Part shown: positions 1 through 64,000 of the stretch, one piece after another | How positions within the stretch are numbered: position 1 is the stretch's first letter | How the letters are laid out: every line of letters starts with the position of its first letter | Position numbers and translations under genes: made by a program | The notes under the pieces: generated by a model | What the model was told of the DNA's origin: nothing | Seen by the model: the letters and a program-made list of their open reading frames with translations, nothing else | The model's database searches: none | NCBI GenBank assembly: GCA_903813345.2 | Contig: CAIIXF020000004.1 | Span: 7,335,525 to 7,399,524, forward strand | Source: Owenia fusiformis | Lineage: Eukaryota > Annelida > Polychaeta > Sabellida > Oweniidae | DNA: 64,000 bases | Reading direction: 5' to 3'

Positions 1-264
1 TTGATTCGTCAGCAATTTTCTGTATTCTAAAATAATAGAATGCACCAATTTTATGTATCCACATGAATTAATTTACACGTGAAAAGAGCATCGAGAGTCA
101 TTTTATAGTATGTTTATTAGGAGGCCCTTCCAAGGGGCCTCCTATAGTTTTTGTAGTTATTCTTCTTATTATTCTTTTTAGCACTTTTTCTCCTACTTCT
201 AGCTAGGTCTGAATTAACTCTTATATGCTCCTACTAGGGGCATGAGCTGGACTTGTCGGGAAAT
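1..264. other. non-coding leader with short inverted repeat
   Basis: No coding potential is visible. At 119-127 and 135-143 the 9-base arms AGGAGGCCC and GGGCCTCCT form a hairpin with a 7-base spacer. A related GGGGCCTCC motif recurs at 2091-2099, just past the right end of the satellite array that follows, so the two could mark the ends of one larger element. That link is an inference from a short motif only. Confidence 0.4.
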
Positions 265-2090
265 TAGTTCATATCTAGGTCAAGGTCAAAGGTCAAAATC
301 TAGGTCAAATCTAAGTTTTTTTTAAGTTTCTCAACGCCTGACACTAGACTTCAACATTTTTGGCTGATTTTTTGCATAGAGATAGATATTAGTATTCTAT
401 TAGTGTTAGCCTTTTGCCGTCTTGACGAATTTTGCCTACATTTTGAGATATTTGACGTCAAAAAACGGTCAAAAAAGGTCATTTTTCAACTTGCTTCAAT
501 TTGACCAATTTTTTTTTTAAAAAGCATCTACAAAGTCTCAGGAGTTCAAATCTGACCTCAGATTTGACCTTTGACCTTTAGTTGACCTTCTGTGACCTTC
601 GAAAGGTCAAAAAAGTTGATTTTTCAAATTGATTTTTTGGATTCAAATTTAGGTCAGCTTAATCACAAAGGACATACTGAGCTCTGAAAAAGTAAAATTT
701 TCAAGGTCAAAGGTCAAGCTCATCAAATTAGATAACAAACTGTGCTATCTAAGTTTCTCAAAATTGGAGACTACAAATCAATATTTTTGGTTGAAAGTCA
801 GGATATATATTCATCTAGAGGTACTACACATATTAGCAATTGACTATCTATTAAAATTTTTCACCAGTTTTGAGATATAAGAGCTCAAGAACTGAAAAAA
901 GGTCAAATTTCGAAAATTTTGAAGGTCAAATTTTAACTTGCTTCAAATTGACCAATTTTTTTTTTAAAAAGCATCTACAAAGTCTCAGGAGTTCAAATCT
1001 GACCTCAGATTTGACCTTTGACCTTTAGTTGACCTTCTGTGACCTTCGAAATGTCAAAAAAGTTGATTTTTCAAATTGATTTTTTGGATTCAAATTTAGG
1101 TCAGCTTAATCACAAAGGACATACTGAGCTCTGAAAAAGTAAAATTTTCAAGGTCAAAGGTCAAGGTCATCAAATTAGATAACAAACTGTGCTATCTAAG
1201 TTTCTCAAAATTGGAGACTACAAATCAATATTTTTGGTTGAAAGTCAGGATATATATCCATCTAGAGGTACTACACATATTAGCAATTGACTGTCTATTA
1301 AAATTTTGCACCAGTTTTGAGATATAAGAGCTCAAGAACTGAAAAAAGGTCAAATTTCGAAAATTTTGAAGGTCAAATTTTAACTTGCTTCAAATTGACC
1401 AATTTTTTTTAAAAAAGCATCCACAAAGTCTCAGGAGTTCAAATTTGACGTCAGATTTGACCTTTGACCTTTACTTGACCTTCTTTGACCTTCGAAAGGT
1501 CAAAAATGTTGATTTTTCAAATTGATTTTTTGGATTCAAATTTAGGTCAGCTCAATCACAAAGGACATACTGAGCTCTGAAAAAGTACAATTTTTAAGGT
1601 CAAAGGTCAAGGTCATCAAATTAGGTCACAAACTGTGCTATCTAAGTTTCTCAGAATTCAAGACTACAAATCAATATTTTTGGTTGAAAGTCAGGATATA
1701 TATTCCTCTAGAGGTACTTCACATATTAGGAATTGACTATCTATTAAAATTTTGCACCAGTTTTGAAATATAAGAGCTTAAGGACTGAAAAAGGTCAAAT
1801 TTAGAAAATTTTCAAGGTCAAATTTCAACTTACTTCAAATTGACCAATTTTTTTTTTAAAAAGCGTCTACAAAGTCTCAGGAGTTCAAATCTGACCTCAA
1901 ATTTGGCCTTTGACCTTTAGTTGACCTTCTGTGACCTTCGAAAGGTAAAAAAAGTTGATTTTTCAAATTGACTTTTTGGATTCAAATTTAAGTCAGCTTA
2001 ATCACAAAAGACATACTGAGCTCTGAAAAGTAAAATTTTCAAGGTCAAAGGTCAAGGTCATCAAATTAGGTGACAAACTGTGGTATCTAC
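265..2090. repeat. ~447-bp tandem repeat (satellite-like), about 4 copies
   Basis: The anchor GACCAATT recurs at 503, 950, 1397 and 1842, giving periods of 447, 447 and 445. The first copy is clearly diverged; the next three are close to each other. The fourth is cut off at about 2090. Every unit contains around ten AGGTCA or TGACCT hexamers, some as AGGTCA-A-AGGTCA (direct repeat, spacing 1) and AGGTCAAGGTCA (spacing 0). No ORF is supported. The same core (poly-T, then AAAGCATCTACAAAG and a TTCAAATCTGACCTCA stretch) appears once inside the small inverted-repeat element at 11978-12192, which links the array to a transposable element family. Confidence 0.85.
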
Positions 2091-2210
2091 GGGGCCTCCG
2101 TAAGATTGCTTGCAATCTTAGATCGTTAGATCTCTAGTTATTTAAGAAATATAGACCAAAGAGCAGGGTTTCTAGTTTCAATGGTTATTAATCTCGAATA
2201 TAACCCAGCT
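2091..2210. repeat. left half of a duplicated repeat, interrupted by the LINE
   Basis: Bases 2142-2210 match 6808-6844 joined to 7030-7059. The element resumes at 6754, after the retrotransposon. A small hairpin, TAAGATTG-cttg-CAATCTTA, lies at 2101-2120. This is the left flank of the LINE insertion site. Confidence 0.7.
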
Positions 2211-2794
2211 CTACCAGCTTGCTTGAGTATGTGAAGTTCTATACTATGGCCTCCTGGGAAACAGTACATTGTAATGCCTCCCTTGTATCACACAGCTTGT
2301 ATTTTGCACTTTGTGAATCCACATATTTATATATGAGGGGGAGGGGTACCTTATGATGTGAACCATTAGTCTGTTTGTTCATTTCATGTATGAATTACAT
2401 TTCTCTAAAAAAAACTTTACTGGAAAAGTGGTGCATTAGTTTTAATTTTCTACTGTGGAAACAGGGAACATTGTTTATGATCAGTGTTATTCAGACTTCA
2501 ACAGAGGGAAATGAAATCTGTTTTGCTCAACATGAAAGGGGTTGGGAAAGGAGGTTTTCTACTTTGTGTTTAAAATTTTTTTCACTCATCAGTTGAGAAT
2601 CTTTTAAAAGTATTTTGCTTGGAATTTTCTCCAAGTGTGAGTTGTGTTTTGCTCTACATTTTTTTCAAGCATTGCAGAAAGAAATGAAAGCTGTTAAAAT
2701 GAATAACAAAAATATGTGTGCTTTTGGTGTATTCAAATGGTGTGGAATTTTGGTATATTTTTATAGGAGATCTATAAGGCTTGGTGTTGGCTAA

Positions 2795-5700
2795 ATGCCA
2801 GCAGTAGTACTAATTTGGAGGGCAATTATTGGAATCTTTAATAACACTTTGCATTTATCTAGGAATTTTGATACTGAAATGAAATGCCATACCCTCTTCA
2901 GTAAGCAACAAAAGACATGGCTGGTAGTAATGTTGATATTATTTTTATTAATGCTTCTAATTAGCTCTTTTGGAGATGTACATTTCTCATTTATGTTGAA
3001 TGCTATAATGTTCTTATTAGTGCTATCATATCAAAGTATGATCATTTTAATTGTCTACTATTGCATCGGTTATATTTCTTTTACATCAAATACGTCATAC
3101 TTCAAGATTTTAATTAGAATATTTAAATTGCTTTCAATATTGCTGATATTTCATGGCTCACCTTTACTCGATTGCTTATATGATTGCTCTCAATTATTAT
3201 ATTTATCTGGTGACATTGAAAAAAATCCAGGTCCTATATCAGAATTACCCATATTATTTTCTAATATTAATAGTCTCAAAGCAAATAGTTTAGCACGTTT
3301 TGAAGCACTAAAGTTCAAAGTAAAAGAGCAACAAATTAAAGTTATTGCTCTATGTGAGGTGGGAAATTTGACAAATAGTGACATACAAAAAGATCTTAAA
3401 ATTGACAATTTTGAACTTAAACATTATAGATCAAATAATCGAGGTCTTATATTATATGTTCATAATTCATTAGAAGCTGAAATAATTCATGAACTAATGA
3501 ATGATACACTAGGAAATATTTGGTTAAATCTTAAAGTAAGTGGTAAACTATTCAATTATGGAGTATTTTATAGATCACCTTCACAAGATAAAATAAATAG
3601 ACTAGACTATTTCAAATTACTTGGTAAAAACCTTGAGGATGCTCAGAAACTTCCTGGATCAACTGTAGTAAATGGAGATTTTAATGCACGTAATTCTTTT
3701 TGGTGGAAAGATGATAAAGTTGATGAAGCAGGGACTAACTTGCACAACATCTTATTTGATCTTAATTTTATACAACTTATAGATGAACCAACAAGAGTGC
3801 AGTCTCGTAACAACTTTATTACTAAATCATGTATAGACTTGTCTTTTACAGATAATATTAATATAATTTCTAATCATAAAGTTCTACCACCAGTAGGAAA
3901 TACTGATCATTGCACTTTGTTAACATACCTAAAAATGAACATTATTAAAGAAACTCCAACCAAGAAAATCATTTGGCAATATGATAAACTTAATAAAACA
4001 ATATTGAATCAAAGAATACTTAATTCAAACTGGGGAGAGATCTTAGAACTTCAAAATGTTCATATTTCCACTCATAGGTTTGTTGATACTTTGTTCAACA
4101 TTTTTAAGGAAACAATTCCGCATAAAGAGGTTTTAATAAAAGAAAATGATCAGCCTTGGTTCAATTCTGATATAAAGAAGCAAATTAATAAACGAGATAG
4201 ACTTCACCATAAATTTAAACATTCAAATGATTTAACCTTTCTTCAAAAATACAAAGAACAAAGCTTATGTGTTGTAAATATGATAAATGAAGCTAAGCGT
4301 AAACATATAGAATCAACATGTGGAACTTTATCAGATTTAAATAGAAACTCAACAGATTACTGGATACTTTTGAAGAAGCTACTTGGAAAGTCATTTAATG
4401 TGTCACTGCCTTATTTACATTTAGATAATCCTAAACTATCTGCGGGATCTTCTTCTGAGAAAGCTGAACTTTTTCTTAAATATTTTATTCAGAAGAACAA
4501 TGTAGATCAAATACACGAACCATTACCAAATTTTCCTTTAAGGTGTAATCTAAACTTGGAAGATATTTTTACTGATAAGAATGAGGTCTTAAAACTACTT
4601 CAACAACTTGATGCATCAAAGGGGGAGGGGACAGATAAAATAAATAATAGAATGCTAATTTTATCAGCTGATACGATATGTGAACCATTGAGTTTGCTTT
4701 TTAACAAAATTTTTACATCTCATTGTTTCCCGAAGATTTGGAAAGAGGGTATTATTGTTCCACTACACAAGAAAGGAGATAGATCTAAAGTTGTCAATTA
4801 TAGACCAGTCACATTGTTAAATGCCTTATCTAAAGTTCTGGAAAAGATTATTTATGATAGAATTTTCAATCACATGATCCAAAATAACCTCTTTTACAGT
4901 TTTCAGTCAGGATTTCTTCCTAAGCATAATACCACTTCCCAACTTTCATATATAATTCATTGCATTCAAGAAGAATTGAATAATGGAAACAATGTAAGAA
5001 CTATCTTTCTTGATTTAGCGTCCGCTTTTGACGTCGTTCCGCATCAATTACTATTACAAAAGATGAGATCTTATGGCATCAACAATAATCTCTTACTTTT
5101 AATGAATTCATATCTGTCACAAAGACAAGTGAAGGTTAAAGTAAATAATTCTTTCTCGAAATGGTCAGAACCTGATTTTATCAATGCTGGTGTGCCTCAA
5201 GGCAGTGTATTAGGGCCGCTTATGTTTTTAATATATATAAATGATCTACCTGATAATCTAAATTGTAAGACTTTCATTTATGCAGATGATACATCAATCT
5301 TCCTTCCTTACTCTAAGAAAAGCCCTTTACTCTCTCAAAATCTGCAAATTGACCTAAATACAATTAAAACCTGGGCTGATACCTGGCAAATGAAATTTAA
5401 GGCATCAAAAAGTGCTGACCTGACTTTTACATCACCTTTAACTAACCCTGTTAATGAACCTATACTCTATTTGGGAGGTGACCCCATTCCTAAAACTATT
5501 AGTCATAAACACCTTGGTGTTATTTTAGATCAAAAGCTTAATTTCAAGGAACATGTTAATGAGCTCACCAAGGAATTACAGACAATCTTAAATCCATTTA
5601 AACAATTAACTCACATTCTTCGTTCGAATCATTTGGAAACCATATATAATTCTTTTATTCTAAGTAAAATTGATTATGCTGATATAATTTACAATAGTGC

Positions 5701-6481
5701 TCCAAATATAGCTACCAGCAAACTTGAAAGACTGCATTATAATGCAGCTTGTCTAATTTCCGGTGCTCTGCATGGTTCAAGCACCTATAAGGTCTTGAAG
5801 ACATTAAATTGGATTACTTTGTCTGAGAGAAGAAGAAGCCATCTTTGCTCATTTCTATTTAAAAGTAGAATCAATTTATCAGCTTCATATGTCACTGAAT
5901 TATTTAATAAATACTTACATGAACCAAATAGAATTCTAAGGGCTGTCAGAGAGTATATTGTGCCTCTAAATATCAGCATTTCATTTAGAAAATCTACATA
6001 TTTTGCTGCGATTGAAGAATGGAATGGTCTGCCTAATGATTTAAGAAATTGCAATAGAATATCAACTTTTAAAGGCAAACTTAGAAAGCATTTCGGGAAT
6101 GAAAAATGTATAAATATAATAGCATCACTTGATATCACTAGAAAAACTGAAATTATATTTAACAGGTTAAAAGTGGACCTATTTCTAAAAAGTCAATTAT
6201 TTGCTCATCACTTTACAAACATTGACTCACCAGCCTGTAACTGTGGTCATGAAAATGAAACCCCTACTCATTTTTTCCTCAAATGCCCCCAATTTGTAAA
6301 TGATAGAATCCAACTACTTATAGATCTCCATATTATTGGTTGTTTAGAAAAATTCTTAGATGCTAACTCTGTTAGCAAAGTAAATATGCTCTTGCATGGT
6401 AACAGTGAACTTAGTAATGAAGATAATACACTTCTGCTGAAAGCAACTTTAAAATTCCTACAAGCAACCAAGATTGACTAA
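2795..6481 (+). CDS. LINE ORF: 2A-like peptide, APE endonuclease, reverse transcriptase, zinc knuckle
   Basis: 1228 codons; the start is fixed by an in-frame TAA directly before ATG. Residues 41-120 contain several strongly hydrophobic stretches that look membrane-spanning. Residues 139-147 read GDIEKNPGP, matching the 2A consensus D-V/I-E-x-N-P-G-P; in known 2A peptides the ribosome skips the bond between G146 and P147, so the leader would be released from a 1082-residue polyprotein. Endonuclease motifs follow: N157, E188, GDFNARN at 294-300, TDH at 370-372. Reverse transcriptase motifs: FLDLASAFD with D740, PQGSVLGP at 801-808, YADD at 829-832. Near residues 1147-1163 a C-x-C-x(8)-H-x(4)-C zinc knuckle precedes the end. 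All catalytic residues I can identify are present and there is no internal stop, so the copy may be recent and competent. No separate ORF1 is seen. Confidence 0.93.
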   Translation: MPAVVLIWRAIIGIFNNTLHLSRNFDTEMKCHTLFSKQQKTWLVVMLILFLLMLLISSFGDVHFSFMLNAIMFLLVLSYQSMIILIVYYCIGYISFTSNTSYFKILIRIFKLLSILLIFHGSPLLDCLYDCSQLLYLSGDIEKNPGPISELPILFSNINSLKANSLARFEALKFKVKEQQIKVIALCEVGNLTNSDIQKDLKIDNFELKHYRSNNRGLILYVHNSLEAEIIHELMNDTLGNIWLNLKVSGKLFNYGVFYRSPSQDKINRLDYFKLLGKNLEDAQKLPGSTVVNGDFNARNSFWWKDDKVDEAGTNLHNILFDLNFIQLIDEPTRVQSRNNFITKSCIDLSFTDNINIISNHKVLPPVGNTDHCTLLTYLKMNIIKETPTKKIIWQYDKLNKTILNQRILNSNWGEILELQNVHISTHRFVDTLFNIFKETIPHKEVLIKENDQPWFNSDIKKQINKRDRLHHKFKHSNDLTFLQKYKEQSLCVVNMINEAKRKHIESTCGTLSDLNRNSTDYWILLKKLLGKSFNVSLPYLHLDNPKLSAGSSSEKAELFLKYFIQKNNVDQIHEPLPNFPLRCNLNLEDIFTDKNEVLKLLQQLDASKGEGTDKINNRMLILSADTICEPLSLLFNKIFTSHCFPKIWKEGIIVPLHKKGDRSKVVNYRPVTLLNALSKVLEKIIYDRIFNHMIQNNLFYSFQSGFLPKHNTTSQLSYIIHCIQEELNNGNNVRTIFLDLASAFDVVPHQLLLQKMRSYGINNNLLLLMNSYLSQRQVKVKVNNSFSKWSEPDFINAGVPQGSVLGPLMFLIYINDLPDNLNCKTFIYADDTSIFLPYSKKSPLLSQNLQIDLNTIKTWADTWQMKFKASKSADLTFTSPLTNPVNEPILYLGGDPIPKTISHKHLGVILDQKLNFKEHVNELTKELQTILNPFKQLTHILRSNHLETIYNSFILSKIDYADIIYNSAPNIATSKLERLHYNAACLISGALHGSSTYKVLKTLNWITLSERRRSHLCSFLFKSRINLSASYVTELFNKYLHEPNRILRAVREYIVPLNISISFRKSTYFAAIEEWNGLPNDLRNCNRISTFKGKLRKHFGNEKCINIIASLDITRKTEIIFNRLKVDLFLKSQLFAHHFTNIDSPACNCGHENETPTHFFLKCPQFVNDRIQLLIDLHIIGCLEKFLDANSVSKVNMLLHGNSELSNEDNTLLLKATLKFLQATKID
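3209..3235 (+). other. 2A-like ribosome-skipping peptide in LINE ORF
   Basis: The nine codons encode GDIEKNPGP, preceded by CLYDCSQLLYLS. The NPGP core and the D-x-E spacing are exact. 2A-like sequences are known in several APE-type LINEs of invertebrates, including sea urchin, amphioxus and molluscs. Skipping activity here is inferred, not shown. Confidence 0.85.
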
Positions 6482-6753
6482 CATGTATATTTCACCATCC
6501 CATAATTTACACCACTGCACACCTTTTTTTGTAAAGCATTCCAATATCAGCTTTAATTGTACTTTTTCCTTTTTGTTTATATATGAATAGTTACGAATAA
6601 TTGTAACAAATTTGTATTGCATATAAGTGTATGGTATATTTACTTCGAAGTTCAACACAAATGTTAAATTGATTAACCTTGTTGAATTTTCATTGTATGA
6701 AATTAAATGTTATAATATATGAACTTGAAATAAAAATGATTAATAAAAAAAAA

Positions 6754-7115
6754 AAGCATTGACTTTGATTACAGTTTATAGAAGGCGTGAATACAGTCAT
6801 GTTCGAATTAAGAAATATAGACCAAAGAGCAGGGTTTCTAGTTTCGAATAACACCCAGCTGGTCTCGGCACAAACGTTTTCTGTACCCCGAACGACCGAA
6901 GCAGTAACCCTGCTCTGGGGTCTATATTACGATTCGAACATGAAAACTCACCAAATTGTTTCGAATATTCATCATGGTCCGCCATTACTACGACCCACCG
7001 TTATGACGTCACACATTACACGTATTAACTGGGTTATTAATCTCGAATATAACCCAGCTGAAGCATTGACTTTGATTACAGTTTATAGAAGGCGTGAATA
7101 CAGTCATGTTCGAAT
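6754..7115. repeat. duplicated repeat unit with internal inverted repeats (empty-site copy)
   Basis: Bases 6754-6807 repeat at 7061-7114, and 6808-6844 plus 7030-7059 repeat the left LINE flank (2142-2210). The two units are therefore tandem copies, the first one split by the LINE. Inside the second unit, 6813-6835 and 6906-6928 are inverted copies of each other, and CTGGGTTAT/ATAACCCAG arms lie around 7029-7057. A short ORF through the block reads across these repeats and is not a credible gene. Confidence 0.75.
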
Positions 7116-8136
7116 CCCGGATAACGTGTTACTTATAAAGTGTTTGATTACGTCATCATTTATTGTGCAGCTACGTCCATAAGAAGAGGGGGATTAACAC
7201 CAGAGTTCAAAGATGACATACGCTTATAGTGTAAACCTGTATTGAGATGAAATTCACCTCTGATTGGTCCAAATAGATAAACAAAAATGGCGGATTCAAA
7301 ATTTTCTAATAACGCTTCGAATAATATTATGTTGATTCCTGACTTATTAACCAATATCATAGCTTGGTTTTTCACATCAAGATAAAGAAATATGTAAGGA
7401 ATATCTTTACATCGATTAAAACATCACGACGACGCGCTATGTTCGAAAATAGCATAGTTTCCATATAGCTTTTGAAATCTCGCTAAATCTCGTTTTTCGT
7501 GAGATTTTAAGAGACTTGCATATTAGACCTCTTATGACTTACATTACCTTCTTTTAAATGGTATATTTGAATTCAGTGAAATGTTTTCTCCTAAAATAGC
7601 TTTGATTTACACAGTTATGTAATTTGAATAATTTTCTATGACAATTTAAAAAAATTTGGGCCAAATGTCCACAAATGCAATGCTAAAATTCTTTAAAACC
7701 GTGGATTATTTGTATGTCAATCAACATTTGCATGTTTAATCACAACATGTACATAAACAGGGTCACCATGTGGTATATCATTCAAGTTTTATACTGATAC
7801 AACAAACACACTTTGATAAATCATGAAATTAAGCCACTTTTCCAAGATTTTAGCATGTAAGTGAATGGAGCGCTAGCCCAAGTTAAAAGCTGAATAACTG
7901 GTGAGAATTTGCGCAAACGAAGGTGGTACGCAAGAGACGTATTATGTCAGTCATCGCTAAAGCTCTGGGGCTTCCCACCCCCTTGTTCATAAGTGTGATA
8001 TTCTGGTGCCTATTCTATATTGGATATTCTTATGTATAGACGACGGTGTATAAGAATCACACGACGAGTGGAGCTGCGCAATAAATGATGACGTAATCAA
8101 ACGCTCAATATTTTTAAAAGTTATACGTTATACGGG
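7116..8136. mobile_element. 1.02-kb non-autonomous DNA element with long imperfect terminal inverted repeats
   Basis: The left end starts CCCGGATAACG and the right end finishes CGTTATACGGG. Inverted similarity continues inward for about 70 bases, including AATGATGACGTAATCAAAC near 8083-8101 and its complement near 7144-7162. AAT lies on both sides and may be a 3-base target duplication. The interior has no transposase-like ORF. The superfamily is not assigned. Confidence 0.75.
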
Positions 8137-8528
8137 AATAATAAACTTGTTATTAGTTAGTTGCAAAATCTCACAATTACTTTATGTTCAAATTCATTAC
8201 TCAGAGTATTAAATTTCAGATTTAAAAGCTATGTAATAATTGTATTTTCTTTGCTTGTGCGGCAAGCTGACTTTTAGCTAGAGAGCAGGAGAGTTTTGTG
8301 AAAAAAGTATACCTAGATATTTATAATATGATATTTCTTCTATTTTTGCATATGTCGCTTAAGAACAATTTAATAAGGTTAGATAAAATTGGATTTTTAT
8401 TCAAAATTTGTATCATATTTGTACATCATGTCGATATATTGACATGCATGTGTTGATAATCCAAGGTAAATCTCTAGACGTTTCTCTTGGAAGATATTTC
8501 ATTTGAGGGTAGATATTTTGTAAACGAT

Positions 8529-8858
8529 CTAATGACATTGGCTTAGAATTTCGCAAAATATATTTTAAAGCTGCTCGATCTTGGACGAATTAAACCATCC
8601 AATTCAATGACTAAATCAGTCATTTTTCTACAGTAATTTTGTTGGAGGACACATTTATTTCTGTTTTAAAAGAAGGAGAGGGAACGTCTTTATTCGAAAA
8701 AAACTTCAGCATGATATTCAATGTAGTCTAATGACATTGGCTTAGAATTATAATTTCGCAAAATATATTTTAAAGCTGCTCGATCTTGGACGAATTAAAC
8801 CATCCAATGCAATGACTAAATCAGTCATTTTTCTACAGTAATTTTGTTGGAGGACACA
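8529..8858. repeat. pair of ~130-bp direct repeats
   Basis: 8529-8653 and 8728-8858 are near-identical. The second carries a small insertion (TAATTA) and single-base changes. They are separated by about 75 bases. Function unknown. Confidence 0.85.
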
Positions 8859-9455
8859 AATCTACACGCCTTCGCTGTTTTATTTGTTTGACCTCTTTTC
8901 TTACTTAAAAAAATAAATAATTTCTTTGGAAAAAATGAATCTGGTAGGACTCTAATCAGATATTGATGTTTCTAAATATTTCTTCTATAATAAAACAAAG
9001 AAGAGATCTATACATTTGAAGTAATAATCATCTTTATTTCTATTTATACTTTTTCAGATGTTTATGCCTTCGTGTGAATATTGTAAAACGTTACGATTTA
9101 TTGTACATTGTACCTTTAGAGAGTGTAATATTAAAAAGCATGTCATACTGTACTTTGTGCTACCATCAATAAAGATTGAAAATATAGCACAAAGTTGCAC
9201 AAAATATCAGCAATTCGGCGATATGTTCGGTTCGGTGTCTTACAAAAAGCGAACAAATTCACGCACTTGCTCCCTTCAATAGGGTGTCTCAAAAATGTTC
9301 CCAAAAGTATTTCAAAACTAACCAATCAATATTTTTAGACATTTTTGCATGGTTATGTAGCCAAAGCAAGTTTTCTCCCTTATACACAGTTTTAAGTTTG
9401 GTCTTCCCATTTTATGCTTTAATGTTTTTTTTATTTGGAAAATTCTCTTCGGATG
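8859..9455. other. anonymous non-coding sequence
   Basis: Only short ORFs without recognisable domains occur here, and base composition is AT-rich. I see no feature to annotate. Confidence 0.5.
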
Positions 9456-9853
9456 TTCGCCTCAAGTTTTTTAGGTCTCTTGGCTTGGTATATTAGCATA
9501 AAAACGGTCCTTCAAATAGCTGCAGTAGAATTCCTAGTTTCCTGAGCCTCTGATCTCTCCGTAAGAAGACATTGAGTAGCATCCCTATTCGCCTCAAGTT
9601 TTTTAGGTCTCCTGGCTTGGTATATTAGCATAAAAACGGTCCTTCAAATAGCTGCAGTAGAATTCCTAGTTTCCTGAGCCTCTGATCTCTCCGTAAGAAG
9701 ACATTGAGTAGCATCCCTATTCGCCTCAAGTTTTTTAGGTCTCTTGGCTTGGTATATTAGCATAAAAACGGTCCTTCAAATGGCTGCAGTAGAATTCCTA
9801 GTTTCCCGAGCCTCTGATCTCTCCGTAAGAAGACATTGAGTAGCATCCCTATT
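9456..9853. repeat. 132-bp tandem repeat, three copies
   Basis: TTCGCCTCAAG starts at 9456, 9588 and 9720, each followed by the same 132 bases with a handful of substitutions. The third copy ends at GCATCCCTATTC, about 9853. Such low divergence implies recent amplification. The array lies 600 bp beyond the stop codon of the UNC93-like gene. Confidence 0.92.
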
Positions 9854-10453
9854 CACAAACGTTGACGCCTTTCTCAGGGGCTATTTGCTATGGTGGGTCC
9901 ATAGTTTCACGTGGAGGACTCTTAGTACATGTTTCGAGCTACATTTCCACACGGGGCTCCTATTTCATCTGGGCATTCACATTTTTACACGCATATTAAA
10001 ATTTCTTTGCATCGGTATTCACATTTCTCAAGATTTACGTGATATTGCACATTCACACATAGATTCACTGATTCAATCATAATTTTCATGACGATTTTCG
10101 TTCACATTGGGATTCATTTCTTCAGTTGTGAAATAATAAGTAATCCACCGATGTATGAACATTTGCAGAAGTAAATTGTGTTGCGGTTGCCCCTCTTCTC
10201 ATCTAACGAGGTTTCAGAATTTTAATTAGTCTTTCACTTTCAGAATATTCAACTTTCGCCAGTTACAAAATTCTCATTTATTGCTTCCTCAAACGAAATC
10301 AACTGCGTTTTCCACAGTTTTTGATAACTAGACACCATCCCTAACTTATAATTTGACCACAATACTCCTGTTTTCATAAATCCTTTTTATCCAAATGAAG
10401 GTTCACGTTTTAGCATCCTGACAATAGAACTACCATTACTCCATATATGGCAT
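9854..10453 (-). other. 3' flank / probable 3' UTR of the UNC93-like gene
   Basis: The sequence directly follows the stop codon on the minus strand. It contains one AATAAA at 10277-10282 and nothing else recognisable. Confidence 0.45.
10277..10282 (-). terminator. candidate polyadenylation signal AATAAA
   Basis: TTTATT on the plus strand reads AATAAA on the gene strand, about 170 bases past the stop codon at 10454. It is a position-based candidate only. Confidence 0.4.
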
Positions 10454-10689
10454 TCACTCTAAAGACTCTTCCGTCTCAAAATGATCGTTTTCCGATTTTC
10501 TTATTCTATACTCAGCTACAACATAAAACAAGATGGCGACAACCAAGAGAGTGATAATTATGTACAGTTTGACAGCGACGCACATGACAGCACTGAGGAA
10601 GAACGCTATTGATGCCCCGAGTCCTTGGAGCATTCGAAAGTTCGAGAAGGCGACCTCGTGATCATCTGGGCACGCTACGTGAACTAAAC
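10454..10689 (-). CDS. UNC93-like exon 6 and stop (residues 560-637)
   Basis: Acceptor TTTTGTAG|GTTTAG. Two membrane segments (GASIAFFLSAVMCVAVKLYI and a following helix) and a short charged tail ENDHFETEESLE, then TGA. Confidence 0.9.
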
Positions 10690-13600
10690 CTACAAAATGG
10701 AAGATGCATAAATCTGAGTGGAAATGACAGGGTTATTACCAATCGTTAGATAAGAAACAAGATAGAAGTTTTTATTTGACATTAGAGTGTAACTCTAAGT
10801 AGAAAAACACAAACATAATTACTCAGAGGCGAAATTAATGTATCGGATACGCAAAATAGTCCCAGAAGGTAGTACCTACACTATAATATATTACTACTTA
10901 CTATTACATTGCGTCTGCCACACGGCGTCACACATACCCCAGAAAGCTGACATCAGAAACACAACTGGCGTGACGCCTTTATCAGGCACCCATATCAGCA
11001 GGAAAACCATGAGACCGATATGTAATATTCCACCTAAAATGTTAAGTCAAATATGTTACTAAAGAGAATGAGCAGAGGGCATGCTTTGTACATTTTTTGG
11101 CGACGTGTGGCATATCTAGAGGTTCTTGCATAAGTGTAAGTTCAAGATTAAATTAAAGGAACTTTATTCTTTCATTTATATTACGTCAAAATATATATTT
11201 CACAAAATGTATAACTGTTGTTTATAAACTGGCGAGGTCATAAATGATTTCATTTAAGACATACTACAAAAGCCCAAATTTTCGCTGACAAAAAATTCAC
11301 TATTTTCAATCTGAAATGTATCATAGGCATTGAATTTCAATATTTGAAGAAATATCCAAATGAATTCAATCCTAAATCAATTATCCACTATGCCTTTAAT
11401 TTCACAGTCTAGCTTCTTGGCGAAAATAGTGGAAATTAGGACACTTTCAAAATTTGGACTTTTACAGTATGACGTTTTTATATGAAATATATCTGTATCT
11501 TAATGTAAGAGACTTGGCTGAATTTGAAGTAATCATATGGAAAATTATTTTTCAATTGACTTACCCAATCCTATTATTACTTCACGAGGGATATGCTTGG
11601 CAACGAACCCGATAAGTATGGAGCTGGCGATGTTGGCTAAACCTAGCATGATCATGCAGTATCCGATGTATTCAATACCCAAACTGCATGTAATGTAACT
11701 CTGGAAGATTTACAAGAGATGTTTCATCTAGTTATCTAATAATCTTTATCTCAAAATGTGTCTGAATTACTCTGTAACTTTGTGAAATGGATAGCACAAC
11801 ATTAAACCCCTGAAATACATTATTTGTATGGCGTTCGGTCCATGCATCTTTAAACAGAAAAATGAATTCAGACTGCAGGTTAAATTTGAAATTGCTTCTG
11901 TTGCAGCTATGATTGTAACAGCTTTCAAAGGGCTGTGTTACTATATCAAAAGTCCCCTCCCTTTCCCGATGCCTAGGTCACATTTGCTCCGATTCATTGG
12001 CCGGCTCCCGACCGATTGTTGTATTTTGTTCAGAACTGATTTCAACTTGCTTCAAATTGAACAAACCTTTTTTGTAAAGCATGTACAAGTTCAAGGAGTT
12101 CAAATCTGACCTCAAATTTGAGAGTTGATATTCAATTTAGAACAAAATACTCAATCGGCCGGGCGCCGGCCTATGAATCGGAGCAAATGTGATTAATGCA
12201 TTAGCAAACTATACCACAAATCTATTTTATATATTTAAGCTCTTTGGTAGTGTTAAAGGTTGCGTCTTTGAACTGCCCACGGTGCTAGTCAATTGCATAA
12301 TACTTAATAAGTTTTTTCCCCTAGGTATCACGAAAAAGTACAATGAGCCCCTGCGTTGCAAATACATGGTCACACATTTTCAACAAAAACAGTTCATCCA
12401 AGCACTTACACCGCTGATTACGATGTGTCAAACTCGTCTGGTAACCCCGTATGTCAACCGCGTCGGCTAGTTGCTAGTGCACCACAGGAGTTCGATTGCA
12501 ATAAACCGTGATGTCTTTCAAAGGAATCATGTGAGCGTAAGTGCGCTATGATGAGCTATTTTTGTTTAAAAAACATGAGCATGTAATTTGCTTTTGCAGG
12601 GCTTATAGTTCTTTTTAGTGATACCTGGCGAGAAAACTCATTAAAATATTACGCAATACTAGCATCGCGAGCATACAAAGATGCAGTCACAATGTGTATT
12701 TTTTAGAATTGATATTTCTAATTAATTATTTCACCTTATTATAATCAGCATACAGGAACCCTTGCTCAAATCCATTGAATATAAGAAGGGGTATTATAAG
12801 CCTGAAAGTCTTGTGGGTACACATCTGCCGCACATTTGCGCAGACAAGCTGAAATAAAAGAACATTGTTTAAGTATGTTCGGGTATTATAAGCCTGAAAG
12901 TCTTGTGGGTACACATCTGCCGCACATTTGCGCAGACAAGCTGAAATAAAAGAACATTGTTTAAGTATGTTCGGGTATTATAAGCCTGAAAGTCTTGTGG
13001 GTACACATCTACCGCACATTTGCGCAGACAGGCTGAAAAAAACATTGTTTAAGTTAGATGTTCGGGTATAATAAGCCTGAAAGTCTTGTGGGTACACATC
13101 TGCCGCACATTTGCGCAGACAAGCTGAAAAAACATTGTTTAAGTTAGATGTTCGGGTATTATAAGCCTGAAAGTCTTGTGGGTACACATCTGCCGCACAT
13201 TTGCGCAGACAAGCTGAAATAAAAGAACTGGTTAAGTTAGATGTTCGGGTACTATAAGCCTGAAAGTCTTGTGGGTACACATCTGCCGCACATTTGCGCA
13301 GACAAGCTGAAAAACATTGTTTAAGTTAGATGTTCGGGTATAATAAGCCTGAAAGTCTTGTGGGTACACATCTGCCGCACATTTGCGCAGACAAGCTGAA
13401 ATAAAAGAACATTGTTTAAGTTAGTCGGGTATTATAAGCCTGAAAGTCTTGTGGGTACACATCTGCACATTTACACAGACAAGCTGAAATGAAAGAACTG
13501 GTTAAGTTAGTCTATAGTCTGGTGTGTTATCTGTCTACAAACATCTCTGCAAATAATATAAACTAACTGAAAATATGGAATAGTATCATTTATCCCCGGG

Positions 13601-16600
13601 GATAACCCGGCTAAGGTTAAATATTTTTGCTAAAAGCTAAAATAATAGAAAATAACGATGCCATTAGATTTGACACAATTGCCAAAATTATGACTGATGG
13701 ATAATTCGTATGAATAGATTTACAGGGTGGCCAAAAATTCAACATTTTTATTTTGCAAAACAAACTTTTAAACACGCAATCGATCATGGAAAAATATTCC
13801 AGGAAATACAAAATAGAATATGACATGTTCATTTGAAAACGTCAATAAAAGACGTAGTGTGTTCGACTAAGAAAATAAAAAAAGTTAGGGGTGTTTATGC
13901 TTCACATCCTCGTGATTTGATCCCATGTTGTGTGTCTGAACGTAGACAACGAATTGCTTTATGTTTTGGAAGACACGTGGCATTATCTCTGCGCTCAATG
14001 TACGCTTCATCGTATACCAATGGCGTGACTAGAATAAACTAAATCATTTATCAATAGATAGGGAAGAATACTTAAGAGAACCCTTTTTGAGTTATACAAG
14101 TTTATGTAAATATATATATATTTTTTAATCATAAATGCTCTTTATTTCTTAAAATCATTAATAAATTTACATATTAATCAAGGCGTTATCGCCCAGAAAG
14201 GGCATTTCTACTGCTATTTCTACTGTACGTGAGCATGTAATATTTCGACCCCTGGGATTACTGTACGTATCAGTGTAAAGTTGATGCTTTTAAAAAATCC
14301 TCCCAATTCAGATACAATTGCAAAATTCTTATCGCCGTTAAGCTAAGGGTATTTATTCCATGTATTTATAACTAGTTGGGCATAGTCTGATCAAATTAAT
14401 CTAATGTCTACGAAACCTCAATAAATGTGGGCGGCTTAATTGTAACAACAACCATTCATATTAACATCTGTTGATCCTGTTTAAAAACACTTTCAGGCAT
14501 AAATGACAAATAATTTCAAGTTTTAAATCAAATTGATTGCTATTATATGTCGTTCACAAATTTAGAGTAGAAAATGACGTCATGTGGAAAGTGTTTTTTG
14601 CAGATACAAGATTTCCATTACACTGAAATGGTTAGCAGGCGTGGAAGTAACGTCTAATAATAAATCCCAAGGGTTATTGCATCAAAGCAAATTCTACGAA
14701 TTGAAGTATATAGACGCCGTGCTGATGTGGGGGAGTAAGATATACTTACTATCATGGGACCAATAAAGTATAAGTGCCAAATTATGTTATTTCATTTATG
14801 TAGTGATGCGCAAAGAGATAATAGACTGAGGACATAATGCCAATCATCTTTTAAATATTCATTAGTACAGGGTAACCGGAAAAGGGAGACCGAAAATATT
14901 TTGAATAACTTCTTTGATAATTATGATCCTTTTTCAGTTTTGCGAATTATATTCATATATTCACATAGCTCAAATGTTGAAGACATGTCATCTTTCCTGC
15001 TTTAGTACCAAAACATCATATGGGTGCAGCAATAGTTCTGAAAAGGTCAAGAAAAGGTGTCAAGAAAAGTGGTAATATTCAAGTTGGGTAAAAAGTTAGG
15101 ACTCATGGGACACTTGCCAGAAAAATATAATGTTTGTAAAATCCATCCAGATCGAAGGAGATCTAGAGCTGCAGACAAGATCGATGTTGTCTCAATGTCG
15201 TCAAAAGGATCGTTTTTGGCAGCCCTTGGTTGTCATAGGGGATTCCCCACACCCATACCGAGAATGATAGCAGCTAATTGGAGCATGTAATGCAAATGAA
15301 ACTTTTAGGAACTCTCCATATTACTGTACTGGAGTGTGCAAAATTTAATATATGCCAGGAAATTTTGCCCATTTCAATGGTCTCCTTTTTTCCGCTCACC
15401 CTGTACATTTCGAAAAAATATATCTAATATAGAAGCCAACCTGAAAAATGACCACATGATATTAATATCGAAAACAGCTGGGGTATCCTAGTAAAAAGTT
15501 ATACTTTAAATACTAGTAAATAATTTAGAAAATACCTATATAATAGACATGTCACGGGTGTAGCCAGGTATTAGGTAGAAGTAACCACAAAATCAATGAT
15601 CTTTAATATTGTGTCCACTACTACTTTTCCCCCAGCCTATGAGGCAGAATGACATTTTCTAAATATAAAAATGTTATTTAATTCGGAAATGTTTTTCAAC
15701 TGAAACTGCTCAAAAATCTCATGATAGCGACTAGCGGCTACCGGATTAACTTGCTATTTTATTGGCAACTCATTTAATTATGAATAGTAGTACTGTGCCT
15801 GTCACTATTCCATACATATTGAAATGAGTTGGTCATGAAATAGTAGGCTAATCCGGCAGCCGCAAGCCGTTAGTTACACTCGCGAATACAAGTTTTATCT
15901 TTCCTCAAAGTCGCCTCATCAAATCAAAATTGCCTCACATTTATTTAAAGATACTGGCTACGCCCTTGGATGTTTCCTCTTACTTCAATTGGCTTTCTTT
16001 CTATTTCGATCTTCGCACCAATTTTGTCCAGGCACAATAAGGCGAGTAGGAAACCTAGTAATGCTAGTGCGAGGAATACTCCCATTAGTTTCATCACAGT
16101 GATAGAGGCTGGTGTCATGGCTGAAATCATATGAAATCAAAGTATTAATTTGGCCTATGGTCCTATGTAATCACAGTAATAATTTGGTTTATGGTCCTAT
16201 GAGCAGCTTAAACAGCAGCGTTAATATCTCCCAAAATCACAAAAGTAAATTGGCAAATGGTCCTTTCGAATCAAAATAGTAAATTGGCTTATGATCCTAT
16301 AGAATCACAGTAATTTGAGCTTTGGTATTATAGAAAAAAATCACGAGAGTGCCTTGCCGTCCTATAGAATCACAGTAATATTGGATTTTGGTCCAATAGA
16401 ATCACGGTTAATCTCAAGAAACACATTGAATCACAGAAAATTAACAATAAACGAGGTTGGAAATACCTTTATGAAGTAGTATGTAGTAATTTAGGATAGG
16501 ACCATAAAATACCAGAATTTTGACAAATCACAGTGATTTAGACAGGGGTTATGGCTAGATGATAAAAACACTAGCTGAGGCTGGAGTGATAGAGACTGGG

Positions 16601-18262
16601 GTGAAGGACAAATTTACCCTTCATCAAGGAAAACGTTGAAAACAGAATTAAAACCTCGAAAGTACATCGTGTCATGAAGAAATAAACAAAACGCTTATAT
16701 CGATTGCGCCATCGTTAATGTCTCCCAAAGCCTCTCTGTGTACAATGTAATTACTTGTAAAAGCAATATATTTTAGGCCCCTACATTGTGCATTGTGTAT
16801 TGTGACCTTATTTCAACTTGTTTTTGTAGTCGTTAACATGACTGTACTTTCATATTTCTATCTAGTAAAATGATTGACCATTTGTGACCATTTGGGGTGA
16901 CAATTTTAAAATTGGTTTTCTTTAACCATTAATCGATATACGTCTTTCCATCAAATATGAAAAATCGTCCTCTACCGTTTGAGTTATTTCCCGGACGGAC
17001 GATGGGCTTCACTATATCCCGTCAAACGTCGTTCGTTGGGATAGGTTTTGAGTTGATCGATTCAGTCGGTGGTCAACACGGACAGAAGAAAATGTAATTT
17101 TACCTGTATGTGTTATATTCCACACACTTGGTATCGATCCATCACACTTGTCGTAGACGCCACAAGACAGTAAAAAACCATTATCAGGAACAGAACTATT
17201 TCTTCCAGGACTACTTGTCTTTTCATGGAGACCCCCTAGCATCACTGAAGAAATTAGATTTCCCCAAATATGGGTGGTTTGAAAACATGCAAGGAAGACG
17301 CCATTAAAACGGTATATTTTGTGCATTGGTACATCTTTCGAAACTTTTGCATAGCCAATTGCAAGTTTCTGGATGTATATAACCTGCGAGTTCCAGGCAA
17401 GGGACTGACCCAGTCCAACTCCAATGGAGGTCGGTATAAGAGTGTAATAATGCGGGTAAATGTTTGCAGTAATCCATAATAAGTAAAATATAAGTCCTAA
17501 TACTATTGCCCATTTTGCAGTTATTCGGTTTATGACGATTGGCGCATATAAACACGTAAGAACCATAGTGAGATGGACAAACGTCATGGAAACTACTCCT
17601 AGTCGTCCTTGAGGGTTCAAACTTGACTGAAGATTCTGAATGGATCTAAATGCTGTAAAGACACACAAAAAGCTGACGCACAATATGATCAAATTCTTTC
17701 TATACTTAATTGTATTCAAGAAAGGAACACTTGTTGTCGTGTCATCTGATATAATAGTTTCATCTTCGATCGTCTCAACAGATTGTTGTGCAACAGGACC
17801 ACTTCTCCTTGTTCCATGAGGGCTCGTTCCTTGGTGTCCATCAACACGGGGATATGGAGGCACAACTATGGATTCAACAATTTTACCATCTGGTGTAACA
17901 CTCCGTACTGGAGTTTCAAATTTTACAGGAGGTTCATCATCGAATGCATCATCGATTGAGTTAAGATCAATCGTTGATTTATTATCACTCTCTTCATGTT
18001 CTTTAATGGTGTCCATTTCCAATTCATCAGACTTTCTTGTTGCGCGTCTGTAACTATCCTTTCTCTTTTTCCTCACCATACCCTCAATGAAATCAAACGA
18101 TTTATCTATGGCGTCATTGTTTTCATGTTTTGCAGCATGTCTATAACTATCGTTTCGCCTGCCTTTGTTTTCCTGCGTTGCGAACAGATAACTTGGTCGC
18201 CTAGGTCTGTATAGGCTAAAATCGAAGCTCACGCCGCTGAGATCCCAAGGTGACAACGACAT
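10454..18262 (-). CDS. UNC93-like multi-pass membrane protein, six exons
   Basis: Coding exons on the minus strand: 18262-17104, 16120-15984, 12848-12735, 11700-11565, 11033-10902 and 10689-10454. They sum to 1914 bases, i.e. 637 residues plus stop, with consistent phase and GT/AG at every junction. The start has an in-frame TGA seven codons upstream and A at -3. Residues 1 to about 185 are a hydrophilic, charged N-terminal extension. The major-facilitator core begins at YRKNLIILCVSFLC (187) and carries about ten to twelve hydrophobic segments. Family signatures are QSSLN, GQSLAWNSQ, FQTTHIWGNLISS, GFLYADYNKSYITC (across an exon join), LGIEYIGYCMI, FWGMCDAVWQTQ and AFSNFRMLQGLG. N-x-S/T sites lie in the loop before residue 386. 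UNC93 proteins are major-facilitator relatives: nematode UNC-93 acts with a two-pore K+ channel and UNC93B1 traffics Toll-like receptors. Sequence resembles the UNC93A group; transport function is unproven. Confidence 0.93.
10902..11033 (-). CDS. UNC93-like exon 5 (residues 516-559)
   Basis: Acceptor ATTTTAG|GTGGAA. I chose donor AATA|GTAAGT over GTAATAG six bases earlier because it is the perfect consensus and gives CNSLVHVACPDDHEVAFSNFR, matching the usual length between the WQTQ and NYR/NFR motifs of the family. Confidence 0.88.
11565..11700 (-). CDS. UNC93-like exon 4 (residues 471-515)
   Basis: Acceptor ATCTTCCAG|AGTTAC, donor G|GTAAGT. Encodes SYITCSLGIEYIGYC and the following membrane helix, a highly characteristic UNC93 segment. 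Phase 0 to 1. Confidence 0.92.
11978..12192. mobile_element. ~215-bp MITE with ~53-bp terminal inverted repeats, carrying the satellite core
   Basis: The left arm starts TCACATTTGCTCCGATTCAT and the right arm ends with its complement at 12192; inverted similarity extends to GAACAAAAT. Between the arms, about 12041-12120 matches the core of the 447-bp satellite unit at 503-570. It lies in the intron between exons 3 and 4 of the UNC93-like gene. Two ORFs of 93 codons overlapping it are chance. Confidence 0.85.
12735..12848 (-). CDS. UNC93-like exon 3 (residues 433-470)
   Basis: Exactly 38 codons in phase 0, from LVCANVRQMCTHKTFRL to GFEQGFLYADYNK. Acceptor TTTATTTCAG, donor AAG|GTGAAA. The first 19-20 codons and the acceptor are the unit of the minisatellite that occupies the intron just upstream; only this copy continues into the rest of the exon and a donor site. 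Confidence 0.92.
12786..13510 (-). repeat. ~90-bp minisatellite duplicating a splice acceptor and half-exon, eight copies
   Basis: On the gene strand each unit holds a branch-point-like CTAAC or TACTTAAAC, a pyrimidine run, an AG acceptor, then the first 19-20 codons of exon 3 (LVCANVRQMCTHKTFRLIIP) and a break at CCCGAACAT. Copies start near 12791, 12886, 12977, 13067, 13157, 13250, 13338 and 13429. All keep the AG. Only the lowest-coordinate copy continues into FNGFEQGFLYADYNK and a donor. Reading through any other copy reaches TAA shortly after the break. Confidence 0.93.
13511..14867. other. intron 2 sequence without recognisable features
   Basis: Part of the 3.1-kb intron between exons 2 and 3 of the UNC93-like gene. 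A perfect 16-base palindrome TTATCCCCGGGGATAA lies at 13590-13605. An isolated mariner-like end TACAGGGTGGCCAAAAA occurs near 13720 without a partner. Short ORFs here have no support. Confidence 0.5.
14868..15403. mobile_element. 536-bp Tc1/mariner-type MITE
   Basis: The left end is CAGGGTAACCGGAAAAGGGA and the right end is its imperfect complement (TTCCGCTCACCCTG). TA directly flanks both sides (14866-14867 and 15404-15405), the typical Tc1/mariner target duplication. No transposase. Inserted in the same intron as the minisatellite. Confidence 0.8.
15734..15863. mobile_element. 130-bp foldback MITE
   Basis: Arms of about 40 bases (GCGGCTACCGGATTAA at the left, TAATCCGGCAGCCGC at the right) are inverted copies with few mismatches around a ~45-base loop. 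It lies 120 bases beyond the donor of exon 2. Confidence 0.7.
15984..16120 (-). CDS. UNC93-like exon 2 (residues 387-432)
   Basis: Acceptor ATTTCAG|CCATGACA restores the split codon to Ala. One long hydrophobic segment (GVFLALALLGFLLALLCL) and a charged tail follow. Donor GAA|GTAAGA. The open frame runs on past the donor to a stop, so a retained intron would truncate the protein. Confidence 0.9.
16135..16410. repeat. degenerate ~33-bp minisatellite next to exon 2
   Basis: The motif TGGCTTATGGTCCTATAGAA with TCACAGTAAT recurs about seven times with many changes. It starts only about 15 bases upstream of the exon 2 acceptor in transcript terms. Confidence 0.65.
16411..17103. other. intron 1, no features seen
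   Basis: The rest of the intron between exons 1 and 2 of the UNC93-like gene. Nothing recognisable on either strand. Confidence 0.5.
17104..18262 (-). CDS. UNC93-like exon 1 (residues 1-386)
   Basis: Encodes the N-terminal extension and the first half of the transporter core. It ends CATACAG|GTAAAA, splitting a codon after its first base. Low-complexity acidic and basic patches (RKKRKDSYRRATRK, EEHES-type stretches) fill residues 30-180. I see no signal peptide. Confidence 0.93.
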
Positions 18263-18800
18263 ATTGTCACTTTGCGTAAGTCACCTATTTCAATTACTGA
18301 TATTCCATAGTGTTACTTAGGATAGATTTTCTGTTAAACTGTCATATCCTCCTTGTAGAGCGCATTGGATTTGTACTCAGTTGCAGTGCAGTAATTTGCG
18401 ATCGTCGATACTAAAACAGTAAAAAGTATGTTTTGTTTAAATGAATCTATCTCTTTGTGTCATACTATTATCTCAATTTCAACACTCTCACACATTTACA
18501 TGTCTTGATGATCCATGGGTTCTATTGCAAATTCAATTATGTATTAGCATTTACACGAGGGTTCTAGGAACTGTTTTCAGCATTACACATGCAAATGAAT
18601 CACATACGACAACGTCTGACTGTATATTGTATCGAATTGAGCCTAATAACGTTATACAAGGCCCCATACTTCGATATTAAATGGCGTCATAAAAGCCTTC
18701 TCAGTTCCTACACTTAGTTCGCCTGATGAGTACCGTGTAGTATTAGTACGAATCTCCTTGCAGCATTGTGATTATCTGCAAGTAGAAAACAAGAATTTGA
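18263..18800. other. upstream region of the UNC93-like gene
   Basis: Probable 5' UTR and promoter region of the gene read leftwards from 18262. I cannot identify a TATA box or a non-coding first exon with confidence. Confidence 0.35.
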
Positions 18801-19232
18801 GGCTATAAGAAGTAGATTCTTTGTTTTGCGTCCTGGTAAAATCCAAATCGTGCAAGGGTACAATGAAAACAAACACAAACTCAAGAAAAAACACAAACTT
18901 GTTTGCTGAGAAATGTATACATTTTAAGGGCATAAAAGGGGATGACATACCAATTTCTATGTATCTATACATTCTATACAATATATTTAAACATATAGCT
19001 ATTATCCAAGGGTAAAGATAAGAAAATACACAATGTATGCCAAAGTAGTCAATAACACTGTCCATTTTGACGCACATCAAATTATCCGCCATTTTGTCTG
19101 ATTCTGATTGAACGAAATGCGATGGTACTGTCAGACGTTTGTGATTGCTATTTGGATGTGTTTGTTTTTTCTGATTTACTCAAAATCGTGCAAGCAAGGG
19201 GACGCAAAACAAAGAATCTACTTCTTATGGCC
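18801..19232. mobile_element. 432-bp inverted-repeat element
   Basis: GGCTATAAGAAGTAGATTCT at 18801 and its near-perfect complement ending at 19232 share about 33 bases. The interior has no recognisable protein. Target duplication not clear. Confidence 0.75.
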
Positions 19233-19562
19233 AAATGAGAGTACGCCTAATTCATTTAATTTCATTTAATGTGTCCATCCACTTTGCTGTACGTTTGTCA
19301 TCTAAATGAAACTGCAATTGCATTCGTTTTGGATAATTACATGCAATTTTGAACCATTTTTGTTATTTTTTTTATTTCTTCATCAGGGATAATTAAATGA
19401 ATCTAAAGATGTTAGGTAAATAAGATTAATAGACGCGCAGTTTTATATTGAACATATCCCGCGGCCATCATTTCAAGGAATTTATTTGTTCATAATGTTT
19501 TTTTTACTAAAACTGATATGTATCAGAGAAATAACATGGTATAAACCTAAACTGTGATCATT

Positions 19563-19710
19563 GGCGGATCCAGGGGGCATGCCCCCCTCCTTGTCTTTTT
19601 TCGAAAATGGGCCTGAAAATAGGGGCCTAATTTGGGTTTCAGGGGCCCAACATTTTTTATTTACTGACTCAAAATTTGGGTCCACCCCTGTGTTAGCTCC
19701 TGGATCCGCC
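19563..19710. mobile_element. 148-bp MITE with GGCGGATCCAGG ends
   Basis: GGCGGATCCAGG at the left and CCTGGATCCGCC at the right are perfect 12-base inverted termini. ATT flanks both sides (19560-19562, 19711-19713), suggesting a 3-base target duplication. Short ORFs on both strands across it are products of the palindromic structure. Confidence 0.82.
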
Positions 19711-19713
19711 ATT

Positions 19714-22700
19714 GGTGATGTATTGGTAAAATTTGGAACTAAATTGCAGTATTATACCCACTGTTTAATTAGAGAACGTTTGCACTAATGTACCCGTCCA
19801 TACAATGATTGCACTAACATACTATAGATCAAACATTGCACTAATATACTCGCTTTCATACGCTTGAAAGGGTATCATCAGTGTATCAAACACTCGCGTA
19901 AATAATGTTCCCAAAGAAATTACATAAATTGCAACATGACTTGATGACTTGTCCTCCGCCGTTGAATATTAGCCTTGCGTGCATATTAGAAACCTTTAAC
20001 TACGGAAGTGTATTTCTACCAAACATGTCAGTCTGATCACTTGGATTCAATCTATAGGAGAGATCTTTCACAAATGAACCGTCTGCTTATAATACAATTC
20101 AGTCCATACTGATAATTATACCATGGTCAGAGCAATATCGTCAAGTACATATATAATATAAAAGCAAGTGATAAATCACATATATGGGACAAGGGTGATA
20201 TCGGGATTAGAGGGATGATATCAGTGATGACCCTGATATATATATCATCCCGGGTGTATTAAAACATTACATTTTTCAAAAATTTTAATTTTTCAAAATT
20301 TTTAATTTCTCCAAAATTTTTAATTTCTCCAAAATTTTTCATTTTTTCAAAAGAAAACATTTTTTGTAAAAGGATCTGTATCTCTATGGTGAACTGAATT
20401 GAACACATGTTTCTGTTTCTTTTGAATGGTGAAACTTTAATTTGAAAAAATAAATACTTTTCTATATATAGTTTTATTTAAAAAACACATCAGAAAGTTC
20501 TTTTGTTCTTGGTATCATATGTTCGGAATGAAATGGAACATCTCTCCGACCTTCATTGGAACCAACTGATCATATACACAACGTTTTTAGGTCTCTCAAT
20601 ATTGTAATTATACAAAGGAAAGTTTGATTCATTCAAAATTAGTATCTTGTTAAAGAAACAAAAGGTAAACGTTCCCCTTTGATAAACATACTTTGGTATT
20701 ACTGTATGCACTTGTCCCATCATCAGCAATGTGCCTGGTTTTCTTGTTATTACATTGTTAATTCTCTACCTGGTGACCCTATCAAAGTGGTGTGGGACAA
20801 GTGTGTGCTTCTCAAGCTAAATACTTCTATTAGTAGTGTCTATTTTGTTTTCCAGTATTTATTTTGGATTTTTTTATCATATATGTAGTTTTCGCATTAA
20901 ATTGTTGTCAACCAGTGGCCATTTACATAAAGGATCGTTTTTACAAAATGTTTTCAATAATGGGATTTTCAGAGAAAAACAATGTTAAATGCAGTTCAAC
21001 ATATCTATACTAGTCCTTTTTTGCAGTTTTTATAAATTTCTCATAAGATGGCAAATTGAATAATGGGTAGAACATTGTATTCGAAATCTAAAGTTTTTGA
21101 ACTTTCTGAGGTGGGGAAAATTCAATAAATTTATGGAAAATAATGGAGTATGGTCATTTGCTGATTCACGTCTTAAAATAAACCTACTGTGAAATTGGAG
21201 TGGGAAATCACAAAGGGCAATATCTGAACCAAGACCACAAATCTTTCATTACTACGAATAAATTTCATAATCCCCAACGTCAACCTAATTCACTTTGTTA
21301 TTTTACTTTCAACGAGCTACATTACATACTAAGATCATTTCATATGTTATTCTCAACATGGCCTTTCCTGTTATTCTGTAATGAACGAGACAGCTTGAGG
21401 CTATTAAATAAATCCCTAGACGTTACATCTGATATATACTTGATCAAATTATCTGTCATTATGGGTCGATATAAAGGCAGAGGTGAAGTTCTATGTCCGA
21501 TAAACAACCTGCGCCAAGCTATCAAATTGTCAATATATTGTAGCCTTGAACCTCACTAAAAAGCCTAAAGGACTCCGTCAGTTGGGACCGAGGCCTCGGG
21601 TGTATAAACGTAGACAGCCATGACCAATTAACTGGAAGCATGGGAAAGCCCATGCTTGAAGTAAGCAAGTACCGCTTTCCAGAAGACTGTACCAAAATGA
21701 AACGGAATGACATTTTTCTCTATCGAAAAAAAGCTGAACATTTTATATAATTAAGAGAATTGGCAGTTAGCAGTTAAAAATCCATGGAGAGTAGAGTTGG
21801 AAATTTAGATGGTATGCTCTAAATGACATCCATCGTTACGATCGATGCAGATGGTATTTTCGTCCACACTGATCTCTTAATTGCTAGACGGGTCAAAACG
21901 CCCCCATTCGATTTATATATCATCTCAGTTTATTTTGGGTAAGATTCTTCATGTTTCGTTCACAAAAGAGTATGACATTTGGTTTTATTGAGTTTTATCA
22001 CTGGATCACACGGCATTCGTGTCATCTTGAGTATCTTAAAAAGGGTCAAGTACTATTTACAATATAATGGCGATTTATATGCAGATTTTGGTGGATGAAA
22101 TATTAAATGGATGCAAATGCAACTCAACTATGTTTACACAAGAAAATGTAATAAGCAACGCAAGAAAGATTAGGATTTGTTTTGAATTTTACAAAAATTG
22201 ATGTATAACTTCCTTCAAAATTGATCTAGAAGCTTCAAATAAAAAACATTTCAAAGCTCTTTTCCTCCTCTATCTAATAGTTATATTTTTAAAACCATTA
22301 GATATTTAGTCATGGGGGGTGCGCTATGCTATTATGAATAGTAAAGAATTGAAAAATGTAGGGAGCTCATACGTCCTGAACTCACGACCTCATGGTAAGG
22401 TTGAGGCGACAGCGCCTAGCTTAGCGTATTCAGTGCTCTAGATCGCTCCTAGAACAATTTGACGAATAATCGTAAATCTCTATTTTATCTCTAGATTTTA
22501 GCTTAATCCAATATTCTAGTCGTACCTACTGTATTCGGGAAAAGAACAAGCATATACACATGTATCTACATTAATGAGATTAATTGTACAAAGGGAATCC
22601 TCAAATTTATAACAGCCATATACGAGCGAATGCATTGAATATCAGCTGTGAATATACTAGAGTTACATGTACGTATGACTATTATCCCACTCTGGGTACT

Positions 22701-24439
22701 TATTTTTATATCATACAGAGTGGTTGTAAATCTATCCTCACTATTTACCCTAAACAATTTTTCAATATTGTTGAAACTCAAGTGTTATTCATTGGTAATA
22801 ACAATTCAGTGGTATAGTCTGGCAATTTTTTGTCAAATTTTCTTCAAATTTTCTCAAATGTTCAATGGGCCGAAATTTTCATTTACATATTACATTTTCC
22901 TCTTCCTCAAAATATTAATATAATTTTTATTTCGATATTAAGTTTATATCACGTTTCATTCTACATATCATGTTTTGATACCCTCGATATACACAATGAG
23001 CCTCTAATATATATATACATCCTAATTTTATAATGTTTGTTTGACATAGACACAGTCAATATTACAGTCAAAACCAGCAATACATCCAGCTGCGCTGATC
23101 CTCAAGAGAAATTAAGAAATATATAACAGGAAATTACTGCAAGCACAGCCTGAATAACAAAAACTGACCCTTTCAAAAAGTCTCAAACTGGCCGTGCATG
23201 AACTCGTTACTAAGGCAACAATATGGTTTTACGGTCTTAATTACAGGTAGTGTTTTGATTGGCTGATGTAATGATAAAACAATTTTGTTACATCTACGAA
23301 AAATAACCACATGTTTAGTTAGAAAATAAGTTTAAAATGCGAGATGGTATTTTTCTTGGATTCCTCAGGGAAAAAGACTGGAGAAAATTAATCTAAACTA
23401 TTTTCGTCTTGTTACGCATTCTTGCGAATAATGTTCAAAGTATATAAATGAAACAGTGCAATGGATTATTTACCTTAGAATGTGTGCTGTCATTTTGACG
23501 CCGGGTAATTACAATTAATTCTACCAGTTTTGTGTTTATTGATGTTATTGTATTCTAATTGAACTGTCAAGAACCGCCGAGCTGAAATACCAGCCATTAA
23601 AATGTGTTCCCGATATGTACAATGTGAATGAATAACTCAAATACATAGTAATTGGTTAGTTTTTTTTTTGATAATCTTGCAATGCAAAGATTAATACAAA
23701 CATATGCCGGTATACTAGTACTACGCTTATAGATACGAATTCTTATAGCCAGCACCCGTGTATTGAATATTTTTTAATGAAAATTAACATAGTTATTTGT
23801 CGTTTACGTTTTTCACTTCACTAGTTTAGTTCGTACCACCTAACCAGTGTAGCATTAATTTAATTATCAAACATTATCCAAAAGATGACTGACATTTCGA
23901 CAGATTTTCTTTCGATAAAATTGATGGACATAAATTACCCAACATTCTAACAACAAAATCGGTTAATACTTCTTCAACGTAACAAGCGATCGAAACACTC
24001 CATAATGTGAAGAATATAGTAAATGTAGTATATAAACTAGTACTATAAAATACTTACTTTGGTGCCGCGTTGCATCCATCCAACTGTCTTAAGCTTATAT
24101 ATGTAGACGTTGTTACAGCATTCTGCCTGTAAGCATACGTTATATCGCATAAACCATTGATTATTAGAAAGCGTTGATAACAGGCGGTTTCTCATTATGT
24201 ATCAAAAATGATAGCTAGCATTGACATTATTCTTAATTTTACTAATAGTCCATTAGATGCAGTCCCACACGAGAAGAATATCTTCTCAAATCACACAGGA
24301 GGTACATACCCGGGGATATGCTATCAGGAGATATCCAATCAGCGTTGAGGAATTTCGTTTTGATGTTCAGAAATTATGGTACATGGTCGGCATCGTGCCT
24401 TCCCATGATTAAAATGGTACAACTGCCTCGTTTGGTTAA
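19714..24439. other. anonymous AT-rich region
   Basis: 4.7 kb without a supported gene. A low-complexity stretch built on CAAAATTTTTAATTTCTC lies at 20270-20345. A hairpin GCATGGG/CCCATGC lies at 21636-21653. Around 22370-22450 the minus strand has a faint tRNA-like B-box (GAGTTCAGGAC) with no convincing fold. ORFs of 60-119 codons here show no domain or splice logic. Confidence 0.5.
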
Positions 24440-24960
24440 CATGTCTTCTAAAAAATATCAATAAATTCTTTAGTGCAATAACACGTGGGGTACTGTATGG
24501 TACATACACAATACCTCATTCCATTTGTGTAATAATTCCTCGCTTTGAATTCAAATATCTCGGGCGCCAGCATATTATATTCCCCGGGAATGTATCCAGA
24601 CTGAATTGTAAACTGCTGATTCTCCTCTATTTAGATCGATACTCATCCCAAGAACTCTTAAAAATATTACACTGGGTATCTATTCCAGAGTTGTCCCCAA
24701 AATGATGACTTAATTGCTACATGATTTGGAATTCTATCGAGTTTCATTCGAGCTCTTAAATCTACGTTTAATAGATATTGTTTTAAGTAGGTTGTCCTGA
24801 ATAGAAGATGGATTCAGTTATATTTTGCCAGAGCCCCTCGCTTTTCAATTAGACTTTAGATCCTACTTGTAATATTACGTGTTGTATATTGGAATGGTGT
24901 ATTACTTGTCTTCAACGGGGGATTAGAAGTCACTTTGTGTCTCTTATAAACCGACGATTT
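24440..24960 (+). pseudogene. decayed non-LTR retrotransposon fragment (C-terminal region)
   Basis: Broken frames contain KILHWVSIPELSPK near 24655-24700 (compare the LHWLPI-type motif after the RT domain in many LINEs) and a WNGVL/YWNG-like phrase near 24890. Multiple stops and frameshifts interrupt it. I am only moderately sure of the assignment. Confidence 0.35.
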
Positions 24961-25724
24961 GTCTTCATGATTTTATCCTTGGAATAACTGCGCAAGAGCC
25001 TTGTTATCTGCATGAATTTAAATCGCACACATGATGCACCTACCAGGAACGATCTAAAGCTAGAATTAACAAATATTCTCTACTAGGAGGGCCGAAAACG
25101 TCCATACTTTTCGGGAGGATAGCCTCTTTAATAACTGGATTTCAAAAATATTTTTGCCCAAGGTGTATGAATCACTTCTTTTATTTGTTTCATTTCCAAA
25201 ATGCCATCAATGAATCCTTGGGGGTTCTTGATAAGAGAGGTTAGATAAAAGGGGTTCAAAAATATATAATTTTCTGAATGATATTTTTAGTCAACAATTT
25301 TACATGGATATTAGTAACAATGTCTCAAATAATAGCATCTTGGATTTCCAATGTATGATGTGTTCATACCTTGGAATATCAGGAATAATAGCACAAGATT
25401 GTCATCTTGAACAGTCTGCGAGAGAAACGCATTGGGTAGGGTGCTTATTATATCTTCTTAAATTGTTTCCAGGTGAAATAGACGTTTATTGTACTATATT
25501 ATAAGATAAGTACAGGATGAGGTAACCTGAACAAATATATGTTCATAACTCAGTCGTGCAGCATAAGTTTGAAATCAAATTTGGCACAGTTATACATTGT
25601 TCAATGTTCTTTCCGTCTACTAAGTTCTATTTGGTCTTTTAGTCCATTTGCCACTCCTATGCATCCTATAGGGAACCTATGAATTGTTAAAAAACACGAC
25701 GATTTTTGGTTTATTGATGACAAC
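24961..25724. other. anonymous sequence
   Basis: No supported gene. A lone mariner-like end (TACAGGATGAGGTAACCTG) sits at 25512-25530 without a matching partner. Confidence 0.4.
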
Positions 25725-27018
25725 AAGGGTGTCCCGAAGAGATTTAGCTGGGTTGGACAAAAAGTTAGTTTGGGGAAAAATTAGTATAGGCTAATTAGCG
25801 AGGTCATTATTGGAATATTGATTGTTTTCTATATCTTGATTTGTAGAAATGATAGCAGCATAATTAGTTTGTCTAAACTCGTGTTTTGAGGGTGACTGAA
25901 TAAGATATTGTTAAAGTATACAAGAATAACTTATATTTGATAGAGTGCATTATTGCAACTTAGTATATTTTATGAATTAAATATTGCATTTATTCAGATA
26001 TCAAGCTTGTTCAATGAATATTACTGACTAATTGACTAAATTAAGGTTTTCTATTGATTTAATTTGGTGGCCAAAAATAACTTATTTCAGAGGAAATTAT
26101 ATAATATGCAAATAAGGGCGGCCATTATTGAAATATCTTACATTATTTAAAAGGTAATAATGATAGCATCACAATTGCTGTGCCCTTACGTACCCATGTT
26201 TTCAGGCTCAATGAATAAGATAATGTAAAAAGATACAAGAATAATTTGTTAAATTTTAATGTACTACATTATACGCAAATTAGCCAAAATGTTTTCAGGG
26301 TCAGTCAGATATATGGTCATGTTAAAAGATACAATGATAACTTATTAGATATTGTGCATATATGCAAATAAGCATATTTATTATTGGTATTTCACATTTA
26401 TTCAAAATATTTTAATAAGCAAGCTTGCAGTACAAACACGACTAATTGGTGGCTTCCTTAAATTCTTAGTAGTTTAATTGGGTTGCCAATTATTGAATTT
26501 CTATCATATCTTAGAAAGGAAAAATGATAGCCCCGAGACCCATATTTTCAGCATCAATGAATTAGATAATGTTGAAATATACAAAAATAACTAATCAGAT
26601 AGTGTATATATTTTATGATATGCATATTTAGAGATATCAATGTTTTTATGATGAAATTAGATCACCAATAGTGACAAATAAATCAATAAATTACTTGATT
26701 TATGAAGGTGTTTAATGTATAGAAAAATAATATAACAAGAAACAGACCCCTGAATCACACCATGAGTTAATAATTAGTATGGTTGAATGAGACACTGTGT
26801 TTGTGTTCTTACTGTCTTAGCTATTAAACCATGTTACCACTATTCCATAGTTGATTCCAAAGCTTGTAAGTTTATTATTAAACAAAATAGTATGGTCAAT
26901 TAAGTCAAAGGCTTCTCAAAAAATTGCTTTTAGATAATGGACACCTTCATTTGCATATATAATTTTTCCCCAAGGTTGCCATTTGTCCAACCCAGCTAAA
27001 TCACTTCATAAAACCCTT
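25725..27018. mobile_element. 1.3-kb inverted-repeat element with degenerate internal repeats
   Basis: Imperfect termini of about 60 bases: AAGGGTGTCCCGAAGAGATT at the left and a related complement ending AACCCTT at 27018, both containing TTTAGCTGGGTTGGACAAA or its complement. Inside, a segment with ATGATAGC, a TTTTCAGGGTCA-like stretch, AATAAGATAATGT and AGATACAAGAATAACTTA recurs about four times with heavy divergence. No transposase ORF. Confidence 0.7.
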
Positions 27019-27209
27019 ATGATAGTGATTACACAATAAAATATCGTGTTTTTACAAATTCAAAGGTTCAGAAAATGACACATCGACTATTTCTCCAATG
27101 GTCAAAGGATGACTCGATCAGGATATATACTCTCGGTCCTCACTAAATGTATGTGAAATATGTTGTTTATTTCTTGTCCTAGTTATATTTGATAAGGATA
27201 TGCACTTTC

Positions 27210-27280
27210 ACCCTGCCGGCTGGAAATTGAACGCCGCGGCCAGTCTTCGTGTAACAGGGTTACCACTAAACTACCGAGGG
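27210..27280 (-). pseudogene. degenerate tRNA-like gene, isotype unclear
   Basis: On the minus strand the 71-base stretch begins CCCTCGGTAGTTTAGTGG, a good A-box, and ends CCGGCAGGGTG, which pairs roughly with the 5' end. The B-box region GCGTTCAATTTCC is off-consensus and the anticodon arm does not fold cleanly. The flanks resemble those of the tRNA-Asp modules to the right, so this is either an older, diverged member or a different tRNA lost to mutation. Confidence 0.5.
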
Positions 27281-27465
27281 TTTGGCTGACAGCAAGCATT
27301 TTGCAATCACTAATAAAGAATACAACTACAACATTCCGCCGCGTATAATTGGTTACCGAAACAAACAATAAAACTTAAAAACGCGACTGTATTGTCAAAT
27401 ATTTTATTTCCAAAGCAAATAGTTACAGTCTCGATTAAAATATTGCTATTTCACCAAAAAGTAGC

Positions 27466-27498
27466 CTGCCCGGCGGGGAATCGAACCCCGGTCTCCCG
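27466..27498 (-). pseudogene. tRNA-Asp 3' fragment
   Basis: Only the T-arm and acceptor 3' half are present (ends CCGGGCAG instead of CCGGGGAG). The match stops just after GTCTCCCG and continues into flank sequence, so the 5' half is missing. Confidence 0.75.
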
Positions 27499-27943
27499 TA
27501 ATGACGTAATGATGATGTAGATCATTAAATTCAGTTAGAGTCATTCTAATTGAAGCCGGTTTCTTTAATATTGCGGGTGTTTGGGCATTTATTTGTGGTT
27601 GAAAAACAATGATCGTAGTTTTGTAAGTTTGCATGGCGAAACTTTTGGAAACAAGATTCAACTTAGTTTGGCTAAAATCGGAGGTTTAACGAAAACGAAA
27701 GAATCTATGCAACCATCTTGAATGAAGCTAACTGCAGTTAGAGTTATCCATCTGTGGAACAGTGGTAAAGCAGTCTATCAGCCAAGTCCTCAGTAGAAAT
27801 ACAACTACATACATTGCGTCTCGTATTTTTGGTTACCGAAACAAACAATAAAACTTAGAAACGTGATTGTATTATCAAATATTCTGTTTTCGAAGCTTAT
27901 GGTTCGGAATCGATTAAAATATTGCTATTGTACCAAAATTAGC

Positions 27944-28015
27944 ATCCCCGGCGGGGAATCGAACCCCGGTCTCCAGCGTGACAGGCGGGGATACTCAAAA
28001 CTATACTACCGAGGA
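27944..28015 (-). pseudogene. tRNA-Asp(GTC), degenerate full-length copy
   Basis: 72 bases. The D-loop GG is replaced by TT (TAGTTTTGAG), the anticodon stem has a G-to-T mismatch and the discriminator end is altered (GGGGAT). The GTC anticodon remains. Probably inactive. Confidence 0.75.
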
Positions 28016-28678
28016 CTTGGCTGATTTGATGAATTACTGCTGTTCCACAAATGGATGACTCTAACTGCAGTAATCTTATTCAAGATGGTTGCCGAAATTC
28101 TTTCGCATTCGAAAAACCTCCGATTTCAGCTAAACTAAATTGAATCTGTTTTCCAAATGTTTCGCCATGCAAATTAATAAAGCTACGATGGTAAATGACC
28201 TCAAATAAATGCTCAATCAATCGCGATATTGGAGAATTCTAAAGAATTGGCTTCACTTAGAATGACTCTAACTGAAGTTAATAATGACGTAATGATGACG
28301 AAGATCATCAACTTCAGTTAGAAGCCCTTTTCTTTAAAATTCTCTAATATTGCGGGTGTTTGGGCATTCATTTGGGGTTGAAAACAATCGTAGTTTTATA
28401 AGTTTTAAAATCGGAGGTTTAACGAAAACCAAAGAATCTATGCAACCATGTTGAATGAAGCTAACTGCAATTAGAGTTATCCATCTGTGTGGAACAGTGG
28501 TAATGCAGTCTATCAGCCAAGTCCTCGGTAGAAATACAACTACATAGATTCCGTCTCGTAGCATTGGTTACCGAAACAAAGAATAAAACTTAGAAACGCG
28601 ATTGAATTATCAAATATTCTGTTTTCAAAGTTATAGTTACAGAATCGATTAAAATATGGCTATTGTACCAAAAATAGC

Positions 28679-28750
28679 CTCCCCGGCGGGGAATCGAACC
28701 CCGGTCTCCCGCGTGACAGGCGGGGATACTCACCACTATACTACCGAGGA
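28679..28750 (-). tRNA. tRNA-Asp(GTC)
   Basis: The 72-base gene folds as a canonical cloverleaf: acceptor TCCTCGG/CCGGGGA with G discriminator, A-box TAGTATAGTGG, anticodon loop CTGTCAC with GTC, T-loop GGGTTCGATTCCC, and no intron. It closely matches the eukaryotic cytosolic tRNA-Asp sequence. A T5 Pol III terminator follows four bases after the gene (28670-28674 on the plus strand). Upstream, TATTATA sits at -16 to -10 and a block shared by all modules (ACTGCAGTTAGAGTCATCC) at about -38 to -56. It decodes Asp GAC/GAU codons. Confidence 0.95.
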
Positions 28751-29173
28751 CTTGGCTGGTATAATACACTACCGCTTTTGCACAGATGGATGACTCTAAC
28801 TGCAGTATATTCAAGATGGTTGCCGAAATTCTTTCGCGTTCGATAAACCTCCGATTTCAGCTAAACTTAATTGAATCTGATTTTCAAATGTTTCGCCATG
28901 AAAATTAATAAAGCTACGATGGTAAATGACCTCAAATAAATGCTCAAACAATCGCGATATTGGAGAATTTTAAAGAATTGGCTTTACTTAGAATGACTCT
29001 AAGTGAAATTGATGATGACGTAATGATGACGTAGATCATCAACTTCAGTTAGAAGCCATTTTCTTTAAACTGCTTTAATATTGCGGGTGTTTGGGCATTC
29101 ATTTCACTATGTAAAATGCCCAGCTTAATACAGTATAAGAAACATATGATACACAAATATAAGTTGTTTTAAT

Positions 29174-29709
29174 CATGGGCTTTCAACTAGAAGGGTATGC
29201 AACTCTATGTAATAACATGAGACCTTCAAAATGAGCAATGACATGCTTCCCTTTTATGGCAATATTTCAAAAAGTATTAGATAAATGTATATGTTTTAGT
29301 ATTATTTTGAATAAAAATCAATTTTTAATATGATTTAAGCATAAAATATATTCAATATCATATAAAAGTAAACAAAAGAGACCAATAAAAATGAGAGTTA
29401 TCAAGATGTTCTCTTTGAGTATTGCATTGTGGGTAATTATTCAAGAACACATTCCAATAAAAACATAATTTGTGGGAGAATGTTCACTTTCTATATTGTC
29501 ATGATTATGAAGAATTCCAATTTTTATTAAATTATCAAGATATATGTAGAAGATCATGTTTTTATTTTTGAGTTATTTCTTTTAATCATCAATAAAAAGT
29601 ACAAAATAAGATTTTCTTGGAATGTGTATGTTCTCCAATTTTGAAAACCCATGGCAATGTTTATGTATGAAATATGGGAAGTTGCCTACCCTTCTAGTTG
29701 AAAGCCCAT
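29174..29709. mobile_element. hAT-type MITE (~536 bp), present only in copy A
   Basis: Ends CATGGGCTTTCAACTAGAAG and the complement AGTTGAAAGCCCAT. It is flanked by the 8-base duplication GTTTTAAT (29166-29173 and 29710-29717), fitting the hAT preference nTnnnnAn. Copy B has the uninterrupted site at about 48455-48462. Confidence 0.88.
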
Positions 29710-29757
29710 GTTTTAATACAGTTTAATCTGTTATCATAGGTTTAGGAATCAGACAAT

Positions 29758-30624
29758 ATTAGAGAGATTTCGCACCTAGTGAAAGTACAACTTATAACGT
29801 ATACTTATACTTATAGGTAAACGTACAAGGTGTTTCATAATGTGGGCTTTTCGTCAGGAAAGATCTTCTCGGACTGTAATAAACACAGGTCAAAGGGATG
29901 CCATTTGTACTTTCTTGAATTGTGGCATGTTTAGTTGATCCAAATGTGTTTGTCTAGAATAAAATAGGCTCATATATAGTACATATGTTATAGACCCATC
30001 TCTTCTCAAATTGACTTTTTGAAGATGCTCGTTATGAAACACCCTGTATGTCATTTGTTTGGCTACTGAATGGGTCGTTTCCAGGAATTGCTAGAACCTA
30101 CTGGTTTGATTGGTGTTTCAAATTGATGGTTAAAGTATTTGATTGGATACTGTTCCCACTCAGCCAATTAATTTTAAAAAATGCTTGCGGTCAATTGTTC
30201 CACACACATGTAGGCAAATCTTTATACGGAGATCCAACTGTATACGTTATCATCTACGTAAATATACCGTTTTGTAAGTTTATTGAACTTATACTGATCA
30301 TGAAAACATTGAAATAATCAACTTGTTTATGTAGTGACTCACTTTAAAGAATCATGATTCACTTTAAAGGATCGTGTTTATAATATACTACAACTACAAG
30401 GACACGGAAGCAAGCATTTAATTATAATGTGCATAATCTACACGTGCAGATGACAGTGCATTCACAGTCTCTAGTTGATGGAGCTTTTCTATAACGGGAA
30501 TAGTTATGTTCCATTAAGTACAATTTAAAATTGATTTTAGTAAAAATAATAGTTCGACATGACCCTTTAAACTATACGTATACGTATAAGTTTTTACTTT
30601 CACTTATGTGCGAAATCTCTCTAT
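29758..30624. mobile_element. inverted-repeat element (~0.87 kb) interrupted by a mariner-type MITE
   Basis: AGAGAGATTTCGCACCTAGT with CTTATAACGTATAC near 29761-29810 has its inverted counterpart at 30577-30622. Arms are about 50 bases and imperfect. Target duplication not resolved. The copy B equivalent is near 48502-49369. Confidence 0.6.
29826..30046. mobile_element. 221-bp Tc1/mariner-type MITE, copy A
   Basis: Ends CAAGGTGTTTCATAATG and CGTTATGAAACACCCTG with TA on each side (29824-29825, 30047-30048). An 89-codon ORF starting in its right edge is not credible. Confidence 0.85.
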
Positions 30625-33600
30625 TATAACAATGAATGATACGGAAAATTTCGAAGTTTCCCGTCTGAAACTGGTATAATTTGTTATCATTGCTTGCTGC
30701 ATTATCAGCTGTTATAGGAAAAAACAGATTATACTCGATGATACAATTCCTCATTTGTGGCTAGAATTTGTTTACATTAGCTGACATGTTGACACAGACA
30801 TGTCGATTACATTTATGTACACCTTGTTATTATTGCTCAATAGTGGTACATTTAATGAAAGGTGAACTCATTCAATCAAATTAAATGAAGGTACCCATAA
30901 ATACTTTGTCATTAATCTGAACAATAAGTTATTCCGACTTTGTGATTACATATGATTTCTTTCAACACTTTGATTGCATGCCAGGGATTAAATTGTAATG
31001 TAATTGATCAACAGGATTATCATTTTTGAAACTCTCTGATCTACAAAATAATCCGACGTTCAATGTTTGGTTTGAATAATAAAACGTACATTTCAAACTT
31101 AGTAGTATGATGTGAAATATGTCTGTATTGAAAGAATGTTACAGAGGAGCGATACTATGCCCCATGTACTCACCACCTATGTGTGGATGCTAATACAAGT
31201 TTCTTGTATATCAATATTTTGATCAAGTCCCCCAGAACGCCAGAGGGCTTTAGTCATTTTTCAATTCTCATAATCTGACTTTTTATTTGAAAATTCGGAA
31301 TTTACCAATAACCTCATTTTTAAAGGCAACATAGTGAAATATTATATTGGCATAATGGCACCAATGAATTCTTTTAAAACAAAGGAAAATATCAATCTTG
31401 ACCATTTAAATATTGTAAAAGCATTTTAAATGGTCAGCAGATTATACTTATAGTCCTCGTGATTAATTTGACACCTTTGATCAGTTTTAAAATATCTAGA
31501 AAGAACAATACTGACCCAGGCGGCCTGTTTCTGTCACCTAGGATGGAGGGTATCACATATTTGATTACTGATTTGATTAAAGACTTAATTACAGACAAAT
31601 TGGCATGATTGCTTGTTACTTGATTACTTGTTATTTAATATCTCTATTCATTTTAATTTGCAATCTTGGTTTTAAATTCAAATTACTTATACACCTTTGA
31701 CAAAACTTTTTCTGTTTCCAAATATATGAAGATTTTACATTTATTGCAACTGTTTTATATCTGACAAAACAATACGTTTGATCAGATTAATTGGCGCATA
31801 GTAGGGCAAACTGATGCAAATGCTGAATATTTTGACATGTCAGAGCAATATGCTTAAATAAAACTTTAATCTCTAATTAATAATATCAGTGGATACTGTA
31901 TGTTTCGTTCACACTAATAATTAATCCATTTGTTAGACTAAATGGATTCATTTTTACAGCAGAGGGTTCTAATTTCCACAAACAATAATTTGCAAATGCA
32001 GTTCTTTATATTTATATTTGATTGTATAATATCCCTCGTGCTATGATTAGCATTGTGTTAAATTTCGATTTAATCGGTTAACTCATTGGAAAGTTAATTT
32101 TTAATAAAGGAATTTCTTCTTTTTTAATACCATTGTTTCTCTGAAGACCATGGTCACATTAAGTTTAAAACAAAGGCCCCCTCTAACAAACACACACAAG
32201 CGCCTGTATTCACTTATCCAACCACACAAACAGTCATGACACCAGACTGATAGATTAAGCATTTGCAATATAAGATAAATCCAATGAACCCTCAAGCCCA
32301 AATACATTACACATTTAATGCATATATCTACATGTAATAAGATATTAGGAAACATGCATTATTCAAATATGCCTTTCCTGCCGAAATAACACAAATTGGA
32401 GTGATTGTGTAATTGTTGTGTCTTTTTGATTTTTAATTCAAATTATTATTGAAACTTATTACCTGTATTATCATAAGTCCAGGTTAAATATCGGAATTAT
32501 CAAATTTTATAAGTCTTAGAGAACAATCTCCTGTTTTTATTGATTACCTAAACTTTCCTTCAAACTAAACAGTATTTTGAATAAGCATGTCCTTGGTATA
32601 AAACCCATTTCTATGCCTACAAATTAATGACCTCTATGATTTACATGACTAATAAATGTGATCGCACCTTTGTTAGCGAATGTTTCAACAGTGGTGCAAA
32701 AAACATCATTCAATCATATGTTTAATCAATTCAGATTAATATTGGAATTATCAAACAAATTAAGTCTTGAAGAATAATCTCTTGTTAAACCAAACTCAAT
32801 ATTTAGAATAAGCTATCTGTATAAAACTCGTATTTAATCCCCCCAATAAACATTCTATATGATGTATAATCAAGGTAATCGAAACTTTATCAAAATTTAG
32901 CACACAGTATATTTTACATTGATGCTTAACTATCATGCATGGGCATAGCCATCTTTCCGTCGGGTGCAATCGGTTTTCAGTCGGGGAGGGAGGGGAGGGG
33001 TTGGCGATCATGTCATTGGCGAGCCAACAAAATGTTTTTAAGATTTTTTTGATATTTAAAAAAAATTAATTTAACTTCCTCCAAAATCGAGCTACATGTA
33101 GAAACTTCAAACAAAAAGCATTTTAAAGCTGTTTTCTTCTTCTGCTAATGGTTCTATTCATTTGCCATGACCCATCGCCCATGTGAACAACAAGTGTAAA
33201 ATAACAGCAAAAACGTAGTAATTCAAAGTTAATCAAGATCAGTTATCCAATAATATTTTCCAAGCTTGAAGAACAAGTGGTGGACTTAGACATTAGCAAG
33301 GGGAGTGAGGATGTAATCTGGAAAACTGTCTTTTGACTTAGTTTTTAAAATACTTTTGGCACAAATGTTTTCGGCAATAGAATGGCCATTTTTAAAAGCA
33401 AGTTTGTCAAAACACAAGGCCTGGTTGCGGCACACATCATTGAAGAAGTAAAGATTATATTTCATAAAATCTAAAACAATTCTTAAACATTAACTGTAAT
33501 CAAGGTGATTCTCATTATATCAGCAGTTGGGAAAACAATACTAGGAAATAGCGGACCCAGGGACGGATTAAGCAGTAGTTTTAATCTTTTGTTTCATAAA

Positions 33601-34400
33601 ATATAACTAATCAGACATTCATAATAACATTTATTATACATGTATGTCTCTGAACTAATGTTTATGGTTTGACAAAGATTTGTGTCTCCAGTCCCGGGAG
33701 GGCCAAAATTATCCCATTCAGTTTTCCGCTACTTTTCAAGTGAGTTTTGGCCAAAATTGTCACTTTCCCTCCCATGGATATTGTTAAGTTATGACCCCCC
33801 CCCTTCATGCAAAAGCAGGCTACTGGCCCGTAATGTATGTTAACTGTCCAATATTGATCTCAGAGTCACCCTTTGCAATCAAATCTTATCCCTTAAATGA
33901 TTTGTAATCAGACAGACTAAAGCCAATTGTTTCTCCTCTACAGGATATACGTTTTCAGTCTTATTCATTTCTTTGTCTTAAGTGTTTCAACTATTTGGAG
34001 GTTTAATAAAAAAAAGAATGAATTATCTCATCAGATTTCTTAATTTAGTTCTTTTGACATAAAGTTATTTGATTTTTTTGCAGGGGAAATATGTTTATCT
34101 ACTTATTCATGGACCAATTTGGTTATTTTTCCTTGAAGCGGGATTAAGGAAAGCAGGTTGACATTTTGTTCATACATCACATCTGCCGCAGTTGGCAGTA
34201 ATAATACACGTTATAGTTTTATTTTATTTTATTTCCTAAGAGATTTAAGGATTGTTTTATAATAATATCTTACTTGTTATTTTGCCACTTGAACTATATA
34301 AATATTACAATTAGTCAAATATTACCAAAATTCTCAAATACTTCCTGAGTCTCAATAATTGGCTAAAACAAATATTTAAGAAGGTTTGTTTAATTAAGGT
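30625..34400. other. anonymous CACTA interior, copy A
   Basis: 3.8 kb of AT-rich sequence without a supported gene or obvious repeat. Longest ORFs are 84 and 71 codons, without domains. Repeated in copy B. Confidence 0.45.
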
Positions 34401-37200
34401 TATAATAATAATCTTTATTTCAAAACTTCTAAGGCCACAGGCCTCCTAGTTACAGTTAATTTTCATACAATTTTAGACAGTGATAAGCAAAACAACTTAA
34501 ATTACAAATTAATTTTTCATTTTCAGTTGACATTAACTGTATAAATTTTACCATATCTGGTCTATAACAATAATAATCTGGCAAATACATTTTTCTTAGA
34601 GATCTGAATTTCTCACATATCATAACCATGTGGTACTCATCTCCAATAATATTTACATTTGCTGCTAAACAGAACTTACAAAACCGTAGTTCCCTGGGCA
34701 CATTATTTCTTCGACCCATTTCAATTTCTAATGAATGATTACTACATCTCAATCGAGTTAGAGCAACTCTAAATTTATTTATATTTACATAGGAAAGATA
34801 TTTTTCTCTTTCCATCACTGTTTTAATATTACAATATGTTACCATTTTTGGTAATTCTGAAAGTCTAGCAGCCCACTCTTGACAGTAAATGTCTTTTAGC
34901 CTCTGCTTGAAACTTAAAATAAAAAGGTCCACATCACCTACTTCTTTGAAAGCCCAAACATCACCAAAGCCATTTGTACACAATAACTTTCTAACATGTG
35001 TTGCCCATGTAATATGGCCTGTTGAATCAAGGTTCTCTAACATAGAATAACAATGTTTTGGGATTCTCCCATTTTCCATCTCCATATTTAGTTTTAACCA
35101 ATATTTTACACATTTTGACATATATATTGTACATAATGGGTATCGTCCACATTCCCCTAGAACTGCCTCATTTGTTGTTTGTGATGCAACTTTAAGAAAT
35201 GATTTACAAAATTTTCTTTGAACCTTTTCCACTTGGTCGTAAACTTTAAAACCCCATATTTCTGAGCCATATGTTAAAATAGGAAGCGTCAGAGAATCGA
35301 AAAGTCTGAATCCCATTTCAAATGATAATGAGCCACCTAATTTTGAGATTTGGTTTATGACATGTAGTGACTTTCCACCTTGATTGGCTAGTGTTTTGGT
35401 TGCGACTGACCAGTTTAACCTAGAAGAAATCATTAAACCCAGATATTTGTAATAAGAAACTATTTCTACATTTTTACCCTTGTATAGCCATTTTTCATCC
35501 TTTTTAACAATACCACCATTTCTAAATACAATGATTTTAGTTTTCGAAAGGTTCACATTCATGCCAAATTTATCACAAAATTCTGATAGTATATTTAGCT
35601 GATTTTGCATATTTTCAACAGTATGATTTAAAAGACCAATGTCATCTGCGTATAAAAGTATATGTACATTATCCACACTTTCTGTTACAAATATTCCTTC
35701 AATTTCTGAACATTTATACATTTTTACTAACTGTTCTAAATATAAAATGAACAGAAAAGGGCTAATCATACAACCTTGTCTTGTACCTACTTGGCACATA
35801 AATGATTGGGTAAGACCATCTGGTGTTCTAACACATGATTTTAATTTACAGTACATAGATTGTAATGTTTTGAGAAAAGCTCCATGAACATCCTCCTTAA
35901 GTAAGTTATACCACATTTGCTTATGAGGAATAGAATCAAATGCCTTGCTAAAATCAACAAATGCTATAAAACAGCGCCCTCTGGATTTACATAAATATTT
36001 TTCTACCATAGCAGAGAGACTAAATATATGATCATAAGTGCTTTTGCCTTCTTGATATGCTCCTTGATGGTCACCTATTTTGTGATTTGTTTTAGCCCAC
36101 TTAATAAATCTATTCGCTAGAACCTTTGTAAAAATCTTACCAAGTGTACAAAGTAAAGATATACCCCTGTAATTATTAACATTGTCAACTGGTGTTTTTT
36201 TTAATAATGCTGCAATGATAGCCTCGCTCCACAAATTTGGAAAGTAGCCATTTGACATGATAGAATTGAACAATAAATGAACATATGGCATTAAAGTGTC
36301 ATAACTATGTTGATACATCTCATATGTGATCCCATCTATACCATGGGCTTTCTTACTTTTTAAATTTGTAATTACATTTTCAATTTCCACTACAGATATA
36401 TTACAGTTCAGTTCATCTGGTAAATTTTGTAAACATTGATTGCAATCATTTTGGTCATGATTTTTGAGAAAGTCATCTACAACATTTTGAAAGTCTTTAT
36501 CTATATCGGAATCTGTAGTAAGCAAATTTTTGAAATACTCATACCATTCGACTGGTGAAATATGACCTTTTGTTTGAGACCCTTTTACATACTTAATCAA
36601 TTGCCATAATTTATTTACATCATTCATACAATCTCTACATTTGCTCATAAATTCATTTTCATATACCTGTTTCTTATTTCTACATAATAGCTTGAACTCT
36701 TTTTTGATTGTTATATAGGCAATTGAAGATTCATTTGATTTTGAATTCCTATAATTAAGAAGACTATTTATTTTCCTTTTCTTTAATTTTGCACAATCAC
36801 CATCCCACCAATCATCAGTTTTTGTATTTTGATTCCTCGGTTTAACTTTCATGCATTCAGCTCCATAGTTAATACATTTCACAATTTTATCAACAGCACC
36901 ATCTATGTTTCCATTTTGAATCATATCGTTAAATCCCCTTAATATATTTTGGGATGTTTGGTCACGAATTTTGCTTTTAAATATATTGACTTTATCAGGC
37001 TTCCAAATATACCTGTCATATTGTCGCATGTTTTGTTGATCATTTCTATTTGCTGAATGTAACATCAATTTGAGATCACAAGTTATTGGAAAATGATCCG
37101 TTCCCTCAGATGTATTAATATTGCCCACAGTTTAATTAAGGTCTGGACTAATCAAAACAAAGTCTTTTGAAATTCCAAACTGTATAATACAGTATCATCT
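34401..37200 (-). mobile_element. 5'-truncated non-LTR retrotransposon, copy A
   Basis: Runs on the minus strand. The 3' end at 34402-34425 carries AATAAAG followed by ATTATTATTATA, a short 3' repeat tail. The 5' end is lost within the endonuclease region at about 37200: residues like DFVLISPDLN precede an in-frame TAA (37131-37133), then the long ORF starts. It lies inside the CACTA-type element. Confidence 0.85.
34456..37128 (-). CDS. LINE reverse transcriptase ORF (endonuclease truncated), copy A
   Basis: 890 residues. It begins at the last endonuclease motif (GTDHFPI, residues 9-15). RT motifs: LWSEAIIAALLKK (299-311), FVDFSKAFDSI (390-400), TRQGCMISP (449-457) and LYADDIGLL with the catalytic DD at 495-496. 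A C-x2-C...H...C cluster (CKFCLAANVN onward) lies near the C-terminus. The RT looks intact, but with most of the endonuclease gone and a stop at the junction this copy is unlikely to move on its own. The sequence differs from the 2A-bearing LINE and belongs to another family. Confidence 0.88.
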   Translation of the reverse strand: MGNINTSEGTDHFPITCDLKLMLHSANRNDQQNMRQYDRYIWKPDKVNIFKSKIRDQTSQNILRGFNDMIQNGNIDGAVDKIVKCINYGAECMKVKPRNQNTKTDDWWDGDCAKLKKRKINSLLNYRNSKSNESSIAYITIKKEFKLLCRNKKQVYENEFMSKCRDCMNDVNKLWQLIKYVKGSQTKGHISPVEWYEYFKNLLTTDSDIDKDFQNVVDDFLKNHDQNDCNQCLQNLPDELNCNISVVEIENVITNLKSKKAHGIDGITYEMYQHSYDTLMPYVHLLFNSIMSNGYFPNLWSEAIIAALLKKTPVDNVNNYRGISLLCTLGKIFTKVLANRFIKWAKTNHKIGDHQGAYQEGKSTYDHIFSLSAMVEKYLCKSRGRCFIAFVDFSKAFDSIPHKQMWYNLLKEDVHGAFLKTLQSMYCKLKSCVRTPDGLTQSFMCQVGTRQGCMISPFLFILYLEQLVKMYKCSEIEGIFVTESVDNVHILLYADDIGLLNHTVENMQNQLNILSEFCDKFGMNVNLSKTKIIVFRNGGIVKKDEKWLYKGKNVEIVSYYKYLGLMISSRLNWSVATKTLANQGGKSLHVINQISKLGGSLSFEMGFRLFDSLTLPILTYGSEIWGFKVYDQVEKVQRKFCKSFLKVASQTTNEAVLGECGRYPLCTIYMSKCVKYWLKLNMEMENGRIPKHCYSMLENLDSTGHITWATHVRKLLCTNGFGDVWAFKEVGDVDLFILSFKQRLKDIYCQEWAARLSELPKMVTYCNIKTVMEREKYLSYVNINKFRVALTRLRCSNHSLEIEMGRRNNVPRELRFCKFCLAANVNIIGDEYHMVMICEKFRSLRKMYLPDYYCYRPDMVKFIQLMSTENEKLICNLSCFAYHCLKLYEN

Positions 37201-37763
37201 GTTTGTCATTGGTATAATCTAGTTTAATTTGTATTATACTAAAAAATGAATGTTATAATAGGAAATGATACAGGTATAATCCTGTTAAATCTGAGGTGAT
37301 ACTAAATTATATCAACTGATATTGGAATATATTTTTGTATAATTTAGTCAGATGTTTTAATTTTGAATGATATTATTTGTGATACTGGATTAAACAACAG
37401 ATTAAACATTAATATAAGATGTTATCATACATATTAATCAAGGGATTTTACATAGTGTTTGTGGTTGAAAAAAATCGTAATTTTATAAGTTTTAAAATCG
37501 GAGGTTTAACGAAAACGAAGGAATCTATGCAACCATCTTGAATGAAGCTAACTGCAGTTAGAGTTATCCATCTGTGGAACAGTGGTAATGCAGTCTATCA
37601 GCCAAGTCCTCGGTAGAAATACAACTACATACATTCCGTCTCGCATTATTGGTTACCGAAACAAAGAATAAATCTTAGAAAAGCGATTGTATTATCAAAT
37701 ATTCTGTTTTCAAAGTTATAGTTACAGGATCGATTAAAATATTGCTATTGTACCAAAAGTAGC

Positions 37764-37835
37764 CTCCCCGGCGGGGAATCGAACCCCGGTCTCCCGCGTG
37801 ACAGGCGGGGATACTCACCACTATACTACCGAGGA
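37764..37835 (-). tRNA. tRNA-Asp(GTC)
   Basis: Identical in sequence to the gene at 28679. The T-run downstream is T4 (CTACTTTTGG). The -16 position reads TATTCTA instead of TATTATA. Confidence 0.94.
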
Positions 37836-38470
37836 CTTGGCTGGTAGAATACATTACCGCTTTTCCACAGGTGGATGACTCTAACTGCAGTATTCTTTAT
37901 TCAAGATGGTTGCCGAAGTTCTTTCGCGTTCGATAAACCTCCGATTTCAGATAAACTAAATTGAATCTGGTTTTCAAATGTTTCGCCATGCAAATTAATA
38001 AAGCTACGATGGTAAATGACCTCAAATAAATGCTCAAACAATCGCGATATTGGAGAATTTTAAAGAATTGGCTTTACTTAGAATGACTCTAAGTGAAGTT
38101 GATGATGACGTAATGATGACGTGGATCATCAACTTCAATTAGAAGCCATTTTCTTTAAAATGCTCTAATATTGCGGGTGTTTGGGCATTCATTTGTGGTT
38201 GAAAACAATCGTAGTTTTATAAGTTTTAAAATAGGAGGTTTAACGAAAACGAAAGAATCTATGTGCAACCATTTTTGAATGAAGCTAACTGCAGTTAGAG
38301 TTATCCATCTGTGGAACAGTGGTAATGCAGTCTATCAGCCAAGTCCTCGGTAGAAATACAACTTCATACACTGAATAAAACTTAGAAACGCGATTGTATA
38401 ATCAAATATTCTGTTTTCAAAGTTATAGTTACAGAATCGATTAAAATATTGCTATTGTACCAAAAGTAGC

Positions 38471-38542
38471 CTCCCCGGCGGGGAATCGAACCCCGGTCTC
38501 CCGCGTGACAGGCGGGGATACTCACCACTATACTACCGAGGA
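38471..38542 (-). tRNA. tRNA-Asp(GTC)
   Basis: Intact 72-base gene 707 bp from the previous one, T4 terminator. Its 5' flank is cut 70 bases upstream by the TTAA-site insertion, leaving the conserved ACTGCAGT block in place. Confidence 0.94.
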
Positions 38543-38611
38543 CTTGGCTGGTAGAACACATTACCGCTTTTGCAAAGCTGGATGACTCTAACTGCAGTAT
38601 TCTTTATTTAA

Positions 38612-40790
38612 AGATACTCTATTGAGACTTCTCTGTGGCATTTTTTCTTTATTCCTTTTTGTTTTGAATTTTTAACACCATAACATTAACTAACTACTCA
38701 ATATGCAACTTTTCACCACGTAGAATTTTAAAATATTAAGTTTGAAAATTCCATTTTTATAATGGAGCTCAATGGGAAAAACTACATAATTTGAATTATT
38801 TTCAAACGTAGCGGCGCGATTTTGATAAAATTGACAGATATAATAAATATAGGTAAGACGAAATGTTTGATGAAAAATGAAGAAAATTCACCGTCCTGGT
38901 TACGCAAACTATAGAAAAATCTGAAATAATCATAAAAACCTGTAAAAATAGATTGAAGGGGGTGATATTCATTTCTAATGTGCCTTTCACTACTACAGGG
39001 TAACCATAATTTTGGTACTGATTTGATTTTTCAATGAAAATCATTTCTATAGTGTATACGTAGTCAGTTTAAGTAATACAATTGCTATATTTCTTTACTG
39101 AACAGTGCAATCATTTATTTATTTATCAACAGTAATGCAAACTACATATTATACAGTTAGTAAAATATTAAAATAATTCTATTTAAATTAAAGTATTGAG
39201 ATGATACTTAAATAATTACATATTATATTGATAGGCATATTATATTATAGGATTTAAGCCAATGACTCAATGCATTGTAGATGATTAAATTTAACATATG
39301 TCCTGATTCTAGACTATGAACGAGGGTGGTAGTCCGAATTCAAAGCCTAGACTAGAAGACATAAGTGAATTGAAGCATCCACTATTCATTGAATCATGTG
39401 CTTTAATTCAATTTCACACATTGCAAAATATTTTTTACAATTTCACTTAACAAAATGATATTTTTTCAAAGATATGTTGTACTTTTAGAATCATTTGCTT
39501 CAAAGAATTGAACTATGGCGGCCTTTACTCGTTATTTTACGATTTTTGCTGTAACTCGAAAAGTAGTCGAGCGATTTTGTTCATATTTGGTATATGAATA
39601 TTATAAGCATGGCACACTGTCTAATGACTCTTCTGGTAGAAGGCGGCTATTTTAACGTATTTTACTATAACACGAAAAGTAGTGGAGCGATTTTGTTCAT
39701 ATTTGGTATGTGAATACTATAAGCATGGCACACTGTCTAATGACACTTTTGGTAGAAGGCAGCCATTTTGAAAAATGGCCGTCATTTTAACGTATTTTAC
39801 TATAACTCAAAAATAGTAGAGCGATTTTGTGAATTCTATAAGCGTGGCACACTGTCTAATGACACTTTTGGTAGAAGGTGGCCATTTTGAAAAATGGCTG
39901 CCATTTTTGCTGTATACTTTGTTTGTAAAAAAAAACTGCCAGTCATGGCTGTTCGATGGGATTTGCTACACTTTGGTGTTGCTGTTGTCTAGTTGAAGGA
40001 TGGATGGACGGACAAATGGAGGGGTCTCTTTAGCGTATCCCCTAATCTTCGTTAGATTGAACAATTGTGAATATGGTTTGTTGGACAAATAAAACTGATT
40101 GAATGTCTAAAAGCAAATAATGAAGTGGTAATTTATTTAAAATCATTAAAATCTCAAACATGCTTGCTTTGGTCTAGTCACTTAATTCCTAAATGTCCCG
40201 TAATTAGTATCTATATACCTTGCAGTGAAGGAGTTAAATCATTGGGATATGAATAAATCATGCAAAACATATTTTGTACATATTTCTCATCATTTAGGGT
40301 TACCCAGTAGTTTACAAGCTGACCTTTGCAAAATATATTTCACTTACTATCCTCATTAGCTATCACGCTATCTAGTTTCTTTCCAAATTGGCCTGAATTG
40401 CCTGGTTTATTGGTTTTAGCGAACCGTCCATTTCGTCGAACCATCATTTTGCTAATGTTGTTTGTGATGAATATACAATATTCAGTTACATATAACTGTA
40501 CAGCAACTTTATGCAAGGGAAGCTAATTGTGCGAGAGCACATAAAGTACACGAAGTATTGACCCACTTGTCTCAGTGAATCTTATAAACAGTGCATAAAG
40601 TTTTTTCTATGCAATGATTGGCTCACAGTTACTTATAGTGGAAGGTATTTTATTTCTATGCAGTGTGGAATAGAGTGTATAAACTTTTACAGTTTCAAGC
40701 AGGTTTTAGTGTTTTCTGACCAATGATATATTCAGACTTATTCATTTCACGATTATGTAATACTGACCTACATATCTGTATAGCATATCT
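38612..40790. mobile_element. 2.18-kb TTAA-site DNA element, copy A
   Basis: TTAA on both sides (38608-38611, 40791-40794). Other tRNA modules have the empty site TTTATTTAAGATGG. Ends AGATACTCTATTGAG and CTGTATAGCATATCT are imperfectly inverted. The TTAA target suggests piggyBac or Kolobok-type integration. No transposase is visible. An 80-codon and a 66-codon ORF lack support. Confidence 0.72.
39530..39920. repeat. three ~130-bp imperfect tandem repeats
   Basis: The unit contains GAGCGATTTTGTTCATATTT and AAGCATGGCACACTGTCTAA, followed by GGTAGAAGG. It lies within the TTAA-site element and is repeated in copy B at about 58264-58654. Confidence 0.85.
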
Positions 40791-40962
40791 TTAAGGTGGT
40801 TGCCGAAATTCTTTCGCGTTCGATTAACCTCCGATTTCAGCTAAACTAAATTGAAAATGTTTCGCCATGCAAATTAATAAAGCTACGATGGTAAATGACC
40901 TCAAATAACAATCGCGATATTGGAGAATTTTAAAGAATTGGCTTTACTTAGAATGACTTTAA

Positions 40963-42220
40963 TATGAGGCCTAAAATTGTCTGCTTGTTGGCCAGAGACC
41001 AATATTCTAGCAGAATTTGAGAACAGAATCGATTTTTTTCGTTCTGCGTAGGGCAAACAATGATTTGAAATCACTTTCAACCATTCTGCGAGTATAAGAA
41101 TGGTCATAAGAGGCCCTTGGAGGGTCATGAATGAAAGAAAGCCCTCTGAAATTCCGTCAAAATTGCAGGTTATCTCTTCATTTTTTGCTAAAATTACATG
41201 ATTTTCAGGGCCCATATCTCAGTGAAATTGCTACAATGTAGCGATTTTTCATCTTTACAGGCTAGATAAACGTGTCAGGTCGACAAAAACAGTAAGCATG
41301 TGTGATTTTTAAATTGCTACATTGTAGCAATATTTATTTCAAAATACAGGTGTGAGGGAAACTGCAATTTAGTTAGATTTGGGCGAAAATGGCCAAATTT
41401 CAGTCAAAATCCTCGGGACACAGGGCCTTTGTCTTAGATTTAGTCAATGATGCAACTCTTAGTAGAAGGTGTGCCATATAGGGAACGAAAGCTGTTTGTC
41501 AGACGTATCATTTTCTTCAATAAACTCAGAGATAGTCAGGTTAGATTTGTGACGTCACAGTGGCAAAGTTAGACTAGCATATTTAGACGTATTTGGGGTA
41601 GGGCAAATTAACCCTTTCTAGCCTAATTGGATACGTTTTTCACATATTCAGCCAGTTCCGACGTTTTTATGCATTTTTGAACTAGAAATGATATTTTCTG
41701 CCAAAAAAATTTGCAGAGACAAAAATCAGTGTGATGTCATAAAACATTAAGGTATGAGGCTCCATATCCATCCGCCAAAAGGTATGACCCCTATATAGTC
41801 CATTTAAAAACTCGTAGTATTGTTCTAAATAACGCCATAGTTGGCTTCTAGGGTACCTAGTATGCCACTATTTTGTATCAAAATAAGGAGGAGGAGTTCA
41901 ACTTTCATTTGAATTACGAAAATAGCGATGTAGGTCAAAAATAGTTCCGACGTGAGCATGTTTACTACGCGTTTGCCCATCATATCAGAATTAAGGAAGT
42001 GGTAGCAAACGCGAGTCACAAGAAATGGACGCTGATATCTCAAAAAGTAACCTGACTCCCTATAATTTGATGTAGATCAATCGAACCCCTATATGAACAG
42101 GTACATTTTGATATATAACACTATGGGGGGTAAGCGTTTTACAGTTGGTCACGAACGCTATATGTGCAAAGTATTGTTATGAATTTTCGAATTTGGTGTT
42201 GGATTACGGTACTCATACCC
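40963..42220. mobile_element. 1.26-kb insertion in a tRNA flank, copy A
   Basis: Interrupts the flank sequence GAATGACTCTAAGTGAAGTTG present in other modules. TAA occurs at both edges (40960-40962, 42221-42223). Ends TATGAGG and CTCATACCC are weakly inverted. A TAA duplication would fit a PIF/Harbinger-type element, but evidence is thin. The 104- and 72-codon ORFs inside have no domains. Confidence 0.55.
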
Positions 42221-42791
42221 TAAGTGAAGTTGATGATGACGTAATGATGACGTAGATCATCAACTTCAGTTAGAAGCCATTTTCTTTAAAATGCTCTAAT
42301 TTTGCGGGTGTTTGGGCATTCATTTGTGGTTGAAAACAATCGTAGTTTTATAAGTTTTAAAATCGGAGGTTTAACGAAAACGAAAGAATCTATGCAACCA
42401 TCTTGAATGAAGCTAACTGCAGTTAGAGTTATCCATCTGTGGAACAGTGGTAATGCAGTCTATCAGCCAAGTCCTCGGTAGAAATACAACTACATACATT
42501 CCGTCTCGTATTATTGGTTACCGAAACAAAGAATAAATCTTAGAAAAGCGATTGTATTATCAAATATTCTGTTTTCAAAGTTATAGTTACAGAATCGATT
42601 AAAATATTGCTATTGTACCAAAAGTAGCCTCCCCGGCGGGGAACAACCACCTTGAATGAAGCTAACTGCAGTTAGAGTTATCCATCTGCGGAACAGTGGT
42701 AATCAGGTAATGTAGTCTATAAGCCAAGTCCTCGGTAGAAATACAACTACATACATTCCGTCTCGTATTTTTGGTTACCGAAACAAACAAT
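42221..42791. repeat. rearranged tRNA-Asp flank module
   Basis: A plus-strand 5' flank with truncated head, then 3' flank up to the tRNA 3' end, which breaks off and joins another flank (ACAACCACCTTGAATG). This looks like a deletion or fold-back recombination product. Confidence 0.75.
42629..42642 (-). pseudogene. 14-base tRNA-Asp 3' remnant
   Basis: Only CTCCCCGGCGGGGA of the gene remains before the breakpoint. Same structure at 61374-61387 in copy B. Confidence 0.8.
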
Positions 42792-44804
42792 GGAGAGGTT
42801 AAGCTTTGCATATATAATCGAAACTGAACCTGTACGTATCACTCGACCATCACACTACCCTACCTCGATAGCGCATGCGCGAATTTTTGGGCTTTCAACC
42901 ACGTCGCTTTTGAGTATTTCGACTGCTTAGTCAAAAGGTTAATACGTTTGGTGCTCGGAGTGAGTCAATATTGCTATTCGCTGAACTTGAGTGGTGCAAT
43001 AGTGAAGTCCATGTTCCAAGTTATATGATAGTTGAAGAAAGAATGTAAATAATATCGTTTTAAATTTTAAAATATTTGATATGTCATAGTACACGGTACA
43101 CAGATGCAAAAGTTGATCAATACAGGGTACAAGGAATGTAAATTGCTCAATAGTACAGGGAGCGAGAAAGTAAGCTGATTATACAGACATACTATGTCCC
43201 GATCTCATGTACATTTACGTTACAAACAGTGAAAATAATGCTAAAAAGGCCGCCTGTTGATGCTTTGAGGTGTCATCAATTGTTATTTAATCCAAATAAA
43301 GTAAACATTATTTTGTAGATTTAGACACGGGCTTTCAGGTCGTATACTAGTATGCATTTTAGTCATTAAAGAACGCTAGATTATACGTGTTACTAGGGTA
43401 TCAATTTAAAATGAAATAACGAAATTAAATATGAACACGTTAATGATAAATGACTATCCGCTATCAGGATTAATGACTATCCGCTATATTCAGAATAATT
43501 AAAATTGCCTAAACTACATGTGAAGAATCGTTCTATATAATCCTTGAATGGTCTAATTCACTACCGTCCTCAAAAAAACGATCATTTAAAATATTTTATT
43601 CAAAATACCACCATGCCACGACTTGAGAGCATTTTGTTCTTCACGATTTGCTGTAGCGCTGATATGACATCGTATTTCTCTATAATTGTTAAAAAAAACT
43701 AATACCAGATCGATGTAGTCTTATATGACGTGTTGAATGTCAGATGTTTTTGGATGGTATCTGCTCCAGTGATTTTGCATTTAATCATTAAACGCTCATC
43801 ACAAGACACCTCGAAACAAACATTATCCTCTTTGTGACAAGAGGAAAAATGTTTCACAACATGTTATGCCTTACGGCAAAGTAAAGATACATTTCTGGGA
43901 CGACGTTTTTTGCATCTTAAGATTTTAGAAAAACAATTAATTCACAAAAACACAGTTGAATAACATACTGGAAAACGTATCCACATATAACACGATGACA
44001 GGCAGTTTAAATAACAGTTAACTGGTTTTTTGTTACATATCAATGTAACATTTTCGAAGGGAAACTTACATGTTCCCTGTACGTTGATAGATTTACTGAA
44101 ATGTATCGTGTATTGCATTGAGTTTTGCTTCACTGCGCCCACTATTATCTATCTTTGCCTATAGTGTTTTTTTGCCAACATTATTCTACAAACTGCTTGA
44201 TTAATCAATTCAATGTCTGGTAGAATACTAGAAATAAATATAAAATGTATTTTACGTTCAGAAATATGGAATTAAACCCACGTCCTCCATTTGCAACTTA
44301 GCTGTACCCTGTTTCCCTTTTAAACGTGGTCACGTGGTAGGGTAGTGTGACCATATACAAATTCATGTAGCCTTCTCATATAAATAGCCGTTCAAATCCA
44401 GTGTTTGTTTAGACTACACCATAGCGTGTAATGATTCTATAGTATGTCATTGATGCGGTTTTATAGCTGGTTTTCTAATACATAATTTAAACGAGCTCGT
44501 TTCGTAAGATTTTTGGCGCTAAATCATGCATGACATACATCATCGTGTTCAGCAAGAATTCAACTGTGCATCGAAATCAAAATTGACACCATAGTGTTCA
44601 ATAGACACGAGTTAAATGGTTCCCGTTGACCCAACGTCAAATATTCAAATCTCCCGTTCTAAACCCGAAACTCTGAAGCTGAAAGAGTATCTGAAGTAGA
44701 CTAAGCGCGCATAAAACTATGAGCGCTCGATACATTCCTTTGTTAATTTTTGTACTTTGCGTTCACGGTTACGTTGTGAAAAACATCGTTAGCTTAACCT
44801 CTCC
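42792..44804. mobile_element. GGAGAGG element ('E'), copy A, split by a second element
   Basis: Termini GGAGAGGTTAAGC and GCTTAACCTCTCC. The host 3' flank reads ACAATAAA when empty and ACAAT...AATAAA here, so the target duplication is AAT. Without the nested insertion the element is about 509 bp. Non-autonomous; superfamily unassigned. Confidence 0.85.
42851..44349. mobile_element. 1.5-kb element ('F') nested in E, copy A
   Basis: Perfect 14-base termini CACACTACCCTACC and GGTAGGGTAGTGTG. ACCAT is duplicated (42846-42850 and 44350-44354). The uninterrupted E copy at 45167 shows the empty site TCGACCATATAC. Interior 1.47 kb without a supported ORF. Confidence 0.88.
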
Positions 44805-44901
44805 AATAAAATTTAGAAACGCGATTGTATTATCAAATATTCTGTTTTCAAAGTTATAGTTACAGAATCGATTAAAATATTGCTATTGTACCAAAAGTAG
44901 C

Positions 44902-44973
44902 CTCCCCGGCGGGGAATCGAACCCCGGTCTCCCGCGTGACAGGCGGGGATACTCACCACTATACTACCGAGGA
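44902..44973 (-). tRNA. tRNA-Asp(GTC)
   Basis: Intact 72-base gene with T4 terminator. The E element lies about 97 bases downstream of its 3' end, and the 5' flank is rearranged about 110 bases upstream (CCTCCCGTGTAGTC). Confidence 0.94.
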
Positions 44974-45166
44974 CTTGGCTGGTAGAACACATTACCGCTT
45001 TTGCACAGGTGGATGACTCTAACTGCAGTATTCTTTATTTAAGATGGTTGCCGAAATTCTTTCGCGTTCGATAAACCTCCCGTGTAGTCTATAAGCCAAG
45101 TCCTCGGTAGAAATACAACTACATACATTCCGTCTCGTATTTTCGGTTACCGAAACAAACAATGGA

Positions 45167-46184
45167 GAGGTTAAGCTTTGCATATATAATCGAAACTGAA
45201 CCTGTACGTATCACTCGACCATATACAAATTCATGTAGCCTTCTCATATAAATAGCCGTTCAAATCCAGTGTTTGTTTAGACTACACCATAGCGTGTAAT
45301 GATTCTATAGTGGAGAGGTTAAGCTAACGATGTTTTTCACAACGTAACCCTGAACGCAAAGTACAAAAAATAACAAAGGAATGTATCGAGCGCTCATAGT
45401 TTTATGCGCGCTTAGTCTACTTCAGATACTCTTTCAGCTTCAGAGTTTCGGGTTTAGAACGGGAGATTTGAAAATTTGACGTTGGGTCAACGGGAACCAT
45501 TTTACTCGTGTCTATTGAACACTATGCTGTCAATTTTGATTTCGATGCACAGTTGAATTCTTGCTGAACACGATGATGTATGTCATGCATGATTTAGCGC
45601 CAAAAATCTTACGAAACGAGCTCGTTTAAAATATGTATTAGAAAACCAGCTATAAAACCGCATCAATGACATACTATAGAATCATTACACGCTATGGTGT
45701 AGTCTAAACAAACACTGGATTTGAACGGCTATTTATATGAGAAGGCTACATGAATTTGTATATGGTCGAGTGATACGTACAGGTTCAGTTTCGATTATAT
45801 ATGCAAAGCTTAACCTCTCCAGTATGTCATTGATGCGGTTTTATAGCTGGTTTTCTAATACATATTTTAAACGAGCTCGTTTCGTAAGATTTTTGGCGCT
45901 AAATCATGCATGACATACATCATCGTGTTCAGCAAGAATTCAACTGTGCATCGAAATCAAAATTGACACCATAGTGTTCAATAGACACGAGTTAAATGGT
46001 TCCCGTTGACCCAATGTCAAATATTCAAATCTCCCATTCTAAACCCGAAACTCTGAAGCTGAAAGAGTATCTGAAGTAGACTAAGCGCGCATAAAACTAT
46101 GAGCGCTCGATACATTCCTTTGTTAATTTTTGTACTTTGCGTTCACGGTTACGTTGTGAAAAACATCGTTAGCTTAACATCTCC
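45167..46184. mobile_element. E element with an inverted E inserted in it, copy A
   Basis: The outer element runs from GGAGAGG at 45167 to ATCTCC at 46184 and would be about 506 bp alone. Its right terminus has one change (AACATCTCC). The inner copy is described separately. Confidence 0.88.
45312..45820. mobile_element. inverted E element nested in E (509 bp)
   Basis: Complete element in opposite orientation. AGT is duplicated at both sides (45309-45311, 45821-45823), matching the uninterrupted TATAGTATGTC of the other E copy. This fixes the family's target duplication at three bases. Confidence 0.92.
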
Positions 46185-46281
46185 AATAAAATTTAGAAAC
46201 GCGATTGTATTATCAAATATTCTGTTTTCAAAGTTATAGTTACAGAATCGATTAAAATATTGCTATTGTACCAAAAATAGC

Positions 46282-46353
46282 CTCCCCGGCGGGGAATCGA
46301 ACCCCGGTCTCCCGCGTGACAGGCGGGGATACTCACCACTATACTACCGAGGA
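46282..46353 (-). tRNA. tRNA-Asp(GTC)
   Basis: Intact, T5 downstream, TATTATA at -16. It lies immediately left of the duplication breakpoint. Confidence 0.94.
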
Positions 46354-46598
46354 CTTGGCTGGTATAATACACTACCGCTTTTGCATAGATGGATGACTCT
46401 AACTGCAGTATATTCAAGATGGTTTCCGAAATTCTTTCGCGTTCGATAAACCTCCGATTTCAGCTAAACTAAATTGAATCTGGTTTTCTAATGGCATTTA
46501 TTTGTGGTTGAAAAACAATGATCGTAGTTTTGTAAGTTTGCATGGCGAAACTTTTGGAAACAAGATTCAACTTAGTTTGGCTCAAATCGGAGGTTTAA

Positions 46599-47012
46599 GG
46601 TCAGGGTGCATGATGGGAAATTTTCTGCATCCCTCAATTGAGTCACATGTTATTTTTCAAACAAGAATCACTCCTTCCCAATATTGTCTATATCTTCCAG
46701 GTTTGCACAAAGAGTGCACTTATCTGCCTAGAAAAGACTTGTGAGAAGATTTGTTTTGTAAAATGAGTAAAAAACGAGAAAATTCAGTGAAAAATATTTC
46801 TGAAAATTTTCTAAATTTTTTCACTGAATTTTCTTGTTTTTTATACACTTTATCAAAACATTCTTCTCACAAGTCTTTTCTTGGCACATAAGTGCACCCT
46901 TTGTGCAAACCTGGAAGATATAGACAATATGGGGAAGGAGTGATTCTTGTTTGAAAAATAACATGTGACTCAATTGAGGGATGCAGAAAATTTCCCATCA
47001 TGCACCCTGACC
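46599..47012. mobile_element. 414-bp TTAA-site foldback MITE, only in copy B
   Basis: Ends GGTCAGGGTGCATGATGGG and its complement; nearly the whole element is one hairpin with arms of about 190 bases. TTAA is duplicated (46595-46598, 47013-47016). Copy A keeps the empty site GGTTTAACG at about 27686. Consistent with a piggyBac-type MITE. The 80-codon ORF across the left arm is chance. Confidence 0.9.
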
Positions 47013-47256
47013 TTAACGAAAACGAAAGAATCTATGCAACCATCTTGAATGAAGCAGTTAGAGTTATCCATCTGTGGAACAGTGGTAAAATGCAATAGAA
47101 ATGCAGTAGAAATACAACTACATACATTCCGTCTCGTATTTTTAGTTACCGAAACAAACAATAAAACTTAGAAACGTGATTGTATTATCAAATATTCTGT
47201 TTTCGAAACTTATGGTTCGGAATCGATTAAAATATTGCTATTGTACCAAAATTAGC

Positions 47257-47328
47257 AACCCCGGCGGGGAATCGAACCCCGGTCTCCCGCGTGACAGGCG
47301 GAGATACTCAAAACTATACTACCGAGGA
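47257..47328 (-). pseudogene. tRNA-Asp(GTC), degenerate, copy B of 27944
   Basis: Shares the TAGTTTTGAG D-loop lesion with its copy A partner. It differs in keeping the anticodon-stem G but has a T for C nearby (TATCTCC) and an altered acceptor end (GGGGTT). Confidence 0.78.
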
Positions 47329-47967
47329 CTTGGCTGATTTGATGAATTACCGCTGTTCCACAAATGGATGACTCTAACTGCAGTAATCTTATTCAAGATG
47401 GTTGGCGAAATTCTTTCGCGTTCGAAAAACCTCCGATTTCAGCTAAACTAAATTGAATCTGTTTTCCAAATGTTTCGCCATGCAAATTAATAAAGCTACG
47501 ATGGTAAATGACCTTAAAATAAATTCTCAAACAATCGCGATATTGGAGAATTCTAAAGAATTGGCTTCACTTAGAATGACTCTAACTGAAGTTAATTATG
47601 ACGTAATGATGACGAAGATCATCAACTTCAGTTAGAAGCCCTTTTCTTTAAAATTCTCTAATATTGCGGGTGTTTGGGCATTCATTTGGGGTTGAAAACA
47701 ATCGTAGTTTTATAAGTTTTAAAATCGGAGGTTTAACGAAAACCAAAGAATCTATGCAACCATCTTGAATGAAGCTAACTGCAGTTAGAGTTATCCATCT
47801 GTGGAACAGTGGTAATGCAGTCTATCAGCCAAGTCCTCGTTAGAAATACAACTACATAGATTCCGTCTCGTAGCATTGGTTACCGAAACGAAGAATAAAA
47901 CTTAGAAACGCGATTGAATTATCAAATATTCTATATATTCTAATATGGCTATTGTACCAAAAATAGC

Positions 47968-48039
47968 CTCCCCGGCGGGGAATCGAACCCCGGTCTCCCG
48001 CGTGACAGGCGGGGATACTCACCACTATACTACCGAGGA
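47968..48039 (-). tRNA. tRNA-Asp(GTC), copy B of 28679
   Basis: Intact gene with T5 and TATTATA. Its 3' flank has lost about 30 bases relative to copy A (ATATTCTATATATTCTAATATGG junction). Confidence 0.94.
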
Positions 48040-48570
48040 CTTGGCTGGTATAATACATTACCGCTTTTGCACAGATCGATGACTCTAACTGCAGTTTATT
48101 CAAGATGGTTGCCGAAATTCTTTCGCGTTCGATAAACCTCCGATTTCAGCTAAACTAAATTGAATCTGATTTTCAAATGTTTCGCCATGAAAATTAATAA
48201 AGCTACGATGGTAAATGACCTCAAATAAATGCTCAAACAATCGCGATATTGGAGAATTTTAAAGAATTGGCTTTACTTAGAATGACTCTAAGTGAAATTG
48301 ATGATGACGTAATGATGACGTAGATCATCAACTTCAGTTAGAAGCCATTTTCTTTAAAATGCTCTAATATTGCGGGTGTTTGGGCATTCATTTCACTATG
48401 TAAAATGCCCAGCTTAATACAGTATAAGAAACATATGATACACAAATATAAGTTGTTTTAATACAGTTTAATCTGTTATCATAGGTTTAGGAATCAGACA
48501 ATATTAGAGAGATTTCGCACCTAGTGAAAGTACAACTTATAACGTATACTTATACTTATAGGTAAACGTA

Positions 48571-48791
48571 CAAGGTGTTTCATAATGTGGGCTTTTCGTC
48601 AGGAAAGATCTTCTCGGACTGTAATAAACACAGGTCAAAGGGATGCCATTTGTACTTTCTTGAATTGTGGCATGTTTAGTTGATCCAAATGTGTTTGTCT
48701 AGAATAAAATAGGCTCATATATAGTACATATGTTATAGACCCATCCCTTCTCAAATTGACTTTTTGAAGATGCTCGTTATGAAACACCCTG
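48571..48791. mobile_element. 221-bp Tc1/mariner-type MITE, copy B
   Basis: Same length and TA-flanked ends as the copy A element at 29826. Confidence 0.85.
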
Positions 48792-49369
48792 TATGTCATT
48801 TGTTTGGCTACTGAATGGGTCGTTTCCAGGAATTGCTAGAACCTACTGGTTTGATTGGTGTTTCAAATTGATGGTTAAAGTATTTGATTGGATACTGTTC
48901 CCACTCAGCCAATTAATTTTAAAAAATGCTTGCGGTCAATTGTTCCACACACATGTAGGCAAATCTTTATACGGAGATCCAACTGTATACGTTATCATCT
49001 ACGTAAATATACCGTTTTGTAAGTTTATTGAACTTATACTGATCATGAAAACATTGAAATAATCAACTTGTTTATGTAGTGACTCACTTTAAAGAATCAT
49101 GATTCGTTTTAAGGATCGTGTTTATAATATACTACAACTACAAGGACACGGAAGCAAGCATTTAATTATAATGTGCATAATCTACACGTGCAGATGACAG
49201 TGCATTCACAGTCTCTAGTTGATGGGGCTTTTCTATAACGGGAATAGTTATGTTCCATTAAGTACAATTTAAAATTGATTTTAATAAAAATAATAGTTCG
49301 ACATGACCCTTTAAACTATACGTATACGTATAAGTTTGTACTTTCACTTATGTGCGAAATCTCTCTATT

Positions 49370-52300
49370 ATAACAATGAATGATACGGAAAATTTTGAAG
49401 TTTCCCGTCTGAAACTGGTATAATTTGTTATCATTGCTTGCTGCATTATCAGCTGTTATAGGAAAAAACAGATTATACTCGATGATACAATTCCTCATTT
49501 GTGGCTAGAATTTGTTTACATTAGCTGACATGTTGACACAGACATGTCGATTACATTTATGTACACCTTGTTATTATTGCTCAATAGTGGTACATTTAAT
49601 GAAAGGTGAACTCATTCAATCAAATTAAATGAAGGTACCCATAAATACTTTGTCATTAATCTGAACAATAAGTTATTCCGACTTTGTGATTACATATGAT
49701 TTCTTTCAACACTTTGATTGCATGCCAGGGATTAAATTGTAATGTAATTGATCAACAGGATTATCATTTTTGAAACTCTCTGATCTACAAAATAATCCGA
49801 CGTTCAATGTTTGGTTTGAATAATAAAACGTACATTTCAAACTTAGTAGTATGATGTGAAATATGTCTGTATTGAAGGAATGTTACAGAGGAGCGATACT
49901 ATGCCCCATGTACTCACCACCTATGTGTGGATGCTAATACAAGTTTCTTGTATATCAATATTTTGATCAAGTCCCCCAGAACGCCAGAGGGCTTTAGTCA
50001 TTTTTCAATTCTCATAATCTGACTTTTTATTTGAAAATTCGGAATTTACCAATAACCTCATTTTTAAAGGCAACATAGTGAAATATTATATTGGCATAAT
50101 GGCACCAATGAATTCTTTTAAAACAAAGGAAAATATCAATCTTGACCATTTAAATATTGTAAAAGCATTTTAAATGGTCAGCAGATTATACTTATAGTCC
50201 TCGTGATTAATTTGACACCTTTGATCAGTTTTAAAATATCTAGAAAGAACAATACTGACCCAGGCGGCCTGTTTCTGTCACCTAGGATGGAGGGTATCAC
50301 ATATTTGATTACTGATTTGATTAAAGACTTAATTACAGACAAATTGGCATGATTGCTTGTTACTTGATTACTTGTTATTTAATATCTCTATTCATTTTAA
50401 TTTGCAATCTTGGTTTTAAATTCAAATTACTTATACACCTTTGACAAAACTTTTTCTGTTTCCAAATATATGAAGATTTTACATTTATTGCAACTGTTTT
50501 ATATCTGACAAAACAATACGTTTGATCAGATTAATTGGCGCATAGTAGGGCAAACTGATGCAAATGCTGAATATTTTGACATGTCAGAGCAATATGCTTA
50601 AATAAAACTTTAATCTCTAATTAATAATATCAGTGGATACTGTATGTTTCGTTCACACTAATAATTAATCCATTTGTTAGACTAAATGGATTCATTTTTA
50701 CAGCAGAGGGTTCTAATTTCCACAAACAATAATTTGCAAATGCAGTTCTTTATATTTATATTTGATTGTATAATATCCCTCGTGCTATGATTAGCATTGT
50801 GTTAAATTTCGATTTAATCGGTTAACTCATTGGAAAGTTAATTTTTAATAAAGGAATTTCTTCTTTTTTAATACCATTGTTTCTCTGAAGACCATGGTCA
50901 CATTAAGTTTAAAACAAAGGCCCCCTCTAACAAACACACACAAGCGCCTGTATTCACTTATCCAACCACACAAACAGTCATGACACCAGACTGATAGATT
51001 AAGCATTTGCAATATAAGATAAATCCAATGAACCCTCAAGCCCAAATACATTACACATTTAATGCATATATCTACATGTAATAAGATATTAGGAAACATG
51101 CATTATTCAAATATGCCTTTCCTGCCGAAATAACACAAATTGGAGTGATTGTGTAATTGTTGTGTCTTTTTGATTTTTAATTCAAATTATTATTGAAACT
51201 TATTACCTGTATTATCATAAGTCCAGGTTAAATATCGGAATTATCAAATTTTATAAGTCTTAGAGAACAATCTCCTGTTTTTATTGATTACCTAAACTTT
51301 CCTTCAAACTAAACAGTATTTTGAATAAGCATGTCCTTGGTATAAAACCCATTTCTATGCCTACAAATTAATGACCTCTATGATTTACATGACTAATAAA
51401 TGTGATCGCACCTTTGTTAGCGAATGTTTCAACAGTGGTGCAAAAAACATCATTCAATCATATGTTTAATCAATTCAGATTAATATTGGAATTATCAAAC
51501 AAATTAAGTCTTGAAGAATAATCTCTTGTTAAACCAAACTCAATATTTAGAATAAGCTATCTGTATAAAACTCGTATTTAATCCCCCCAATAAACATTCT
51601 ATATGATGTATAATCAAGGTAATCGAAACTTTATCAAAATTTAGCACACAGTATATTTTACATTGATGCTTAACTATCATGCATGGGCATAGCCATCTTT
51701 CCGTCGGGTGCAATCGGTTTTCAGTCGGGGAGGGAGGGGAGGGGTTGGCGATCATGTCATTGGCGAGCCAACAAAATGTTTTTAAGATTTTTTTGATATT
51801 TAAAAAAAATTAATTTAACTTCCTCCAAAATCGAGCTACATGTAGAAACTTCAAACAAAAAGCATTTTAAAGCTGTTTTCTTCTTCTGCTAATGGTTCTA
51901 TTCATTTGCCATGACCCATCGCCCATGTGAACAACAAGTGTAAAATAACAGCAAAAACGTAGTAATTCAAAGTTAATCAAGATCAGTTATCCAATAATAT
52001 TTTCCAAGCTTGAAGAACAAGTGGTGGACTTAGACATTAGCAAGGGGAGTGAGGATGTAATCTGGAAAACTGTCTTTTGACTTAGTTTTTAAAATACTTT
52101 TGGCACAAATGTTTTCGGCAATAGAATGGCCATTTTTAAAAGCAAGTTTGTCAAAACACAAGGCCTGGTTGCGGCACACATCATTGAAGAAGTAAAGATT
52201 ATATTTCATAAAATCTAAAACAATTCTTAAACATTAACTGTAATCAAGGTGATTCTCATTATATCAGCAGTTGGGAAAACAATACTAGGAAATAGCGGAC

Positions 52301-53145
52301 CCAGGGACGGATTAAGCAGTAGTTTTAATCTTTTGTTTCATAAAATATAACTAATCAGACATTCATAATAACATTTATTATACATGTATGTCTCTGAACT
52401 AATGTTTATGGTTTGACAAAGATTTGTGTCTCCAGTCCCGGGAGGGCCAAAATTATCCCATTCAGTTTTCCGCTACTTTTCAAGTGAGTTTTGGCCAAAA
52501 TTGTCACTTTCCCTCCCATGGATATTGTTAAGTTATGACCCCCCCCCCTTCATGCAAAAGCAGGCTACTGGCCCGTAATGTATGTTAACTGTCCAATATT
52601 GATCTCAGAGTCACCCTTTGCAATCAAATCTTATCCCTTAAATGATTTGTAATCAGACAGACTAAAGCCAATTGTTTCTCCTCTACAGGATATACGTTTT
52701 CAGTCTTATTCATTTCTTTGTCTTAAGTGTTTCAACTATTTGGAGGTTTAATAAAAAAAAGAATGAATTATCTCATCAGATTTCTTAATTTAGTTCTTTT
52801 GACATAAAGTTATTTGATTTTTTTGCAGGGGAAATATGTTTATCTACTTATTCATGGACCAATTTGGTTATTTTTCCTTGAAGCGGGATTAAGGAAAGCA
52901 GGTTGACATTTTGTTCATACATCACATCTGCCGCAGTTGGCAGTAATAATACACGTTATAGTTTTATTTTATTTTATTTCCTAAGAGATTTAAGGATTGT
53001 TTTATAATAATATCTTACTTGTTATTTTGCCACTTGAACTATATAAATATTACAATTAGTCAAATATTACCAAAATTCTCAAATACTTCCTGAGTCTCAA
53101 TAATTGGCTAAAACAAATATTTAAGAAGGTTTGTTTAATTAAGGT
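49370..53145. other. anonymous CACTA interior, copy B
   Basis: Counterpart of 30625-34400 with scattered substitutions. No gene supported. Confidence 0.45.
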
Positions 53146-55934
53146 TATAATAATAATCTTTATTTCAAAACTTCTAAGGCCACAGGCCTCCTAGTTACAG
53201 TTAATTTTCATACAATTTTAGACAGTGATAAGCAAAACAACTTAAATTACAAATTAATTTTTCATTTTCAGTTGACATTAACTGTATAAATTTTACCATA
53301 TCTGGTCTATAACAATAATAATCTGGCAAATACATTTTTCTTAGAGATCTGAATTTCTCACATATCATAACCATGTGGTACTCATCTCCAATAATATTTA
53401 CATTTGCTGCTAAACAGAACTTACAAAACCGTAGTTCCCTGGGCACATTATTTCTTCGACCCATTTCAATTTCTAATGAATGATTACTACATCTCAATCG
53501 AGTTAGAGCAACTCTAAATTTATTTATATTTACATAGGAAAGATATTTTTCTCTTTCCATCACTGTTTTAATATTACAATATGTTACCATTTTTGGTAAT
53601 TCTGAAAGTCTAGCAGCCCACTCTTGACAGTAAATGTCTTTTAGCCTCTGCTTGAAACTTAAAATAAAAAGGTCCACATCACCTACTTCTTTGAAAGCCC
53701 AAACATCACCAAAGCCATTTGTACACAATAACTTTCTAACATGTGTTGCCCATGTAATATGGCCTGTTGAATCAAGGTTCTCTAACATAGAATAACAATG
53801 TTTTGGGATTCTCCCATTTTCCATCTCCATATTTAGTTTTAACCAATATTTTACACATTTTGACATATATATTGTACATAATGGGTATCGTCCACATTCC
53901 CCTAGAACTGCCTCATTTGTTGTTTGTGATGCAACTTTAAGAAATGATTTACAAAATTTTCTTTGAACCTTTTCCACTTGGTCGTAAACTTTAAAACCCC
54001 ATATTTCTGAGCCATATGTTAAAATAGGAAGCGTCAGAGAATCGAAAAGTCTGAATCCCATTTCAAATGATAATGAGCCACCTAATTTTGAGATTTGGTT
54101 TATGACATGTAGTGACTTTCCACCTTGATTGGCTAGTGTTTTGGTTGCGACTGACCAGTTTAACCTAGAAGAAATCATTAAACCCAGATATTTGTAATAA
54201 GAAACTATTTCTACATTTTTACCCTTGTATAGCCATTTTTCATCCTTTTTAACAATACCACCATTTCTAAATACAATGATTTTAGTTTTCGAAAGGTTCA
54301 CATTCATCACAAAATTCTGATAGTATATTTAGCTGATTTTGCATATTTTCAACAGTATGATTTAAAAGACCAATGTCATCTGCGTATAAAAGTATATGTA
54401 CATTATCCACACTTTCTGTTACAAATATTCCTTCAATTTCTGAACATTTATACATTTTTACTAACTGTTCTAAATATAAAATGAACAGAAAAGGGCTAAT
54501 CATACAACCTTGTCTTGTACCTACTTGGCACATAAATGATTGGGTAAGACCATCTGGTGTTCTAACACATGATTTTAATTTACAGTACATAGATTGTAAT
54601 GTTTTGAGAAAAGCTCCATGAACATCCTCCTTAAGTAAGTTATACCACATTTGCTTATGAGGAATAGAATCAAATGCCTTGCTAAAATCAACAAATGCTA
54701 TAAAACAGCGCCCTCTGGATTTACATAAATATTTTTCTACCATAGCAGAGAGACTAAATATATGATCATAAGTGCTTTTGCCTTCTTGATATGCTCCTTG
54801 ATGGTCACCTATTTTGTGATTTGTTTTAGCCCACTTAATAAATCTATTCGCTAGAACCTTTGTAAAAATCTTACCAAGTGTACAAAGTAAAGATATACCC
54901 CTGTAATTATTAACATTGTCAACTGGTGTTTTTTTTAATAATGCTGCAATGATAGCCTCGCTCCACAAATTTGGAAAGTAGCCATTTGACATGATAGAAT
55001 TGAACAATAAATGAACATATGGCATTAAAGTGTCATAACTATGTTGATACATCTCATATGTGATCCCATCTATACCATGGGCTTTCTTACTTTTTAAATT
55101 TGTAATTACATTTTCAATTTCCACTACAGATATATTACAGTTCAGTTCATCTGGTAAATTTTGTAAACATTGATTGCAATCATTTTGGTCATGATTTTTG
55201 AGAAAGTCATCTACAACATTTTGAAAGTCTTTATCTATATCGGAATCTGTAGTAAGCAAATTTTTGAAATACTCATACCATTCGACTGGTGAAATATGAC
55301 CTTTTGTTTGAGACCCTTTTACATACTTAATCAATTGCCATAATTTATTTACATCATTCATACAATCTCTACATTTGCTCATAAATTCATTTTCATATAC
55401 CTGTTTCTTATTTCTACATAATAGCTTGAACTCTTTTTTGATTGTTATATAGGCAATTGAAGATTCATTTGATTTTGAATTCCTATAATTAAGAAGACTA
55501 TTTATTTTCCTTTTCTTTAATTTTGCACAATCACCATCCCACCAATCATCAGTTTTTGTATTTTGATTCCTCGGTTTAACTTTCATGCATTCAGCTCCAT
55601 AGTTAATACATTTCACAATTTTATCAACAGCACCATCTATGTTTCCATTTTGAATCATATCGTTAAATCCCCTTAATATATTTTGGGATGTTTGGTCACG
55701 AATTTTGCTTTTAAATATATTGACTTTATCAGGCTTCCAAATATACCTGTCATATTGTCGCATGTTTTGTTGATCATTTCTATTTGCTGAATGTAACATC
55801 AATTTGAGATCACAAGTTATTGGAAAATGATCCGTTCCCTCAGATGTATTAATATTGCCCACAGTTTAATTAAGGTCTGGACTAATCAAAACAAAGTCTT
55901 TTGAAATTCCAAACTGTATAATACAGTATCATCT
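53146..55934 (-). mobile_element. 5'-truncated non-LTR retrotransposon, copy B
   Basis: Same boundaries as the copy A LINE. The duplication carried it along; it is not an independent insertion, since flanks align on both sides. Confidence 0.85.
53201..55862 (-). pseudogene. LINE reverse transcriptase ORF broken by an 11-bp deletion, copy B
   Basis: Aligns to the 890-codon ORF of copy A, but 11 bases are missing at about 54306 (sequence corresponding to 35563-35573). The upstream frame (55862-54282) ends seven codons past the break after LSEFCDE; the downstream frame (54310-53201) holds the region after the YADD motif. All RT catalytic motifs are on the upstream piece, but the thumb and C-terminal zinc region are detached. 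Confidence 0.93.
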
Positions 55935-56497
55935 GTTTGTCATTGGTATAATCTAGTTTAATTTGTATTATACTAAAAAATGAATGTTATAATAGGAAAT
56001 GATACAGGTATAATCCTGTTAAATCTGAGGTGATACTAAATTATATCAACTGATATTGGAATATATTTTTGTATAATTTAGTCAGATGTTTTAATTTTGA
56101 ATGATATTATTTGTGATACTGGATTAAACAACAGATTAAACATTAATATAAGATGTTATCATACATATTAATCACGGGATTTTACATAGTGTTTGTGGTT
56201 GAAAAAAATCGTAATTTTATAAGTTTTAAAATCGGAGGTTTAACGAAAACGAAGGAATCTATGCAACCATCTTGAATGAAGCTAACTGCAGTTAGAGTTA
56301 TCCATCTGTGGAACAGTGGTAATGCAGTCTATCAGCCAAGTCCTCGGTAGAAATACAACTACATACATTCCGTCTCGCATTATTGGTTACCGAAACATAG
56401 AATAAATCTTAGAAAAGCGATTGTATTATCAAATATTCTGTTTTCAAAGTTATAGTTACAGGATCGATTAAAATATTGCTATTGTACCAAAAGTAGC

Positions 56498-56569
56498 CTC
56501 CCCGGCGGGGAATCGAACCCCGGTCTCCCGCGTGACAGGCGGGGATACTCACCACTATACTACCGAGGA
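56498..56569 (-). tRNA. tRNA-Asp(GTC), copy B of 37764
   Basis: Identical gene body, T4 terminator and 5' flank to its partner. Confidence 0.94.
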
Positions 56570-57204
56570 CTTGGCTGGTAGAATACATTACCGCTTTTCC
56601 ACAGGTGGATGACTCTAACTGCAGTATTCTTTATTCAAGATGGTTGCCGAAGTTCTTTCGCGTTCGATAAACCTCCGATTTCAGATAAACTAAATTGAAT
56701 CTGGTTTTCAAATGTTTCGCCATGCAAATTAATAAAGCTACGATGGTAAATGACCTCAAATAAATGCTCAAACAATCGCGATATTGGAGAATTTTAAAGA
56801 ATTGGCTTTACTTAGAATGACTCTAAGTGAAGTTGATGATGACGTAATGATGACGTGGATCATCAACTTCAATTAGAAGCCATTTTCTTTAAAATGCTCT
56901 AATATTGCGGGTGTTTGGGCATTCATTTGTGGTTGAAAACAATCGTAGTTTTATAAGTTTTAAAATAGGAGGTTTAACGAAAACGAAAGAATCTATGTGC
57001 AACCATTTTTGAATGAAGCTAACTGCAGTTAGAGTTATCCATCTGTGGAACAGTGGTAATGCAGTCTATCAGCCAAGTCCTCGGTAGAAATACAACTTCA
57101 TACACTGAATAAAACTTAGAAACGCGATTGTATAATCAAATATTCTGTTTTCAAAGTTATAGTTACAGAATCGATTAAAATATTGCTATTGTACCAAAAG
57201 TAGC

Positions 57205-57276
57205 CTCCCCGGCGGGGAATCGAACCCCGGTCTCCCGCGTGACAGGCGGGGATACTCACCACTATACTACCGAGGA
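57205..57276 (-). tRNA. tRNA-Asp(GTC), copy B of 38471
   Basis: Identical gene body; the 5' flank is again cut by the TTAA-site element. Confidence 0.94.
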
Positions 57277-57345
57277 CTTGGCTGGTAGAACACATTACCG
57301 CTTTTGCAAAGCTGGATGACTCTAACTGCAGTATTCTTTATTTAA

Positions 57346-59524
57346 AGATACTCTATTGAGACTTCTCTGTGGCATTTTTTCTTTATTCCTTTTTGTTTTG
57401 AATTTTTAACACCATAACATTAACTAACTACTCAATATGCAACTTTTCACCACGTAGAATTTTAAAATATTAAGTTTGAAAATTCCATTTTTATAATGGA
57501 GCTCAATGGGAAAAACTACATAATTTGAATTATTTTCAAACGTAGCGGCGCGATTTTGATAAAATTGACAGATATAATAAATATAGGTAAGACGAAATGT
57601 TTGATGAAAAATGAAGAAAATTCACCGTCCTGGTTACGCAAACTATAGAAAAATCTGAAATAATCATAAAAACCTGTAAAAATAGATTGAAGGGGGTGAT
57701 ATTCATTTCTAATGTGCCTTTCACTACTACAGGGTAACCATAATTTTGGTACTGATTTGATTTTTCAATGAAAATCATTTCTATAGTGTATACGTAGTCA
57801 GTTTAAGTAATACAATTGCTATATTTCTTTACTGAACAGTGCAATCATTTATTTATTTATCAACAGTAATGCAAACTACATATTATACAGTTAGTAAAAT
57901 ATTAAAATAATTCTATTTAAATTAAAGTATTGAGATGATACTTAAATAATTACATATTATATTGATAGGCATATTATATTATAGGATTTAAGCCAATGAC
58001 TCAATGCATTGTAGATGATTAAATTTAACATATGTCCTGATTCTAGACTATGAACGAGGGTGGTAGTCCGAATTCAAAGCCTAGACTAGAAGACATAAGT
58101 GAATTGAAGCATCCACTATTCATTGAATCATGTGCTTTAATTCAATTTCACACATTGCAAAATATTTTTTACAATTTCACTTAACAAAATGATATTTTTT
58201 CAAAGATATGTTGTACTTTTAGAATCATTTGCTTCAAAGAATTGAACTATGGCGGCCTTTACTCGTTATTTTACGATTTTTGCTGTAACTCGAAAAGTAG
58301 TCGAGCGATTTTGTTCATATTTGGTATATGAATATTATAAGCATGGCACACTGTCTAATGACTCTTCTGGTAGAAGGCGGCTATTTTAACGTATTTTACT
58401 ATAACACGAAAAGTAGTGGAGCGATTTTGTTCATATTTGGTATGTGAATACTATAAGCATGGCACACTGTCTAATGACACTTTTGGTAGAAGGCAGCCAT
58501 TTTGAAAAATGGCCGTCATTTTAACGTATTTTACTATAACTCAAAAATAGTAGAGCGATTTTGTGAATTCTATAAGCGTGGCACACTGTCTAATGACACT
58601 TTTGGTAGAAGGTGGCCATTTTGAAAAATGGCTGCCATTTTTGCTGTATACTTTGTTTGTAAAAAAAAACTGCCAGTCATGGCTGTTCGATGGGATTTGC
58701 TACACTTTGGTGTTGCTGTTGTCTAGTTGAAGGATGGATGGACGGACAAATGGAGGGGTCTCTTTAGCGTATCCCCTAATCTTCGTTAGATTGAACAATT
58801 GTGAATATGGTTTGTTGGACAAATAAAACTGATTGAATGTCTAAAAGCAAATAATGAAGTGGTAATTTATTTAAAATCATTAAAATCTCAAACATGCTTG
58901 CTTTGGTCTAGTCACTTAATTCCTAAATGTCCCGTAATTAGTATCTATATACCTTGCAGTGAAGGAGTTAAATCATTGGGATATGAATAAATCATGCAAA
59001 ACATATTTTGTACATATTTCTCATCATTTAGGGTTACCCAGTAGTTTACAAGCTGACCTTTGCAAAATATATTTCACTTACTATCCTCATTAGCTATCAC
59101 GCTATCTAGTTTCTTTCCAAATTGGCCTGAATTGCCTGGTTTATTGGTTTTAGCGAACCGTCCATTTCGTCGAACCATCATTTTGCTAATGTTGTTTGTG
59201 ATGAATATACAATATTCAGTTACATATAACTGTACAGCAACTTTATGCAAGGGAAGCTAATTGTGCGAGAGCACATAAAGTACACGAAGTATTGACCCAC
59301 TTGTCTCAGTGAATCTTATAAACAGTGCATAAAGTTTTTTCTATGCAATGATTGGCTCACAGTTACTTATAGTGGAAGGTATTTTATTTCTATGCAGTGT
59401 GGAATAGAGTGTATAAACTTTTACAGTTTCAAGCAGGTTTTAGTGTTTTCTGACCAATGATATATTCAGACTTATTCATTTCACGATTATGTAATACTGA
59501 CCTACATATCTGTATAGCATATCT
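57346..59524. mobile_element. 2.18-kb TTAA-site DNA element, copy B
   Basis: TTAA at 57342-57345 and 59525-59528. Same length as copy A, and includes the three ~130-bp repeats. Confidence 0.72.
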
Positions 59525-59707
59525 TTAAGGTGGTTGCCGAAATTCTTTCGCGTTCGATAAACCTCCGATTTCAGCTAAACTAAATTGAAACTGGTTTTCA
59601 AATGTTTCGCCATGCAAATTAATAAAGCTACGATGGTAAATGACCTCAAATAACAATCGCGATATTGGAGAATTTTAAAGAATTGGCTTTACTTAGAATG
59701 ACTTTAA

Positions 59708-60965
59708 TATGAGGCCTAAAATTGTCTGCTTGTTGGCCAGAGACCAATATTCTAGCAGAATTTGAGAACAGAATCGATTTTTTTCGTTCTGCGTAGGGCA
59801 AACAATGATTTGAAATCACTTTCAACCATTCTGCGAGTATAAGAATGGTCATAAGAGGCCCTTGGAGGGTCATGAATGAAAGAAAGCCCTCTGAAATTCC
59901 GTCAAAATTGCAGGTTATCTCTTCATTTTTTGCTAAAATTACATGATTTTCAGGGCCCATATCTCAGTGAAATTGCTACAATGTAGCGATTTTTCATCTT
60001 TACAGGCTAGATAAACGTGTCAGGTCGACAAAAACAGTAAGCATGTGTGATTTTTAAATTGCTACATTGTAGCAATATTTATTTCAAAATACAGGTGTGA
60101 GGGAAACTGCAATTTAGTTAGATTTGGGCGAAAATGGCCAAATTTCAGTCAAAATCCTCGGGACACAGGGCCTTTGTCTTAGATTTAGTCAATGATGCAA
60201 CTCTTAGTAGAAGGTGTGCCATATAGGGAACGAAAGCTGTTTGTCAGACGTATCATTTTCTTCAATAAACTCAGAGATAGTCAGGTTAGATTTGTGACGT
60301 CACAGTGGCAAAGTTAGACTAGCATATTTAGACGTATTTGGGGTAGGGCAAATTAACCCTTTCTAGCCTAATTGGATACGTTTTTCACATATTCAGCCAG
60401 TTCCGACGTTTTTATGCATTTTTGAACTAGAAATGATATTTTCTGCCAAAAAAATTTGCAGAGACAAAAATCAGTGTGATGTCATAAAACATTAAGGTAT
60501 GAGGCTCCATATCCATCCGCCAAAAGGTATGACCCCTATATAGTCCATTTAAAAACTCGTAGTATTGTTCTAAATAACGCCATAGTTGGCTTCTAGGGTA
60601 CCTAGTATGCCACTATTTTGTATCAAAATAAGGAGGAGGAGTTCAACTTTCATTTGAATTACGAAAATAGCGATGTAGGTCAAAAATAGTTCCGACGTGA
60701 GCATGTTTACTACGCGTTTGCCCATCATATCAGAATTAAGGAAGTGGTAGCAAACGCGAGTCACAAGAAATGGACGCTGATATCTCAAAAAGTAACCTGA
60801 CTCCCTATAATTTGATGTAGATCAATCGAACCCCTATATGAACAGGTACATTTTGATATATAACACTATGGGGGGTAAGCGTTTTACAGTTGGTCACGAA
60901 CGCTATATGTGCAAAGTATTGTTATGAATTTTCGAATTTGGTGTTGGATTACGGTACTCATACCC
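59708..60965. mobile_element. 1.26-kb insertion in a tRNA flank, copy B
   Basis: Counterpart of 40963-42220 with the same TAA edges. Confidence 0.55.
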
Positions 60966-61373
60966 TAAGTGAAGTTGATGATGACGTAATGATGACGTAG
61001 ATCATCAACTTCAGTTAGAAGCCATTTTCTTTAAAATGCTCTAATTTTGCGGGTGTTTGGGCATTCATTTGTGGTTGAAAACAATCGTAGTTTTATAAGT
61101 TTTAAAATCGGAGGTTTAACGAAAACGAAAGAATCTATGCAACCATCTTGAATGAAGCTAACTGCAGTTAGAGTTATCCATCTGTGGAACAGTGGTAATG
61201 CAGTCTATCAGCCAAGTCCTCGGTAGAAATACAACTACATACATTCCGTCTCGTATTATTGGTTACCGAAACAAAGAATAAATCTTAGAAAAGCGATTGT
61301 ATTATCAAATATTCTGTTTTCAAAGTTATAGTTACAGAATCGATTAAAATATTGCTATTGTACCAAAAGTAGC

Positions 61374-61387
61374 CTCCCCGGCGGGGA
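61374..61387 (-). pseudogene. 14-base tRNA-Asp 3' remnant, copy B
   Basis: Same breakpoint as 42629-42642, so the rearrangement predates the duplication. Confidence 0.8.
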
Positions 61388-61536
61388 ACAACCACCTTGA
61401 ATGAAGCTAACTGCAGTTAGAGTTATCCATCTGCGGAACAGTGGTAATCAGGTAATGTAGTCTATAAGCCAAGTCCTCGGTAGAAATACAACTACATACA
61501 TTCCGTCTCGTATTTTTGGTTACCGAAACAAACAAT

Positions 61537-63549
61537 GGAGAGGTTAAGCTTTGCATATATAATCGAAACTGAACCTGTACGTATCACTCGACCATCACAC
61601 TACCCTACCTCGATAGCGCATGCGCGAATTTTTGGGCTTTCAACCACGTCGCTTTTGAGTATTTCGACTGCTTAGTCAAAAGGTTAATACGTTTGGTGCT
61701 CGGAGTGAGTCAATATTGCTATTCGCTGAACTTGAGTGGTGCAATAGTGAAGTCCATGTTCCAAGTTATATGATAGTTGAAGAAAGAATGTAAATAATAT
61801 CGTTTTAAATTTTAAAATATTTGATATGTCATAGTACACGGTACACAGATGCAAAAGTTGATCAATACAGGGTACAAGGAATGTAAATTGCTCAATAGTA
61901 CAGGGAGCGAGAAAGTAAGCTGATTATACAGACATACTATGTCCCGATCTCATGTACATTTACGTTACAAACAGTGAAAATAATGCTAAAAAGGCCGCCT
62001 GTTGATGCTTTGAGGTGTCATCAATTGTTATTTAATCCAAATAAAGTAAACATTATTTTGTAGATTTAGACACGGGCTTTCAGGTCGTATACTAGTATGC
62101 ATTTTAGTCATTAAAGAACGCTAGATTATACGTGTTACTAGGGTATCAATTTAAAATGAAATAACGAAATTAAATATGAACACGTTAATGATAAATGACT
62201 ATCCGCTATCAGGATTAATGACTATCCGCTATATTCAGAATAATTAAAATTGCCTAAACTACATGTGAAGAATCGTTCTATATAATCCTTGAATGGTCTA
62301 ATTCACTACCGTCCTCAAAAAAACGATCATTTAAAATATTTTATTCAAAATACCACCATGCCACGACTTGAGAGCATTTTGTTCTTCACGATTTGCTGTA
62401 GCGCTGATATGACATCGTATTTCTCTATAATTGTTAAAAAAAACTAATACCAGATCGATGTAGTCTTATATGACGTGTTGAATGTCAGATGTTTTTGGAT
62501 GGTATCTGCTCCAGTGATTTTGCATTTAATCATTAAACGCTCATCACAAGACACCTCGAAACAAACATTATCCTCTTTGTGACAAGAGGAAAAATGTTTC
62601 ACAACATGTTATGCCTTACGGCAAAGTAAAGATACATTTCTGGGACGACGTTTTTTGCATCTTAAGATTTTAGAAAAACAATTAATTCACAAAAACACAG
62701 TTGAATAACATACTGGAAAACGTATCCACATATAACACGATGACAGGCAGTTTAAATAACAGTTAACTGGTTTTTTGTTACATATCAATGTAACATTTTC
62801 GAAGGGAAACTTACATGTTCCCTGTACGTTGATAGATTTACTGAAATGTATCGTGTATTGCATTGAGTTTTGCTTCACTGCGCCCACTATTATCTATCTT
62901 TGCCTATAGTGTTTTTTTGCCAACATTATTCTACAAACTGCTTGATTAATCAATTCAATGTCTGGTAGAATACTAGAAATAAATATAAAATGTATTTTAC
63001 GTTCAGAAATATGGAATTAAACCCACGTCCTCCATTTGCAACTTAGCTGTACCCTGTTTCCCTTTTAAACGTGGTCACGTGGTAGGGTAGTGTGACCATA
63101 TACAAATTCATGTAGCCTTCTCATATAAATAGCCGTTCAAATCCAGTGTTTGTTTAGACTACACCATAGCGTGTAATGATTCTATAGTATGTCATTGATG
63201 CGGTTTTATAGCTGGTTTTCTAATACATAATTTAAACGAGCTCGTTTCGTAAGATTTTTGGCGCTAAATCATGCATGACATACATCATCGTGTTCAGCAA
63301 GAATTCAACTGTGCATCGAAATCAAAATTGACACCATAGTGTTCAATAGACACGAGTTAAATGGTTCCCGTTGACCCAACGTCAAATATTCAAATCTCCC
63401 GTTCTAAACCCGAAACTCTGAAGCTGAAAGAGTATCTGAAGTAGACTAAGCGCGCATAAAACTATGAGCGCTCGATACATTCCTTTGTTAATTTTTGTAC
63501 TTTGCGTTCACGGTTACGTTGTGAAAAACATCGTTAGCTTAACCTCTCC
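61537..63549. mobile_element. E element split by F, copy B
   Basis: Counterpart of 42792-44804. F occupies 61596-63094 with the same ACCAT duplication. Confidence 0.85.
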
Positions 63550-63646
63550 AATAAAATTTAGAAACGCGATTGTATTATCAAATATTCTGTTTTCAAAGTT
63601 ATAGTTACAGAATCGATTAAAATATTGCTATTGTACCAAAAGTAGC

Positions 63647-63718
63647 CTCCCCGGCGGGGAATCGAACCCCGGTCTCCCGCGTGACAGGCGGGGATACTCA
63701 CCACTATACTACCGAGGA
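63647..63718 (-). tRNA. tRNA-Asp(GTC), copy B of 44902
   Basis: Intact gene, T4 terminator, the last tRNA in the window. Confidence 0.94.
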
Positions 63719-63911
63719 CTTGGCTGGTAGAACACATTACCGCTTTTGCACAGGTGGATGACTCTAACTGCAGTATTCTTTATTTAAGATGGTTGCCGAA
63801 ATTCTTTCGCGTTCGATAAACCTCCCGTGTAGTCTATAAGCCAAGTCCTCGGTAGAAATACAACTACATACATTCCGTCTCGTATTTTCGGTTACCGAAA
63901 CAAACAATGGA

Positions 63912-64000
63912 GAGGTTAAGCTTTGCATATATAATCGAAACTGAACCTGTACGTATCACTCGACCATATACAAATTCATGTAGCCTTCTCATATAAATAG
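63912..64000. mobile_element. E element, start of the second copy in B, cut by the window end
   Basis: Starts GGAGAGGTTAAGC and matches 45167 onward up to the last base. The nested inverted E would lie outside the window. Confidence 0.85.

Follow-up and report, generated by a model that had tools for sequence, protein, structure and literature searches.

The UNC93-like gene of the annelid Owenia fusiformis described here carries eight tandem copies of a segment that joins the end of its predicted intron 2 to the start of its coding exon 3 (12789..13510, minus strand). We believe that this is very likely a mirage-type minisatellite, that is, a minisatellite that has grown across a splice border, and that its presence is probably close to neutral. 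Positions are those of the window, which is the whole stretch of DNA that we analysed, 64,000 nucleotides in length (assembly GCA_903813345.2, contig CAIIXF020000004.1, positions 7,335,525 to 7,399,524 of the forward strand).

The array and its host gene

The gene runs on the minus strand from about 18262 to 10454 and, when it is read through copy 8 of the array, is predicted to have six coding exons and a product of 637 amino acids. In the model, coding exon 1 is at 17104..18262, exon 2 at 15984..16120, exon 3 at 12735..12848, exon 4 at 11565..11700, exon 5 at 10902..11033 and exon 6, including the stop codon, at 10454..10689. We chose the first ATG as the start of exon 1, and the true start may differ. 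Each of the five introns has GT-AG borders and leaves the reading frame intact. Exon 3 is 114 nt long (38 codons), is in phase 0 at both ends and has the donor AAG/gtgaaata (the slash marks the splice border). The 637-aa product matches the Pfam family UNC-93 (PF05978) with an E value of 3.2e-28 and 99.4 bits, against a curated cut-off of 22.9, and covers positions 10-377 of the 379 in the profile; exon 1 has a Pfam match as well. PDB chains named 'Protein unc-93 homolog B1' match the product with an E value of 8.9e-25, and exon 3 falls inside one stretch aligned to those chains (query 367-623, with small gaps). The gene bearing the array is predicted to be an otherwise intact-looking UNC93-like gene. 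About 600 bp past its stop there is another tandem repeat, a 132-bp unit present three times with 98% matches (9456-9854), which is perhaps in the 3' untranslated part of the gene.

TRF calls the array with a period of 92, 7.9 copies, 91% matches and a score of 1133 (12789-13509). Each unit is 88-93 bp long, with about 30 nt derived from the intron (a branch-point-like motif, a pyrimidine tract and the AG) followed by the first 59 nt of coding exon 3. The acceptor motif TTTCAG/C[TC]TGTCTG is found at all eight copies on the minus strand, and the first exon bases of copies 1 to 8 are at 13483, 13395, 13306, 13213, 13123, 13032, 12940 and 12848, so the spacing is 88-93 nt. The exon-derived part of copy 1 (13428..13483) has a 3-nt deletion and is 56 nt long. 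Those of copies 2 to 7 are at 13337..13395, 13248..13306, 13155..13213, 13065..13123, 12974..13032 and 12882..12940, all on the minus strand, and copy 8 supplies the first 59 nt of exon 3 itself. Copy 8 is the only one that continues into a donor (predicted exon 12848-12735). Chance resemblance falls far short of explaining the repeat itself.

The initial annotation had described this as eight tandem copies of about 90 bp inside an UNC93-like gene, each holding a splice acceptor and half an exon, with the AG kept in every copy, the rest of the exon and a donor present only in the last, and an upstream donor at 15984. Our analysis agrees on each of these points: the AG is retained at eight of eight copies, 59 nt of the 114-nt exon lie in the unit when the border is taken from the gene model, the donor of exon 3 follows position 12735, and the upstream donor, with 15984 as its last exon base, reads GAA/gtaagagg.

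How the copies differ

The exon-derived parts of the eight copies translate to LVCANVRQMCTHKTFRLII or close variants of it. The intron-derived leads come in three types. Copies 2, 7 and 8 have GTTCTTTTATTTCAG with AACAATG, copies 3, 5 and 6 have a shorter tract, and copies 1 and 4 have AACCAGTTC. That last type is absent from copies 2 and 3, which is what exchange within the array would give, and this suggests that several units were exchanged together. Copy 1 is the most divergent, with a mean of 10.3 events to the other copies compared to 4.4-6.4 for the remaining ones. Its divergence at the outer edge resembles the pattern reported for the boundary units in the BflGb6 mirage of amphioxus. 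Copy 8, at the 3' boundary, is not divergent, and copies 7 and 8 do not differ anywhere over the unit. The identity of these two would fit recent growth at the 3' end and does not fit an escape from homogenisation at both edges.

The upstream copies look unconstrained for coding, as copy 6 has an in-frame TAG in place of CAG and copy 1 has lost 3 nt. We considered selection on the exon part from mean pairwise differences of 0.029 for the exon and 0.165 for the intron, and we rejected it because the intron value is inflated by alignment around indels. Variant events, which we counted by hand, occur at 7 in 59 exon positions and 6 in 33 intron positions, and these do not differ significantly (Fisher p 0.53).

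We propose that the array began with a tandem duplication whose unit by chance spanned the junction of intron 2 with coding exon 3, and that unequal exchange or replication slippage may then have raised the number of copies to eight. The intron would have become longer, with seven of the copies at its 3' end.

Acceptor choice and its consequences

There are pyrimidines at 10-12 of 17 positions at all eight acceptors of the array and at 11-12 at the other four acceptors of the gene. Copies 1-6 have CTAAC, whose branch A is 19-25 nt ahead of the exon, while copies 7 and 8 have only TACTTAA. CTAAC is the closer of the two to the branch-point consensus. The branch motifs of the upstream copies thus look at least as good as that of copy 8. 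With similar tracts and a weaker branch motif in copy 8, the letters alone give no preference for the last acceptor. The acceptor that is needed is not the best one by sequence, and leakage to upstream copies is plausible. The upstream acceptors are also transcribed before that of copy 8, which counts against a neutral array. The advantage of the copy 8 acceptor is a short exon (114 nt) with a donor behind it. As it is only there that the exon is short and a donor follows, we infer that mature mRNA comes mainly from the last acceptor, with the exon starting at 12848.

With any of the seven upstream acceptors, the predicted exon is 206-749 nt long and the predicted product ends after 439-456 residues. 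In all seven cases the predicted stop precedes the exon 3/4 junction by 134-686 nt. Nonsense-mediated decay is expected when a stop is more than 50 nt before a later junction, so messages from the upstream acceptors would be expected to decay. The initial annotation had anticipated a poison isoform if upstream copies are used, and the stops are placed as such an isoform would require. It had also said that reading through an upstream copy meets a TAA soon after the unit break, which is true for six of the seven; copy 6 stops earlier, at the TAG in its exon-derived part. The copies are homologous, so the AG in every copy and the stop in every copy should each be counted as closer to a single inherited fact than to eight separate observations. 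If an upstream copy is occasionally used, the truncated, decay-prone message would presumably be tolerated at some low level.

An unlikely alternative, along the lines of the initial annotation, is that the upstream acceptors are frequently used as decoys and that decay of the truncated messages lets repeat number set the amount of UNC93-like protein. It would draw on the AG and pyrimidine tract at the seven upstream acceptors, the better branch-like motif in copies 1-6, and stops ahead of the exon 3/4 junction from all seven. However, the extended exons are long (206-749 nt vs 114 nt), copies 1 and 6 are degrading, and the similar rates of variant events in the exon and intron parts give no sign of selection on the acceptors. 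In addition, the published amphioxus mirages reportedly leave splicing undisturbed (PMC3087553, PMC3902484). One can go further and picture an unstable minisatellite with seven decoys, most of them having the better branch motif, ahead of one weaker productive acceptor, in which the repeat number varies among individuals, perhaps among cells, and sets the amount of full-length UNC93-like transporter. We would give this more far-reaching version a rather poor chance. In our view the array is more likely to be largely tolerated than to be useful.

It is also quite improbable that the eight copies are false or miscounted because of an assembly error. The BflGb6 mirage does seem to be misassembled in one amphioxus draft (PMC3087553). 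However, most copies here differ from one another, unlike the stutter of a single copy, with the exception of copies 7 and 8. When we searched the array DNA against the chromosome-scale assembly, it gave a single match and we found no second haplotype, although a lack of further matches is no proof.

Border-straddling arrays in this genome and in other organisms

We surveyed 77 loci chosen by protein family: 20 of 28 matches for UNC93, 19 of 19 for globin, 30 of 106 for P450 and 8 of 29 for ADH (COesterase, with 99 matches, was left out). An array crosses the end of a matched exon at one of the 77 loci, or one per 154 match ends, where the end of the family match serves as a proxy for the exon end, only matched exons are covered and not every locus is an independent gene (e.g. 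L004 and L019). A laxer cut-off adds one more locus (L006), whose array is inside an exon. The single case is a globin locus, L040 (C8:33372449-33372682), where a 171-bp unit is present twice in tandem with 92% identity (locus positions 1690-2030) over the 3' end of an exon, an apparent donor GTAAGT and the following intron. From its apparent donor, this is the donor-side counterpart of the UNC93-like array and a second border-straddling duplication in the genome.

Arrays with a period of at least 30 make up 3.03% of the 270,507 bases sampled, or 1.62% and 0.92% with stricter cut-offs. In the window they make up 5.21%, a figure that includes the UNC93-like array. At one straddle per 154 ends, the frequency does not exceed what such coverage would produce. 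Chance placement is therefore sufficient and borders need not be specially targeted, although a single event underlies this estimate. Elsewhere in the window, a 446-bp unit is repeated 3.6 times with 94% matches at 475-2089, and a 1228-codon frame at 2795-6481 on the plus strand has an endonuclease domain and a reverse transcriptase domain (Pfam RVT_1, 3.4e-32) and belongs to a LINE-like element. A segment of at least 15.5 kb is directly duplicated with 99.8% identity (29709-45255 and 48454-64000); the duplication reaches the window end and is either a recent tandem duplication or a haplotype duplicate of the assembly. Both of its halves hold an 891-codon frame that is reverse-transcriptase-like by eye (34456-37131 and 53201-55865, minus strand), and the second is split into two overlapping frames.

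The genome has at least 28 matches to the UNC-93 family (PF05978). We found no array over the ends of the matched exons in the 20 of these 28 that we surveyed, where the matched exon is mostly not exon 3 and one locus (L017) is exon 1 of the array-bearing gene itself. At one locus (L013), we found a single copy of the exon that matches residues 429-470 within the stretch examined. For several paralogues the tblastn alignment passes without a break through the first residues encoded by exon 3, which suggests that not all of the paralogues have intron 2.

The intron-exon origin of antifreeze genes is a possible precedent for repeats of this kind. A prawn lectin with repeats (PMC7536079) turned out not to concern border repeats. 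The initial annotation had called minisatellites that straddle a splice border rarely described, and this did not hold up. Such arrays have a name in amphioxus, 'mirages', which PMC3087553 credits to a 2002 paper in Nucl Acids Res, and human and potato cases are reported too (PMC2812944, PMC4974935). Mirages are described at Adh3 and at the globins BflGb6 and BflGb9 (PMC3087553), and PMC3902484 adds one at PGBD5 and cites TnC (troponin C). The BflGb6 mirage reportedly joins an intron's 3' end to the 5' part of exon 2. Its two haplotypes are described as carrying 6 and 3 units, which are 81-100% identical, with divergent boundary units (PMC3087553). To the authors of that study, RT-PCR and the Adh3 data suggest that regular splicing goes on undisturbed.

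As far as these accounts describe them, the amphioxus mirages and the UNC93-like array both consist of tandem units over an intron-exon border (a predicted one in our case) with splice signals in many units. BflGb6 shares the arrangement of the UNC93-like array, the 3' end of an intron plus the 5' part of an exon, and the globin L040 mirrors the form reported for BflGb9. The units differ in length, being 88-93 bp in the UNC93-like array, 150-160 bp in BflGb6 and 10-72 bp in Adh3 (PMC3087553). The term was coined for cephalochordates and our host is an annelid, so we speak of a mirage-type array and not of an amphioxus mirage. An earlier report of this locus was not found in the literature that we searched, and that search was not exhaustive.

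The human and potato cases are related in other ways. Human genes in segmental duplications are reported to have internal tandem repeats that are likewise on exon-intron borders, vary in copy number and can alter splicing (PMC2812944). Those repeats have transcript support, whereas splicing at the UNC93-like array is predicted. In potato, an RdRp gene is described as having likewise duplicated a border that includes the branch site, pyrimidine tract and acceptor (PMC4974935), and there the tandem duplication gave a new intron; the UNC93-like array has eight copies and its units contain no donor-like GT. That the units here act with a usable donor, and so amount to intron gain by tandem duplication, is very hard to credit even with the potato case and the new introns that human tandem repeats at such borders reportedly can form (PMC2812944), since none of the 43 GT scored in the array is donor-like and the best scores 0.57, compared to 3.02-4.68 for the five predicted donors of the gene.

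Within the literature cited here, the name mirage is otherwise applied to lancelets only, and the UNC93-like array apparently brings this type of array to a new phylum, the annelids. Its near-identical acceptors in a row are a natural test of how the spliceosome chooses. Border-spanning arrays are also possible raw material for new introns, and if copy number affected expression, they would offer a simple route to heritable variation.
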